In this document: positions 1 through 64,000 of the stretch, one piece after another | Position numbering within the stretch: the first letter of the stretch is position 1 | Layout: each line of letters begins with the position of its first letter | NCBI RefSeq assembly: GCF_036669915.1 | Contig: NC_089318.1 | Location: 22,900,725-22,964,724 of the forward strand | Reading direction: 5' to 3' | Origin: Pocillopora verrucosa | Taxonomy: Eukaryota > Cnidaria > Anthozoa > Scleractinia > Pocilloporidae | DNA length: 64,000 nt | The notes under the pieces: model-generated | Database searches by the model: none | The model's input: only the letters and a program-made list of their open reading frames with translations | Told to the model about the DNA's origin: nothing | Program-made: the position numbers and the translations under genes

Positions 1-1140
1 TAAGCCTGAAAAAACACAGGCTTGAGATAAAAAAAACAACTACTTGAATTCTTTTGGTATAGGTAATAACATGATTTCAAGCGCAATTCAGTGTGAATAA
101 GCATGAGAACAATTTTCAAAGACAACCAAAATTTGTAGTCTGAAAAATTTACAAGTCCTTATTTACAGCAAATTACATGTTAAGAAATTATGTTATTAAC
201 AGTAATATTTACACCAAAAAAGCATTGCAGAAAGTCAGGACAGACAAACTGTTGAGAGTGTGCGCTTTATTTGTAATTTGCAATTATGCTCCAATCAGAA
301 GCAGATACTTTTTTCATATACATTTTTAGGGTGCAATATCACAATCATTGACCCTGTCCTTCCTTATGGCCTCACACACGCAACAGAGAGATCAGACCTC
401 AGATAAGGCATGAAAAACAACTCAAAAAACACTAAAACAATAAGGATCCAACAGAAACACATGCAAGGAAATTATTTTTAGCAAACTCTTAATTAAAGCT
501 GCGTGGAGTAATTGAGACTGTCATGTAATAAAATCAAAGTATCTCTTGCTAAATTTACCCAACTGACTTTAGAGGAACATACTACAACCCTAAAAAATAA
601 TCTGATGACCTGACCAGTATTGTAAAGAAATGTTCTTCCCATATTTTTTGTGTGTGCAGGAGGAAAATGATGGGAAGTGCGTTATTGCATCAGAGGGTCT
701 ATAATTTTCAAGGGATGACAATTTCTGATCAGTGCATGTCCATCCAAAATCTTTTTTGAGAGGCTGCTTTCCATCCAGTAGCAAGCAGCCATGTTGAAGA
801 AACTTTTTGCACTACAAAAGAACTTTAATCTCTCAGAACTGATTTGAAAGCCATCATGGCTGTCATTCATTTGTTTTGGTGACCAAATAAGGTAGCCTCA
901 ACCTCTGACCCCTAAGAGTGATTAGCATCTAAATTCTCCCTACAATATCTCCCTTGAATCACACAGCAAGGTCACAAGAATAAAGGATATGATCATCAAC
1001 TTAAGATGCTCTTGATTGTTAAACAAATTCTCCTTGTCAGCACCTTAAAGATGCATAGAGAACAGTACAGAGAATATGCATACTGATGTTTGGGTATAAA
1101 GTGTTTAGAAATAATTGATCATTCTTGTAAACCAGTTAAT
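1..1140. other. Unit A left end: LINE-tail remnants, no gene
   Basis: No supportable gene. The stretch aligns by eye with 27,000-28,640 in unit B and 60,125-61,760 in unit C, which shows that the window opens inside a duplicated unit. Around 340-600 it carries a decayed non-LTR retrotransposon tail that is better preserved in B and C. Relative to B, unit A lacks about 640 bp after position 370. The short minus-strand ORFs at 590-870 look like chance. Confidence 0.6.
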
Positions 1141-1546
1141 CAGAAAGTAAATTTCAAATGTTTAATTATTTAAAATCTAAATGATAATTACACACACAGC
1201 ATCTTTATTTTGAAGGTAATAAAAAAAATATGTATCTGCATTTAGTAATAATTACTTGAAGGAACACCTTAAAAATGTTCTGGACAAAGCCAGTTTTCAA
1301 GGTAATTTCGATTTTTGACACTAGTAGCTGATTAAAATATTTTCTAAATTATGATACCAAGTAACTTGTGTAAAAAAAAATAGCAGCAAAAATGTAAATT
1401 TTCCCTGAGAAATCATTCTATGAGAATCATTAGTAAATTCAATCCATCAAGGTAATATTCATGTTTAAATACTGAGCAAAACCTCTAAATAGCAGCATAA
1501 CTATGCACTACAATTTTTATAAACTCAGGGTAAATGCATAAGCCAT

Positions 1547-2511
1547 TCACAAACTCAAATTAAAGACTTGAGTTTGGACCTTAATGACTCCTATTTCACT
1601 CCTTGCTGAGTTGATATTTCTGACAACTTTTAAAATCTCCTGGCAGAGGAGATCATCACTATTTAACATGTTTTCAATCATGCTGAAGTGATCTACTCCT
1701 GGTAGCTCAAGCAAAGAACACTGAACATCATGACTTTTTAAGATTTCAACAAATTCTTTAGCCTGTTGATGAAACTCTGGGAAACCATGCTCTTCCATCA
1801 CAACCAAAATAGGGCACAGGGATGTTGGTGACATCTTTAGAAAAATTTGTTGAGGACTGATTTGTGCAGCAGATTCTTCTGTCAGTTTTAATGCATCATT
1901 AACATAAGTATTTACAATAGGTACCAAATCAAAAACCCCTGATAACAAGAACATACCATGAATGGCTTGTCGAACTGAAGGATCTTTGCTCCAGTCTGAC
2001 ACCATCATCATAGCACACAAATATGCCCCAGCTGAATGGCCACACAAGAACAGTTTGGACTTTGGAAACCTGGTATTGATATATTTTACTGCTGACTTTA
2101 TTTCACTCACCATCTGATTAAAACTTGCTTCTGGTGCAAGATTATAACCCACCACTGCCACAACACAACCAGCTTTAGTCCATGATTTACTAACAAAGCC
2201 GTAAATCTTCCTGCTCCCTACTTGCCAGTACCCACCATGAACAAACAGTACTACTGGGGCAGAACTACCACCAATTTTTTTACAGATACAGCAGTCTCAT
2301 CAGTCTCTTGCAAAGGATAAAATATATCCATCCTAGCTTTCTTTTCACCATAACAGACACTCAGTTCGTAATGAGAATTTTTGCAAGTAATTTCACTATA
2401 GCTAGTACAGATGTTCATGTGGGAATCTACTACTTCTCCTGGGTCCATTCGCTTATTCCACATGCTTGGAGAATAATGCTGTGCCAGCCACTCATTCTTT
2501 TCCTCATCCAT
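1547..2511 (-). pseudogene. AFMID: Kynurenine formamidase-like copy, frameshifted, intronless
   Basis: The family hydrolyses N-formylkynurenine to kynurenine in tryptophan catabolism (cytosolic alpha/beta hydrolase). Starting from the ATG at 2511, the N-terminal part resembles AFMID (a YSPSMWNKRM segment in a YSPSRW-type context). The oxyanion motif HGGYWQ lies at 2222-2239, the nucleophile elbow GHSAG at 2027-2041, then SGVFDLVPIV and a DHF segment carrying the expected catalytic His. The N-terminal frame runs into a TAG at 2251-2253. The HGGYWQ frame is offset by one base, and the shift maps to a run of seven T (plus strand) at 2275-2281; one more base would join the frames. No introns are visible over about 300 codons, so this may be a retrocopy. 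It is absent from the equivalent places in units B and C. A sequencing error in the homopolymer is the alternative to a true pseudogene. Confidence 0.8.
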
Positions 2512-3830
2512 GTTTGAAACATTCAGTGAGAAGCACACTAGCCTGCAGATCAAAAGGTTTTTTGGAGAGTTCTCAAGGAAAATCTTACAACTCTTCACTA
2601 GTTCTAAAGACATTCAGAAAATTACCAAAGACATCCCAAAGAGTTCTGACACAATCTCATCCCAAGAGAGAGCATGATCATAGACTTCTCTCTTCTTGAC
2701 TGGTGCAGGATTTTCTTATCAATGTATTTTCAGAAAGGTGTCAGTTGATGCAAGACCGTAATTGTGGAAGGTTTTTGTTCCAAATAAGAGCTGGTGAGTA
2801 TGAGCTGGCTAGAGATCATTTTATTTAACAATATATATATATAATTTTTTTTTTTGGTAGACAGCTACAGTAAAATACACAATAAAAAGTAAAGGCCTGT
2901 AAGAGTTTTTTCTTTGTGTCTTTAGAAACCACAGTGACATTTCGTTTTAACGATTTTCTAGTGATCTTGATGTGGGAATGCTACTGCAGAGCACATAGAT
3001 GGAGAAATATAAGGATCGAAATCTGTTAATGTATTACAGCCATACTAAAGGCACGAAGTCATAGGGCCAGAAAGGCAATAATAGCATACTGGCAATTAGA
3101 TGTTTCTCAATATCCTTGCTAATTTTAAGATCACTGCAAGCACGAGAACAATCCTTTTTGTAGTAAATAAACGGTAGAATACAAGGTTTAACAAGTTAAG
3201 TTAAACTTGTCAGTGTTTCATCCCACTCACTTACAAAACAGTTGTGATTTACTCACTGTCTGTCGAACCTTACTGCCTCCTTGTTTCCATGCAAACCATG
3301 TTCTGCTGGCAGGCCAAAGTGTTTGACCGAACTGAACTATTGCAATACCTCGTTATTAACTTAAATCACTTGAATTAAACCGAATATCACTCCGAAAGGC
3401 ATTTTAATATCTAGGTAATGAATCAAGTACCTTGAACTTATCACAAAAATGTCCAAAAATCTTCAAATGCCTCAGCTTTCTAAAAAGGGGACACAAGACG
3501 TGGAGAACTAAGGCGAGTCAAGGAGAAATGGAGGGAAGGGGATGGTAAGGTAAATCTATGTTTCTGATATCTGTGGCTAAGGTCGTTCGCTTCTCTCAAA
3601 GTGAGGCAAAAGCTAACTTTGAAAACTTCGGAAAACAATTAGAAAAAAATTGGGATGAATTATCTTTCCAGTCGATAAATTTTCTATGATGACGTGACGA
3701 TGAGCATTAAGGGGTGGTTGAAAAGCATCATAGTCACGTGACGCATTCTCTATCTACAAACTTCTTAACTTTCACTTTCGAAGCGACGAACACAGTTAGT
3801 AATTTCTGTTCACTTTGTTCGATATTATAG
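2512..3830. other. Conserved noncoding block of the duplicated unit
   Basis: No gene seen. From about 2,690 onward it aligns with 29,110-30,250 and, from about 2,863, with 61,800-62,770. Near 3,690-3,745 there is a TGACGTGA element and, about 40 bp on, a GTCACGTGAC palindrome (E-box type). Both have counterparts in the other two units; in B the palindrome reads GTCACGTGAT. This could be a promoter or enhancer, but no transcript start can be assigned. Confidence 0.4.
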
Positions 3831-4328
3831 TACAGTCGAACCTCGATTATCCGGACTCATCGGGACCTCGGTAAATAGTCCGGATAATCGAGAGTCCGGA
3901 TAATCGAAAATATGAATATTAATGAGATAGAAATGTGAAATAATTATCTGCTTATCTTTAATCAATAGAACGGCTAGCTTTCGCTTCGTAGGCATGTTTT
4001 TGATTTGAGTTTACGATCGATCGCTCGTGTGTTTACATAGCCCACGTGGAAGGAACTAATCAAACATGAAATTCCCTTGGCAACAAAACAGTTGAGCCAA
4101 CCATATATCAGCTGAACGCATCAGAATATTTCTGTGTCTCGTCGCACTTTCGAATTTTGAAAAGCGCACAGGATAATACACTGTTTCAACAGTCTTTTGA
4201 AAGGATTATTGGGCTTTTTGCGACTTTGAGTTTTCAAGATCCCAACTAATTAATATTCATAGAAAAATTGGGACCAGAGAAGAAAGTTCGGATAATCGAA
4301 TAGTCCGGATAATCGAGGTTGGACTGTA
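3831..4328. mobile_element. Pogo/Tigger-like MITE (unit A copy)
   Basis: A 494-bp element (3833-4326) flanked by TA on both sides. The left end reads CAGTCGAACCTCGATTATCC and the right end is its near-perfect inverse, ending GGTTGGACTG. TCCGGATAATCGA motifs recur near both ends. TA target duplication and these termini fit the Tc1/mariner-pogo superfamily. There is no transposase, so it is non-autonomous. The same insertion is present in units B and C and therefore predates the duplication. Confidence 0.8.
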
Positions 4329-5212
4329 GTTTTACAGCTCATGCGTTAGTTTTAATTCATTTAAAATGACGTAAGCGTAGTCTGTTAGAACAGTGAGTTA
4401 TTTCCTTGATAAATCTCCAACATCCACGTTGTGGTCGCCTAAATAATTACGATGGAAGGAAAACAGTGACATCAAGCGAATCCACAGAAAAATTTCAGAA
4501 AATCTGATATATCTTAGTGATATGTACGTAAATGCTTCTAAACTGCCTGAAAATCTCGTACTAAAATAATCACCCACGTGAACTTTATTTCTCTGAATAA
4601 ATCTGATGTCTCCAAGTGGGCTGCCATCGAGCGGACTTCAAGGCGGAAGTAGCTTGCTCGCGTTTGCAGGTAAAATTTTGCTTGAGAAGCATAGACATGC
4701 GGTCTGTATGTTGCTCCAGTTGTTCCTTGAAGTGCTCTATGCGTAAAAATCCATAGATGAAGACAAAAGAAGATTGATTTTCGCCTTGTTATCCAGTCTA
4801 GCTTTCGATACGCGAGTTTGTTTCCCGACCAGCGGCTGGCTGATACAGGCTAGACATAGATTTACGTCGGAGTTGGGCCTCGAGATTCATGTTTATGTGT
4901 TTCAGACCTGGATTACGCTGAAGAATTTCTCTCTCTTCGAATTTTTGATAGGTGTTTTGAGTTGTAACTTGCAAATGAAACTACCTGCATTTTGTCCGAA
5001 GGGAAAGTCGTGCTTCAGCATCACTTTTATCTGGATTTCAATCACAAGGCCAAGAAATTTGAGACAGATCTTGTAAGTAACATTATTGTGGTGAAACTGT
5101 AAGTTTATCATGTTAACAGCTTCTTTTGATTTTAAACCAAATTCATCGGCTGATTTTTATCCCCAATTCCTTGCTAATTACAAAAACTTTCTAAACATGA
5201 ATAATTATGATA
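4329..5212. other. Upstream region of TPR-CHAT gene A with an open 84-codon frame
   Basis: Mostly noncoding. On the minus strand 4538-4792 is open for 84 codons and matches the frames at 30961-31215 and 63482-63736. In A the first codon is ATA where B and C have ATG. The encoded peptide is unrecognised. Differences among copies are mostly amino-acid changing, so it may be chance or relaxed sequence. Confidence 0.35.
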
Positions 5213-5280
5213 TATAAGACTGAGTAATTCGTGTAGTGTGATCGTTCGGGTGAGTGTAGTTCTGAAAAGAACTATCGTTG

Positions 5281-5328
5281 GTAACTGACGTTTCGACTAC
5301 CTGTGCAGTAGTCATCTTCAGAGTCAAG
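5281..5328 (-). ncRNA. Hammerhead-ribozyme-like motif of the Penelope-like element
   Basis: On the minus strand the core reads CTGAAGA, then a six-pair hairpin (GACTAC / GTAGTC), then GAAACGTC (core 5287-5321). Flanks TGACT and AGTTA can form stem I. A very short stem III (A-CG-U) followed by C fits the minimal hammerheads reported in Penelope-like elements. One extra U after CTGAAGA departs from the canonical core, so activity is uncertain. Confidence 0.5.
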
Positions 5329-5535
5329 TGAAGAGTAGCTGTCAGTCGATGATGTTATAAAGTCTGGTCTGTTGAACGTGATTGGTCTGTTTAGCCGTGA
5401 TGTGATTGGCTGGAAGATTCGTGTAGAGTTTGTTAACAGTCATTGGTCGGTTTCGATCCGTCTGTTGTTTGTCGGTCTGTTTGTCGGTTTGTTCACGTCG
5501 TTAATGAGTCGTTTGTAAGGTGCTGGTAATTGTTG

Positions 5536-6441
5536 TCATCTGTTGAGAGGCGTCTGTTCTAAGTTAGTAAACCAGCTTTCCAGAGTCAGTCGTTGAAAAT
5601 AGTTTGTACTGTAGGTTAAGCATTTAGCAGAGTCCCAGTCGATTCTGTGATTAGTTTGTCGGTGATGTTCAGAAATGTGATTGTTTACATCGCCATTTCT
5701 AGTTGCTCGTTTGTGTTCAGTTAGTCGCGTGTTAAGGTTTCTACCAGTCTCACCAATGTAGGAGGCCTGGCAGTCGGAGCATTCGATCTTATAAATCGCT
5801 CCCTGTCTGTTGTTGGGTTCGTCCTTGTCTTTAACGTTGGTCAGCAAATGTCGTAAAGTAGTAATAGGCCTGTGAGCTACGCGAATGTTGTAAGGTTGTA
5901 GGATCCGTGCGATAGCCTCAGAAGTCCCTTTGATGTAGGGTATAGCAGCTGTAGTCGTGACAGATGTGGAGTCCCTGTTAGTTTCTGTAGTGTCGGTCGC
6001 CCTGTGAGTGTTTCGTCTAAAGAAGTCAGTGTTGTAGTTGTTTTTGTCAAAAACACGGTCAAGGTACTTGTTTTCGTCAGATAAACTGTCCGGTGTGTTG
6101 CAAACAAGTTGCGCTCGTCTTGTCAATGTCTTGATAGTCGTAGCTTTGTGGGAAGTCAGGTTGTAAGATGATTCGTCAAGAAGTCTGTCGGTATGCGTCG
6201 GTTTTCTGTATATTGTTGTTCGTAGTTCGTTGTTGTTTCGGCTTACCAAACAGTCGAGAAAAGGAAGCTTGCCGTCTTCTTCGATCTCCCTGGTAAACTG
6301 AATGTCGGTGTTTTGTTCGTTAAGGTGATTGTGAAAAGCGTCAATTTCGTCTTTGTGTACGGCGGTAAATGTGTCGTCAACGTAGCGTAACCAAAGCGGT
6401 ATGGTTTGTCGGCAAGTTGCAAGGGCGCGTTCCTCGATGTT
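5536..6441 (-). pseudogene. Penelope-like reverse transcriptase C-terminus with GIY-YIG endonuclease
   Basis: The minus-strand frame is open from about 6441 to a stop at 5536. It begins near the RT catalytic motif RYVDD (about 6380), continues through the FLD..V and YRKPTHTD segments typical of Penelope-like RTs, and ends in a GIY-YIG nuclease module (GAIYKIECSDCQASYIGET followed by R..EH). The N-terminal RT fingers and palm are missing, so the copy is dead on arrival through 5' truncation. No ATG is expected within the fragment. Confidence 0.85.
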
Positions 6442-6516
6442 TCCTCACCCAGACGATCACACTACACGAACTACTGATACTCCTGGGTTCAAACCATTTA
6501 CTATAAGACTGAGTAA

Positions 6517-6914
6517 GTCAAGCGAAACCAAATACATCAGGCTAATCAACCTGTTATGACAGACAGCTATTTTGGTGAGCTACCTGCCTTCAGAATCAAC
6601 CGCATTCTTTAGTAAGAAACTATTAAATTGAGAGGCTGCAAACAGATCTAACACATTTGAATTAAATCCTCAGATTAAAGCTGTCTCATTCATTTCGCTA
6701 GAGCAATCGGGAAAAGTTCGTAATGGAAAACTCAGGATAACTTTTGGCAAACTTCTCTGTGGCCTTGACTCTGGCTATAGTTTTAACAGTTGGCACTTTC
6801 CTATGAAAAATATTGAGTATTGAATCAAGCGGCTGCAAACGGATCTAACAAAGCTAAATCAAATCCTTACGCTGTCTCATTCATTTCATTCGAACAATTG
6901 GGGAAAGGTTGAAA
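6517..6914. repeat. Diverged ~200-bp tandem duplication before the TPR-CHAT start
   Basis: Two related segments sit one after the other, about 6633-6831 and 6832 onward, each beginning GGCTGCAAACNGATCTAAC and containing GCTGTCTCATTCATTTC. The second leads into the start codon at 6915. The first contains the homologous ATG, followed a few codons later by TAA, so it looks like a decayed copy of the first coding segment. The same pair is found at 32,713-33,050. Confidence 0.55.
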
Positions 6915-9524
6915 ATGGACAACGTAGAAGAACTTATGGCAACATCCTCGATGGTTATTGGGTTAGTGGTTGCCACCTTCCTCCTGAACACTGGTCGTGG
7001 TTTACAAGCCATGATGTTAGGCGAAGAATGTTTGATCTTTCTAAAATCTAACGAGCTGAAAAAGAAGACCTGTTTCCAATTTACCATGGGAATCAACATG
7101 TTAATGTTCGACGCGGCTTGCATGGCTTCCAGTTACACATCTGCAGAAAGATATGCCAAGGAACTTCTTGATATGTTCCATGCCTCTGGTGACACAATTG
7201 AAGAAGGAAAAATAACTTTAATACTGGGAAAGATATATCATAGCCAAAATGAGTTTGAAAAGGCAAAACAATATTATCAGAAGGCAATTGATGTGACAGA
7301 ATGTACGGCTGACAAACAAACGAGGGAAAAATTTTACATTGCGATGGGAGATTTATCTTATTCGCGTAGTGAGTATCACAAAGCTAAGAAGTATTTAGAG
7401 AACGCACTGGCAATCATGGTGTCCTATGGTGACAGAATCAGGGAAGCTACCATTTACGGAAACGTAGGTACTGTCGTTCAGTCACTTGGGGAATACGACA
7501 AAGCTGAGAAATATTACAAGAAAGCACTTGAAATCAGGAAAAAAACTGGCAACAAAAAAGGAGAAGCAGCTGACTACGGAAACTTAGGAACATTGTTTCA
7601 CTCACTGGGTGAATACGGAAAGGCAAAAGAATACACCGAGAAAGCACTTGCAATCAGAAGGGAAATTGGCGACAGAGAGGGAGAAGCAACTGACTACGGA
7701 AACTTAGGAACATTGTTTCACTCACTGGGTGAATACGGAAAGGCTAAAGAATACACCAAGAAAGCACTTGCAATCAGAAAGGAAATTGGCGACAGAAAGG
7801 GAAAAGCAGCTAACTACGGAAACTCAGGAACATTGTTTCACTCACTGGGTGAATACCAAAAGGCTAAGGAATACACCGAGAAAGCACTTGCAATCACAAA
7901 GGAAATTGACAACAGAAAGGGAGAAGCAGCTGACTACGGAAACTTGGGAACATTGTTTCACTCACTGGGGGAATACGGAAAGGCTAAGGAATACACCGAG
8001 AAAGCACTTGCAGTCAGAAAGGAAATTGGCGACAGAAAGGGAGAAGCAGCTGACTACGGAAACTTAGGAACATTGTTTCACTCACTGAGTGAATACCAAA
8101 AGGCTAAAGAATACACCGAGAAAGTACTTGCAATCAGAAAGGAAATTGGCGACAGAAAGGGAGAAGCAGCTGACTACGGAAACTTAGGAACATTGTTTCA
8201 CTCACTGGGTGAATACCAAAAGGCTAAAGAATACACCGAGAAAGCACTTGCAATCAGAAAGGAAATTGGCGACAGAAAGGGAGAAGCAGCTGACTACGGA
8301 AACATAGGAACATTGTTTCACTCACTGGGTGAATACAGAAAGGCTAAAGAATACACCGAGAAAGCACTTGCAATGAGAAAGGAAATTGGCGACAGAAATG
8401 GAGAAGCAGCTGACTATGGAAACTTGGGAACATTGTTTCATTCACTGGGTGAAAATGAAAAGGCTAAAGAATACACCGAGAAAGCACTTGCAATCAGAAA
8501 GGAAATTGGCAACAGAGAGGGAGAAGCAGCTGACTACGGAAACTTAGGAACATTGTTTCACTCACTGGGTGAATACGGAAAGGCTAAAGAATACACCGAG
8601 AAAGCGCTTGCAATTAGAAAGAAAATTGGCGACAGAAAGGGAGAAGCAACTGGCTACGGAAAATTAGGAACATTGTTTCACTCACTGGGTAAATACGGAA
8701 AGGCTAAAGAATACACCGAGAAAGCCCTTGCAATCAGAAAGGAAATTGGCGACAGAAAGGGAGAAGCAGCTGACTACGGATACTTAGGAACATTGTTTCA
8801 CTCACTGGGTGAATACCAAAAGGCTAAAGAATACACCGAGAAAGCACTTGCAGTCAGAAAGGAAATTGGCGACAGAAAGGGAGAAGCAGCTGACTACGGA
8901 AACTTAGGAACATTGTTTCATTCACTGGGTGAATACAAAAAGGCTAAAGAATACACCGAGAAAGCACTTGCAATCAGAAAGGAAATTGGCGACAGAGAGG
9001 GAGAGGCAGCTGACTACGGAAACTTAGGAACATTGTTTCATTCACTGGGTGAATTCCAAAAGGCTAAAGAATACAACGAGAAAGCACTTGCAATCAGAAA
9101 AGAAATTGGCGACAGAAAGGGAGAAGCAGCTGACTACGGAAACTTAGGAACATTGTTTCAGTCACTGGGTGAATACCAAAAGGCTAAAGAATACACCGAG
9201 AAAGCGCTTGCAATTAGAAAGAAAATTGGCGACAGAAAGGGAGAAGCAGCTGACTACGGAAACTTAGGAACATTGTTTCATTCACTGGGTGAAAATGAAA
9301 AGGCCAAAGAATACACCGAGAAAGCACTTGCAATCACAAAGGAAATCGGCGACAGAAAGGGAGAAGCAGCTGGCTACGGAAACTTAGGAACATTGTTTCA
9401 GTCACTGGGTGAATACGGACATTACCAGCAATGCGAGTCATATTGCGTCTCAAATACCGTACGTCAATCAAAGATTACTTTCAAAATGGCTTCCCGAAGA
9501 TACAAAGAAATGTATGGGATCTGA
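6915..9524 (+). CDS. TPR-CHAT gene A, N-terminal TPR half (interrupted)
   Basis: A scaffold/sensor repeat domain of a TPR-CHAT (TTC28-like) protein. The ATG at 6915 follows a TTG and is the first ATG in frame. Residues ~13-24 are hydrophobic. From about 7215 come 40-residue TPR units of the LGN/GPSM2 type (consensus [20 protein letters not shown]...[17 protein letters not shown]). There are 18 full units and a partial 19th, each exactly 120 bp. At 9420 the frame enters an inserted transposon and ends after 34 foreign codons at 9522-9524. The TPR/CHAT frame resumes at 10409. Read literally, this gives a TPR-only protein of about 869 residues; splicing out the insert is possible but not evident. 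Confidence 0.85.
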   Translation: MDNVEELMATSSMVIGLVVATFLLNTGRGLQAMMLGEECLIFLKSNELKKKTCFQFTMGINMLMFDAACMASSYTSAERYAKELLDMFHASGDTIEEGKITLILGKIYHSQNEFEKAKQYYQKAIDVTECTADKQTREKFYIAMGDLSYSRSEYHKAKKYLENALAIMVSYGDRIREATIYGNVGTVVQSLGEYDKAEKYYKKALEIRKKTGNKKGEAADYGNLGTLFHSLGEYGKAKEYTEKALAIRREIGDREGEATDYGNLGTLFHSLGEYGKAKEYTKKALAIRKEIGDRKGKAANYGNSGTLFHSLGEYQKAKEYTEKALAITKEIDNRKGEAADYGNLGTLFHSLGEYGKAKEYTEKALAVRKEIGDRKGEAADYGNLGTLFHSLSEYQKAKEYTEKVLAIRKEIGDRKGEAADYGNLGTLFHSLGEYQKAKEYTEKALAIRKEIGDRKGEAADYGNIGTLFHSLGEYRKAKEYTEKALAMRKEIGDRNGEAADYGNLGTLFHSLGENEKAKEYTEKALAIRKEIGNREGEAADYGNLGTLFHSLGEYGKAKEYTEKALAIRKKIGDRKGEATGYGKLGTLFHSLGKYGKAKEYTEKALAIRKEIGDRKGEAADYGYLGTLFHSLGEYQKAKEYTEKALAVRKEIGDRKGEAADYGNLGTLFHSLGEYKKAKEYTEKALAIRKEIGDREGEAADYGNLGTLFHSLGEFQKAKEYNEKALAIRKEIGDRKGEAADYGNLGTLFQSLGEYQKAKEYTEKALAIRKKIGDRKGEAADYGNLGTLFHSLGENEKAKEYTEKALAITKEIGDRKGEAAGYGNLGTLFQSLGEYGHYQQCESYCVSNTVRQSKITFKMASRRYKEMYGI

Positions 9525-10407
9525 AATAAAATCTTATTTTTTGGCAGTTTAAATAAATTAAATTCTACGTGCCGACCTCTCGTTGATAAATAATATGCAA
9601 CTGCACTACGAAGCGAAAGTTTTTTCACCGTTTCGTTTATTCGTCGAGCCGCGGAATAGAGGTAAAATAACAAAGATCTTCGGTTGTACTTCCTTTATAG
9701 TTTCATCCAAATACCTTCACTTACCTTCACTTCCATGCTTTGAGCTGTCCGTGTGTTTCATGCTTTCATCGGTGCCGACCCCTCAAAATTTTCTTCAGTT
9801 TACGATCTTTCAAATACGTTAAATAAAGCCTTCCATGATAAAATAGGAGGCCGCAAATCAATCTTGAAAATAGGGCTTTTTCACTATTAGACGTAACCTT
9901 TACCTGAGCTCGCGAATGTCCTGTAGGACGCGAAGAACGACCACTTTCCATCGTTTTCTTCGTGAAAAAAGTCGCCATATTTACTTCAGCTTAGCAGCCT
10001 AGCATTTCCACGCTTTTTACCGCTGTTTTAACAATCTGCAGACTCCTACAAGCGCCAAATCGCGCCAATTATAAAAAACAAAATTTCATCCGAAGTAAAA
10101 TATAGCTGCAGGAACATAAAAGGGTCAATACACATACCTCGTTCTTCAATCTTCGCCGGCTGATAAGTCTCTCCACAAAATAAACTTTAGATCCGCTTTT
10201 AAATTTTCTCCTTCCTTTCAAATGAACTTCTAAATCCACTGTAGAAAGAACATTTAGTGCTTTATAATCAACTCGATTCCTCCGCGGAAATCTACTTCGC
10301 TCCATGTTTACATGAAATCTGACGCCATAGCGCATGAACAGTAGAACCTGAAGAAACTACTGACCTCGCGGACCGCGGGAGTAAAATGTCTCGGATTGCT
10401 GGTAATG
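9420..10407. mobile_element. 988-bp inverted-repeat DNA transposon splitting TPR-CHAT gene A
   Basis: The left end is CATTACCAGCAATGCGAG and the right end inverts to CATTACCAGCAATCCGAG, with similarity continuing a few bases inward. The left end sits exactly between two codons of a TPR unit, and TPR sequence resumes at 10408. No clear target-site duplication can be read. There is no transposase-like frame, so it is a non-autonomous element of unassigned superfamily. 989 extra bases separate the two TPR codons, which also shifts the frame. Confidence 0.8.
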
Positions 10408-10408
10408 A

Positions 10409-12133
10409 AAGGCTAAAGAATACACCGAGAAAGCACTTGCAATCAAAAAGGAAATTGGCGACAGAGAGGGAGAAGCAACTGACTACGGAAACTTAGGAAC
10501 ATTATTTCACTCACTGGGTGAATACCAAAAGGCTAAAGAATACACCGAGAAAGCACTTGCAATCAGAAAGGAAATTGGCGACAGAAAGGGAGAAGCAGTT
10601 GACTACGCAAACTTAGGAGCATTGTTTCATTCACTTGGTGAACTTGACAAAGCTGAAGTACATTTTTGCAAGGCTATCTCAATTTGCAAAGTCATTGGTC
10701 ATAATATGAGTGAGTTTAAAACTCTTTGCGGTCTAACGGCTTTGAAGTTGGCTCAATCTGATATCCAAGAAGCGTTTTCGTATCTCTTTCAATCTGTTGA
10801 AAAATTCGAAAAATTGCGACACTTCGTAAAAGACAATGAGTACTTCAAAATATCTTTGATGGAGAAGCATGGTGCCTCTCCCTATAAGACGCTCAGTAAA
10901 TTGGCTTTTATTACCGAGAATCCTGAACTTTCTCTTTACGTTGAGGAACTCAGACGGGCAAGAGCCCTTGCGGAGTTAATGATGGCTCAATATTCTGCTA
11001 AAGAGACCCAGTTTTCAGGTGATCCACAATCACTGTTTAGCATCCATGATATCATTAAAAGAGACGCAAATTGTACTTTTGTTTACCTTTCGGTTAATGA
11101 TGAAGATGTATGGATTTGGATTCTCAAAACAAGCGGACAGATTCTTCTCCGGCGTAAAAAGGGAATGGATTCAGACAGTTTTGGAAATGCCGGGTCAGTC
11201 CCCAACCCGAAAGTGCTTTTTTCGGAGAGTTTCCGCCACTTTGCCATCCTACCCACGGAGAATTACGAAGATCGCTCTTTAAATGACGAACCTGTTCTAG
11301 AGTTATCTGGTGATGTTAGGCGATCGCCTCTATCCCACGATGAAACTGAGGATATGAAAACACGTCTGCGTTTGTTCTACGAGCTAATTATCGCTCCTGT
11401 GGCCGATTTATTGAAAAAACCTGAAATTATCATTGTCCCTGACAGTTGTATGTACCAAGTGCCATTTGCAGCCTTACTTAGTCCTTCAAACTATCACTGT
11501 AAGACTGGGGCACTGATAGTGGGTGAACCTGAGGTGAGAGAAGTGATTTACAGGGGAGAACAAATTGTCCTCGTTCCATTACCGAAAGCAAGAGAAGAAG
11601 CCGAGATGATTGGAAATATGCTTGGCGTCGTCCCATTGTTAGGAAGAAGTGCAACAAAGGATGCGGTTCTGGAACAGATGAAGTCAGTTGCGTTGATACA
11701 TTTTGCGGCTCACGGAAATCCCGATCGAGGAGAAATAGCACTTTCCCCCGTCAGTACTACTAACAGTACTCCACAGGAAGAAGAATACCTTTTGACGATG
11801 GCTGATGTATCAAAAGTTCAACTTCGAGCTAAACTGGTAGTTCTAAGCTGTTGTCACAGTGGGTGCGGAGAGATCAAAGTCGAAGGAGTAATTGGAATCG
11901 CTCGAGCGTTCTTAGGATCCGGTGCTCGGTCGGTGTTGGTGGCGCGGTGGGCCTTGGACGACGAATCAACGGAGCAGTTAATGAAATGTTTCTACGAACA
12001 CTTGTTCCGTGGTGAGAGTGCCAGTGAATCTCTTCACGAGGTCAGAAAGTGGATGAGAGGTAACTCCAAGTATTCTCAAGTGAAGAAATGGGCTACGTTC
12101 ATGCTGATTGGAGATAACGTCAAATTGAGGTAG
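10409..12133 (+). CDS. TPR-CHAT gene A, last TPRs and CHAT protease domain
   Basis: The frame is open from the end of the transposon at 10409, with no ATG needed if it is an exon remnant. It encodes the rest of the split TPR, two more TPR units (the last ending near 10,710), a linker with [12 protein letters not shown], and a CHAT domain (caspase/separase-clan cysteine protease). The His lies in HFAAHG (codon 11711-11713) and the Cys in LSCCHSG (second Cys, 11852-11854). Compared with unit B, 27 residues are missing between VPFAALL and SPSNY (near 11,475), an in-frame loss within the fold. The frame ends TAG at 12131-12133, but GAG|GTAGGT there is also a possible splice donor. Confidence 0.8.
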   Translation, partial: KAKEYTEKALAIKKEIGDREGEATDYGNLGTLFHSLGEYQKAKEYTEKALAIRKEIGDRKGEAVDYANLGALFHSLGELDKAEVHFCKAISICKVIGHNMSEFKTLCGLTALKLAQSDIQEAFSYLFQSVEKFEKLRHFVKDNEYFKISLMEKHGASPYKTLSKLAFITENPELSLYVEELRRARALAELMMAQYSAKETQFSGDPQSLFSIHDIIKRDANCTFVYLSVNDEDVWIWILKTSGQILLRRKKGMDSDSFGNAGSVPNPKVLFSESFRHFAILPTENYEDRSLNDEPVLELSGDVRRSPLSHDETEDMKTRLRLFYELIIAPVADLLKKPEIIIVPDSCMYQVPFAALLSPSNYHCKTGALIVGEPEVREVIYRGEQIVLVPLPKAREEAEMIGNMLGVVPLLGRSATKDAVLEQMKSVALIHFAAHGNPDRGEIALSPVSTTNSTPQEEEYLLTMADVSKVQLRAKLVVLSCCHSGCGEIKVEGVIGIARAFLGSGARSVLVARWALDDESTEQLMKCFYEHLFRGESASESLHEVRKWMRGNSKYSQVKKWATFMLIGDNVKLR

Positions 12134-12864
12134 GTGTTAAGGAAAAGGGGAAAGGTTTGTATTTAAAAAAAAACCGCAGTAAAAATCACACACGGGATGG
12201 GAATCTACTCAGGCCTAAATCTACTTTTTATGACATGTCAGAAGGAACCAGGATTTAAGTTTAAAATCAAAAACTTTGTAGCAAGTCAGGGACACTCTCG
12301 GGTTTTGGTTGAGCCTGTTTATTGATATTATCTTAGAGTGTAAAGGGAGACATTGTAGCGCATTCTCTCAAATTCGGACGATTTAGAAAAGTGACTTTAA
12401 AGACTCACACGCACGCCCCCCCCCCCCCCCCCCCACTCATTTATTTCATGTTATGGAGTAAAGAAAGTATATAAGCTGGTTATAGTAAAGGAAGGATTCG
12501 TGTTGTATCTCATATAGTTTCCAGATGTATTTTTGCTATTGTTGGAAAGAAGAACGAGACAAATGGAAGAGTATCTTAAATGACGGCAGGCAATAAGTTA
12601 CTGACAGACGTAGAGGGTCTTAATTCCAAAGCTAGCTGCTGCGAGTAAATTCAGTTCTCTCAAATTCCGCGTCAAAGCTCCTTGCTAAAGGCCTCGCAGT
12701 ATCTGAAGTTCACAGGGACTAAACCTGTCATAACAGCAGAAATTCTTGGAAGAAATTATATGAGTTTGAATATGAATATATGAATTGACCCAACAATTAC
12801 TTTACCGACGAATCAATTCAAGATTTTATGACTCCTTTCTCATATTGTACATCTTATCTTACAG

Positions 12865-12898
12865 GAAAGAAGACCTAATCTGCAAGGTTCAAAACTGA
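12865..12898 (+). CDS. Possible terminal exon of TPR-CHAT gene A
   Basis: A CTTATCTTACAG acceptor is followed by an in-phase 34-nt end that, joined to the donor at 12130, would replace the stop by ten residues (KEDLICKVQN) and TGA at 12896-12898. The same arrangement with a stronger donor is present in unit B. Phase agreement and conservation in both copies are the support; no transcript evidence is available here. Confidence 0.4.
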
Positions 12899-14324
12899 TC
12901 AGCAAATCCTGTACCCTGAGTGAAGCTGACTTCTTTGAAGACCATCATCTTTGCCTCTACCGTATGAAACAGAACGTTTCGTTGCATAAAACCGATTTTT
13001 TTCTTTTTTTTTTAGCAAAGCAGTTAATAGTATTAAGGATTTCTCTTTAGCAGTCAGGCATGTTTGTCGCTTAGATGTTAGGACTAATTTTCGTGAGGCC
13101 CACTATTGTCTACTCAGCCTGAGCAATAAGTTTTTACAACTGGGACGAGTCAGTAACTTTTGAATAATCTAAGAAAAGGTTATCATTGTGATTTATGAAC
13201 CAGAATAGTTCTTCAGCCTTCTCACAAAGAAAAATAACCGATATCTAGAAATTTAGGATGAAATATTTTTTCCAGAGGTTTTCCAGTATACGTTTTTTCA
13301 TTCTGTAAGCGAGATGCCTTGAAATATTAGACTTTTTAAGGCTGGAACGAACTTTGGAATCGATTCGTCCAAAAAACGCATGGTTCGTTAGTTTAGCTAG
13401 TCATTGTAGAATTTTAGAATACTTTAGAAGTTAACCCCATCTACATATGAATCATGGGGCCAGCGATACAACTGGACAATTCAATTATCAAATACTAATT
13501 TTGTTCAACAGGTCACTCGACCATTCTGTTTTTATTGTAATGAGTCAGATTGGAGTTTCCGGTACCTTGAATAAAAGCTAGTTAATTTTTTACCTCATTG
13601 TAGGACTAGTTACAATAAGGAAGCTGAGCGCAGCTACATATCGAACAAGGGGCCAGAAATTCAATCATAATATTCTGTTATCAAATACAGATTTTGTTGA
13701 ATGGGTCACTGGACCATTCGTTTTAATTGTCATCGGTTACATTTTAATTTCTTATATCATAAATAAAAGCACATGTTACCCGCACATAAAGTTTTAGTTT
13801 TTGTCATTAATTTCGCTCTGTAGTCGAGATAATTTTAACGAAGCCGTGTATTTTTTTTTAACGAAGCTGGGTCTTTACCAACTCAAATGCTAAGAAGAAA
13901 AAACAGGGCTGCATTATTTTATTGTTCAAATGAAACGTATGTTACAAGTGAGAATGACTTTTGACATTGTAAACGACACTTGATACCAAAGCCGTTTTCA
14001 ACATGTTTATGCGAATGCACATGAAATCCGACTTCACGTGATCAGCAACACAAGACCAACCGGAATTAGTACTGTATCATTACATCCTTGAATCTGTAAA
14101 ATTGTGGGACAAAAGTCTGACCTGACTTCCATTCATCCGAACCGTGTTGTTTGAATCGTTTACGTGATATTTCAAAAGTTTTTCTCTGTTATACCGCAGG
14201 GGTTTTCATTATTGTAAAAGCGAAATTTCGGTGAACAAAACTCTTTGAAAATGTCATGCATCTTTATCTACCGACGCGACTGTATTGCCTTAGTCTCCAC
14301 CTTGACCAAAAGTTGCAAGTTTCG
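12899..14324. other. Intergenic region downstream of TPR-CHAT gene A
   Basis: No gene seen. The sequence aligns closely with 45,015-46,421 in unit B. In the preceding intron/3' region a run of about 17-20 C occurs near 12,417-12,434. Confidence 0.5.
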
Positions 14325-14789
14325 TCAGTTGAGACGTTTTTGCTTTGCATCACTGTAAAGAGCGTTATTTGCCAACTGAAATACTTTATCAGCGTGTTTC
14401 TTGCAGCCTTCGTCACAATCACTTGGTATGTTAATGGCAATGTTCACCTGATGATGGCTTTCTTGTCGCTGCTCGTTAATTTTAACCTTTTGATAATTCA
14501 CTCCAAAGGAAGGGATGCCGCTGTTTTGAAACCCTAGATTTAATCCAAAGCTTTCTGATTTGCTTGTTCGACTGCTTTTTTCCGTCTTCACGTCTTGCGC
14601 TATTGTCACGACCAAATCTTTTTTCTGTGTACGAGTTTGTCCTGGATTGTAGATAACTTGCTTCGTTTCAGGATCAAACATTGCAGGAACAAGCTCACAA
14701 GACGCTATTGGAACCCTTCCTTGGCTAAATATGCATAGAAGAAGAACAATTTTGAACCAGCAAAACTCAGAAAGCGAAACAGAAGCCAT
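14325..14789 (-). CDS. Small secreted protein 1 (unit A), unknown family
   Basis: 154 residues from the ATG at 14787-14789. Residues 1-30 look like a signal peptide (hydrophobic core FKIVLLLCIFSQG). The mature part is hydrophilic, with SSRTSKSESFGLNLGF, a Gly-rich stretch, and a C-terminal segment DCDEGCKKHADKVFQLAN with two Cys. I do not recognise the family. The upstream frame is open farther, but a TCTCTTTTCAG acceptor just before the ATG (exon edge about 14817) suggests an intron in the 5' leader. The unit B copy has the same length, with most changes in the signal peptide. It is transcribed away from secreted protein 2; its start lies about 630 bp from that gene's start. Confidence 0.75.
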   Translation of the reverse strand: MASVSLSEFCWFKIVLLLCIFSQGRVPIASCELVPAMFDPETKQVIYNPGQTRTQKKDLVVTIAQDVKTEKSSRTSKSESFGLNLGFQNSGIPSFGVNYQKVKINEQRQESHHQVNIAINIPSDCDEGCKKHADKVFQLANNALYSDAKQKRLN

Positions 14790-15416
14790 TGCTGTGAACT
14801 TGTTGTGGCAGTGAGATCTGAAAAGAGAAAGTAATTTACATAAGATCTGTTGCGTGACTTTGATAACCGGAAACGGCTCCTCAGGGAAGTTTCCTAGAAT
14901 GAGGAAAAACAAGAGAACACCGCCTTCATGTATGCTATGCATAGAGTAAAAACCCTTTTCTTTGCGTTCAAACCCTTTGCAGGTCAAGGCAAGAATGAGT
15001 CCCGGAGATGCCAGGGAAACCCTTCCTTGATTTATAGACACAGAATACGGACGGTTTTCAACCGGAAAGGGGAAATTGTCAGGAAAGTGCTTTAACAGCG
15101 TGAATACAGAATCAAAGCAATTCATGGAATCTACGTAATACTTGCTGCGTGACCTTTAATAAACGAGGAGCTTAGTAATAGGCTCGATCGGTAAGGGATT
15201 TTTCCCAGAAATAACATAAAGAAGTGTTTAACCCCACAAACCAGCTGTTGCTTATCTTTTCTTTCGAATAAAACTTAGTTGAAAAAAATTTGCATGATGC
15301 CAGTGAGATTCGTCCTTGTAAATAATTTTACAGAAAGAGAATGATTTGAAACTAGAAATAATCAGCGAGGGAATAAAAAACTCTTTCCTGATCTACTGAG
15401 TCACATTTACTGCAAG

Positions 15417-15863
15417 ATGAGGAAACCTACTTGGGTTCTATTCACGATCGTTTGTTTTATTTTGATCGTTTGTGCACCAGACGAGAGTTCCGGTTTCGTT
15501 CGCAGAGCTCTAAAGAAGGTAGAAAAAGCTGTAAGAAAAGTCGTCTTCAAACCAGTGAAAAAAGTCTTCAAGGAGGTGGTGGAAAAACCAGTTAAGTCTG
15601 TGTTAAGAGCCGTAGGACTCAAGAAGGTTCGCAAGACATACAGAGAATTCCAAAAAGAGGTAGTCCATTCTCGGGTGACTTTCACTGAAGATTCCTACCA
15701 AGTTAAGAAAATCAACATTTGCCCTGACGGACATCATAATATTGTGAAAACAGAGCAGCCAGTTGAGATTCACTTAGAAGACAATGTGGTAGTGATACAG
15801 GACAGTTATTACCGAAAATGTGGACAGCATTTCTTCCACACAAAACATAAGGATGAGCTTTAA
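15417..15863 (+). CDS. Small cationic secretory protein 2 with C-terminal KDEL (unit A)
   Basis: 148 residues, single exon. Residues 1-26 form a signal peptide (WVLFTIVCFILIVCA). Residues 27-78 are strongly basic and helix-prone, with 19 Lys/Arg against 4 Glu, in repeated KK-V-x-K/E-V pattern. The C-terminal part has CPDGHH (102-107) and RKCG (133-136), and the last four residues are KDEL, the classic ER-retrieval signal. The combination suggests an ER-lumen or regulated secretory protein with a cationic amphipathic segment. It resembles antimicrobial or histone-like peptides in character, not by recognisable homology. An AATAAA lies about 110 bp after the stop. KDEL is kept in the unit B copy. 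Confidence 0.8.
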   Translation: MRKPTWVLFTIVCFILIVCAPDESSGFVRRALKKVEKAVRKVVFKPVKKVFKEVVEKPVKSVLRAVGLKKVRKTYREFQKEVVHSRVTFTEDSYQVKKINICPDGHHNIVKTEQPVEIHLEDNVVVIQDSYYRKCGQHFFHTKHKDEL

Positions 15864-16487
15864 AACGTAAGACTGAACTTTTAACTAGCGGGACATTCGT
15901 CAGTAAATCTAGAATGAAATGTCTGTTATTTCGTTAACTCCGAAGAGCTGCAAATTGTTCGGTGAGTGTCATTTAGAAATAAATAGCAACCTCTGTTCGT
16001 AAAAAATTCTTTAATTCCAATTCTTTTATTTTTTTTCTGACAACTCGTACTTGCGATTAACTAGAATTTGAATAAATTCTAGCTCGTTAACTTTCTTGTA
16101 TAATAATGGATGACCTCGGATCGTTCAGATGTCATGGACTTTTTTTATCATACTTAATATAGGAGCCTTTGCGTCCACAATTCTTTCTTTTTTCCTGGAA
16201 AAACTCTAAGAACATCGCTCGTGTATCGGTCGATTGACTATTTATAAAGATTGTGTCAGTCCTAGGTTTAAAACTTAATGGTAGCCTGCAAATTGTCCCC
16301 ATTGTCTCTGTACAAGCCAAGTGAGGCACACAGTTAGAATAATCAGCCTAGCTATATCGTTTTGGCTCCTATCGCAGGTTTCCAGTTTTTTAAGAAAGCC
16401 GCAATGTAATGTCCTGAAATGAGAATTAATGCACACTACTGATCAATGGTCTGGAATATTTCATTACAGTTCTACGCCCAACCTGAC
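15864..16487. other. Convergent spacer between secreted genes 2 and 3
   Basis: No gene seen. It contains the 3' flank of secreted gene 2 and aligns with 48,095-48,723. AT-rich with several T-runs. Confidence 0.5.
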
Positions 16488-16874
16488 TCAGGTCAGCTGT
16501 TGGTATTTAGAAGTGATGGCCTGTGTAAGGAGTGGTTCTAATACAGAACTTAGTGCAATAACTTGTTTGAGTTGATCGAGCGTCATAAAAACCATTCCTG
16601 TCGCCATTCTACATTTCGAACAAATTGTTACGGCACTTTTGATTAACAGCTGTTTAGATATCTCCACTGCCCCATGGTCTTTGCTTGAAGAAACAGTTAT
16701 TCCAATAAGTCTGCTTTTGTTTACTGTGATCCATTTGACGGAACTATGCACAGAAATCGTCGCGACGCCGAATCCCTCTTCGCGGAAGCCATGTCGATGA
16801 TTCGGGCAGCTGCATGTCGTCTCCAGAACAAGAAAAAGGAGAAAGAATTTGCGTAGCACTTGATTTCCGATCAT
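16488..16874 (-). CDS. Small secreted protein 3 (unit A), unknown family
   Basis: 128 residues with a clear signal peptide (residues 1-20, VLRKFFLLFLVLETT). The mature part contains CSCPNHRH (21-28), a beta-rich looking middle, and CSKC (85-88), ending in a hydrophilic helix. The family is unknown. The CP..H and C-x-K-C pair recalls secreted protein 2, suggesting a shared metal-binding or disulfide layout. The unit B counterpart is frameshifted, so this is the only intact copy in the window. Confidence 0.7.
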   Translation of the reverse strand: MIGNQVLRKFFLLFLVLETTCSCPNHRHGFREEGFGVATISVHSSVKWITVNKSRLIGITVSSSKDHGAVEISKQLLIKSAVTICSKCRMATGMVFMTLDQLKQVIALSSVLEPLLTQAITSKYQQLT

Positions 16875-17920
16875 GATTATTAGTCAGTCGAAAACCTTTG
16901 CTATTTCAGAGCGGACCCGTTCCTACCACGAAGTCGAGACAAGTCCTCTGGGACTTCAATGCCATAAATAGTGAACTACGGTCTTGCGCAAACGAAAGGA
17001 AATCAGATAAGTAAGATGAACTAAAAGTAAAGTTCACCTAAAGGGAAATTTCTCGGAACGGTAATCCTCCAATCATGTTTAGTTGATTGTGTTACTTATC
17101 TTCGCCTTCTGCGACCCCAGTCACTCGAGCGTTTTCCTGTCGAGTGTAGCATGCTGGGCCGTGGCTTTACCGCTACATCGTGGTGCAAAGGGTCCATGAA
17201 AATGCGATCGGCCCCCGTCCCTTTTCCGGTCAACGCGTGCAGGAGTAATTCTCAATAACTGCGACCAGGTGTTAACTGGGAACCGCGAACAGTGTAGCTC
17301 TGCAAGAGTCGGCGGTCTCTCGCGTACTTAGCCCCGCCCCCACCCCCTCCCTCTCCTATTCCCCCCCCACACCAACCGGAAAAGAAAACGCCTGACTTCA
17401 GGTTAGTTACTCCAAATTCCCGAGATCTGAGATTTTAAAAGAATTATACCATAACAACACAAAATTTAAGTATCACCATGTTGTTCCACCCTTTCAAAAT
17501 CTTTTTTTAAAACAGTTCTCTATTTCTTTCCTTGTTCCTCTTTTCATGATCACAGATTTTTTTCCAATGAATTTCTAGTCTCTTTGCATCCATTTTACTC
17601 CTTATGAGAAAAGAAGAAATAGAGAGCTGAATAAAGTATATGTACAGTAAATCATGGAGACACTTAACATTTTGGACGAAACCATTCGACTCGGAGACCA
17701 GTAAGTCGGGCGGGAAAAGTTAACAATTAACCACAACTCAAACCTCAGGACAAATTGTTTGATCACCGATATTCAAGTGTTAGAAACTTAAAGTGGAAAA
17801 ATTTATTCAAAGCGGCCATATTAACTGGCAGTGTTCAAAAGCTTGACGTTATTACAATCGACCTGAATTTCAGCGCAACATTTTTTCGGTAATTTCATTT
17901 TGTTTTGTTCTCCACTTAAG
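16875..17920. other. Upstream region of the BCH-domain gene
   Basis: No gene recognised. It contains a GC-richer segment (17,130-17,330) that in unit B is part of a 609-bp tandem duplication, then a C-rich pyrimidine tract near 17,328-17,372. It probably includes the promoter of secreted gene 3 and possibly of the BCH gene, but no start site can be fixed. Confidence 0.4.
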
Positions 17921-20900
17921 ATGCAGTTTTCAAACACGAGACCCAGTGCTTCCGAGAAACTTTCCTATCCAGTTGCCACAACTGATGCAGGACAAGAACC
18001 TCGTCAGCAAACGTCACCTGCTGTGGAAGAGAAAACAGTACAAAGCGAAAAGACAACTGAAAATTCTGTTCCAATGGGTTCTTCTCTAAACTCAGTCGAA
18101 GAAACCAAACTTTCTAGCGCTTACTCGGTCTTGGATGGGAACGCTTTGATGGAGATATCAAGTATAGATACATGTTTAAAAGAATGTGGGGATGGAATAA
18201 CGCATTCTGCCTCTCCCTACCGGAGAGAATCTCATGAACATGACCAAAGTCACTCTGCCTTGTCTTCAGGAGATTGCAAAAGACTTTTTGAAGAGATTTC
18301 AGGCGAGGAGCAGACGGTATTAACTGTAAACGAGATCGAAAAAGACATTAGCGCCTTAATGAACGAGGAGAATCAGCTAACTGGCAGGAATTCAACCTAT
18401 GACACGCATGTATATATATGTTTTGAATATCTAGACGATCATTCATCTTTTTCAATCCAGGCTCATCTAGAAAAGGCCAACGATAGCAGTGTTTTTTCTG
18501 GCTCTCAGAAAATGATGCCATGGTCAAGAAGAGTAGAAGATCCTCTCTGGAAAAATCGTCCGAGATGTCTGTGTTCGTATCGGTTGCCATGAGAATTATT
18601 TCCGATACGCGAGCTGGGTGGATGAACCGAACGATGACACGATTAAACTTGATACCACTGCAATGCCCTGTAATGATGCATTATCGAACGAGAAGGTAAA
18701 CTGACTCAAGATCCCCTTTCTTGTGGGATGCCTGCGAGGCATACCTCGTTGAAATTCTGGCGTTTTTTTTCCCTGGTAGACACCAATGGCGAAGTAGACC
18801 AATGGGATTTCTAAGAGCACCATTGCTTACTTCCGGTCTCACAAATCAACGAAAACGATTTGAAAGAGCATTAATTTTATAGGATGATACAGATTTTTTT
18901 TTCCGTTGAGAAAAATCCTTGTTTGAGTGCGCTTTAAAATCCCAAAAGATAATGCATTCTTTAACAACACTCCTGTGGTCTTTTGAAGACATAACTCGTC
19001 TATTTGTCTTTTGATAAAAATTGGCAATGGTAACAGAACCGAGTGGAGTTCAATTCGGTCTGTAAACATATCAGTGATTAACAAAATCGTACGTCCGCGA
19101 ATTGGACTATGCGAAGTCCTGTTACAAATTAATCACAACTATGACAGAATTTATGAGAGAATACCAACTTTTCTCTTCACAGATCACAATCCTAGAAGGA
19201 AATGATAACAATTCGGAGAATGTTGACAAATTGTGTGCTGACGGAATGGCTTCCACAGTTCTCGAGTCAAGCCATTCAAATACAGAAGAGCCTAGCATGG
19301 AAACTTCCTCTTTCCAGACTGACCAATTGGAAGTGGCGTCTGTAAATGCATCATATGATGCACAGAGGACTCCAAAGATGCCAGTCAAAAGAGCGTCCCT
19401 GAGGCGTCGTCAGAAAAAATGGTTTGCTTTAAAGAAGAGGAGGAAATGATTAGCATTTGGAAGGAAGGAGAATGAAACTAACGGATCGAGGAAACCGCTG
19501 ACCTTGGGAAAATCGACCGCTGAAGTTGCAAACCTTAACTTCAATCAAGGTAACTAATGTCGGGATATCTTTTGGTGAGAACCTTAAATGATGTGAATGT
19601 GATTTAATTGCAATCAAAGCAGTTGTTCGAAAATATAAGTCTGGTATATACCAGTCTGGTATCTAGTTGGTTTTTTTTCACCGCAGTCTATGACTGTATT
19701 GGAAAACTTGCGTCATCCTCTCAGTCTATAATATTCAGCACTGAAACCTTCGTGACTGGGTTATCCAAGTTTTCCTACGCCGCCGAGGATGTTAACATAC
19801 AAGTATAAGGTTGGTTTATGCGTCATTGGCGTCAAGCTCTCTGTAATATTGCTCTTTTTTGCTTGATTGACGATATGCACCAAGCTTGGCAGCTTTTTTA
19901 ATGGAGACGCGTCTGACAGAAACGCGTAAGCACAAAAGTTGTGATAGACCTCCACAGGGGACATGTAGGGCAAATTCCAACAGGAAGAACACTGGAGCGT
20001 TAAGTTTATCAACTATCTATCTTACTTGAAAACCGAGAAATCTTCTGAAGAAGTTAAACTTTATTACCAATTGTTAATTCCCTTACTTTTTCGTGTAAAA
20101 AACTGCTGTATTCACTTTTAGAGGGATCTACATTCGAAAACGGCGAAAATCCACTTCAGAAGGAACGAAGGCAGATAGGAGACGAAGACAGGCTGTCATC
20201 TCTAAAAGGATTTATTTCCCTCAAAGGTAACAATCAATTGTGCAAACTTACGCTTTACTGAGGCCCTTTCTTTCAGAGGTCCCTACATCCGGGGAATGAA
20301 GTTTTTGATGTGCAAGCTTTAAGAGCTTGTACATAAGAAAAGTTTCCTACCAGGCTTTGGACAGCTCCATCCCTCACCACCCCCTCCCCCCTCCCAAACT
20401 TTTTGTTCCAGGTTTAGAGAGGATCGAAATCCGAAATCTACGCGGTGTTTACCACTATATATCAAGTCTCATACTTTCAAAATTTCTTTCATCAGACGCA
20501 AGAACTAAAGATGGAGAAGATATAATCGTTGTGAATCCCTCGAAGATTCCCAGTAAAAGAGATTTCACAGGGAGGAAGGAATACAATGAAATAATGGCCC
20601 GTCTGTTATTGTAAGCGTTTAAATTTTTCAATTTCCTCATTAATTCAATGGCGACTTACATAATGGATTTCAGAAGCATTCCCAGCTGATGACTCAAGGG
20701 TACGCAGATCTATCTTTGCGTACAAATGACAGCCAATGAGAGAAAACACAGAGTTCTGTACAACTACATCATCAGATGATTTGGTTCAGTTTATCAACTG
20801 AGCTGATAATGTGAATTGGCCAGCTGATCTTCGTTTAGAGTCTGTCGCTCTTATAATACCCCTAACCGACGGGGGACCACAATTTCTTTCGATTTTTTCC

Positions 20901-22913
20901 AACCCCCCTCCCCGGCTTAATTCAGCTACGTCATCGTTCTATTAGCTACATATCTTCTCTTGTGTCGTCGTTCTTTGAGGTTTGGGGTAAAGGTACGATA
21001 TACTGATTATCACATAAAGAAAGTGATAACATTTACTTTGATGTAGAGCTGCAAGCTCACGAATTTTGAAGCGATTTTCAACTGACTGCCTAGAGTTATC
21101 CGGGCCGGATCGGTTTAACCTCTTTTCGCTCAATATTTGGTTCAGAAAACTCGCGCTACTTTCTAAGACAATCAGATGCCAAATTAAGACCAATCCTGCG
21201 ACTCAGTCACTCTATTTGACAGTGTTTCAGGCAGTTTGCTTGTTTTCCCTTTGAGTTCTTACTTGTGGCTTTTAATGTTTTCATTTATTATGATGGCCAT
21301 TGTGGTTTCTTCAGTTTTGGTATTAAAAACTTAATAAAAAGGCTACTATTAAATTATAACGAGATATCAATCTCAACTTTTTTAATCAGCTGCTAAGATT
21401 CTTTACCAGCTCCCCTTGTGCTAAATCCTTTGAGCCTCCTTTTCAGGTTCGTTCAGGAATTCACTGAAGAGGAAGTGAAAAGCGAAAAGTTTGTGGTCGC
21501 AGTTCATGCTGTTACACAGAGAAGAAGCAAACTGCGTTCCCGAAAATGGGCGACGGAATTTTACAAGCTATTGATGAATCGGTGAGATGTACGAGTAGAG
21601 AAAATGTGTATCGTTTAACTAAGACAAAAATAATCATACAAACAGCCACATTCAAATAATCGTTGTGCTTTCCACCCTTGTGCACGTTATACCATAGTTT
21701 CTTCTCTTTGTCTGACGCAAAAAATTCAAGTTGAGTCCGGTGGGAGAAGTAGCAAAGGTCTCACTTTGCGTCAATACAATCTCGTTTCCAGGTTTCCCTC
21801 TTGCCGAATCTAGTGAATCGCGCACTTTCCGACCACTGGTCGAATGAACGAGGACTCTAGGGACGAGATCGGTTCAAGGTTGTCTAAGATCACGGGTTAT
21901 AACATGATTTAATAATTTAATGAGCTAATAAGACCATGAGTTAAGACAGAACATATCGTTTTTTGGTCATGTTGGCTTAATCACAGCGATTCCGTAAATA
22001 TTTCTTTAACTTTGATTGTCTGCGGATTTAGAAAGTCTTGACTGTCTCTTCAAACATGTCAAAAAGTCTACATGTCGAGCTTTGTAGTCAGTGTTATCTT
22101 TGTGTTCAGCCTTGCTCCCTGTATTATTTTTTGCAGATATCAAAACAGACTCGTCCGCTGTGTTTTCTTCAAACCATCTTTTAAACTGAGGGCTTTGGTA
22201 ATACTTTCAAAGCCATTTTTCTCGTAAGTATTCTATCTCACAAAGGTACTGACAGAAAAGAGTATTCACAACTTGATACGCTCAATGTGTTTCTTTCACG
22301 GCTTCCTAAATCCAAATTTAATATACAAACTAATACCTTCTAGCGACTATTTGTATTTCAGCCGATTGACCGACCGACCTAACAAAGAACGTCCGTCAGT
22401 CAGGTTGACCACTGGTAAACAGGTTGAAGAACGTCTGACCCGCCGACTATTTGATGGACCGACCAACCGAAACACGTTGACTAACAAACTGACTGACTAA
22501 ATATCACCGTAAAAATCTTGCCGAAAACTTTCTGGTTTTGTATTTGACTGATTGACTGACCACCTGACACCTTTGAGTAACAAAAAAATTAACCGTATCC
22601 CCTCGCATAAAAGAATATCACAATGAAAAAATTTCGAAAGATGAGTGGTTTCGTTGTTTATGTCACAGAAACGACATGAGGGAAAAAATTGTTATCGTGA
22701 AGAGCAGGCGAAAATTTTCTAAGGCTCAAGGTAAAGTCGCATGTAAATTTGACGATACTGCCCTCATTAGTGTGTACTGAGGGCTTCTTTTCTGAGCACC
22801 GGTATTTCTACTGTGTGTAGTTTTGTACGCCGGTTACACAACTGGTAAAAATTAATCACGTTCAATTTTCATTTTTAGGTTTACCAGACAGTGATTCAAC
22901 CGAACAGACATAA
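17921..22913 (+). CDS. BNIP2/caytaxin-like BCH (CRAL-TRIO) domain gene, unit A, multi-exon
   Basis: Exons with phase-matched GT/AG borders: 19183-19549, 20122-20226, 20496-20610 (or from 20412), 21447-21581, 22137-22223, 22669-22730, 22879-22913 (stop TAA). The upstream coding block 17921-18695 is acidic and Ser-rich; its internal borders are not resolved, but its donor at 18695 is in phase with 19183. The C-terminal half reads like a BCH domain: DGEDIIVVNPSKIPS, FVVAVHAVTQRR, RLVRCVFFKPSFKLRAL followed by SKPFFS, matching the order of BNIP2-family signatures as I remember them. BCH proteins are cytosolic scaffolds binding small GTPases or lipids. Oddity: an in-frame TGA at 19447-19449 inside the second coding block, shared with unit B. 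Either that exon is terminal in one isoform, or a splice choice avoids it, or the gene is decaying. Confidence 0.55.
22330..22580. repeat. Degenerate GACT/GACC tetranucleotide tract
   Basis: An intron of the BCH gene carries a decayed run of GACC, GACT and CGAC units (for example GATTGACCGACCGACC). It is conserved in unit B near 55,490-55,700 with small indels. Confidence 0.5.
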
Positions 22914-24946
22914 TGAATAAGTCTAATTTTTTTCCTTTACTCCAGTGTTGCCTTAAGTAAGAATTACTTGAAGAATTACTTGGAAAACAATATTACTGAA
23001 TACTGCAACAAAGATGGATACTTTCTCTCTTTTGACATCGTTTAACACCAAATAAAGAAATACTTTGTTTAATTTTACCCTTCACCATTATTCGTTTAAC
23101 GTTTTCCAACATGTCCAAGTTCTTCTTGTTTCCGTTTTCTACCAGCATATTTCCTACACCTTCTTTTTCTTTATGTTATTTTCATTTCTCTCTAATTGAC
23201 AAATGAATGGCACTTTGTTCTGTTGCCGCAGAAATACAAATCTCCACGTCTTTCACAGAAAAATAAAATTGGGCAAATCGCATGGTTAGAGACTTGCTTT
23301 ATGAAGCTTAGATATTAGAGGATTTGTTCCGGTGTTGGTATTATTAAGTTTCCATGCACACCTTCCTTCTTTTTTATCCTCTGTTTCTGCCTGTTCAGCA
23401 TTTTCCAAGGCCGTAACTTGCAGAAACAGCGTCCAGAATAATCTCAGAGTTTCGGAATTGTACGCTAGGCAACAGGATCAGTCACGATGGTGTAGTTTTA
23501 TTACTCTTTGTAAGAGTGATCTTTGGCCAAATTAGAAGTTCTTGATGGACGCGTACAGAATAATATTGATAGCTAGAGAAATGTGGAACTGTTTCAGTCG
23601 AATGCACTGATGGGTGGATTCTTCTCCTTTGGCAGCTGCTCTTGTTATTCATTAGTAATAGTCGAATGTGACCACCATTTTCATTTAAAAAATGTTAAAA
23701 CCAATCACGATTTAGACGTCCCTTTTTTTCCGGAAAGTCCTGGCACATGACGATAATGTTATGCTTAACTTTGTTCGAGTCATTTTAGCTCGGCATGATC
23801 CACGCTTAATTTCCAAGTACTACTTTACTGAAAACCTTTGGTAATAATTTTGCTACACGGCCGACAGAAACCCAATTGACAACTTTTTTTTGTCGATAAT
23901 GATCAACGCATTACATCCATCTCGCAAATAAATGAGCTAAGTTCGAAGTTCGTCATCTTAATTCTAACGATAAGTTTTCAATGCGAAGGGGAAAATTTTA
24001 TTCGTCAGGATTCTACATTTAGTTTCGCAAACTTTGTTAAAAATCCTTTCTCTAAACTGGCATCTCCAATCCTGGCTTCGTTGAAGCTGTTGACTCTCTA
24101 TGAATGTGCTTTAGAATGTCTTACAAACAAGTAGCGCTTCTTCATAAACTTTGCGATAGTGTCTGGAGGTAATGACAAGTATGAGTGTGAGTTACTGAAC
24201 GCTGATATGTTTAAACAACTAGATAAGTTTGCTGCAAGTAGAGATTTTCATCACTACAATAACAAGGTTAGTTCTAACTTTACTGTTGTGTCGTTGATTT
24301 TCAAGTAGTTCTTAATCGCATGCTGCCAAGGCTTAAATTCTCTGAAATACAAACCAAGATATCCAACTAATGTTACGGTGAATTTAGCACTGTTCTAACA
24401 TACCAAATATCTTCCTATTTATTTCATATTGAACCAGTCGCGATATTTAAAGAAACACAAAGGTGAGTTTTTGGAAAGCAATTTCTTGATGAAAACCAAC
24501 CATCGACACTCTCTTGGATTTTTAATATTAATTCTGACACAGTGAAACAATAGAGATATCTGCAAATCATTTCTTTGTTTCGCCTCTAACAAGTACATAT
24601 GTTTTGTACCAAGGACATGCGTCTTGCATCAATTTGATGATCAATTTTTTGGTTTCATTGATGAGAAGGCTCCAATTGAATTCGAGCCTTCTCATCAACA
24701 GCACGTATTGTTCAACTTCAAATTAAACCAAGAGAATACGAACTGATATTCTCTAGATAAAACCATTACCGAGTGTAGTCAGAAGCACACAAAAACAAAC
24801 TCAATAAACTAAATAAGAAAAAACTAAATAAGAAAATAACTCAAATTAAAAAGATGGAATATGAAAAATAAAACTAAACTCCTTCATGATGAATTGAGCT
24901 ATGCTGGGCCATCAAAATTTTTGAATGGCTAATTTTGTTTTAACAG
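22914..24946. other. Spacer between BCH gene and lectin exon
   Basis: No gene supported. It is nearly identical to 56,049-58,080. A 67-codon plus frame (23332-23535) lacks an ATG and has no recognisable product. Upstream exons of the lectin gene could lie here but none is identifiable. Confidence 0.4.
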
Positions 24947-25251
24947 AGATGCCAACAACTTTTTCAACAGGTCACTTTTTAATCTGCAGGGGTGAATCTG
25001 GCCAAATGAGATGCAAAAAAGAGGGAAAGATAAACATTCTGTCTGCAAACTATGGCAGGCTAGATTCTTGCACATTTCCTCACTGGATGACTACTGACAC
25101 CAACTGCTGCACAGGGAATCCTCTTGCTCAAGTGCAGCAAATTTGCCAAAGAAATTTTACCTTTTAGCTGGAAGCAACCAATGTGTTTCTCGTAGATGGC
25201 CCATGCATGGGAACATATAAGTATCTATTTGTTGAATATCAATGTCAATGA
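24947..25251 (+). pseudogene. SUEL/Gal_Lectin domain exon with in-frame TAG (unit A)
   Basis: Follows a TTTTGTTTTAACAG acceptor. The frame gives ICRGESGQMRCK, then INILSANYGRLDSCTF, TNCC and VQQICQRN, then a TAG at 25165-25167, and continues in the same frame with LEATNVFLVDGPCMGTYKYL to a TGA at 25249. Order and spacing of ANYGR, C, T.C, V...C and the A.N.F..PC.GTYKYL terminus match the L-rhamnose/D-galactose-binding lectin (SUEL) domain. Such domains are extracellular carbohydrate binders. The stop removes the last part of the domain, including the DPC-GTYKYL signature that contributes to sugar binding. The same stop is in unit B, so it predates the duplication. Confidence 0.75.
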
Positions 25252-25322
25252 CACTTGACACTTGACACTCAGAAAATTTAAGGTAACTTACCCTTAAAGT
25301 CTCAAAATCTGATTTTTAATTC

Positions 25323-25443
25323 GGATCAATATCAGTATCTGGGCAACTGCCCACCTACCCCTCCCCCTAACTTGTTATCAATAGACTGTTGTTGGGTTAG
25401 GGGAGGGGTAGGTGGGCAGTTGCCCAGATACTGATATTGATCC
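25323..25443. mobile_element. 121-bp palindromic foldback element (unit A)
   Basis: Two ~48-bp arms, GGATCAATATCAGTATCTGG...CCTAAC and its inverse, are separated by about 24 bp. They differ by a single C in one arm. This looks like a foldback MITE and would form a long hairpin in RNA. An almost identical copy is at 58458-58578. Confidence 0.75.
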
Positions 25444-26528
25444 TTATTGATTGATATTAATTCTTCCCTCTAGCTGCTACACAATTCCTTGTAAATAAAT
25501 CAGGAGAATTTGGTGTTAGATCAAGACTACTACTTTCTACCTGATAAGTTTGAGTATTCTCATTACATGTTGGCTGGATAATGTGTGGATGTTACAGGGA
25601 GAAGTTACATGTTCATCACTTATGGGAGTTAAAAGGGTTAAGAGACTTAATCTCAGACGATCTGAAGTCTGTACCTATGCTCCCAGCCTCCTCTCCCTGA
25701 GTAGAGAGGTATACTACTACTGCCATATTTAAAAATTTCACCTATGTGCTTGATGATACTGATTGCAATTGAGTACCACCTGCCAATAAGGCTACATGCA
25801 TTGCAAGAAAAGAGCAGTACAAGACAGTGCTTTCCTTGCTAAAAGTGCAATAATGAAATAACCACAGAGAAATGAAGATGTACAGAAAATATTACTGGCA
25901 GTGGTAAAATGGCTGGCTAAACATTTCAGCTAGGGCTGTGGGGGGAAGTGCGGGGGAATTTATCTTGTATGATACAACAAATAGACTGCAATAAATAATA
26001 GTAAAGACAGCAAGTGGAATTTCAATGGAGTTTAATTTGTCAATCACAAGTATATGATTACAGACCAACCTTGATAACACGAAATCCTGTTACCAATCGA
26101 TCATAACCATCACAATTAAAAACAAAAAAACCAGTAACATTTATTTGAGAAGATATCTCTGGTAGAGACATTTTCTAAAGAGAAAAATTGTTCCATTTTG
26201 GAAATTCCCCAGGTTTGTAGGGTAATTAAGTGGCTGTTGCTATGGTTATTGTAATCAAATCTGTGATTGGAGGATTTACCTGAGTGGACTTGGTGTGATT
26301 GGCTGCTTTGGCTGTCTTATTACAATTTTCAATTACAGCCATCTTTCTCATTACAACTCTACAGAAGAATAAGTGAAAAATGAAGCAGCTAATGCACCAA
26401 TCACATTTGAGGAAATTGTAATGGTTATGATTACCTGTAACAATTTAAATACCCTCCTATTCAGAGGTTTCAAAATATTTTGAAGATGGCATCAGACTAT
26501 GCAAAAGTTGGTGACTGTGAAAAGTTCT
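25444..26528. other. MITE-rich spacer, no gene
   Basis: Contains at 25,540-25,645 the partial right end of a GGGAGTTAAAAGGGTTAA-type MITE related to the element at 26529. The remainder shows nothing recognisable. It aligns with 58,579-59,660. Confidence 0.45.
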
Positions 26529-26732
26529 TTAACCCTTTAGCTCCCAAGATCTCATTAGTAATTCTCCTTACTGTCTGCCATATATTTCTTGTGATGTTAG
26601 TTTCAAGAATTTGTCATTGGATCAACTAATAATCCCCTAATTAATATTTTTCTTTGTTCAGACATCACTTGTCTGCTTGATATTGTAAGGAGAAATTCTG
26701 TCCTGGTCACATAAGGGAGTTAAAAGGTTAAA
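26529..26732. mobile_element. Short TIR MITE, TTTAACCCTTTA family (unit A)
   Basis: A ~204-bp element with inverted termini: left TTTAACCCTTTAGCTCCC, right end the inverse of TTTAACCTTTTAACTCCC. No coding capacity. Also present at 59661-59865. I associate this repeat type with coral genomes. Confidence 0.65.
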
Positions 26733-26999
26733 GGCATTAAAAGTAATCATTTTAAACAGAGTAGCAGGCAACATTTTATCAAGTAGCCAGTAGAACTCTG
26801 GTGGAAGGTGGCTTGTTTTGAAACCCCTTCCTAGTTCTCTAAGGCAGAGCTATCAACAGTAATATCTTTGCACATATGAGCATAAGTAAATGAATATATG
26901 CATATTAAAGGTATTACATTTATTATTGTTATTATACAGTCAGGTAATAAACATTGTAAGTGGTTATAAACACAATCAAACACTGGATGACAGGTGACT

Positions 27000-28660
27000 A
27001 AAGCCTGAAAGAATACAGGCTCAGCGAAAAACATAAGTACCTCTGAAATTTACCTCTGGAAGACAAAGAAACAACAAAAACTACCTAAATTCTTTAAGTG
27101 TAGGTAATAACAAGTGCTATTCAGTGTAAATAAGCATGAGTACCATTTTCAAAGTCCTTATTTACACCAAATTACATGTCTTGAGAAATCATGTGATTAC
27201 TAAGTAATATTTACACCAAAAAAGTATCACAGAAAGTGAGGACAGACAAACTGTTGAGAGTGTACACTTTATTTGTAATTTGTACTTGTGCTACAACTTT
27301 GCACTTGTGTTGCATGGTAAATGCACTCATTTTCAGCTAATCAGAAGCTGGCACTATCTTCATACATTGTTAGGGTACAACATTACAATCATTGATCCTG
27401 TCCTCCCTTATGGCCTGACATGTGCAGTACAAAGTCAATTAATGCTTGATGTTCATATTGACAGTGTACCTTCTAACATCAGAAAACTTTTTACAAGAAC
27501 TTCAAACATCCATACACATACTAATCACTCATCAATGTCACATCTCTTTAGTGATAAGTACTCAAGGCTTAAAACGGAAAGAAAGGCCTTTTTGACATAT
27601 TGGTGTCAAAGTCTGGAATGATATGCCTAATGAATATAAAAATTTATCAAAGACATCCTTCAAAAAAGAAACAAAGAGCTCATCTCAATATCCTAGAAAC
27701 TGGAGATTCTCACATGGAGCCTGATGAGATAATGCTAAAATTCAAACACACCAAAATTGAACCAAATTGAACCAGTTCTACAATGTGTTTTGTACACTTA
27801 GAAACTCTAGAATTTCCTGTCCTTTACAATTGAACATCTGTCATTTTCCCTTTTTTTTTCTTTTTTGGTGTATATTTTGTCTTTTCAGTTATGTTATATT
27901 TCTTCATTTCCGTTTTATTTCCAGTTTAATAAATTAAGGTCATAAAGAAAAGAAAAAAAATTAGACCAGCCTTGGTTAGCATTTGCTATCTATGAGTCGA
28001 AGGAATATCTTGTAAATATGTAAGAAAATGAAAATAAAAGTGTGTGCGTGTGACCACAGATAGGGCATCAACAACAACTCTAAAAACACTCAAACAAAAA
28101 GGATCCAACAGAAACACAAGCAAGGAAATTAATTTAAGCAAACTCTTAATCAAAGCTGTGTGGAATAATTTACACCCTCATGTAACAAAATCAAAGTATC
28201 TCTTTCTAAATTAACTCAACCAACTTTAGAGGAACAAGCTATAGCCCTAATAAATTATTTGATGATGTGACAGTATTGTAAAAGAATGTTCTTTCCATAT
28301 CATTGGTGTATGCAAGAGGAACATGATGAGAAGTGAATTATTGCATCAGGGGTCTATAATTTTCAAGACATGACAATTTCTGATCAGTGCGTGTCCATCC
28401 AAATCTTTTTGAAGAGGCTGATTTCAATCAAGCAGCAAGCAGTCGTGTCAAAGAAACTTTTTGCACTACAAAAGAACTTTAATTACTCAAAACTGATTTG
28501 AAAGCCATCATGGCTGTCATCCATTTGTTTTGGTGACCAAATAAGACAGCATTATATGCATAGAGAACAGTACAGAGAACATGGATACTGATGTTAGCAT
28601 GTTAAGGGTTAACAAATAATTGATCACTCTTGTAAACCAGTTCATCAGGAAGTAAATTTT
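27000..28660 (+). mobile_element. LINE remnant at the start of unit B
   Basis: The plus frame near 27,460-27,620 gives a reverse-transcriptase C-terminus (PSNIRKLFTRTSNIHTH with a following aromatic segment). A one-base shift then leads to VKVWNDMPNEYKNL and FKKE, the usual WN-P tail of non-LTR elements. A second piece at 28,080-28,190 encodes a related IKAVWNNL tail. Both are decayed. The stretch is repeated at 60,125-61,780 and partly at 1-1140. Confidence 0.6.
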
Positions 28661-28675
28661 AAATGTGGGATATTG

Positions 28676-29105
28676 ATCAAATGAAGCCTTTAAGTGCTAC
28701 TGTGGTTCTTTCTTTATTCACTCCGAGCTTTCGCCGTTCTACAGCATCATCAGGGAGGACGATAAAATATTTGCGCTATGGTTTTAAACGTTGGAGGTGC
28801 CACTGTAAATTAGCATAGTGTAAAACTAGCCAGTAGGACGCATGAAAACTAATGGTGTGATAAAATGTTCTAAAATATGTGTTTAAAACAGTTAATAAAA
28901 TAGCTCATTAAAATAAATCATTAAAATAGAAGATCTTTAAGTTCAGTGCATTCCTCACGGGAGTTCAGTCCCGGTTTGAGCTTTCTGATGTAATACGCTT
29001 CGTACAATCGCAGATTGACGGGGTCATTTTCACGCGTGATTACTTTGACTTCAATGTTATGGCTGTTGTTGTGATGGTGTGTTGTGAGATGTTTTTTTGA
29101 CTTCT
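28676..29105 (-). mobile_element. Penelope-like element fragment with GIY-YIG tail (unit B only)
   Basis: On the minus strand, an open frame ending near 28921 encodes DPVNLRLYEAYYIRKLKPGL followed by NSREEC, the C-terminal end of a GIY-YIG module as found in Penelope-like elements. It is inserted where unit C reads directly from GATCAAATGAAG into other sequence. It occupies the interval where unit A carries the AFMID copy. 5' truncated. Confidence 0.65.
28725..28753 (-). ncRNA. Second hammerhead-like motif (Penelope-like fragment, unit B)
   Basis: The minus strand reads CTGATGA, a five-pair hairpin (GCTGT / ACGGC), then GAAAGCTC. It has the same layout as the motif at 5281-5328, including one extra U before stem II, but a different sequence. 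That supports a conserved RNA fold in two separate elements. Confidence 0.45.
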
Positions 29106-29139
29106 CTCTTCTTTGACTGGTGCAGGATTTTCTTATCAA

Positions 29140-30251
29140 TGCATTTTTAGAAAAGTGTCAGTTGATGCAAGGCTATAATTGTGGAATGTTTTTGTTCCAA
29201 ATAAGAGCTGGTGAGTATGAGCTGTGAGCTGGCTAGAGATCATATTATTTAACTATATATATAATTTTTTTTTTAGATAGACAGCTACAGTAAAATACAC
29301 AATAAAAAGGAAAGGTAAGAGTTTTTTTCTTTGTGTCTTTAGAAACCACAGTGACATTTCGTTTTAACGATTTTCTAGTGATCTTGATGTGGGAATACTA
29401 CTGCAGAGCACATAGATGGGGAAATATAAGGATCGAAATCTGTTAATGTATTACAGCCATACTAAAGGCACGAAGTCATAGGGCCAGAAAGGCAATAATA
29501 GCATACTGGCAATTAGATGTTTCCCAATATCCTTGCTAATTCTAAGATCACTGCAAGCACGAGAACAATCCTTTTTGTAGTAAATAAACGGTAGAATACA
29601 AGGTTTAACAAGTTAAGTTAAACTTGTCAGTATTTCATCCCACTCACTTACAAAACAGTTGTGATTTACTCACTGTTTGTCGAACCTTACTGCCTCCTTG
29701 TTTCCATGCAAACTATGTTCTGCTAGCAGGCCAGAGTGTTTGACCGAACTGAACTATTGCAATACCTCGTTATTAACCTAAATCACTTGAATTAAACCGA
29801 ATATCACTCCGAAAGGCATTTTAATATCTAGATAATGAATCGAGTACCTTGAACTTATCACAAAAATTTCCAAAAATCTTCAAATGCCTCAGCTTTCTAA
29901 AGAGAGGAACACAAGACGTGGAGAACTAAGGCGAGTCAAAGAGAAATGGGGGGAGGGGATGGTAAGGTAAATCTATGTTTCTGATATCAGTGGCTAAGGT
30001 CGTTCGCTTCTCTCAAAGTGAGGCAAAAGCTAACTTTGAAAACTTCGGAATGCAATCAGAAAAAAAATTGGGATGAATTCTCTTTCCAGTCGATAAATTT
30101 TCTATGATGACGTGACGATGAGCATTAAGGGGTGGTTGAAAAGCATCATAGTCACGTGATGCATTCTCTATCTACAAACTTCTTAAATTTCACTTTCGAA
30201 GGCGACGAACACAGTAAGTAATTTCTGTTCACTTTGTTCGATATTATAGTA
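29140..30251. other. Conserved noncoding block, unit B
   Basis: No gene seen. It is the counterpart of 2,690-3,830, with the TGACGTGA element and the GTCACGTGA E-box near 30,110-30,160. A few indels and substitutions separate it from A and C. Confidence 0.45.
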
Positions 30252-30747
30252 CAGTCGAACCTCGATTATCCGGACTCATCGGGACCTCGGTAAATAGTCC
30301 GGATAATCGAGAGTCCGGATAGTCGAAAATATGAATATTAATGAGATAGAAATGTGAAATAATTATCTGCTTATCTTTAATCAATAGAACGGCTAGCTTT
30401 CGCTTCGTAGGCATGTTTTTTATTTGAGTTTACGATCGATCGCTCGTGTGTTTACATAGCCCACGCGGAAGGAACTAATCAAAGATGAAATTCCCTTGGC
30501 AACAAAACAATTGAGCTAACCATATATCAGCTGAACGCATCAGAATATTTCTTTGTCTCGTCGCACTTTCGAATTTTGAAGAGCGCACAGGATAATACGC
30601 TGTTTCAACAGTCTTTTGAAAGGATTATTGGGCTTTTTGCGACTTTGAGTTTTCAAGATCACAACTAATTAATATTCATAGAAAAATTGGGACCAGAGAA
30701 GAAAGTCCGGATAATCGAATAGTCCGGATAATCGAGGTTGGACTGCA
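30250..30747. mobile_element. Pogo/Tigger-like MITE (unit B copy)
   Basis: The element spans 30252-30745, starting CAGTCGAACCTCG and ending GGTTGGACTG. The right-hand TA has mutated to CA. Orthologous to the insertions at 3833 and 62773. Confidence 0.8.
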
Positions 30748-31393
30748 GTTTTACAGCTCGTGCGTTAGTTCTAATTCATTTAAAATGACGTAAGCGTAAT
30801 CTGTTAGAACAGTGAGCTATTTCCTTGATGAATATCCAACATCGACGTTGTGGTCGCCTAAATAATTTATTACGGTGGAAGGAAAACTGTGGCATCAAGC
30901 GAATCAAAAGACAAATTTCAGAGAATCTGATATATCTTAGTGATATGTACGTAAATGCTTCTAAACTGCCTGAAAATCTCGTACTAAAATAATCACCCAC
31001 GTGAACTTTATTTCTCTGAATAAATCTGATGTCTCCAAGTGGGCTGCCATCGAGCAGACTTCAAGCCGGAAGAATCTTGCTCGCGTTTGCAGGTAAAATG
31101 TTACTTGAGAAGCATAGACATGCGGTCTGTACGTTCCTCCAGTTGTTTCTTGAAGTGCTCTATGCTTAAAAATCCACAGAAAACGATAAAAGAAGGTTGA
31201 TTTCCGCCTTGTCATCCAGTCTAGCTTTCAATCCGCGAGTTCGTTTCCCGACCAGCGGCTGGCTGATAAAGGCTAGACACAGATTTACGTCGGAGTTGGG
31301 CCTCGAGTTTCAAGTTCATGTGATTAAGACCTTGATTACGCTGAAGAATTTCTCTCTTTTCGAGTTCATGATAGGTGTTTTGTGTTGTAACTT
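30748..31393. other. Upstream region with open 84-codon frame, unit B
   Basis: The minus-strand frame 30961-31215 (84 codons, ATG start) matches frames in A and C. The product is unrecognised. No splice sites, homology or other support that it is expressed. Confidence 0.35.
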
Positions 31394-32333
31394 AATAATT
31401 TAATAATAATAATCATTTATTCATTTCTAGTGCGCATCTTTACATGACAATGATCAGATGCGCATTCCTAAGTAAATATTATGTAAAAGAGAATTGAAGA
31501 AACTAAAGTATATATTATGTAGAAAGAGAAAATGCTAATAATATGCTAATAAAATCTCTATTAAGTATGTGCAAGACTAAAAGATAGGTCTTAAGATGAG
31601 TTTTAAAACTAGTAACACATGTGAATGAGCGAAGCTCACTAGGCAGAGAGTTCCACAATGACGGCGCCGCAACGATGAATGCCCGATCACCTAGCGTAGC
31701 CTTAGATTTCACTGATGGCATAGCTAGGAGTAGAGTATTAGAACCCCTGAGATTATAGCGTGATGCCTTTATACTAATTAAGGACCGTAGATACTGAGGG
31801 GCAAGGCCATGTAACGCCTTAAACGTGAGGAGAAGTACCTCGAAGTTGATGCGTGCCCTGATAGGCAACCAGTGCAAATTGCGCATTATTGGTGTTATAT
31901 GACAAAACCTTGGCGCATTACATACCAGCCTAGCGGAAGCATTCAGAACTTTCTGAATTTTTCGCAAGCTGGCTGTTTGGCAGCCCATACAGTAGGCTAT
32001 TGCAATAATCGATGCAGGACGTTATGAAAGCATGGACTAACGTCTCGGCCGTATCCTCTTGAGATTAATACTTGCGTATGCGTCGAATATTATACAAGTG
32101 GTAAAATGCAACAGAATAAAGCTTAGTGATAGGGCCAGACATAGTGAGCTGTGAATCGATTCATGATCCAAGGTTCCTAAGTACTGGAACAGGACTCACA
32201 TTAGCAGAGCCCACCTTGATATTATCAATATTAACTTTGGTTAGCTGTTGCTTTGTGCCTAGTATAAGAAACTCTGTTTTGTCGTCATTTAGTATTAGAA
32301 TGTCCGATATCATCTAGCTCCTGACATAACTTG
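31394..32333 (-). mobile_element. Non-LTR retrotransposon 3' fragment (unit B only)
   Basis: Inserted between GTAACTT and AACTTGT where A and C are continuous. The minus frame 31515-31988 carries a LINE RT C-terminus: SARLVCNAPRF, LHWLPIRARI, FKALHGLAPQYL, SLWNSLPSELR. Farther upstream (to about 32,330) an NDDKTEFLILG-type segment and an interrupted frame are visible. The element ends in an ATT-rich tail at the plus-strand left edge. 5' truncated and frame-broken. Confidence 0.8.
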
Positions 32334-33098
32334 TCAATGAAACAACCTGCATTTTTTTCGAAGGGAAAGTCGTGCCTCAGCATCGCCTTTATCTGGATTT
32401 CAATCACGAGGCCAAGAAATTTGAGACAGTTCTTGTAAGTAACTTTGTTGTTGTGAAACTGTTAGTTTATCATGTCAACAGCTTCTTTTGATTTTAACCA
32501 AATACCAGAATTTATCGGCTGATTTTGATCCCTAATTCCTCGCTAATTACAAAAACTTTCTAAAACGTGAATAATTATGATATATAAGACTGAGTAAGTC
32601 AAGCGAAACCGAATACATCAGGCTAATAACCTATGAGGACTGAGGGAAATTTTGGCGAGCTACCTGTCTTCAGAATGAACCGCATTTCTTTAGTAAGAAA
32701 CTATTAAATCGAGTGGCTGCAAACGGATCTAACACAGTTGAATTAAATCCTCAGATTAAAGTTGTGTCATTCATTTCACTCGAACAATCCGAAAAAGTTC
32801 GTGATGGAAAACTCAGGATAACTTATGGAAAACTTCTCTGTGGCCTGGACTTTGGCTATACTTTTAACAGTTGGCACTTTCCTGTGAAAAGTAATGAATA
32901 TTGAATCAAGCGGCTGCAAACGGATCTAACAAAGTTAAATTAAATCCTTACGCTGTCTCATTCATTTCATTCGAACTATCGGCAAAAGTTTGAAAATGGA
33001 CAACGTAGAAGAACTTAAAGCAACCTTCTCGATGGTTATAGGGCGACGAGCTTGAATCGAAGACCCGTTTTCAACTTATCATAACAATCTATACGCTA
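32334..33098. other. 5' flank of TPR-CHAT gene B, with duplicated leader
   Basis: Contains the two-copy ~200-bp leader (32,703-33,050) seen before gene A. The ATG homologous to gene A's start is present at 32,996, but its frame stops at a TGA after 19 codons. This is because about 86 bp present in A (6961-7050) are reduced to 4 bp here. Confidence 0.55.
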
Positions 33099-36000
33099 AT
33101 GTTCAAGGCGGCTTGCATGGCGTCCAATTACACATCAGCAGAAAGATATGCTAAGGAACTTCCTGATATGTACCATGCCTCTGGTGACACATTCGGAAAT
33201 GGAAAAATGACTTTAATGATGGGAAAATTGTGTCAGAGCCGAAATGAATTTGAAAAGGCAATACAATATTATCAGGAGGCAGTTGATATGGCGAAGTGTA
33301 CTGCTGACAAAAAAACGGAGGCAGATTGTTACTTTGCAATAGGAAATTTATCTTATTCGCGTAGCGAATATCACAAAGCTAAGAACTATTTCGAAAAAGC
33401 GCTGGCGATCACGGTGTCATATGGTGACAGAATTAGAGAAGCTATCATTTACGGAAACCAAGGAACAGTCGCTCAGTCGCTAGGTGAATACGACAAAGCT
33501 GAGAAATATTACAAGAAAGCACTTGAAATCAGAAAAGAGATTGGCGACAGAGAAGGAGAAGCAGCTGACTACGGAAACTTAAGAGCATTGTTTCATTCAC
33601 TGTGTGAATACGAAAAGGCTAAAGAATACACCGAGAAAGCACTTGTAATCAGAAAGGAAATTGGCCACAGGGAGGGAGAGGCAGCTGACTACGGAAACTT
33701 AGGAGCATTGTTTCATTCACTGGGCGAATACGAAAAGGCTAAAGAATACATCGAGAAAGCACTTGCAATCAGAAAGGAAATTGGCGACAGGGAAGGAGAG
33801 GCAGCTGACTACGGAAACTTAGGAGCATTGTTTCATTCACTGGGCGAATACGAAAAGGCTAAAGAATACATCGAGAAAGCACTTGCAATCAGAAAGGAAA
33901 TTGGCGACAGGGAAGGAGAGGCAGCTGACTACGGAAACTTAGGAGCATTGTTTTACTCACTGGGTGAATACGCAAAGGCTAAAGAATACATCGAGAAAGC
34001 ACTTGCAGTCAGAAAGGAAATTGGCGACAGAGAAGGAGAAGCAGCTGCCTGCAGAAACTTAGCCTCATTGTTTCATTCATTCGGTCAATACGAAAAGGCT
34101 AAAGAATACACCGAGAATGCACTTCTCATCAGCAAAGAGATTGGCGACAGAAAGGGAGAAGCAACTGGTTACAGAAACTTGGGAACATTCTTTCATTCGC
34201 TACGTGAATACGAAGAGGCTAAAGAATACACCGAGCAAGCACTTGCCATCACGATGGAAATTGGCGACAGAGAGGGAGAAGCAGCTGACTACGGGAAATT
34301 AGGAACATTGTTTCGCTCACTGGGTGAATACCAAAAGGCTAAAGAATACATTGAGAAAGCACTTGCAATCAGAAAGGAAATTGGCGACAGAAAGGGAGAA
34401 GCAGCTGACTATGCACTTTTAGGGACATTGTTTTATTCACTGGGTGAATACAAAAAGGCTAAAGAATGCACCAAGAAAGCACTTGCAATCAGAAAGGAAA
34501 TTGGCGACAGAAAGGGAGAAGCAGCTGACTACGGAAACTTAGGATCATTGTTTCATTTATTGAATGAATACGAAGAGGCTAAAGAATACACCGAGAAAGC
34601 ACTTGCCATCAGCAAAGAGATTGGCGACAGAGAGGGAGAGGCAACTGGTTATGGAAAGTTGGGATCATTGTTTCATTCACTGCGTGAATACGAAAAGGCT
34701 AAAGAAAACACCGAGAAAGCTCTTGCAATCAGAAAGGGAATTGGCGACAGAGAGGGAGAGGCAACTGCCTACGGAAACTTAGGATCACTGTTTCATTCAT
34801 TTGATCAATATGAAAAGGCTAAAGAATACATCGAGAAAGCACTTGCAATCAGAAAGGAAATTGGTGACAGAGAGGGAGAAGCAACTGGTTATGGACAGTT
34901 GGGATCATTGTTTCATTCACAGTGTGAATACGAAAAGGCTAAAGAATACACCGAGAAAGAACTTCCAATAAGAAAGGAAATTGGCGACAGAGATGGAGAA
35001 GCAGCTGCCTACGGAAACTTAGGATCATTGTTTCGTTTATTAGATCAATACGAAAAGGCTAAAGAATACACCAAGAAAGCACTTGCAATTAGAAAGGAAA
35101 TCGGCGACAGAAAGGGAGAAGCAACTGTTTATAGAGAATTGGGATCATTGTTTTATTCACTGTGTGAGTACCAAAAGGCTAAAGAATATGCCGAGAAAGC
35201 ACTTGCCATCAGCAAAGAGATTGGCGACAGAGACGGAGAAGGAACTGACTATGAAAACCTGGGATCATTATTTCAGTCACTATGTGAATATGAAAAGGCT
35301 AAAGAATACACGGAGACAGCTCTTGCAATCAGAAAGGAAATTGGCGACAGAGAGGGAGAAGCAGCTGGTTATGGAAAGTTAGGATCATTGTTTCATTCAC
35401 TGTGTGAATACGAAAATGCTAAAGAATACACTGAGAAAGCACTTGCCATCAGCAAACAGATTGGCGACAGAGAGGGAGAAGCAACTGGCTATGTAAACTT
35501 GGGATTATTGTTTCAAGCACTATGTGAATACGAAAAGGCTAAAGAATACACGGAGACAGCTCTTGCAATCAGAAAGGAAATTGGCGACAGAGAGGGAGTA
35601 GCAACCGGTTATGGAAAGTTGGGATCATTGTTTCATTCACTGTGTGAATACGAAAAGGCTAAAGAATACACGGTGACAGCACTTACAATCAGAAAGGAAA
35701 TTGGCGACAGAAAAGGAGAAGCAACTGACTACGGAAACTTAGGAACATTATTTCATTCAATGGGTCAATACGAAAAGGCTAAATCGTACACCGAGAGAGC
35801 ACTCGCAATAAGAATGGAAATTGGCGACAGAAAGGGAGAAGCAGCTGACTACGGAAAGTTAGGAACATTGTTTCAGTCACTGGGCGAATGCGAAAAGGCT
35901 AAAGAATACACCGAGAAAGCACTTGCAATCAGAAAGGAAATTGGCGACAAAAAGGGAGAAGCAGCTGACTACGGAAACTTAGGATCATTGTTTGAGTCAC

Positions 36001-39000
36001 TGTGTGAATACCAAAAGGCTAAAGAATACACCGAGAAAGCTCTTGCAATTACAAAAGAAATTGGCGACAGAGAGGGAGAAGCAGCTGCCTACGGAAACTT
36101 AGGACCATTGTTTCACTCACTGGGTGAATACGAAAAGGCTAAAGAACACACGGAGAGAGCACTTGCAATCAGAATGAAAATTGGCGACAGCAAGGGAGAA
36201 GCAGCTGACTACGGAAACTTAGGAACATTATTTCATTCACTGGGTGAATACGAAAAGGCTAAAGAATACACCGAGAAAGCACTTGCAATCAAAATGAAAA
36301 TTGGCGACAGAAAGGGAGAAGCAGCTGCCTACGGAAACCTAGGATCATTGTTTCATTCATTGGGTCAATACGATAAGGCTGAAGAATTTACTGAGAAATC
36401 AGTTGCAATCACAAAGGAAATTGGCGACGGAAAGGGAGAAGTAACTGGTTATATAAGGTTAGGATTATTTTTTCATTCACTGTTTAAATATGAAAAGGCT
36501 GAAGAATACACAGAGAAAGCACTTGCCATCAGCAAACAGATTGGCGACGGAGCGGGAGAAGCAACTGCCTACGGAAACTTGGGATCATTGTTTCAGGCAC
36601 TATGTGAATACGAAAAGGCTAAAGAATACACGGAGAAAGCTCTTGCAATCACAAAGAAAATTGGCGACAGAGACGGAGAAGCAGCTAACTACGGAAAATT
36701 AGGAACATTGTTTCATTCACTGGGTGAATACGAAAAGGCTAAAGAATACACGAAGAAAGCACTTTCGATCAGAAAGGAAATTGGCGACAGAAAGGGAGAA
36801 GCAGCTGACTACGGAAACTTAGGAACATTGTTTCATTCACTGGGTAAATACAAAAAAGCTAAAGAATACACCGAGAAAGCACTTACAATCAGAAAGGAAA
36901 TTGGCGACAGAAAGGGAGAAGCAACTGGTTACGGAAACTTAGGATCATTGTCTCACTCATTGGGTGAATACGAAAAGGCTAAAGAATACACCGAGAAAGC
37001 ACTTGCCATCAGCAAACAGATTGGCGACTGGGAGGGAGAAGCAACTGGTTTCAGAAGATTGGGATCATTGTTTCATTCACTGTGTGAATACGAAAAGGCT
37101 AAAGAATACACGGAGAAAGCTCTTGCACTCAATAAGAAAATTGGCGACAGAAAGGAAGAAGCAGCTGACTACGGAAACTTAGCATCATTGTTTCAGTCAC
37201 TGGGTGAATACGAAAAGGCTAAAGAATACACCGAGAAAGCTCTTGCAATCAGAAAGGAAATTGGCGACAGAAAGGGAAAAGCAGCTGACTACGGAAACTT
37301 AGGAACATTGTTTCATTCACTGGGAAAATACAAAAAAGCTAGAGAATTCACCGAGAAAGCACTTACAATCAGAAAGGAAATTGGCGACAGAAAGGGAGAA
37401 GCAACTGGTTACGGAAACTTAGGATCATTGTCTCACTCATTGGGTGAATACGAAAAGGCTAAGGAATACACCGAGAAAGCACTTGCAATCAGAAAGGAAA
37501 TTGGCGACAGAAAGGGAGAAGCAGCTGACTACGGAAACTTAGGAACATTGTTTCATTCACTGGGTAAATACAAAAAAGCTAAAGAATACACCGAGAAAGC
37601 ACTTACAATCCGAAAGGAAATTGGCGACAGAAAGGGAGAAGCAACTGGTTATGGAAACTTAGGATCATTGTCTCACTCATTGGGTGAATACGAAAAGGCT
37701 AAAGAATACACCGAGAAAGCACTTGCAATCAGAAAGAAAATTGGCGACAGAAAGGGAGAAGCAACTGGTTTCAGAAGCTTGGGATCATTGTTTCATTCAC
37801 TGTGCGAATATGAAAAGGCTAAAGAATACATGGAGAAAGCTCTTGCACTTAATAAGAAAATTGGCGACAGAAAGGAAGAAGCAGCTGACTACGGAAACTT
37901 AGCATCGTTGTTTCAGTCACTGGGTGAATACCAAAAGGCTAAAGAATACACCGAGAAAGCTCTTGCAATCAGAAAGGAGATTGGCGACAGGGAGGGAGTA
38001 GCAGCTGATTATGAAAACTTAGGAACATTGTTTCATTCACTGGGTGAATACGAAAGGGCTAAAGAATACACCGAGGAAGCACTTACAATCAGAATGGAAA
38101 TTGGTGACAGAAAGGGAGAAGCAGCTGACTACGGAAACTTAGCATCACTGTTTCAGTCACTGAGTGAATACGAAAAGGCTAAAGAATACACCGAGAAAGC
38201 ACTTGCAATCAGAAAGAAAATTGGCGACAGAGAGGGAGAAGCAGCTGATTATGAAAACTTAGGAACATTGTGTCATTCACTGTGTGAATACGAAAAGGCT
38301 AAAGAATACACCGAGAAAGCAATTGCAATCAGAATGGAAATTGGTGACAGAAAGGGAGAAGCAGCTGACTATGGAAACTTAGGGACATTGTTTCACTCAC
38401 TGGGTAAATACGAAAAGGCTAAAGAATACACTGAGAAAGCACTTGGGATCAGAAAGGAAATTGGTGACAGAGAGGGAGAAGCAGCTGACTACGAAAACTT
38501 AGGATCATTGTTTCATACATTGGGTCAATACAAAAAGGCTAAAGAATACACTGAGAAAGCTCTTTCAATCAGAAAGAAAATTGGCGACAGAAAGGGAGAA
38601 GCAGCTGATTATGGAACCTTAGGAAAAGTTTTTCATTCCCTGGGTGAATATCAAAAGGCTAAAGAATACACCGAGAAAGCACTTGCACTTAGAAAGGAAA
38701 TTGGTGACAAAAAGGGAGAAGCAGGTGCCTACGGAAACTTAGGATCACTGTTCCACTCACTGGGTGAATACGAAAAGGCTAAAGAATACACTGAGAGAGC
38801 ACTTGCAGTCAGAAAGGAAATTGGCGACAGAGAAGGAGAAGGAGCTGCCTACGGAAACTTAGGATCATTGTTTCATACATTGGGTCAATACGAAAAGGCT
38901 AAAGAATACACTGAGAAAGCTCTTTCAATCAGAAAGAAAATTGGCGACAGAAAGGGAGAAGCAGCTGATTATGGAACTTTAGGAAAAGTTTTTCATTCCC

Positions 39001-42000
39001 TGGGTGAATATGAAAAGGCTAAAGAATACACCGAGAAAGCACTTGCACTTAGAAAGGAAATTGGTGACAAAAAGGGAGAAGCAGGTGCCTACGGAAACTT
39101 AGGATCACTGTTTCACTCACTGGGTGAATACGAAACGGCTAAAGAATACACCGAAAAAGCACTTGCAATCAGAAAGGAAATTGGCGACAGAGAGGGAGAA
39201 GCAGCTGGTTATGGAAAGTTAGGATCATTCTTTTATTCACTGCGTGAATACGAAAAGGCTAAAGAATACACCGAGAAAGCACTTGCCATCAGCAAAGAAA
39301 ATGGCGACAGAGACGGAGAAGCAACTGGCTATGGAAACTTGGGATCATTGTTTCAGGCACTATGTGAATACAAAAAGGCTAAAGAATACACCGAGAAAGC
39401 ACTTGCAATTAAAATGGAAATTGGCGACAGAGAGGGAGAAGCAGCTGAATACGAAAACTTGGGAACATTGTTTCACTCACTGGGGGAATACAAAAAGGCT
39501 AAAGAATACACCGAGAAAGCACTTGCAATCAGAAAGGAAATTGGCGACAGAAAGGGAGAAGCAACTGTCTACGGAAACTTAGGATCATTGTTTCATTCCC
39601 TTGGTCAACACGAAAATGCTAAAGAATACACCGAGAAAGCACTTGCAATCAGAAAAGAAATTGGCGACAGAAAGGGAGAAGCAGCTGACTATGGAAACTT
39701 AGGGACATTGTTTCACTCACTAGTTGAACACAAAAAGAGTAAAGAATACACTGAGAAAGCACTTGCAATCAGAATGGAAATTGGCGACAGAAAGGGAGAG
39801 GCAGATGACTACGGAAGGTTAGGGACGTTGTTTTCCTCACTGGCTGAATACGAAAAGGCTAAAGAATACACCGCGAAAGCACTTGCAATCAGAAAGGAAA
39901 TTGGCGACAGAAAGGGAGAAGCAGATGACTACAGAAATTTAGGATCACTGCATCACTCACTGGGTGAATACGGAAAGGCGAAAGAATACACCGAGAAAGC
40001 ACTGGCAATTAGAAAGGAAATCGGCGACAGAAAAGGAGAAGCAGCTGACTACAGACACTTAGGATCACTGTCTCACTCACTGGATGAATACAAAAAGGCT
40101 AAAGAATGCACCAAGAAAGCACTTGCAATCAGAAAGGAAATTGGCGACAGAGAGGGAGAAGCAGATGACTACAGAAATTTAGGATCACTGCATCACTCAC
40201 TGGGTGAATACGGAAAGGCGAAAGAATACACCGAGAAAGCACTAGCAATCAGAAAGGAAATTGGCGACAGAAAGGGAGAAGCAGCTGCCTACGGAAATTT
40301 AGGGTCATTGTTTTCCTCACTGGGTGAATACGAAAAGGCTAAAGAATGCACCAAGAAAGCACTTGCAATCAGAAAGGAAATTGGCGACAGAAAGGGAGAA
40401 GCTACTGAATATGGAAACTTAGGATCATTGGTTCTTAAATTGGGTGAATACAAAAAGGCTAAAAAATACACCGAGAAGGCACTTGCCATCAGCAAAGAGA
40501 TTGGCGACAGACACGGAGAAGGAACTGGGTACGGAAACTTGGGATTATTGTTTCAGGCACTGTGTGAATACGAAAAGGCAAGAGAATACACGGAGAAGGC
40601 TCTTGCAATCAGAAAGAAAATTGGCGACAGAAAGGGAGAAGCAGATGATTATGGAAACTTAGGAACATTGTTTCATTCACTGGGTGAATACATTAAGGCT
40701 AAAGAATACACCGAGAAAGCACTTGCAATCAGAAAGGAAATTGGCGACAGAAAGGGAGAAGCAGATGATTATGGAAACTTAGGAACATTGTTTCATTCAC
40801 TGGGTGAATACATAAAGGCTAAAGAATACACCGAGAAAGCACTTGCAATCAGAAAGGAAATTGGCGACAGAAAGGGAGAAGCAGATGACTACGGAAAGTT
40901 AGAATCACTATATCACTCACTGGGTGAATACGAAAAGGCTGAAGAATACACCGAGAAAGCACTTGCAATCAGAAAGGAAATTGGCGACAGAAAGGGAGAA
41001 GCAGCTGCCTACGGAAACTTAGGATCATTGTTTCATACATTGGGTCAATACGAAAAGGCTAAAGAATACACCGAGAAAGCAGTTGCCATCACAAAGGAAA
41101 TTGGTGACAGAAAGGGTGAAGGAACTGGCTACGCAAACTTAGGATTATCGTTTCATTCACTGTTTGAATACAAAGAGGCTAAAAAATACACCGAGAAAGC
41201 GCTTGCAATCAGAAAAGAAATTGGCGACAGAAAGGGAGAAGCAGGTGCGTACGGAAACTTAGGATTATTGTTTCAGTCACTGGGTGAATTCGAAAAGGCT
41301 GAAGAATACATTGAGAAAGCACTTCTAATCAGAAAGGAAATTGGTGACAGAAAGGGAGAGGCAGATGACTACGGAAATTTAGGATCATTGTTTTCCTCAT
41401 TGGGTGAATACGAAAAGGCTAAAGAATACACCGAGAAAGCACTTGCAATCAGAAAGGAAATTGGCGACAGAAAGGGAAAAGCAGCTGACTACGGAAACTT
41501 AGGATCATCGTTTTATTCACTGGGTGAATTTGAAAAGGCTAAAGAATACACTGAGAAAGCACTTCTAATCAGAAAGGAAATTGGTGATAAAAAGGGAGAA
41601 GCAGCTGACTACAGAAAGTTAGGGTCATTGTTCCAGTTACTGGGTGAATACGAAAAGGCTAAAGAGTACACCGAGAAAGCACTTGCAATCAGAAAGGAAA
41701 TTGGCGACAGAAAGGGAGAAGCAAGTGACTACGGAAACTTAAGAACATTGTTTCATTCCCTGGGTGAATACGAAAAGGCTAAAGAATACGCTGAGAAAGC
41801 ACTTGCAATCAGAAAGGAAATTGGCGACAGAAAGGGAGAAGCAGCTGCTTACGGAAACTTAGGGACATTGTTTCACTCACTAAATAAATACGAAAGGGCT
41901 AAAGAATACATGGAGAAGGCTCTTGCAATCAGAAAGGAAATTGGCGACAGAGAGGGAGAAGCAGCTGACTACGGAAATCTTGCAGCATTGTTTCGCTCAC

Positions 42001-43700
42001 TGGATAAAAACGAAAAGGTTAAAGAATACACCGAGAAAGCACTTGCAATCAGAAAGGAAATTGGCGACAGAAAGGGAGAAGCAGCTGAGCACGTGAACTT
42101 AGGAATATCGTTTAATTCACTGCGTGAACTTGATAAAGCTGAAAAACATTTTAGCGAGGCTATCTCAATTTCCAAAGTCATTGGACAAGATTTGATTGAG
42201 TCTTTAGGTCTTAGCGGTCTAATGGCTGTGAAGTTGGCTCAGTCTAATTTCAAAGAAGCGTCTTCAAATTTTTTTCAATCTATTAGGAAATTAGAAAAAT
42301 TGCGAAACTTCGCAAAAGACAGTGATTACTTGAAAATATCCATGATGGAGAAGCATGGTACCTTTCATTATGAGTTTCTCAGTAAATTGCTTTCTGCTAC
42401 CGAGAGTCCTGAACTTTCTCTTTACTTTGAAGAACTCAGACGGGCAAGAGCTCTAGCGGAATTGATGACGGCTCAATATTCTGCTAAACAGACCCAGTTT
42501 TCAGGTGATCCACAATCATTGTTTAGCATCCATGATATCATTAAAAGAGAAGCAAATTGTACTTTTGTTTACCTTTCGGTTGATGATAGAGATGTGCGGA
42601 TTTGGATTCTCAAAACAAGCGGACAGATTCTTTTCCGGCGTGAAAAGGGAATGGATTCAGACAGTTTTGGAAATGCCGGGTCAGTCCCCAACCCGAAAGT
42701 GCTTTTTTCAGAGAGTTTCCGCCACTTTGCCATCCTACCCACAAAGAATTACGAAGATCGCTCTTTAAATGACGAACCTGATCTAAAGTTATCTGGCGAT
42801 GTTTGGCGATCGCCTCTATCCCACGATGAAACTGAGGATACGAAAACACGTCTGCGTTTGTTCTACAAGCTAATTATCGCTCCTGTGGCCGATTTATTGA
42901 AAGAACCTGAAATTATCATTGTCCCTGACAGCTGTATGTACCAAGTGCCATTTGCAGCCTTACTTGACGAAGGAGGAAGATATTTGTCTGACAAATTCAG
43001 GATCCGCATCGTTCCTTCTTTGACGGTCCTTAAAGTCATTCAGGATAGTCCTTCAAACTATCACAGTAACACTGGGGCACTGATAGTGGGTGAGCCTGAA
43101 GTGAGAGAAGTGATTTACAAGGGAAAGCAAATGATCCTTGATCCATTACCAGGTGCAAGAAAAGAAGCTGAAATGATTGGAAAAATGCTTGGCGTCCTCC
43201 CACTGTTAGGGAAAGATGCAACAAAGGAGGCAGTTCTTGAACAGATGAAGTCAGTTGCGTTGATACATTTTGCTGCTCACGGAAATCATGATAGAGGAGA
43301 AATAGCACTTTCCCCTGTCAGTACCACTAACAGTACTCCACAAGAAGAAGAATACCTTTTGACGATGGCTGATGTATCAAAAGTTCAACTTCGAGCTAAA
43401 CTGGTAGTTCTAAGCTGTTGTCATAGTGGGCGCGGAGACATTAAAGTCGAAGGAGTAATTGGAATCGCTCGAGCGTTCTTAGGATCCGGTGCTCGGTCGG
43501 TGTTAGTTGCGCGGTGGGCCTTGGACGACGAATCAACGGAGCAGTTCATGAAATGTTTTTACGAACACTTGTTCCGTGGTGAGAGTGCCAGTGAATCTCT
43601 TCACGAGGTCAGAAAGTGGATGAGAGGTAACCCCAAGTATTCTGATGTGATGAAATGGGCTCCGTTCATGCTGATTGGAGATAATGTAACATTGAGGTAA
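33099..43700 (+). CDS. Giant TPR-CHAT protein B (3,533 codons, ~75 TPRs)
   Basis: Repeat-sensor plus protease-like domain of the TTC28-like TPR-CHAT family. The first usable ATG is 33099; the paralog's N-terminal ~60 residues are lost. Residues ~40-3040 are about 75 units of exactly 40 residues (LGN-type TPR; consensus [20 protein letters not shown]). The 72 units beginning at 33570 keep the 120-bp period without a single indel. Then come a linker ([12 protein letters not shown], ~3,110) and a full CHAT domain, with [13 protein letters not shown], the [19 protein letters not shown] segment missing in A, His3394 in HFAAHG, and Cys3441 in LSCCHSG. The His-Cys dyad implies peptidase potential. 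The frame ends TAA at 43698, overlapping a strong GAG|GTAAGT donor, so a spliced C-terminus is likely. Size near 400 kDa if translated. Confidence 0.9.
33211..42190 (+). repeat. 120-bp coding tandem array, 75 units, with higher-order repeats
   Basis: Each 120-bp unit encodes one TPR. Blocks larger than one unit recur: 720-bp offset (about 36,840-37,200 against 37,560-37,920), 360-bp offset (38,520-38,760 against 38,880-39,120), 240-bp offset (39,900 against 40,140) and adjacent near-identical units (40,620 and 40,740). This is the pattern expected from repeated unequal exchange or conversion. Confidence 0.9.
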
Positions 43701-44378
43701 GTTTTAAGGAAAAGGGGAAAGATTTGTATTGAAAAAACTGCAAAGGAGATCACACTCAGAATGGGAATCTACTGAGGCCTAAATCTACTGTTTATGACAT
43801 GTTAGAAGGAACCCAGATTTAAATATAAAATCACCCATTTTGTAGCAGGTCAGGGAGACACTCGGGTTTTGGATGCGCCTGTTCATTGATATCATCTTAG
43901 AGTGTACAGGGAGATATTGTAGCCCATTGTCTCAAATATTACGATTTGGACATGAAAGTCGCCTTAAAGATTCACACGCCCCCCCCCCCTCCCCCCTCAT
44001 TTATTTCATGTTATGGAGTAAAGAAAGTATATAAGCTGGTTACGGTAAAGGAAGGATTCGTGTTGCATCTCATATAGTTCCCAGATGTATTTTTACTATT
44101 GTTAGAAAGAGGAAGAGACAAATGGAAGAGTATCTTAAATGACGGAAGGAAATAAGTTACTGATGGACGTAGAGGGTCTTAATTCCAAAGCGAGCTGCCA
44201 CGAGTAAATTCTATTTAATTCTGCGTCAAATTTCTTTGCCAAAGGCCTCTCAGTATCTGAAGTTCACAGCGACTAAACCTGTTATAACCGCAGAAATTCT
44301 TGGAAGAAATATATTGAATTGACCCAACAATAACTTTACCGACGAATCAATTCACGATTTTACAACTCCTTTGCTAAT
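43698..44378. other. Probable last intron of TPR-CHAT gene B, left part
   Basis: Begins with GTAAGT at 43697. Contains C-rich tracts near 43,979-43,998. Aligns with unit A 12,134-12,840. No other feature seen. Confidence 0.45.
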
Positions 44379-44500
44379 GGTGAAGAATATATGAAAGTCA
44401 TATATTTGAACTGCGGATAAAGACGTTAATGAAAGTGATCCTCGCAGTAATGTGCACTACTTAGGCAGTAGTGAAAATAAGGCCTGAAAAAAAAAATTCA

Positions 44501-44572
44501 GGCCTGTACGGGATTTGAACCCATGACCTCTGCGATACCGGTGCAGCGCTCTACCAATTGAGCTAACAAGCC
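44501..44572 (-). tRNA. tRNA-like sequence, copy 1 (probably repeat-borne)
   Basis: 72 nt fold as a tRNA: acceptor GGCTTGT/ACAGGCC, D-arm GCTC/GAGC, T-loop GGTTCAAATCC. The anticodon loop CCGGTAT would present GGT (Thr), but position 33 is C instead of the near-universal U, and the anticodon stem has an A-C mismatch. It sits in a mobile repeat, so it is more likely a tRNA-derived promoter module than a working tRNA. Confidence 0.4.
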
Positions 44573-44750
44573 AACTGGGAGCTGGTCATGAAGTTGGTTC
44601 TAAATAAACCCGTGAAGTGATGAATAAATGGTAAAGAATATATGAAAGTCATATATTTGAACTGCGGATAAAGACGTTAATGAAAGTGATCCTCGCAGTA
44701 ATGTGCACAACTTAGGCAGTAGTGAAAATAAGGCCTGAAAAAAAAATTCA

Positions 44751-44822
44751 GGCCTGTACGGGATTTGAACCCATGACCTCTGCGATACCGGTGCAGCGCT
44801 CTACCAATTGAGCTAACAAGCC
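44751..44822 (-). tRNA. tRNA-like sequence, copy 2 (probably repeat-borne)
   Basis: Identical to the copy 250 bp upstream, with the same atypical C33 and A-C mismatch. Part of the same dimeric element. Confidence 0.4.
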
Positions 44823-44980
44823 AACTGGGAGCTGATCATGAAGTTGGTTCTAAATAAACCCATGAAGTGATGAATTTTTTTTTTCAGGCCTTATTTTCAC
44901 TACTGCCTAAGTAGTGCACATTACTGCGAGGATCACTTTCATTAACGTCCTTTGCTAATATTGTTAATCTTATCTTACAG

Positions 44981-45014
44981 GAAAGAAGACATAATCTGCA
45001 AGGTTCAAAACTGA
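44981..45014 (+). CDS. Possible terminal exon of TPR-CHAT gene B
   Basis: The acceptor CTTATCTTACAG (ending 44980) joined to the donor after 43696 continues the frame for ten residues (KEDIICKVQN) to TGA at 45012-45014. The donor GAG|GTAAGT is near consensus and the acceptor has a good pyrimidine tract. The unit A peptide differs by one residue (L for I). Confidence 0.5.
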
Positions 45015-46421
45015 TCAGCAAATCTTGTACCCTCAGTGAAGCTGACGTCTTTGAAGACCATCATCTTTGCATCTACCGTATGAAACAGAACATTTCGTTT
45101 GATATAACCGAATTTTTTTTTTAGCAAAGCAAGTAATAGTGTTAAGGATTTCTCTTTAGCATTCAGGCATGTTTGTCACTGAGATGTTAGGACTAATTTT
45201 CGTGAGAGGCCCTCTATTGTCTACACAGCCTGAGCAATAAGTTTTTACAACTGGGATGAGTCAGTAACTTTTGAATAATCTAACGAAAAGGTTATCATTG
45301 TGATTTATGAACCAGAATGGTTCATCAGCCTTCTCACAAAGAAAAATAACCGATATCTAGGAATTTAGGATGAAATATTTTTTCCAGAGGTTTTCCAGTA
45401 TACGTTTTTTCATTCTGTAAGCGAGATGCCTTGAAATATTAGACTTTTTAAGGCTGGAACGAACTTTGGAATCGATTCGTCGAAAAAATGCATGGTTCGT
45501 TAGTTTAGCTAGTCATTGTAGAATTTTAGAATACTTTAGAAGTTAACCCCATCTACATATGAATCATGGGGCCAGCGATGCAACTGGACAATTCAATTAT
45601 CAAGTACTTATTTTGTTCAACAGGTCACTCGACCATTCTGTTTTTATTGTAATGAGTCAGATTGGAGTTTCCGGTACCTAAAAGCTAGTTAATTTTTTAC
45701 CTCATTGTAGGACTAGTTACAATAAGGAAGCTGAGCCCAGCTATATATCGAACAAGGGGGCCAGAAATTCAATCATAGTATTCTGTTATCAAACACAGAT
45801 TTTGTTGAATGGGTCACTGGACCATTCGTTTTAATTGTCATCGGTTACATTTTAATTTTTTGTATCATAAATAAAAGCACATGTTACCCGGACATAAAGT
45901 TTTAGTTTTTGTCATTAATTTCGCTCTGTAGTCGAGCTAATTTTAACGAAGCCGTGTATTTCGTCGGGTCTTTACCAACTCAAATGCTAAGAAGAAAAAA
46001 CAGGGCTGCATTATTTTATTGTTCAAATGAAACCTATGTTACAAGTGAGAATGACTTTTGACATTGTAAACAACACTTGATACCAAAGCCGTTTTCAACA
46101 TGTTTATGCGAATGCACATGCAATCCGACTTCACGTGATCAGCAACACAAGACCAACCGGAATTAGTACTGTATCATTACATCCTTGAATCTGTGAAATT
46201 GTGGGACAAAAGTCTGACCTGACTTCCATTCATCCGAACCGTGTTGTTTGAATCGTTTACGTGATATTTCAAAAGTTTGTCTCTGTTATACCGCAGGGGT
46301 TTTCATTATTGTAAAAGCGAAATTTCGGTGAACAAAACTCTTTGAAAATGTCATGCATCTTTATCTACCGACGCGACTGTATTGCCTTAGTCTCCACCTT
46401 GACCAAAAGTTGCAAGTTTCG
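45015..46421. other. Intergenic region downstream of TPR-CHAT gene B
   Basis: No gene seen; counterpart of 12,899-14,324 with scattered small indels. Confidence 0.5.
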
Positions 46422-46886
46422 TCAGTTGAGCCGTTTTTGCTTTGCATCACTGTAAAGAGCGTTATTTGCCAACTGAAATACTTTATCAGCGTGTTTCTTG
46501 CAGCCTTCGTCACAATCACTTGGTATGTTAATGGCAATGTTCACCTGATGATGGCTTTCCTGTCGCTGCGCGGTAATTTTCACCTTTTGATAATTCACTC
46601 CAAACGAAGGGATGCCGCTGTTTTGAAACCCTAGATTTAATCCAAAGCTTTCTGATTTGCTTGTTCGACTGCTTTTTACGGTCTCCACATCTTGCGCTAT
46701 TGTCATGACCAAATCTTTTTTCTGTGTACGAGTTTGTCCTGGATTGTAGATAACTTGCTTCGTTTCAGGATCAAACATTGCAGGAACAAGCTCACAAGCT
46801 ACCATTGGAACCCTTCCATGTGTAAACACGTATAGAAGAAGAACAATTTTGAACCAGCAAAACTCACAAAGCGAAACAGAAGCCAT
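46422..46886 (-). CDS. Small secreted protein 1 (unit B)
   Basis: 154 residues, the same length as the unit A copy at 14325-14789. The signal peptide core is FKIVLLLYVFTHG. By eye there are eight residue changes within positions 7-30 but only about five across the remaining 124. The leader acceptor (TTTCATTTTTCAG) just upstream of the ATG is conserved. Function unknown. Confidence 0.75.
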   Translation of the reverse strand: MASVSLCEFCWFKIVLLLYVFTHGRVPMVACELVPAMFDPETKQVIYNPGQTRTQKKDLVMTIAQDVETVKSSRTSKSESFGLNLGFQNSGIPSFGVNYQKVKITAQRQESHHQVNIAINIPSDCDEGCKKHADKVFQLANNALYSDAKQKRLN

Positions 46887-47647
46887 TGCTGCGAATTTGT
46901 TGTGGCAGTGAGATCTGAAAAATGAAAGTAATTTACATAAGATCTGTTGCGTTACCTTGATAAACCGGAAACGGCTCTTCAGGGAAGCTTCCCAGAATAA
47001 GGAAAAACAAGAGAACACCGCCTTCATGTATGCTATGCATAGGATAAAAACCTATTTCTTTGCGCTCAAACCCATTGCAGATCAAGGCAAGAATGAGTCC
47101 CGGAGATGCCAGGGAAACTCTTCCTTGATTTATAGACACAGAATACGGACGGTTTCCAACCGGAAAGGGGAAATTGTCAGGAAAGTGCTTGAACAGCGTG
47201 AATACAGAATCAAAGCAATTCATGGAATCTACGTTATACTTGCTGCGTGACCTTTGATAAACGAGAAGCTTAGTAATAGGCTCGATCGGTACGGGTTTTT
47301 TCCCAGAAATAACACAAAGTGTTTAACCCCACAAACCAGTTCTTGCTTATCTTTTCTTTCGAATAAAACTTAGTTGAAAAAAACTTGCATGATGCCTGTG
47401 AGATTCGTCCTTGTAAATAATTTAACAGAAAGAGAATGATTTGAAACTAGAAATAATCAGCGAGGGAAAGCAATTCGTGGAGTTTACGTAATATCTGTTG
47501 CGTGACCTTCGTTACAAAAAACCGGAAGCTGAGTCATTTCCACCCGACGGGAATTTTCCATGAAGTAAGAGAATAAAAGTTCAATGATTAACATTTTCTT
47601 CGAATAAAAAACTCTCTCCTGATCTACTGAGTCACATTTACTGCAAG

Positions 47648-48094
47648 ATGAGGAAATCTACCTGGGTTCTATTCACGATCGTCTGTTTTATTTTGATCGT
47701 TTGTGCACCAGACGAGAGTTCCGGTTTCGTTCGCAGGGCTCTAAAGAAGGTAGAAAAAGCTGTAAGAAAAGTCGTCTTCAAACCAGTGAAAAAGGTCTTG
47801 AAGGAGGTGGTGGAAAAACCAGTTAAGTCTGCGTTAAGAGCCGTAGGACTCAAGAAGGTTCGCAAGACATACAGAGAATTCCAAAAAGAGGTAGTCCATT
47901 CTCAGGTGACTTTCAATGAAGATTCCTACCAAGTTAAGAAAATCAACCCTTGCCCTGACGGACATCATAACATTGTGAAAACAGAGCAGCCAGTTGAGAT
48001 TCACTTTGAAGGCAATGTGGTAGTGATACAGGACAGTTATTGCCGAAAATGTGGACAGCATTTCTTCCACACAAAATATAAGGATGAGCTTTAA
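47648..48094 (+). CDS. Small cationic secretory protein 2 with KDEL (unit B)
   Basis: 148 residues, the same layout as 15417-15863: signal peptide, basic helix-prone residues 27-78, CPDGHH, then CRKCG (a second Cys gained where A has Tyr) and terminal KDEL. By eye the copies differ at about 11 amino-acid-changing and 5 silent bases, close to neutral proportions. Length, basic segment and KDEL are nevertheless preserved. Divergent from secreted gene 1. Confidence 0.8.
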   Translation: MRKSTWVLFTIVCFILIVCAPDESSGFVRRALKKVEKAVRKVVFKPVKKVLKEVVEKPVKSALRAVGLKKVRKTYREFQKEVVHSQVTFNEDSYQVKKINPCPDGHHNIVKTEQPVEIHFEGNVVVIQDSYCRKCGQHFFHTKYKDEL

Positions 48095-48723
48095 AACGCA
48101 AGACTGAACTTTTAACTAGCGGGACATTCGTCTGTAAATCTAGAATGAAATGTTTGTTATTTCGTTACCTCCGAAGAGCTGCAAATTGTTCGCTGAGTGT
48201 CGTTTAGAAATAAATAGCAACCTCTGTTGGTTAAAAATACATTAATTCAAATTCTTTTATTTTTTTTCTGACAACTCGTACTTGCGATTAACTAGAATTT
48301 GAATAAATTCTAGTTCGTTAACTTTCTTGTATAATAATGAGTGACCTCGGATCGTTCAGATGTCATGGACTTTTTTTATCATACTTAATATAGGAGCCTT
48401 TGCGTCCACAATTCTTTCTTTTTTCCTGGAAAAACTCTAAGAACATCGCTCGTGTATCGTTCGATGTACTATTAATGAAGATTGTGTAACTCCTAAGTTT
48501 ATAACTTCACAGTAGCCTGCAAATTGTCCCCCATTGTCTCTGTACAAGCCAAGTGAGGCACACAGTTAGAATAATCAACCTAGCTATAACGTTTTTGTCT
48601 CCTATCGCAAATTTCCAGTTTTTTTAAAAAAAAGCCGCAATGCAATGTCCTCAAATGAGAATTCATGTACACTACTGATCAATGGTCTGGAATATTTCGT
48701 TATAGTTCTACGCTCAGCCTGAC
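48095..48723. other. Convergent spacer, unit B
   Basis: No gene seen; counterpart of 15,864-16,487. Confidence 0.5.
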
Positions 48724-49108
48724 TCAGGTCAGCTGTTGGTATTGAGAAGCGATGGCCTGTGTAAGGAGCGGTTGTAATACAGGACTTAGTGCAGTAACTT
48801 GTTTGAGTTGATCGAGCGTCATAAAAACCATTCCTGTCGCCATTCCACATTTCGAACAAACTGTTACGGCACTTTTGATTGACAGCCGTTTAGATATCTC
48901 TACTGCCCCACGGTCTTTGCTTGAAGAAACAGTTATTCCAAGAAGTCTGCTTTTTTTCACTGTGATCCATTTGACGCAAATGTGCAGAAATTGTCGCGAC
49001 GCCGAATCCCTCATCGCGGAAGTCATGTCGATGACTCGGGCAGCTGTATGTCGTCTCCAGAACAAGAAGAAGAAGAAAGAATTTGCGTAGCACTTGATTT
49101 CCAATCAT
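48724..49108 (-). pseudogene. Small secreted protein 3, frameshifted copy (unit B)
   Basis: The signal peptide and first mature residues (VLRKFFLLLLVLETT, CPSHRH) are read from 49108. A net 2-base loss relative to unit A near 48,970-48,985 moves the rest (VKWITVKKSRL...CSKCGMATG...) into another frame. Otherwise closely similar to 16488-16874. Here the second motif reads CSKCG. Confidence 0.75.
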
Positions 49109-50170
49109 GATTACTTGTTAGTCGAAAACCCTTTGCTATTCCGGAGCGGACCCGTTCCTGCCACGAAGTCGAGACAAGTCCTCTGGGACTTCATTGCCAT
49201 AGATAATGAACTACGGTCTTACGCAAACGAAAGGAAATCAGATAAGTAAGATGAACTAAAAGTAAAGTTCACCTAAAGGGAAATTTCTCGGAACGGTAAT
49301 CCTCCAATCATGTTTAGTTGATTGTGTTACTTATCTTCGCCTTCTGCGACCCCAGTCACTCGAGCGTTTTCCTGTCGAGTGTAGCATGCAGGGCCGTGGC
49401 TTTACCGCTGCATCGTGGTGCAAAGGGTCCATGAAAATGCGATCGGCCCCGTTCCTTTTCCGGTCAACGCGCGCAGGAGTAATTCTCAATAGCTGCAACC
49501 AGGTGTTAACCGGGAACCGCGAACAGTGTAGCTCTGCAAGAGTCGGCGGTCTCTCACGTGATTTTTCACTGTGATCCATTTGACGCAAATGTGCAGAAAT
49601 TGTCGCGACGCCGAATCCCTCTTCGCGGAAGCCATGTCGATGATTTGGGCAGCTGCATGTCGTCTCCAGAACAAGAAAAAGGAGAAAGAATTTGCGTAGC
49701 ACTTGATTTCCGATCATGATTATTAGTCAGTCGAAAACCTTTGCTATTCCGGAGCGGACCCGTTCCTGCCACGAAGTCGAGACAAGTCCTCTGGGACTTC
49801 ATTGCCATAGATAATGAACTACGGTCTTACGCAAACGAAAGGAAATCAGTTAAGTAAGGTGAAGTAAGAGTAAAGTTCACCTAAAGGGAAATTTCCTGGA
49901 ACGGTTGGTCTCCAATCATGTATAGTTGATTGTGTTACTTATCTTCGCCTGCTGCGACCCCAGTCACTTGAGTGTTTTCCTGTCGAGTGTAGCATGCAGG
50001 GCCGTGGCTTTACCGCTACATCGTTGTGCAAAGGGTCCATGAAAATGCGATCGGCCCCGTTCCTTTTCCGGTCAACGCGCGCAGGAGTAATTCTCAATAG
50101 CTGCAACCAGGTGTTAACCGGGAACCGCGAACAGTGTAGCTCTGCAAGAGTCGGCGGTCTCTCACGTACT
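48953..50170. repeat. 609-bp tandem duplication in unit B
   Basis: 48,953-49,561 and 49,562-50,170 are near-identical direct copies (offset 609). The second copy carries the first ~50 codons of secreted gene 3 again and the GC-richer flank with GGGAACCGCGAACAG. Unit A has this sequence once. Confidence 0.85.
49562..49717 (-). pseudogene. 5' fragment of secreted gene 3 (extra copy)
   Basis: Signal peptide and CPNHRH segment intact from the ATG at 49717, then the same 2-base loss as its neighbour and run-out into unrelated sequence at the duplication junction. No C-terminal half. Confidence 0.7.
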
Positions 50171-51023
50171 TGGCCCCCCCTCCCTCTCCTATTCCCCCCC
50201 CCCCCCCCACGCCAACCGAAAGAGAAAACGTCTGACTTCAGGTAAGTTACTCCAAATTCCCAAGAATTTTAGGGGCCCTGAATCTATAACTTCAAATCTA
50301 AATTTCTAACATGAAAAAAGTTATTCCCTTTCTTCTTTCTCCTGTTATTTTCTTTGTCATATTTTTTCAACAAATAACAATCAAACGTGTGTGGAAGGCG
50401 CACTAAAACTCAGATGAGTAGAAAACCAACGTAAGCTCAAGTGATCATGGTTAACGTGAGGTTGTCATCATTATTAACATCCCCTTCATCTGAAATTTTA
50501 AAAGAATCATACCATAACAACACAAAACTTAAGTTTCACCTTATTAGCTTTAAGCCTCTCTGTTTTCACAGCCAGCATAGCAGCACGTTGTTCCACCCTT
50601 TCAAAATCTTTTTTAAAACAGTTCTCTATTTCTTTCCTTGTTCCTCTTTTCATGATCACAGGTTTTTTCCACTGAATTTCTAGTCAGTTTATATCCATTT
50701 CACTCATTATGAGAAAAGAAGAAATACAGAGCTGACCAAAGTATATGTGCAGTAAATCATGGGTAACTTAACATTTTGGACAAAACCATTCGACTCGGAG
50801 ACCAGTTAGTCGGCCAGGAAAAGTTAACAATTAACCACAACTCAAACCTCAGGACAAATCATTTGATCGCCGATATTCAAGTGTTAGAAACTTAGGGTAG
50901 AAAAATTTATTGAAAACGGCCATATTAACTGGCAGTGTTCAAAAGCTTGATGTTATTGCAATCGACCTAAATTTCAGCGCAACATTTTTTTGTAATTTCA
51001 TTTTGTTTTGTTCTCCACTTTAG
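50171..51023. other. Upstream region of BCH gene, unit B
   Basis: Starts with a C-rich pyrimidine tract (50,173-50,212). Contains about 200 bp (near 50,270-50,490) not seen in unit A. No gene recognised. Confidence 0.4.
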
Positions 51024-54000
51024 ATGTAGTTTTCAAACACGAGACCTGGTGCTTCCGAGAAACTTTCCTTTCCAGTTGCCACAACTGATGCAGGACAAGA
51101 ACCTCGTCAGCAAACGTCACCTGCTGTGGAAGAGAAAACAGTACAAAGCGAAAAGACAACTGAAAATTCTGTTCCAATGGGTTCTTCTCTAAACTCAGTC
51201 GAAGAAACCAAACTTGCTCGCCCGTACTCAGCATTGGATGGGGAAGCTTTGATGGAGATATCAAGTAAAGATACATGTTTAAAAGAATGTGGGGATGGAA
51301 TAACGCATTCTGCCTCTCCCTACCGGAGAGAATCCCATGAACATGACCAAAGTCACTCTGCCTTGTCTTCAGGAGATTGCAAAAGACTTTTTGAAGATAT
51401 TTCAGGCGAGGAGCAGACGGTATTAACTGTAAACGAGATCGAAAAAGACATTAGCGCCTTAATGAACGAGGAGAATCAGCTAACTGGCAGGAATTCAACC
51501 TATGACACGCATGTATATATATGTTTTGAATATCTAGACGATCATTCATCTTTATCAATCCAGGCTCATCTAGAAAAGGCCAACGATAGCAGTGTTTTTT
51601 CTGGCTCTCAGAAAATGATGCCATGGTCAAGAAGAGTAGAAGATCCTCTCTGGAAAAATCGTCCGAGATGTCTGTGTTCGTATCGGTTGCCATGAGAATT
51701 ATTTCCGATACGCGAGCTGGGTGGATGAACCGAACGATGACACGATTAAACTTGATACCACTGCAATGCCCTGTAATGATGCATTATCGAACGAGAAGGT
51801 AAACTGACTCAAGATCCCCTTTCTTGTGGGATGCCTGCGAGGCATACCTCGTTGAAATTTTGGCGTTTTTTTCCCCTGGTAGACACCAATGGCGAAGTAG
51901 ACCAATGGGATTTCTAAGAGCACCATTGCTTACTTCCGGTCTCACAAATCAACGAAAACGATTTGAAAGAGCATTAATTTTATAGGATGATACAGATTTT
52001 TTTTTTCCGTTGAGAAAAATCCTTGTTTGAGTGCGCTTTAAAATCCCAAAAGATAATGCATTCTTTAACAACACTCCTGTGGTCTTTTGAAGACATAACT
52101 CGTCTATTTGTCTTTTGATAAAAATTGGCAATGGTAACAGAACCGAGTGGAGTTCAATTCGGTCTGTAAACATATCAGTGATTAACAAAATCGTACGTCC
52201 GCGAATTGGACTATGCGAAGTCCTGTTACAAATTAATCACAACTATGACAGAATTAATGAGAGAATACCAACTTTTCTCTTCACAGATCACAATCCCAGA
52301 AGGAAATGATAACAATTCGGAGAATGTTGACAAATTGTGTGCTGACGGAATGGCTTCCACAGTTCTCGAGTCAACCCATTCAAATACAGAAGAGCCTAGC
52401 ATGGAAACTTCCTCTTTCCAGACTGACCAATTGGAAGTGGCGTCTGTAAATGCATCATATGATGCACAGAGGACTCAAAAGATGCCAGTCAAAAGAGCGT
52501 CCCTGAGGCGTCGTCAGAAAAAATGGTTTGCTTTAAAGAAGAGGAGGAAATGATTAGCATTTGGAAGGAAGGAGAATGAAACTAACGGATCGAGGAAACC
52601 GCTGACCTTGGGAAAATCGACAGCTGAAGTTGCAAACCTTAACTTCAATCAAGGTAACTAATGTCGGGATATCTTTTGGTGAGAACCTTAAATGATGTGA
52701 ATGTGATTTAATTGCAATCAAAGCAATTGTTCGAAAATATAAGTCTGGTATATACCAGTCTGGTATCTAGTTGGTTTTTTTTCACCGCAGTCTATGACTG
52801 TATTGGAAAACTTGCGTCATCCTCTCAGTCTATAATATTCAGCACTGAAACCTTCGTGACTGGGTTATCCAAGTTTTCCTACGCCGCCGAGGATGTTAAC
52901 ATACAAGTATAAGGTTGGTTTATGCGTCATTGGCGTCAAGCTCTCTGTAATATTGCTCTTTTTTGCTTGATTGACGATATGCACCAAGCTTGGCAGCTTT
53001 TTTAATGGAGACGCGTCTGACAGAAACGCGCAAGCACAAAAGTTGTGATAGACTTTCACAGGGGACATGTAGGAAAAATTCCAACAGGAAGAATACTGGA
53101 GCGTTAAGTTTATCAACTATCTATCTTACTTGGAAACCGAGAAATCTTCTGAAGAAGTTAAACTTTATTACCAATTGTCAATTCCCTTACTTTTTCGTGT
53201 AAAAAACTGCTGTATTCACTTTTAGAGGGATCTACATTCGAAAACAGCGAAAATACACTTCAGAAGGAACGAAGGCAGATAGGAGACGAAGACAGGCTGT
53301 CATCTCTAAAAGGATTTATTTCCCTCAAAGGTAACAATCAATTGTGCAAACTTACGCTTTACTAAGGTCCTTTCTTTCAGAGGTCTCTACATCCGGGGAA
53401 TGAAGTTTTTGATGTGCAAGCTTTAAGAGCTTGTACATAAGAAAAGTTTCCTACCAGGCTTTGGACAGCTCACCATCCCCACCCCCCCCCCCCCCCCCCC
53501 ATCCCAAACTTTTTGTTCAGGTTTAGAGAGGATCGAAATCCGAAATCTACGCGGTGTTTACCACTATATATCAACATTCAAGTCTTATACTTTCGAAATT
53601 TCTTTTATCAGACGCAAGAACTAAAGATGGAGAAGATATAATCGTTGTGAATCCCTCGAAGATTCCCAGTAAAAGAGATTTCGCAGGGACGAAGGAATAC
53701 AATGAAATAATGGCCCGTCTGCTATTGTAAGTGTTTTAATTTTTCAATTTCGTCATTAATTCAATGGCGACTTACATAATGGATTTCAGAAGCATTCCCA
53801 GCTGATGACTCAAGGGTACGCAGATCTATCTTTGCGTGCAAATGACAGCCAATGAGAGAAAACACAGAGTTCTGTACAACTACATCATCAGATGATTTGG
53901 TTCAGTCTATCAACTGAGCTGATAATGTGAATTGGCCACCGTAGAGAGTTTGTAAGCTGAGCTTCGTTTAGAGTCTGTCGCTCATATAATACCCCTAACC

Positions 54001-56048
54001 GACGGTGCACCACAATTTCTTTCGATTTTTCCACCCTTACCCCCCCCCCCAACCCCGGCTTAATTCAGCTACGTCATCCCTCTATTAGCTGCATATCTTC
54101 TCTTGTATCGTCGTTCTTTGAGGTTTGAGGTAAAGGTATAATATACTGATTATCACATAATGAAAGTGATAACATTTACTTTGGTGTGGAGCTGCAAGCT
54201 CACGAATTTTGAAGCGATTTTCCGAGAGTTATCCGGGCCGGATCGGTTTAACCTCTTTTCGCTCAATATTTGGTTCAGAAAACTCGCGCTACTTTCTAAA
54301 ACAATCAGATGCGAAATTAAGACCAATCCCGTGACTCGGTCAGTCTATTTGACAGTGATTCAGGCAGTTTGCTTGTTTTCCCTTTGAGTTCTTACTTGTG
54401 GCTTTTACTGTTTTCATTTATTACGACTGGCCATTGTGGTTTCTTCAGTTTTGGTATTAAAAACTTAATAAAAAGGCTACTCTTAAATTATAACGAGATA
54501 TCAATCTCAACTTTTTAATCAGCTACTAAGATTCTTTACCAGCTCCCCTCGTGCTAAATCCTTTAAGCCTCCTTTTCAGGTTCGTTCAGGAATTCACTGA
54601 AGAGGAAGTGAAAAGCGAAAAGTTTGTGGTCGCAGTTCATGCTGTTACACAGACAAGAAGCAAACTGCGTTCCCGAAAATGGGCGACGGAATTTTACAAG
54701 CTATTGATGAATCGGTGAGATGTACGAGTAGAGAAAATGTGTATCGTTTAACTAAGAGAAAAATAATCATACAAACAGCCACATTCAAATAATCGTTGTG
54801 CTTTCCACCCTTGTGCACGTTATACCATCGTTTCTTCTCTTTGTCTCACGCAAAAAATTCAATTTGAGTCCGGTGGGAGAAGTAGCAAAGGTCTCACTTT
54901 GCGTCAATACAAAATCGTTTCCAGGTTTCCCTCTTGCCGAATCTAGTGAATCGCGCACTTTCCGACCACTGGTCGAATGAACGAGGACTCTAGGGACGAG
55001 ATCGGTTCAAGGTTTAGATCACGGGTTATAACATGATTTAATAAATTTAATGAGCTGATAAGACCGTGAGTTAAGACAGAACATATCGGTTTTTGGTCAT
55101 GTTGGCTTAATCACAGCGATTCCGTAAATATTTCTTTAACTTTGATTGTCTGCGGATTGAGAAAGTCCTGACTGTCTCTTCAAACATGTCAAAAAGTCTA
55201 CATGTCGAGCTTTGTAGTCAGTGTTATCTTTGTGTTCAGCCTTGCTCCCTGTATTATTTTTTGCAGATATCAAAACAGACTCGTCCGCTGTGTTTTCTTC
55301 AAACCATCTTTTAAACTGAGGGCTTTGGTAATACTTTCAAAGCCATTTTTCTCGTAAGTATTCTATCTCACAAAGGTACTGACAGAAAAGAGTATTCACA
55401 ACTTGATACGCTCAATGTGTTTCTTTCACGGCTTCCTGAATCCAAATTTAATATACAAACTTATACCTTTTTAGTGACTATTTGTATTTCAGCCGATTGA
55501 CCGACCGACCTAACGAAGAACGTCCGTCAGTCAGGTTGACCACTCAGGGTAAACAGGTTGAAGAACGTCTGACCCGCCGACTATTTGATGGACCGACCAA
55601 CCGAAACACGTTGACTAACAAACTGACTGACTAAATATCACCGTAAAAATCTTGCCGAAAACTTTCTGGTTTTGTATTTGACTGATTGACTGACCACCTG
55701 ACACTTTTGAGTAACAAAAAAATTAACCGTATCCCCTCGCATAAAAGAATATCACAATGAAAAAAATTTCGAAAGATGAGTGGTTTCGTTGTTTATGTCA
55801 CAGAAACGACATGAGGGAAAAAATTGTTATCGTGAAGAGCAGGCTAAAATTTTCTAAGGCTCAAGGTAAGGATGCATGTAAATTTGACAACACTGCCCTC
55901 ATTAGTGTGTACTGAGGGCTTCTTTTCTGAGCACCGGTATTTCTACTGTGTGTAGTTTTGTACGCCGGTTGCATAACTGGTAAAAATTAATCACGTTCAA
56001 TTTTCATTTTTAGGTTTACCAGGCAGTGATTCAACCGAACAGACATAA
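51024..56048 (+). CDS. BNIP2/caytaxin-like BCH domain gene, unit B
   Basis: Same exon set as unit A: 52287-52653, 53226-53330, 53612-53726, 54580-54714, 55267-55353, 55804-55865, 56014-56048, preceded by the block 51024-51798. Phases agree at every junction. Three differences matter. The ATG corresponding to A's 17921 is followed at once by TAG, so either another start or an upstream exon joined just after it is used. The shared TGA interrupts the 52287-52653 exon. A ~7-bp insertion (near 53,573) shifts the longer form of exon four, while the acceptor at 53611 bypasses it in phase; this argues that the shorter exon is the real one in both copies. Confidence 0.5.
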
Positions 56049-58080
56049 TGAATAAGTCTAATTTCTTTCCTTTACTCCAGTGTTGCCTTAAGTAAGAATT
56101 ACTTGAAGAATTACTTGGAAAACAATATTACTGAATACTGCAACAAAGATGGATACTTTCTCTCTTTTGACATCGTTTAACACCAAATAAAGAAATACTT
56201 TGTTTAATTTTACCCTTCACCATTATTCGTTTAACGTTTTCCAACATGTCCAAGTTCTTCTTGTTTCCGTTTTCTATCAGCATATTTCCTACACCTTCTT
56301 TTTCTTTATGTTATTTTCATTTCTCTCTAATTTACAATAAATGGCACTTTGTTCTGTGGCCGCTGAAATGCAAATCTCCACGTCTTTCACAGAAAAATAA
56401 AATTGGGCAAATCGCATGGTTAGAGACTTGCTTTATGAAGCTTAGATATTAGAGGATTTGTTCCGGTGTTGGTATTATTAAGTTTCCATGCACACCTTCC
56501 TTCCTTTTTATCCTCTGTTTCTGCCTGTTCAGCATTTTCCAAGGCCGTAACTTGCAGAAACAGCGTCCAGAATAATCTCAGAGTTTCGGAATTGTACGCT
56601 AGGCAACAGGATCAGTCACGATGGTGTAGTTTTATTACTCTTTGTAAGAGTGATCTTTGGCCAAATTAGAAGTTCTTGATGGACGCGTACAGAATAACAT
56701 TGATAGCTAGAGAAATGTGGAACTGTTTCAGTCGAATGCACTGATGGGTGGATTCTTCTCCTTTGGCAGCTGCTCTTGTTATTCATTAGTAATAGTCGAA
56801 TGTGACCACCATTTTTATTTAAAAAATGTTAAAACCAATCACGATTTAGACGTCCCTTTTTTTCCGGAAAGTCCTGGCACATGACGATAATGTTATGCTT
56901 AACTTTGTTCGAGTCATTTTAGCTCGGCATGATCCACGCTTAATTTCCAAGTACTACTTTACTGAAAACCTTTGGTAATAATTTTGCTACACGGCCGACA
57001 GAAACCCAATTGACAACTTTTTTTTGTCGATAATGATCAACGCATTACATCCATCTCGCAAATAAATGAGCTAAGTTCGAAGTTCGTCATCTTAATTCTA
57101 ACGATAAGTTTTCAGTGCGAAGGGGAAAATTTTATTCGTCAGGATTCTACATTTAGTTTCGCAAACTTTGTTAAAAATTCTTTCTCTAAACTGGCATCTC
57201 CAATCCTGGCTTCGTTGAAGCTGTTAACTCTCGATGAATGTGCTTTAGAATGTCTTACAAACAAGTAGTGCTTCTTCATAAACTTTGCGACAGTGTCTGG
57301 AGGTAATGACAAGTATGAGTGTGAGTTACTGAACACTGATATGTTTAAACAACTAGATAAGTTTGCTGCAAGTAGAGATTTTCATCACTACAATAACAAG
57401 GTTAGTTCTAACTTTACTGTTGTGTCGTTGATTTTCAAGTAGTTCTTAATCGCATGCTGCCAAGGCTTAAATTCTCTGAAATACAAACCAAGATATCCAA
57501 CTAATGTTACGGTGAATTTAGCACTGTTCTAACATACCAAATATCTTCCTATTTATTTCATTTTAAACCAGTCGCGATATTTAAAGAAACACAAAGGTGA
57601 GTTTTTGGAAAGCAATTTCTTGATGAAAACCAACCATCGACACTCTCTTGGATTTTTAATATTAATTCTGACACAGTGAAACAATAGAGATATCTGCAAA
57701 TCATTTCTTTGTTTCGCCTCTAACAAGTACATATGTTTTGTACCAAGGACATGCGTCTTGCATCAATTTGATGATCAATTTTTTGGTTTCATTGATGAGA
57801 AGGCTCCAATTGAATTCGAGCCTTCTCATCAACAGCACGTATTGTTCAACTTCAAATTAAACCAAGAGAATACGAACTGATATTCTCTAGATAAAACCAT
57901 TACCGAGTGTAGTCAGAAGCACACAAAAACAAACTCAATAAACTAAATAAGAAAAAACTAAATAAGAAAATAACTCAAATTAAAAAGATGGAATATGAAA
58001 AATAAAACTAAACTCCTTCATGATGAATTGAGCTATGCTGGGCCATCAAAATTTTTGAATGGCTAATTTTGTTTTAACAG
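56049..58080. other. Spacer between BCH gene and lectin exon, unit B
   Basis: No gene supported; nearly identical to 22,914-24,946. Confidence 0.4.
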
Positions 58081-58385
58081 AGATGCCAACAACTTTTTCA
58101 ACAGGTCACTTTTTAATCTGCAGGGGTGAATCTGGCCAAATGAGATGCAAAAAAGAGGGAAAGATAAACATTCTGTCTGCAAACTATGGCAGGCTAGATT
58201 CTTGCACATTTCCTCACTGGATGACTATTGACACCAACTGCTGCACAGGGAATCCTCTTGCTCAAGTGCAGCAAATTTGCCAAAGAAATTTTACCTTTTA
58301 GCTGGAAGCAACCAATGTGTTTCTCGTAGATGGCCCATGCATGGGAACATATAAGTATCTATTTGTTGAATATCAATGTCAATGA
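58081..58385 (+). pseudogene. SUEL/Gal_Lectin domain exon with in-frame TAG (unit B)
   Basis: Counterpart of 24947-25251, with one visible residue change (MTID for MTTD) and the same TAG at 58299-58301. The C-terminal PC.GTYKYL part again follows in frame. Confidence 0.7.
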
Positions 58386-58457
58386 CACTTGACACTTGAC
58401 ACTCAGAAAATTTAAGGTAACTTAACCCTTAAAGTCTCAAAATCTGATTTTTAATTC

Positions 58458-58578
58458 GGATCAATATCAGTATCTGGGCAACTGCCCACCTACCCCTCCC
58501 CCTAACTTGTTATCAGTAGACTGTTGTTGGGTTAGGGGAGGGGTAGGTGGGCAGTTGCCCAGATACTGATATTGATCC
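58458..58578. mobile_element. 121-bp palindromic foldback element (unit B)
   Basis: Same as 25323-25443, differing at about one base in the loop. Confidence 0.75.
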
Positions 58579-59660
58579 TTATTGATTGATATTAATTCTT
58601 CCCTCTAGCTGCTACACAATTCCTTGTAAATAAATCAGGAGAATTTGGTGTTAGATCAAGACTACTACTTTCTACCTGATAAGTTTGAGTATTCTCATTA
58701 CATGTTGGCTGGATAATGTGTGGATGTTACAGGGAGAAGTTACATGTTCATCACTTATGGGAGTTAAAAGGGTTAAGAGACTTAATCTCAGACGATCTGA
58801 AGTCTGTACCTATGCTCCCAGCCTCCTCTCCCTGAGTAGAGAGGTATACTACTACTGCCATATTTAAAATTTCACCTATGTGCTTGATGATACTGATTGC
58901 AATTGAGTACCACCTGCCAATAAGGCTACATGCATTGCAAGAAAAGAGCAGTACAAGACAGTGCTTTCCTTGCTAAAAGTGCAATAATGAAATAACCACA
59001 GAGAAATGAAGATGTACAGAAAATATTACTGGCAGTGGTAAAATGGCTGGCTAAACATTTCGGCTAGGGCTGTGGGGGGAAGTGCGGGGGAATTTATCTT
59101 GTATGATACAACAAATAGACTGCAATAAATAATAGTAAAGACAGCAAGTGGAATTTCAATGGAGTTTAATTTGTCAATCACAAGTATATGATTACAGACC
59201 AACCTTGATAACACGAAATCCTGTTACCAATCGATCATAACCATCACAATTAAAAACAAAAAAACCAGTAACATTTATTTGAGAAGATATCTCTGGTAGA
59301 GACATTTCTAAAGAGAAAAATTGTTCCATTTTGGAAATTCCCCAGGTTTGTAGGGTAATTAAGTGGCTGTTGCTATGGTTATTGTAATCAAATCTGTGAT
59401 TGGAGGATTTACCTGAGTGGACTTGGTGTGATTGGCTGCTTTGGCTGTCTTATTACAATTTTCAATTACAGCCATCTTTCTCATTACAACTCTACAGAAG
59501 AATAAGTGAAAAATGAAGCAGCTAATGCACCAATCACATTTGAGGAAATTGTAATGGTTATGATTACCTGTAACAATTTAAATACCCTCCTATTCAGAGG
59601 TTTCAAAATATTTTGAAGATGGCATCAGACTATGCAAAAGTGGGTGACTGTGAAAAGTTC
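58579..59660. other. MITE-rich spacer, unit B
   Basis: No gene seen; counterpart of 25,444-26,528. Confidence 0.45.
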
Positions 59661-59865
59661 TTTAACCCTTTAGCTCCCAAGATCTCATTAGTAATTCTCC
59701 TTACTGTCTGCCATATATTTCTTGTGATGTTAGTTTCAAGAATTTGTCATTGGATCAACTAATAATCCCCTAATTAATATTTTTCTTTGTTCAGACATCA
59801 CTTGTCTGCTTGATATTGTAAGGAGAAATTCTGTCCTGGTCACATAAGGGAGTTAAAAGGTTAAA
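59661..59865. mobile_element. Short TIR MITE, TTTAACCCTTTA family (unit B)
   Basis: Counterpart of 26529-26732 with matching inverted ends. Confidence 0.65.
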
Positions 59866-60124
59866 GGCATTAAAAGTAATCATTTTAAACAGAGTAGCAG
59901 GCAACATTTTATCAAGTAGCCAGTAGAACTCTGGTGGAAGGTGGCTTGTTTTGAAACCCCTTCCTAGTTCTCTAAGGCAGAGCTATCAACAGTAACATCT
60001 TTGCACATATGAGCATAAGTAAATGAATATATGCATATTAAAGGTATTACATTTATTATTGTTATTATACAGTCAGGTAATAAACATTGTAAGTGGTTAT
60101 AAACACAATCAAACACTGGATGAC

Positions 60125-61780
60125 AGGTGACTAAAGCCTGAAAGAATACAGGCTCAGCGAAAAAACATAAGTACCTCTGAAATTTACCTCTGGAAGACAA
60201 AGAAACAACAAAAACTACCTAAATTCTTTAAGTGTAGGTAATAACAAGTGCTATTCAGTGTAAATAAGCATGAGTACCATTTTCAAAGTCCTTATTTACA
60301 CCAAATTACATGTCTTGAGAAATCATGTGATTACTAAGTAATATCACAGAAAGTGAGGACAGACAAACTGTTGAGAGTGTACACTTTATTTGTAATTTGT
60401 ACTTGTGCTACAACTTTGCACTTGTGTTGCATGGTAAATGCACTCATTTTCAGCTAATCAGAAGCTGGCACTATCTTCATACATTGTTAGGGTGCAACAT
60501 TACAATCATTGATCCTGTCCTCCCTTATGGCCTGACATGTGCAGTACAAAGTCAATTAATGCTTGATGTTCATATTGACAGTGTACCTTCTAACATCAGG
60601 AAACTTTTTACAAGAACTTCAAACATCCATACACATACTAATCACTCATCAATGTCACATCTCTTTAGTGATAAGTACTCAAGGCTTAAAACGGAAAGAA
60701 AGGCCTTTTTGACATATTGGTGTCAAAGTCTGGAATGATATGCCTAATGAATATAAAAATTTATCAAAGACATCCTTCAAAAAAGAAACAAAGAGCTCAT
60801 CTCAATATCCTAGAAACTGGAGATTCTCACATGGAGCCTGATGAGATAATGCTAAAATTCAAACACACCAAAATTGAACCAAATTGAACCAGTTCTACAA
60901 TGTGTTTTGTACACTTAGAAACTCTAGAATTTCCTGTCTTTACAACTGAACATCTGTCATTTTCCCTTTTTTTTCTTTTTTGGTGTATATTTTGTCTTTT
61001 CAGTTATGTTATATTTCTTCATTTCTGTTTTATTTCCAGTTTAATAAATTAAGTTCATAAAGAAAAGAAAAAAAATTAGACCTGCCTTGGTTAGCATTTG
61101 CTATCTGTGAGTCGAAGGAATATCTTGTAAATATGTAAGAAAATGAAAATAAAAGTGTGTGCGTGTGACCACAGATAGGGCATCAACAACAACTCTAAAA
61201 ACACTCAAACAAAAAGGATCCAACAGAAACACATGCAAGGAAATTAATTTAAGCAAACTCTTAATCAAAGCTGTGTGGAATAATTTACACCCTCATGTAA
61301 CAAAATCAAAATATCTCTTTCTAAATTAACTCAACCAACTTTAGAGGAACAAGCTATAGCCCTAAAAAATTATTTGATGATGTGACAGTATTGTAAAAGA
61401 ATGTTCTTTCCATATCATTGGAATATGCAAGAGGAACATGATGAGAAGTGAATTATTGCATCAGAGGGTCTATAATTTTCAAGACATGACAATTTCTGAT
61501 CAGTGCATGTCCATCCAAATCTTTTTGAAGAGGCTGATTTCAATCAAGCAGCAAGCAGTTGTGTCAAAGAAACTTTTTGCGCTACAAAAGAACTTTAATT
61601 ACTCAAAACTGATTTGAAAGCCATCATGGCTGTCATCCATTTGTTTTGGTGACCAAATAAGGCAGCATTATATGCATAGAGAACAGTACAAAGAACATGG
61701 ATACTGATGTTAGCGTGTTAAGGGTTAACAAATGATTGATCACTCTTGTAAACCAGTTCATCAGGAAGTAAATTTCAAAT
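60125..61780 (+). mobile_element. LINE remnant at the start of unit C
   Basis: Repeats 27,000-28,660 nearly base for base: RT C-terminal frame (60,397-60,738), one-base shift, then VWNDMPNEYKNL. At about 61,800 it joins directly to sequence matching A 2,863, without AFMID or the Penelope-like fragment. Confidence 0.6.
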
Positions 61781-61799
61781 GTGGGATATTGATCAAATG

Positions 61800-62770
61800 A
61801 AGCTACAGTAAAATACACAATAAAAAGGAAAGGCCTGTAAGAGTTTTTTTCTTTGTGTCTTTGGAAACCACAGTGACATTTCGTTTTAACGATTTTCTTG
61901 TGATCTTGATGTGGGAATACTACTGCAGAGCACACAGATGGGGAAATATAAGGATCGAAATCTGTTAATGTATTACAGCCATACTAAAGGCACGAAGTCA
62001 TAGGGCCAGAAAGGCAATAATAGCATACTGGCAATTAGATGTTTCTCAATATCCTTGCTAATTTTAAGATCACTGCAAGCACGAGAACAATCCTTTTTGT
62101 AGTAAATAAACGGTAGAATACAAGGTTTAACAAGTTAAGTTAAACTTGTCAGTGTTTCATCCCACTCACTTACAAAACAGTTGTGATTTACTCACTGTCT
62201 GTCGAACCTTACTGCCTCCTTGTTTCCATGCAAACTATGTTCTGCTAGCAGGCCAGAGTGTTTGACCGAACTGAACTATTACAATACCTCGTTATTAACT
62301 TAAATCACTTGAATTAAACCGAATATCACTCCGAAAGGCATTTTAATATCTAGGTAATGAATCGAGTACCTTGAACTTATCACAAAAATGTCCAAAAATC
62401 TCCAAATGCCTCAGCTTTCTAAAGAGAGGAACACAAGACGTGGAGAACTAAGGCGAGTCAAGAAGAAATGGGGGGAGGGGATGGTAAGGTAAATCTATGT
62501 TTCTGATATCTGTGGCTAAGGTCGTTCGCTTCTCTCAAAGTGAGGTAAAAGCTAACTTTGAAAACTCGGAAGACAATAAGAAAAAAAATTGGGATGAATT
62601 CTCTTTCCAGTCGATAAATGTTCTATGATGACGTGACGATGAGCATTAGGGGGTGGTTGAAAAGCATCATAGTCACGTGACGCATTCTCCATCGGCAAAC
62701 TTCTTAACTTTCACTTTCGAAGGCGACGAACACAGTAAGTAATTTCTGTTCACTTTGTTCGATATTATAG
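61800..62770. other. Conserved noncoding block, unit C
   Basis: No gene seen; third copy of the block with TGACGTGA and GTCACGTGAC (near 62,630-62,680). Confidence 0.45.
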
Positions 62771-63283
62771 TACAGTCGAACCTCGATTATCCGGACTCAT
62801 CGGGACCTCGGTAAATAGTCCGGATAGTCGAGAGTCCGGATAATCGAAAATATGAATATTAATGAGATAGAAATGTGAAATAATTATCTGCTTATCTTTA
62901 ATCAATAGAACGGCTAGCTTTCGCTTCGTAGGCATGTTTTTGATTTGAGTTTACGATCGATCGCTCGTGTGTTTACACAGCTCACGCGGAAGGAACTAAT
63001 CAAACATGAAATTCCCTTGGCAACAAAACAATTGAGCCAACCATATATCAGCTGAACGCATCAGAATATTTCTTTGTCTCGTCGCACTTTCGAATTTTGA
63101 AAAGCGCACTGGATAATACGCTGTTTCAACAGTCTTTTGAAAGGATTATTGGGCTTTTTGCGACTTTGAGTTTTCAAGATCACAACTAATTAATATTCAT
63201 AGAAAAATTGGGACCAGAGAAGAAAGTCCGGATAATCGAATAGTCCGGATAATCGAGGTCCGGTTAATCGAGGTTGGACTGTA
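62771..63283. mobile_element. Pogo/Tigger-like MITE (unit C copy)
   Basis: The element spans 62773-63281, flanked by TA. It is slightly longer than the A and B copies because an extra TCCGGTTAATCGAGG-type segment duplicates part of the right terminus. Confidence 0.8.
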
Positions 63284-64000
63284 GTTTTACAGCTCGTGCG
63301 TTAGTTTTAATTCATTTATAATGACGTAAGCGTAATCTGTTAAAACTGTGAGCTATTTCCTTGATAAATCTCCAATATTCACGTTGTGGTCGCCTAAATA
63401 ATTACGGTGGAAGGAAAACAGTGGCATCAAGCGAATCAAAAGAAAAATTTCAGAGAATCTGATATTTACTTCTAAATACTTCTAAACTGCCTGACAATCT
63501 TGCTCTAAAATAATCACCCACATGAACTTTAATTCTCTGAATAAATCTGATGTCTCCAATTGGGCTGCTATCGAGTAGACCTCAAGCCGGAAGTAGCTTG
63601 CTCGCGTTTGCAGGTAAAATTTTGCTTGAGAAGCGTAGATATGCAGTCTGTACGTTGTTCCAGTTGTTCCTTGGAGTGCTCTATGCATAAAAATCCACAG
63701 ATAAAGATAAATGAAGGTCGATTTCCGACTTTTCATCTGGTCTAGCTTTCAATCTGCGAGTTCGTTTCCCGACCAGCGGCTGGCTGATAGAGGCTAAATA
63801 TGGATTTATGTCGGAGTTGGGCCTCGAGTTTCATGTTTATGTGTTTAAGACCTTGATTACGCTGAAGAATTTCTCTATCTTCGAATTCATCAGTGATAGG
63901 TGTTTTGTGTTGTAACTTGTTAATAAAACAACCTGCATTTTTTTCCGAAGGGAAAGTCGTGCCTTAGCATCGCTTTTATCTGGATTTCAATCACAAGGCC
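63284..64000. other. Unit C upstream region, cut by window end
   Basis: Counterpart of 4,329-5,050 and 30,748-31,390 (without the LINE), with an open minus frame at 63482-63736. The order in A and B predicts a third TPR-CHAT gene starting about 1-2 kb beyond the window. Confidence 0.4.

What the first reader, a model, noticed from the sequence alone, without database searches (positions are those of the whole stretch)
33211..42190. About 75 TPR units of exactly 120 bp with no indels
Seventy-two consecutive units keep phase over 8.6 kb, and the reading frame stays open for 3,533 codons. Large arrays usually collect indels, so this implies strong selection on frame and unit length or very recent homogenisation. 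I would place it among the longest TPR arrays I know of, though I cannot verify a ranking.
Basis: partly seen in the sequence, partly recalled or inferred. Interest (0 to 1): 0.75.

Follow-up and report, generated by a model that had tools for sequence, protein, structure and literature searches.

The report
Giant 75-repeat TPR-CHAT protein gene
This coral-like genome carries a gene for a giant protein with 75 copies of a 40-residue TPR (helix-pair) binding module joined to a caspase-like protease domain; it is an extreme member of a gene family already known to be hugely expanded in corals, and the residues that vary most from copy to copy tend to include those on the expected binding face.

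Summary
The array is real: 75 consecutive TPR units of exactly 40 codons (33204-42203), no indel, no stop, in an open frame at 33042-43700. This is a TPR-CHAT gene, a family reported as expanded to hundreds of genes in stony corals, with TPR stretches up to 3,832 aa (PMC12314368). Nine family loci, this one included, lie in tandem. Its frame is the longest of 135 CHAT matches scored in this genome, but its TPR stretch (3,000 aa) is below the published record.

Selection on frame and unit length is supported: about 60-70 indels expected without selection, none seen. Recent homogenisation is not the main cause. Pooled dN/dS between units is 0.48: 0.19 at structural-core positions but 2.2 at five ligand-groove positions, suggesting a diversified recognition surface, though only some sibling arrays agree.

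Caveat: this copy alone has a net 86-bp deletion just after the family's start codon (8 of 8 other loci found retain the segment), so it may be 5'-truncated.

The parts
33042..43700 (+). Open frame, stop to stop, 3,552 codons; first ATG at 33099 gives 3,533 aa
33204..42203 (+). 75 consecutive TPR units of exactly 40 codons, no indels; units 4-74 (33564-42083) are the homogeneous core
   Evidence: Pfam TPR_12, 49 stretches
42204..42563 (+). Variable linker between array and CHAT part; dN/dS 0.93-1.36 between this gene and six siblings (the stretch compared begins inside unit 75, near 42126)
42564..43697 (+). CHAT part as compared (dN/dS 0.29-0.39 with six siblings); the Pfam CHAT match itself is 42852-43682 (PF12770, E 2.3e-59)
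43278..43280 (+). Presumed catalytic His codon (HFAAHG motif)
   Evidence: invariant in A1 (6 sequences) and A3 (5 sequences, three bacterial); letters checked
43419..43421 (+). Presumed catalytic Cys codon (second Cys of LSCCHSG)
   Evidence: invariant in A1 and A3; letters checked
32996..33055 (+). Conserved family start codon; here it opens only a 19-codon frame
   Evidence: of seven start-like sites found six stay open for the 80 codons read, this one does not
33043..33046 (+). Junction of a net 86-bp deletion seen only in this copy
   Evidence: alignment, coordinates; 8 of 8 other loci found have 87-89 bases between the two halves
6858..9524 (+). Paralogue, 5' part: start region open, 40-codon TPR units
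9420..10407 (+). 988-bp insertion with terminal inverted repeats, splitting the paralogue inside a TPR unit
10409..12133 (+). Paralogue, 3' part: about two TPR units, linker, CHAT with a 27-residue deletion
61801..64000 (+). Start of a further tandem copy; its gene frame lies just past the window (64527-69377 in window numbering)

Best explanation
The gene encodes a giant TPR-CHAT protein. About 75 LGN-type 40-residue TPR hairpins should stack into one continuous superhelix (units shown by sequence; the fold of units 68-74 is predicted with block-mean pLDDT 79-95, the rest is inferred). A variable linker joins it to a CHAT caspase-like cysteine protease whose His-Cys pair is kept. I think it works as a sensor-protease: peptides or proteins bind along the concave groove, the linker passes the change on, and CHAT cuts a downstream protein, perhaps in cell death or immunity (inferred from Craspase and from fungal and bacterial CHAT-gasdermin systems; not shown here). 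Exact 40-codon spacing is kept because insertions or deletions would break the stacking register (inferred from zero indels against 60-70 expected). Arrays differ in length between tandem paralogues, so they grow and shrink by whole units, presumably by unequal exchange (inferred). This copy has lost the family's start; it may begin at 33099, lacking 63 N-terminal residues relative to sibling g64, or be a damaged copy.
For: Array and frame. CHAT. Dyad shared with two cyanobacterial and one Chloracidobacterium protein. Same architecture with 40-residue TPR period in cyanobacterial plasmid genes. TPR class LGN/Pins by sequence (last five units, 3sf4, 5e-42) and by predicted fold (3sf4, 9.8e-16); helix pairs every 40 residues. 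No indels or stops against the neutral expectation. Excess of synonymous changes over a null (281 of 759 against a mean of 207, sd 11). CHAT part dN/dS 0.29-0.39 in six pairs. Variation concentrated at groove positions 2, 5, 9, 12, 13; positions published in PMC1261162. The one neighbour (g-13) with a 39-residue unit also has a stop in its linker. Family context.
Against: The start region is broken only in this copy. No transcript, protein or ligand data. The CHAT part of the model is mostly below pLDDT 50, so its fold rests on sequence. The groove enrichment has p below 0.05 in 5 of 10 arrays and not in g-13, g7, g64, g87, g108; other positions (3, 15, 18, 38) vary as much. The groove dN/dS interval lies above 1 in only 2 of 8 arrays (g33, g-43); groove dS is low in this array (0.151 against 0.39 at core) and against all-codon dS the groove value is 1.18, above 1 in 4 of 8 arrays. 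With positions 33 and 34 added, C2_3122 is not significant (p 0.18). The only gasdermin match found is on another contig, C13, so no linkage supports that substrate. Pairwise CHAT dN/dS includes time before the deletion.
Confidence: 0.7

Rival explanations
1. A recently damaged or 5'-truncated family member. The 86-bp deletion removed the start; the long open frame is inherited and has not had time to decay.
For: The deletion is seen only in this copy: 8 of 8 other loci found have the segment; of seven start-like sites six stay open for the 80 codons read, this one closes after 19. This gene has the most private changes in the C-terminal part of the seven compared: 20 nonsynonymous, 10 synonymous. 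Two neighbours are interrupted: the gene at 6858-12133 by an insertion and g-13 by a stop in its linker.
Against: No stop or frame shift in the 10.6 kb after the deletion; CHAT dN/dS not raised over sibling pairs. An in-frame ATG follows at 33099, and a spliced 5' exon is possible.
Confidence: 0.3
2. Recent homogenisation alone: the array is uniform because it was copied very recently, with no selection on unit length.
For: Units 5 and 6 are identical and a few pairs at short lags, mostly among units 31-50, exceed 95%. 36 of 72 units have their nearest match in the same gene against 19% by share of the pool; blocks of 5 to 20 units at 96-98% occur in other arrays (g64, g108, the C2 giants).
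Against: In this array 70 of 71 core units are distinct, mean identity 0.849, flat with lag; pooled dS 0.28; 467-505 substitutions on the tree with zero indels; no block of three or more units at 95% or more within this array.
Confidence: 0.04
3. A structural or cytoskeletal scaffold, like human TTC28 in cytokinesis, with CHAT as a non-catalytic dock.
For: TTC28 has the same order of domains and is tied to cytokinesis (PMC12314368 passages); the closest solved TPRs are LGN/Pins, which I recall as spindle-orientation scaffolds.
Against: Hundreds of expanded, length-variable copies in corals and the clusters here look unlike a housekeeping scaffold; the His-Cys pair is kept.
Confidence: 0.2

Closest known systems
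TPR-CHAT domain-containing proteins of Acropora and other stony corals (PMC12314368)
   Same: Long N-terminal TPR stretch, one C-terminal CHAT, tandem clusters, great variation in TPR length
   Different: 3,000 aa of TPR here lies inside the published range (to 3,832 aa in A. digitifera); I saw no unit-level selection analysis in the passages I read
Human TTC28 / TPRBK
   Same: TPR then CHAT; called the putative human homologue in PMC12314368
   Different: 25 TPR units (title of a cited reference) against 75; I had no TTC28 sequence to align
Cyanobacterial TPR-CHAT plasmid proteins (Tolypothrix WP_063749852.1, Calothrix BAY66829.1)
   Same: 40-residue TPR period, linker, CHAT with the same motifs; 34.4% and 31.8% identity over 99% of a query of the last four units plus CHAT
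   Different: 893 and 1,146 aa, far shorter; bacterial
Craspase TPR-CHAT (Csx29)
   Same: TPRs and a linker regulating a CHAT protease with a His-Cys pair (PMC9729208 passages)
   Different: Part of a CRISPR complex; no such entry was among the hits of the two CHAT sequence searches of the PDB
LGN/Pins (GPSM2) TPR domain
   Same: Closest solved TPRs by sequence and by predicted fold
   Different: A short TPR domain and no CHAT, as I recall it; not claimed as the same protein family

Membership tests
Coral TPR-CHAT family | Multiple TPRs followed by a single C-terminal CHAT domain | tested here: met
   TPR_12 and one PF12770 stretch in one frame
Coral TPR-CHAT family | Tandem-duplicated, multi-copy | tested here: met
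   Eight loci with TPR arrays in 224 kb, seven with CHAT motifs in frame; a ninth by its start region and CHAT match; 135 CHAT matches scored of 503 candidates genome-wide
Coral TPR-CHAT family | Host is a stony coral | tested here: inconclusive
Inferred from family size only
CHAT peptidase (caspase-like) | His-Cys dyad in its two motifs | tested here: met
   Invariant in 5 of 5 sequences of A3, three of them bacterial, and 6 of 6 of A1
CHAT peptidase (caspase-like) | Proteolytic activity | not testable with these tools
   Needs protein
40-residue TPR (TPR_12, LGN-like) | Helix pairs repeating every 40 residues | tested here: met
   All spacings of 75 units are 40; helix pairs every 40 residues in units 68-75 of the model, confident for 68-74
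Craspase / Csx29 | Association with a type III-E CRISPR effector | not tested
   Eukaryote-like genome; not searched for
TTC28 orthologue | Orthology to human TTC28 | not testable with these tools
   No human sequence available; PMC9145168 passages place the canonical TTC28 of acroporids in a separate orthogroup from the expanded family

The most novel reading that the evidence does not exclude
The array is a modular recognition surface: the concave face of each TPR is diversified by selection unit by unit, while the core and the 40-residue register are held fixed, and whole units are gained, lost and exchanged among tandem genes. Coral TPR-CHAT genes would then be a large, germline-encoded, fast-evolving repertoire of sensor-proteases in which array length and groove residues set specificity.
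Probability: 0.3. Interest if true: 0.8.

Novelty: new member of a known kind. Interest (0 to 1): 0.42.

Why it matters
The expansion of TPR-CHAT genes in corals is known, but what they do is not well understood. The long arrays give tens of units per gene, enough to ask position by position what selection acts on. Here the core and the register are held fixed while five ligand-groove positions named in print change fastest in the giant array. If this holds across genes and species, it points to recognition of varied ligands by a caspase-like sensor, and it says which residues to test.

Tried and rejected
Recent homogenisation as the main cause of unit uniformity: rejected for this array. The longest-array claim: rejected against published Acropora lengths. 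A second '3,364-aa' giant on C13 proved mostly N (7,369 of 9,900 bases) and was dropped; of the other frames only the two C2 giants and the C7 cluster stretch were looked at base by base. The idea that genes in the cluster are always more diverged than their flanks was tested and dropped: flanks are a patchwork, about 1-12% divergent, with no constant direction. Gasdermin linkage: one match, on C13. Relatives in viral contigs: none confirmed of 41 pattern matches. Relatives by the search for related loci in genome contigs: one of 72 pattern matches. A structure of the CHAT part: too poor to use. The five apparent 'stops' come from scoring single changes against the consensus and are not real stops.

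Choices that affect counts: the flank calibration used six of the 14 blocks (third-copy, coding, overlapping and tRNA blocks left out); one search repeats it with all 14. The five groove positions were recalled, not read, when first used, after I had already seen the unit listing; so the p value for the giant array is optimistic, and the two C2 giants are the fairer test (p 0.015 and 0.035; neither significant within helix A alone). The core positions used are recalled. Unit 3 was in the 72-unit set and out of the 71-unit sets; units scoring below 22 of 40 were dropped (C2_3381 67 of 68 kept, C2_3122 61 of 63). g10 was left out; g7 and g87 also. The pooled value for copy-1 units includes a unit cut by the insertion and is not used.
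Full report
OBSERVATION. The open frame at 33042-43700 (first ATG 33099, 3,533 aa) is confirmed. It holds 75 units of exactly 40 codons from 33204 to 42203 with no other spacing. TRF gives 71.8 copies of a 120-bp unit with 0% indels.

CONTEXT. Much of the window is a tandem duplication. A second TPR-CHAT gene lies at 6858-12133, split by a 988-bp insertion with terminal inverted repeats and short of 27 residues in CHAT; a third copy begins at 61801. The window lies at G000:C7:22900725-22964724 of a 353-Mb genome in 52 contigs. In 224 kb around it (5,000 of these bases read N) there are eight loci with TPR arrays; by a fixed score their frames hold 43, 21, 39, 17 plus 2, 73, 24, 14 and 25 units (the window gene has 75 with the divergent end units counted). 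Seven of the eight have the CHAT motifs in frame and only 40-residue spacings. The eighth, g-13, has one unit of 39 residues, one longer gap between scored units, and a stop in its linker. A ninth locus is seen at C7:22800619 by its start region, with a CHAT match nearby. Genome-wide, 135 CHAT matches were scored of 503 candidates, none with a stop inside; the window's frame of 3,552 codons is the longest listed. The next (3,381, C2) and another (3,122, C2) are true giants with period 40; the listed 3,364-codon frame on C13 is mostly N. That the host is a stony coral is inferred from the size of this family.

SELECTION ON UNIT LENGTH. On the 71 core units the ML tree has 4.21 substitutions per site (about 505) and 467 parsimony steps. 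In six of the 14 duplicated blocks there are 76 indels to 547 substitutions; at that rate 65-70 indels would be expected and none is seen, P below 1e-28. With all 14 blocks (134 to 1,060) 59-64 would be expected, and with the lowest single block ratio (0.031) 15-16, P about 1e-7. Indels of length 3n: 5-6.5 expected, P(0) 0.002-0.008, so the 40-residue register itself, not only the frame, appears to be held. About 35-38 stops would be expected. Pooled dN/dS between units is 0.48, for adjacent units 0.46, for nearest pairs 0.52. Changes from the consensus are synonymous in 281 of 759 cases against a null mean of 207, sd 11.

NOT RECENTLY HOMOGENISED. Mean identity is 0.849, flat from lag 1 to 30; 70 of 71 core units are distinct. 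On average units are no closer within this gene (0.845) than to units of neighbours (0.845-0.875). Against this, 36 of 72 units have their nearest match within the gene (19% by share of the pool), so some local copying took place. Other arrays look younger: g64, g108 and the C2 giants contain blocks of 5 to 20 units at 96-98% identity. Units of the two C2 giants are 0.68-0.71 identical to the C7 cluster but 0.88-0.91 among themselves. I read this as concerted evolution by subfamily, with this array an old one.

WHERE UNITS VARY. PMC1261162 (passages) names positions 2, 5, 9, 12, 13, 33 and 34 as the most variable, concave-face positions of TPRs, with 2, 5, 6, 9, 12 and 13 used by HOP to bind peptides. 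My set 2, 5, 9, 12, 13 was recalled before I found that paper, but after I had seen the unit listing. Entropy at the five is 1.44 bits against 0.68 elsewhere (p 0.0016); with all seven 1.18 against 0.69 (p 0.017). Within helix A alone p is 0.03. The five-position test gives p below 0.05 in 5 of 10 arrays (g33, both C2 giants, g-68, g-43) and not in g-13, g7, g64, g87, g108; within helix A neither C2 giant is significant. With seven positions C2_3381 keeps p 0.014 and C2_3122 loses it (p 0.18). dN/dS by class in this array: groove 2.23 (bootstrap 1.69-3.08), core 0.19, other 0.45. In 7 of 8 arrays the groove ratio exceeds 'other'; C2_3381 is the exception (0.85 against 0.86). The groove interval lies above 1 in 2 of 8 (g33, g-43). 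The bootstrap ignores relatedness of units, and groove dS is low here; groove dN over all-codon dS is 1.18 in this array and above 1 in 4 of 8. I read this as suggestive.

DOMAINS AND FOLD. Units 68-75 are predicted as helix pairs every 40 residues (block-mean pLDDT 79-95 for units 68-74, falling to 41-76 in unit 75); the CHAT part is mostly below 50. The closest solved structures are LGN/Pins TPRs, by sequence with the last five units and by fold. The CHAT sequence finds only 8rot/8rw5 (E 0.0005; profile 0.014). The His and Cys of the CHAT motifs (43278, 43419) are invariant in 6 of 6 cluster sequences aligned (g-43 was not among them but shows both motifs) and in 5 of 5 of an alignment with three bacterial proteins. 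Cyanobacterial plasmid proteins have the same order and the same 40-residue period. Craspase TPR-CHAT gives the model of a linker passing a signal to the His-Cys pair (PMC9729208, passages); fungal CHAT proteases activate gasdermins and related pairs exist in bacteria (PMC12881547 and PMC10197012, passages).

THE BROKEN START. The cluster shares a start, MDNVEEL or close to it. Seven start-like sites were found; six stay open for the 80 codons read, and the one at 32996 before the giant array closes after 19, because of a net 86-bp deletion. A genome search with 301 bases around the junction found eight other loci, all on C7; in 8 of 8 the two halves lie 87-89 bases apart (one, at C7:22887828, matches only part of the first half). 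The product would have to start at 33099 or be spliced from elsewhere; relative to sibling g64, 63 residues would be lost. dN/dS of the CHAT part with six siblings is 0.29-0.39, like the 15 other pairs (0.24-0.51), while the linker gives 0.93-1.36; so CHAT shows no relaxation, but the comparison includes time before the deletion. Linker and CHAT disagree on kinship (g-43 is close to g64, g87 and g108 in the linker, to g10 in CHAT), a sign of exchange among genes.

KNOWN WORK. PMC12314368 (passages, and part 1 of 2 of section 15): 276 and 304 TPR-CHAT genes in two Acropora species, tandem clusters, TPR stretches of 31-3,347 and 63-3,832 aa, TTC28 as putative human homologue with the roles of its domains not well understood. 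PMC9145168 and PMC6208414 (passages) report related expansions. The gene is thus a new, extreme member of a known kind. A search for 'TPR-CHAT' with 'cnidaria' found one paper, PMC12314368, and one for 'tetratricopeptide', 'CHAT domain' and 'coral' found four. I saw no unit-level selection analysis in the passages read, but I did not read these papers in full.

CHANGE ON CHECKING.

Noticed in passing
15345-15863 and 47588-48094: Two copies of a frame that looks like a small basic protein with a hydrophobic N-terminal stretch and a KDEL end; near each, on the other strand, a further duplicated frame (14325-15155, 46422-47051).
   Followed up: no
44376-44875: Two tandem 250-bp units (98% identical), each with a tRNA-Thr (GGT) gene; ARAGORN finds no other tRNA in the window.
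   Followed up: no
9420-10407: A 988-bp insertion with terminal inverted repeats, perhaps a non-autonomous DNA transposon, inside a TPR unit of the paralogue.
   Followed up: partly
5536-6444: Minus-strand frame with a GIY-YIG match, perhaps a Penelope-like retroelement fragment (the element name is recalled).
   Followed up: no
1547-2296: Minus-strand alpha/beta hydrolase (Abhydrolase_3); a frame at 2251-2613 may be a further exon, but it matched no family.
   Followed up: no
L015 (C7:22890725-22900724), its second half: 5,000 N directly before the window: an assembly gap or a withheld stretch.
   Followed up: no
L001-L008 (C11 about 6.05-6.30 Mb, C1 7.36 Mb): Other TPR genes with a 42-residue period, again with very regular units.
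   Followed up: no
42126-42563: The linker between TPR and CHAT has dN/dS near or above 1 between this gene and its siblings, while the CHAT part does not.
   Followed up: partly
12134-32000 against 43701-64000: Downstream flanks of the two tandem copies are a patchwork from about 2% to 11% divergence, perhaps gene conversion tracts.
   Followed up: partly
window -13273 to -7955 (C7 about 22887452-22892770): Neighbour g-13 has one 39-residue TPR unit and a stop in its linker: the only irregular array of the eight, and an interrupted gene.
   Followed up: partly
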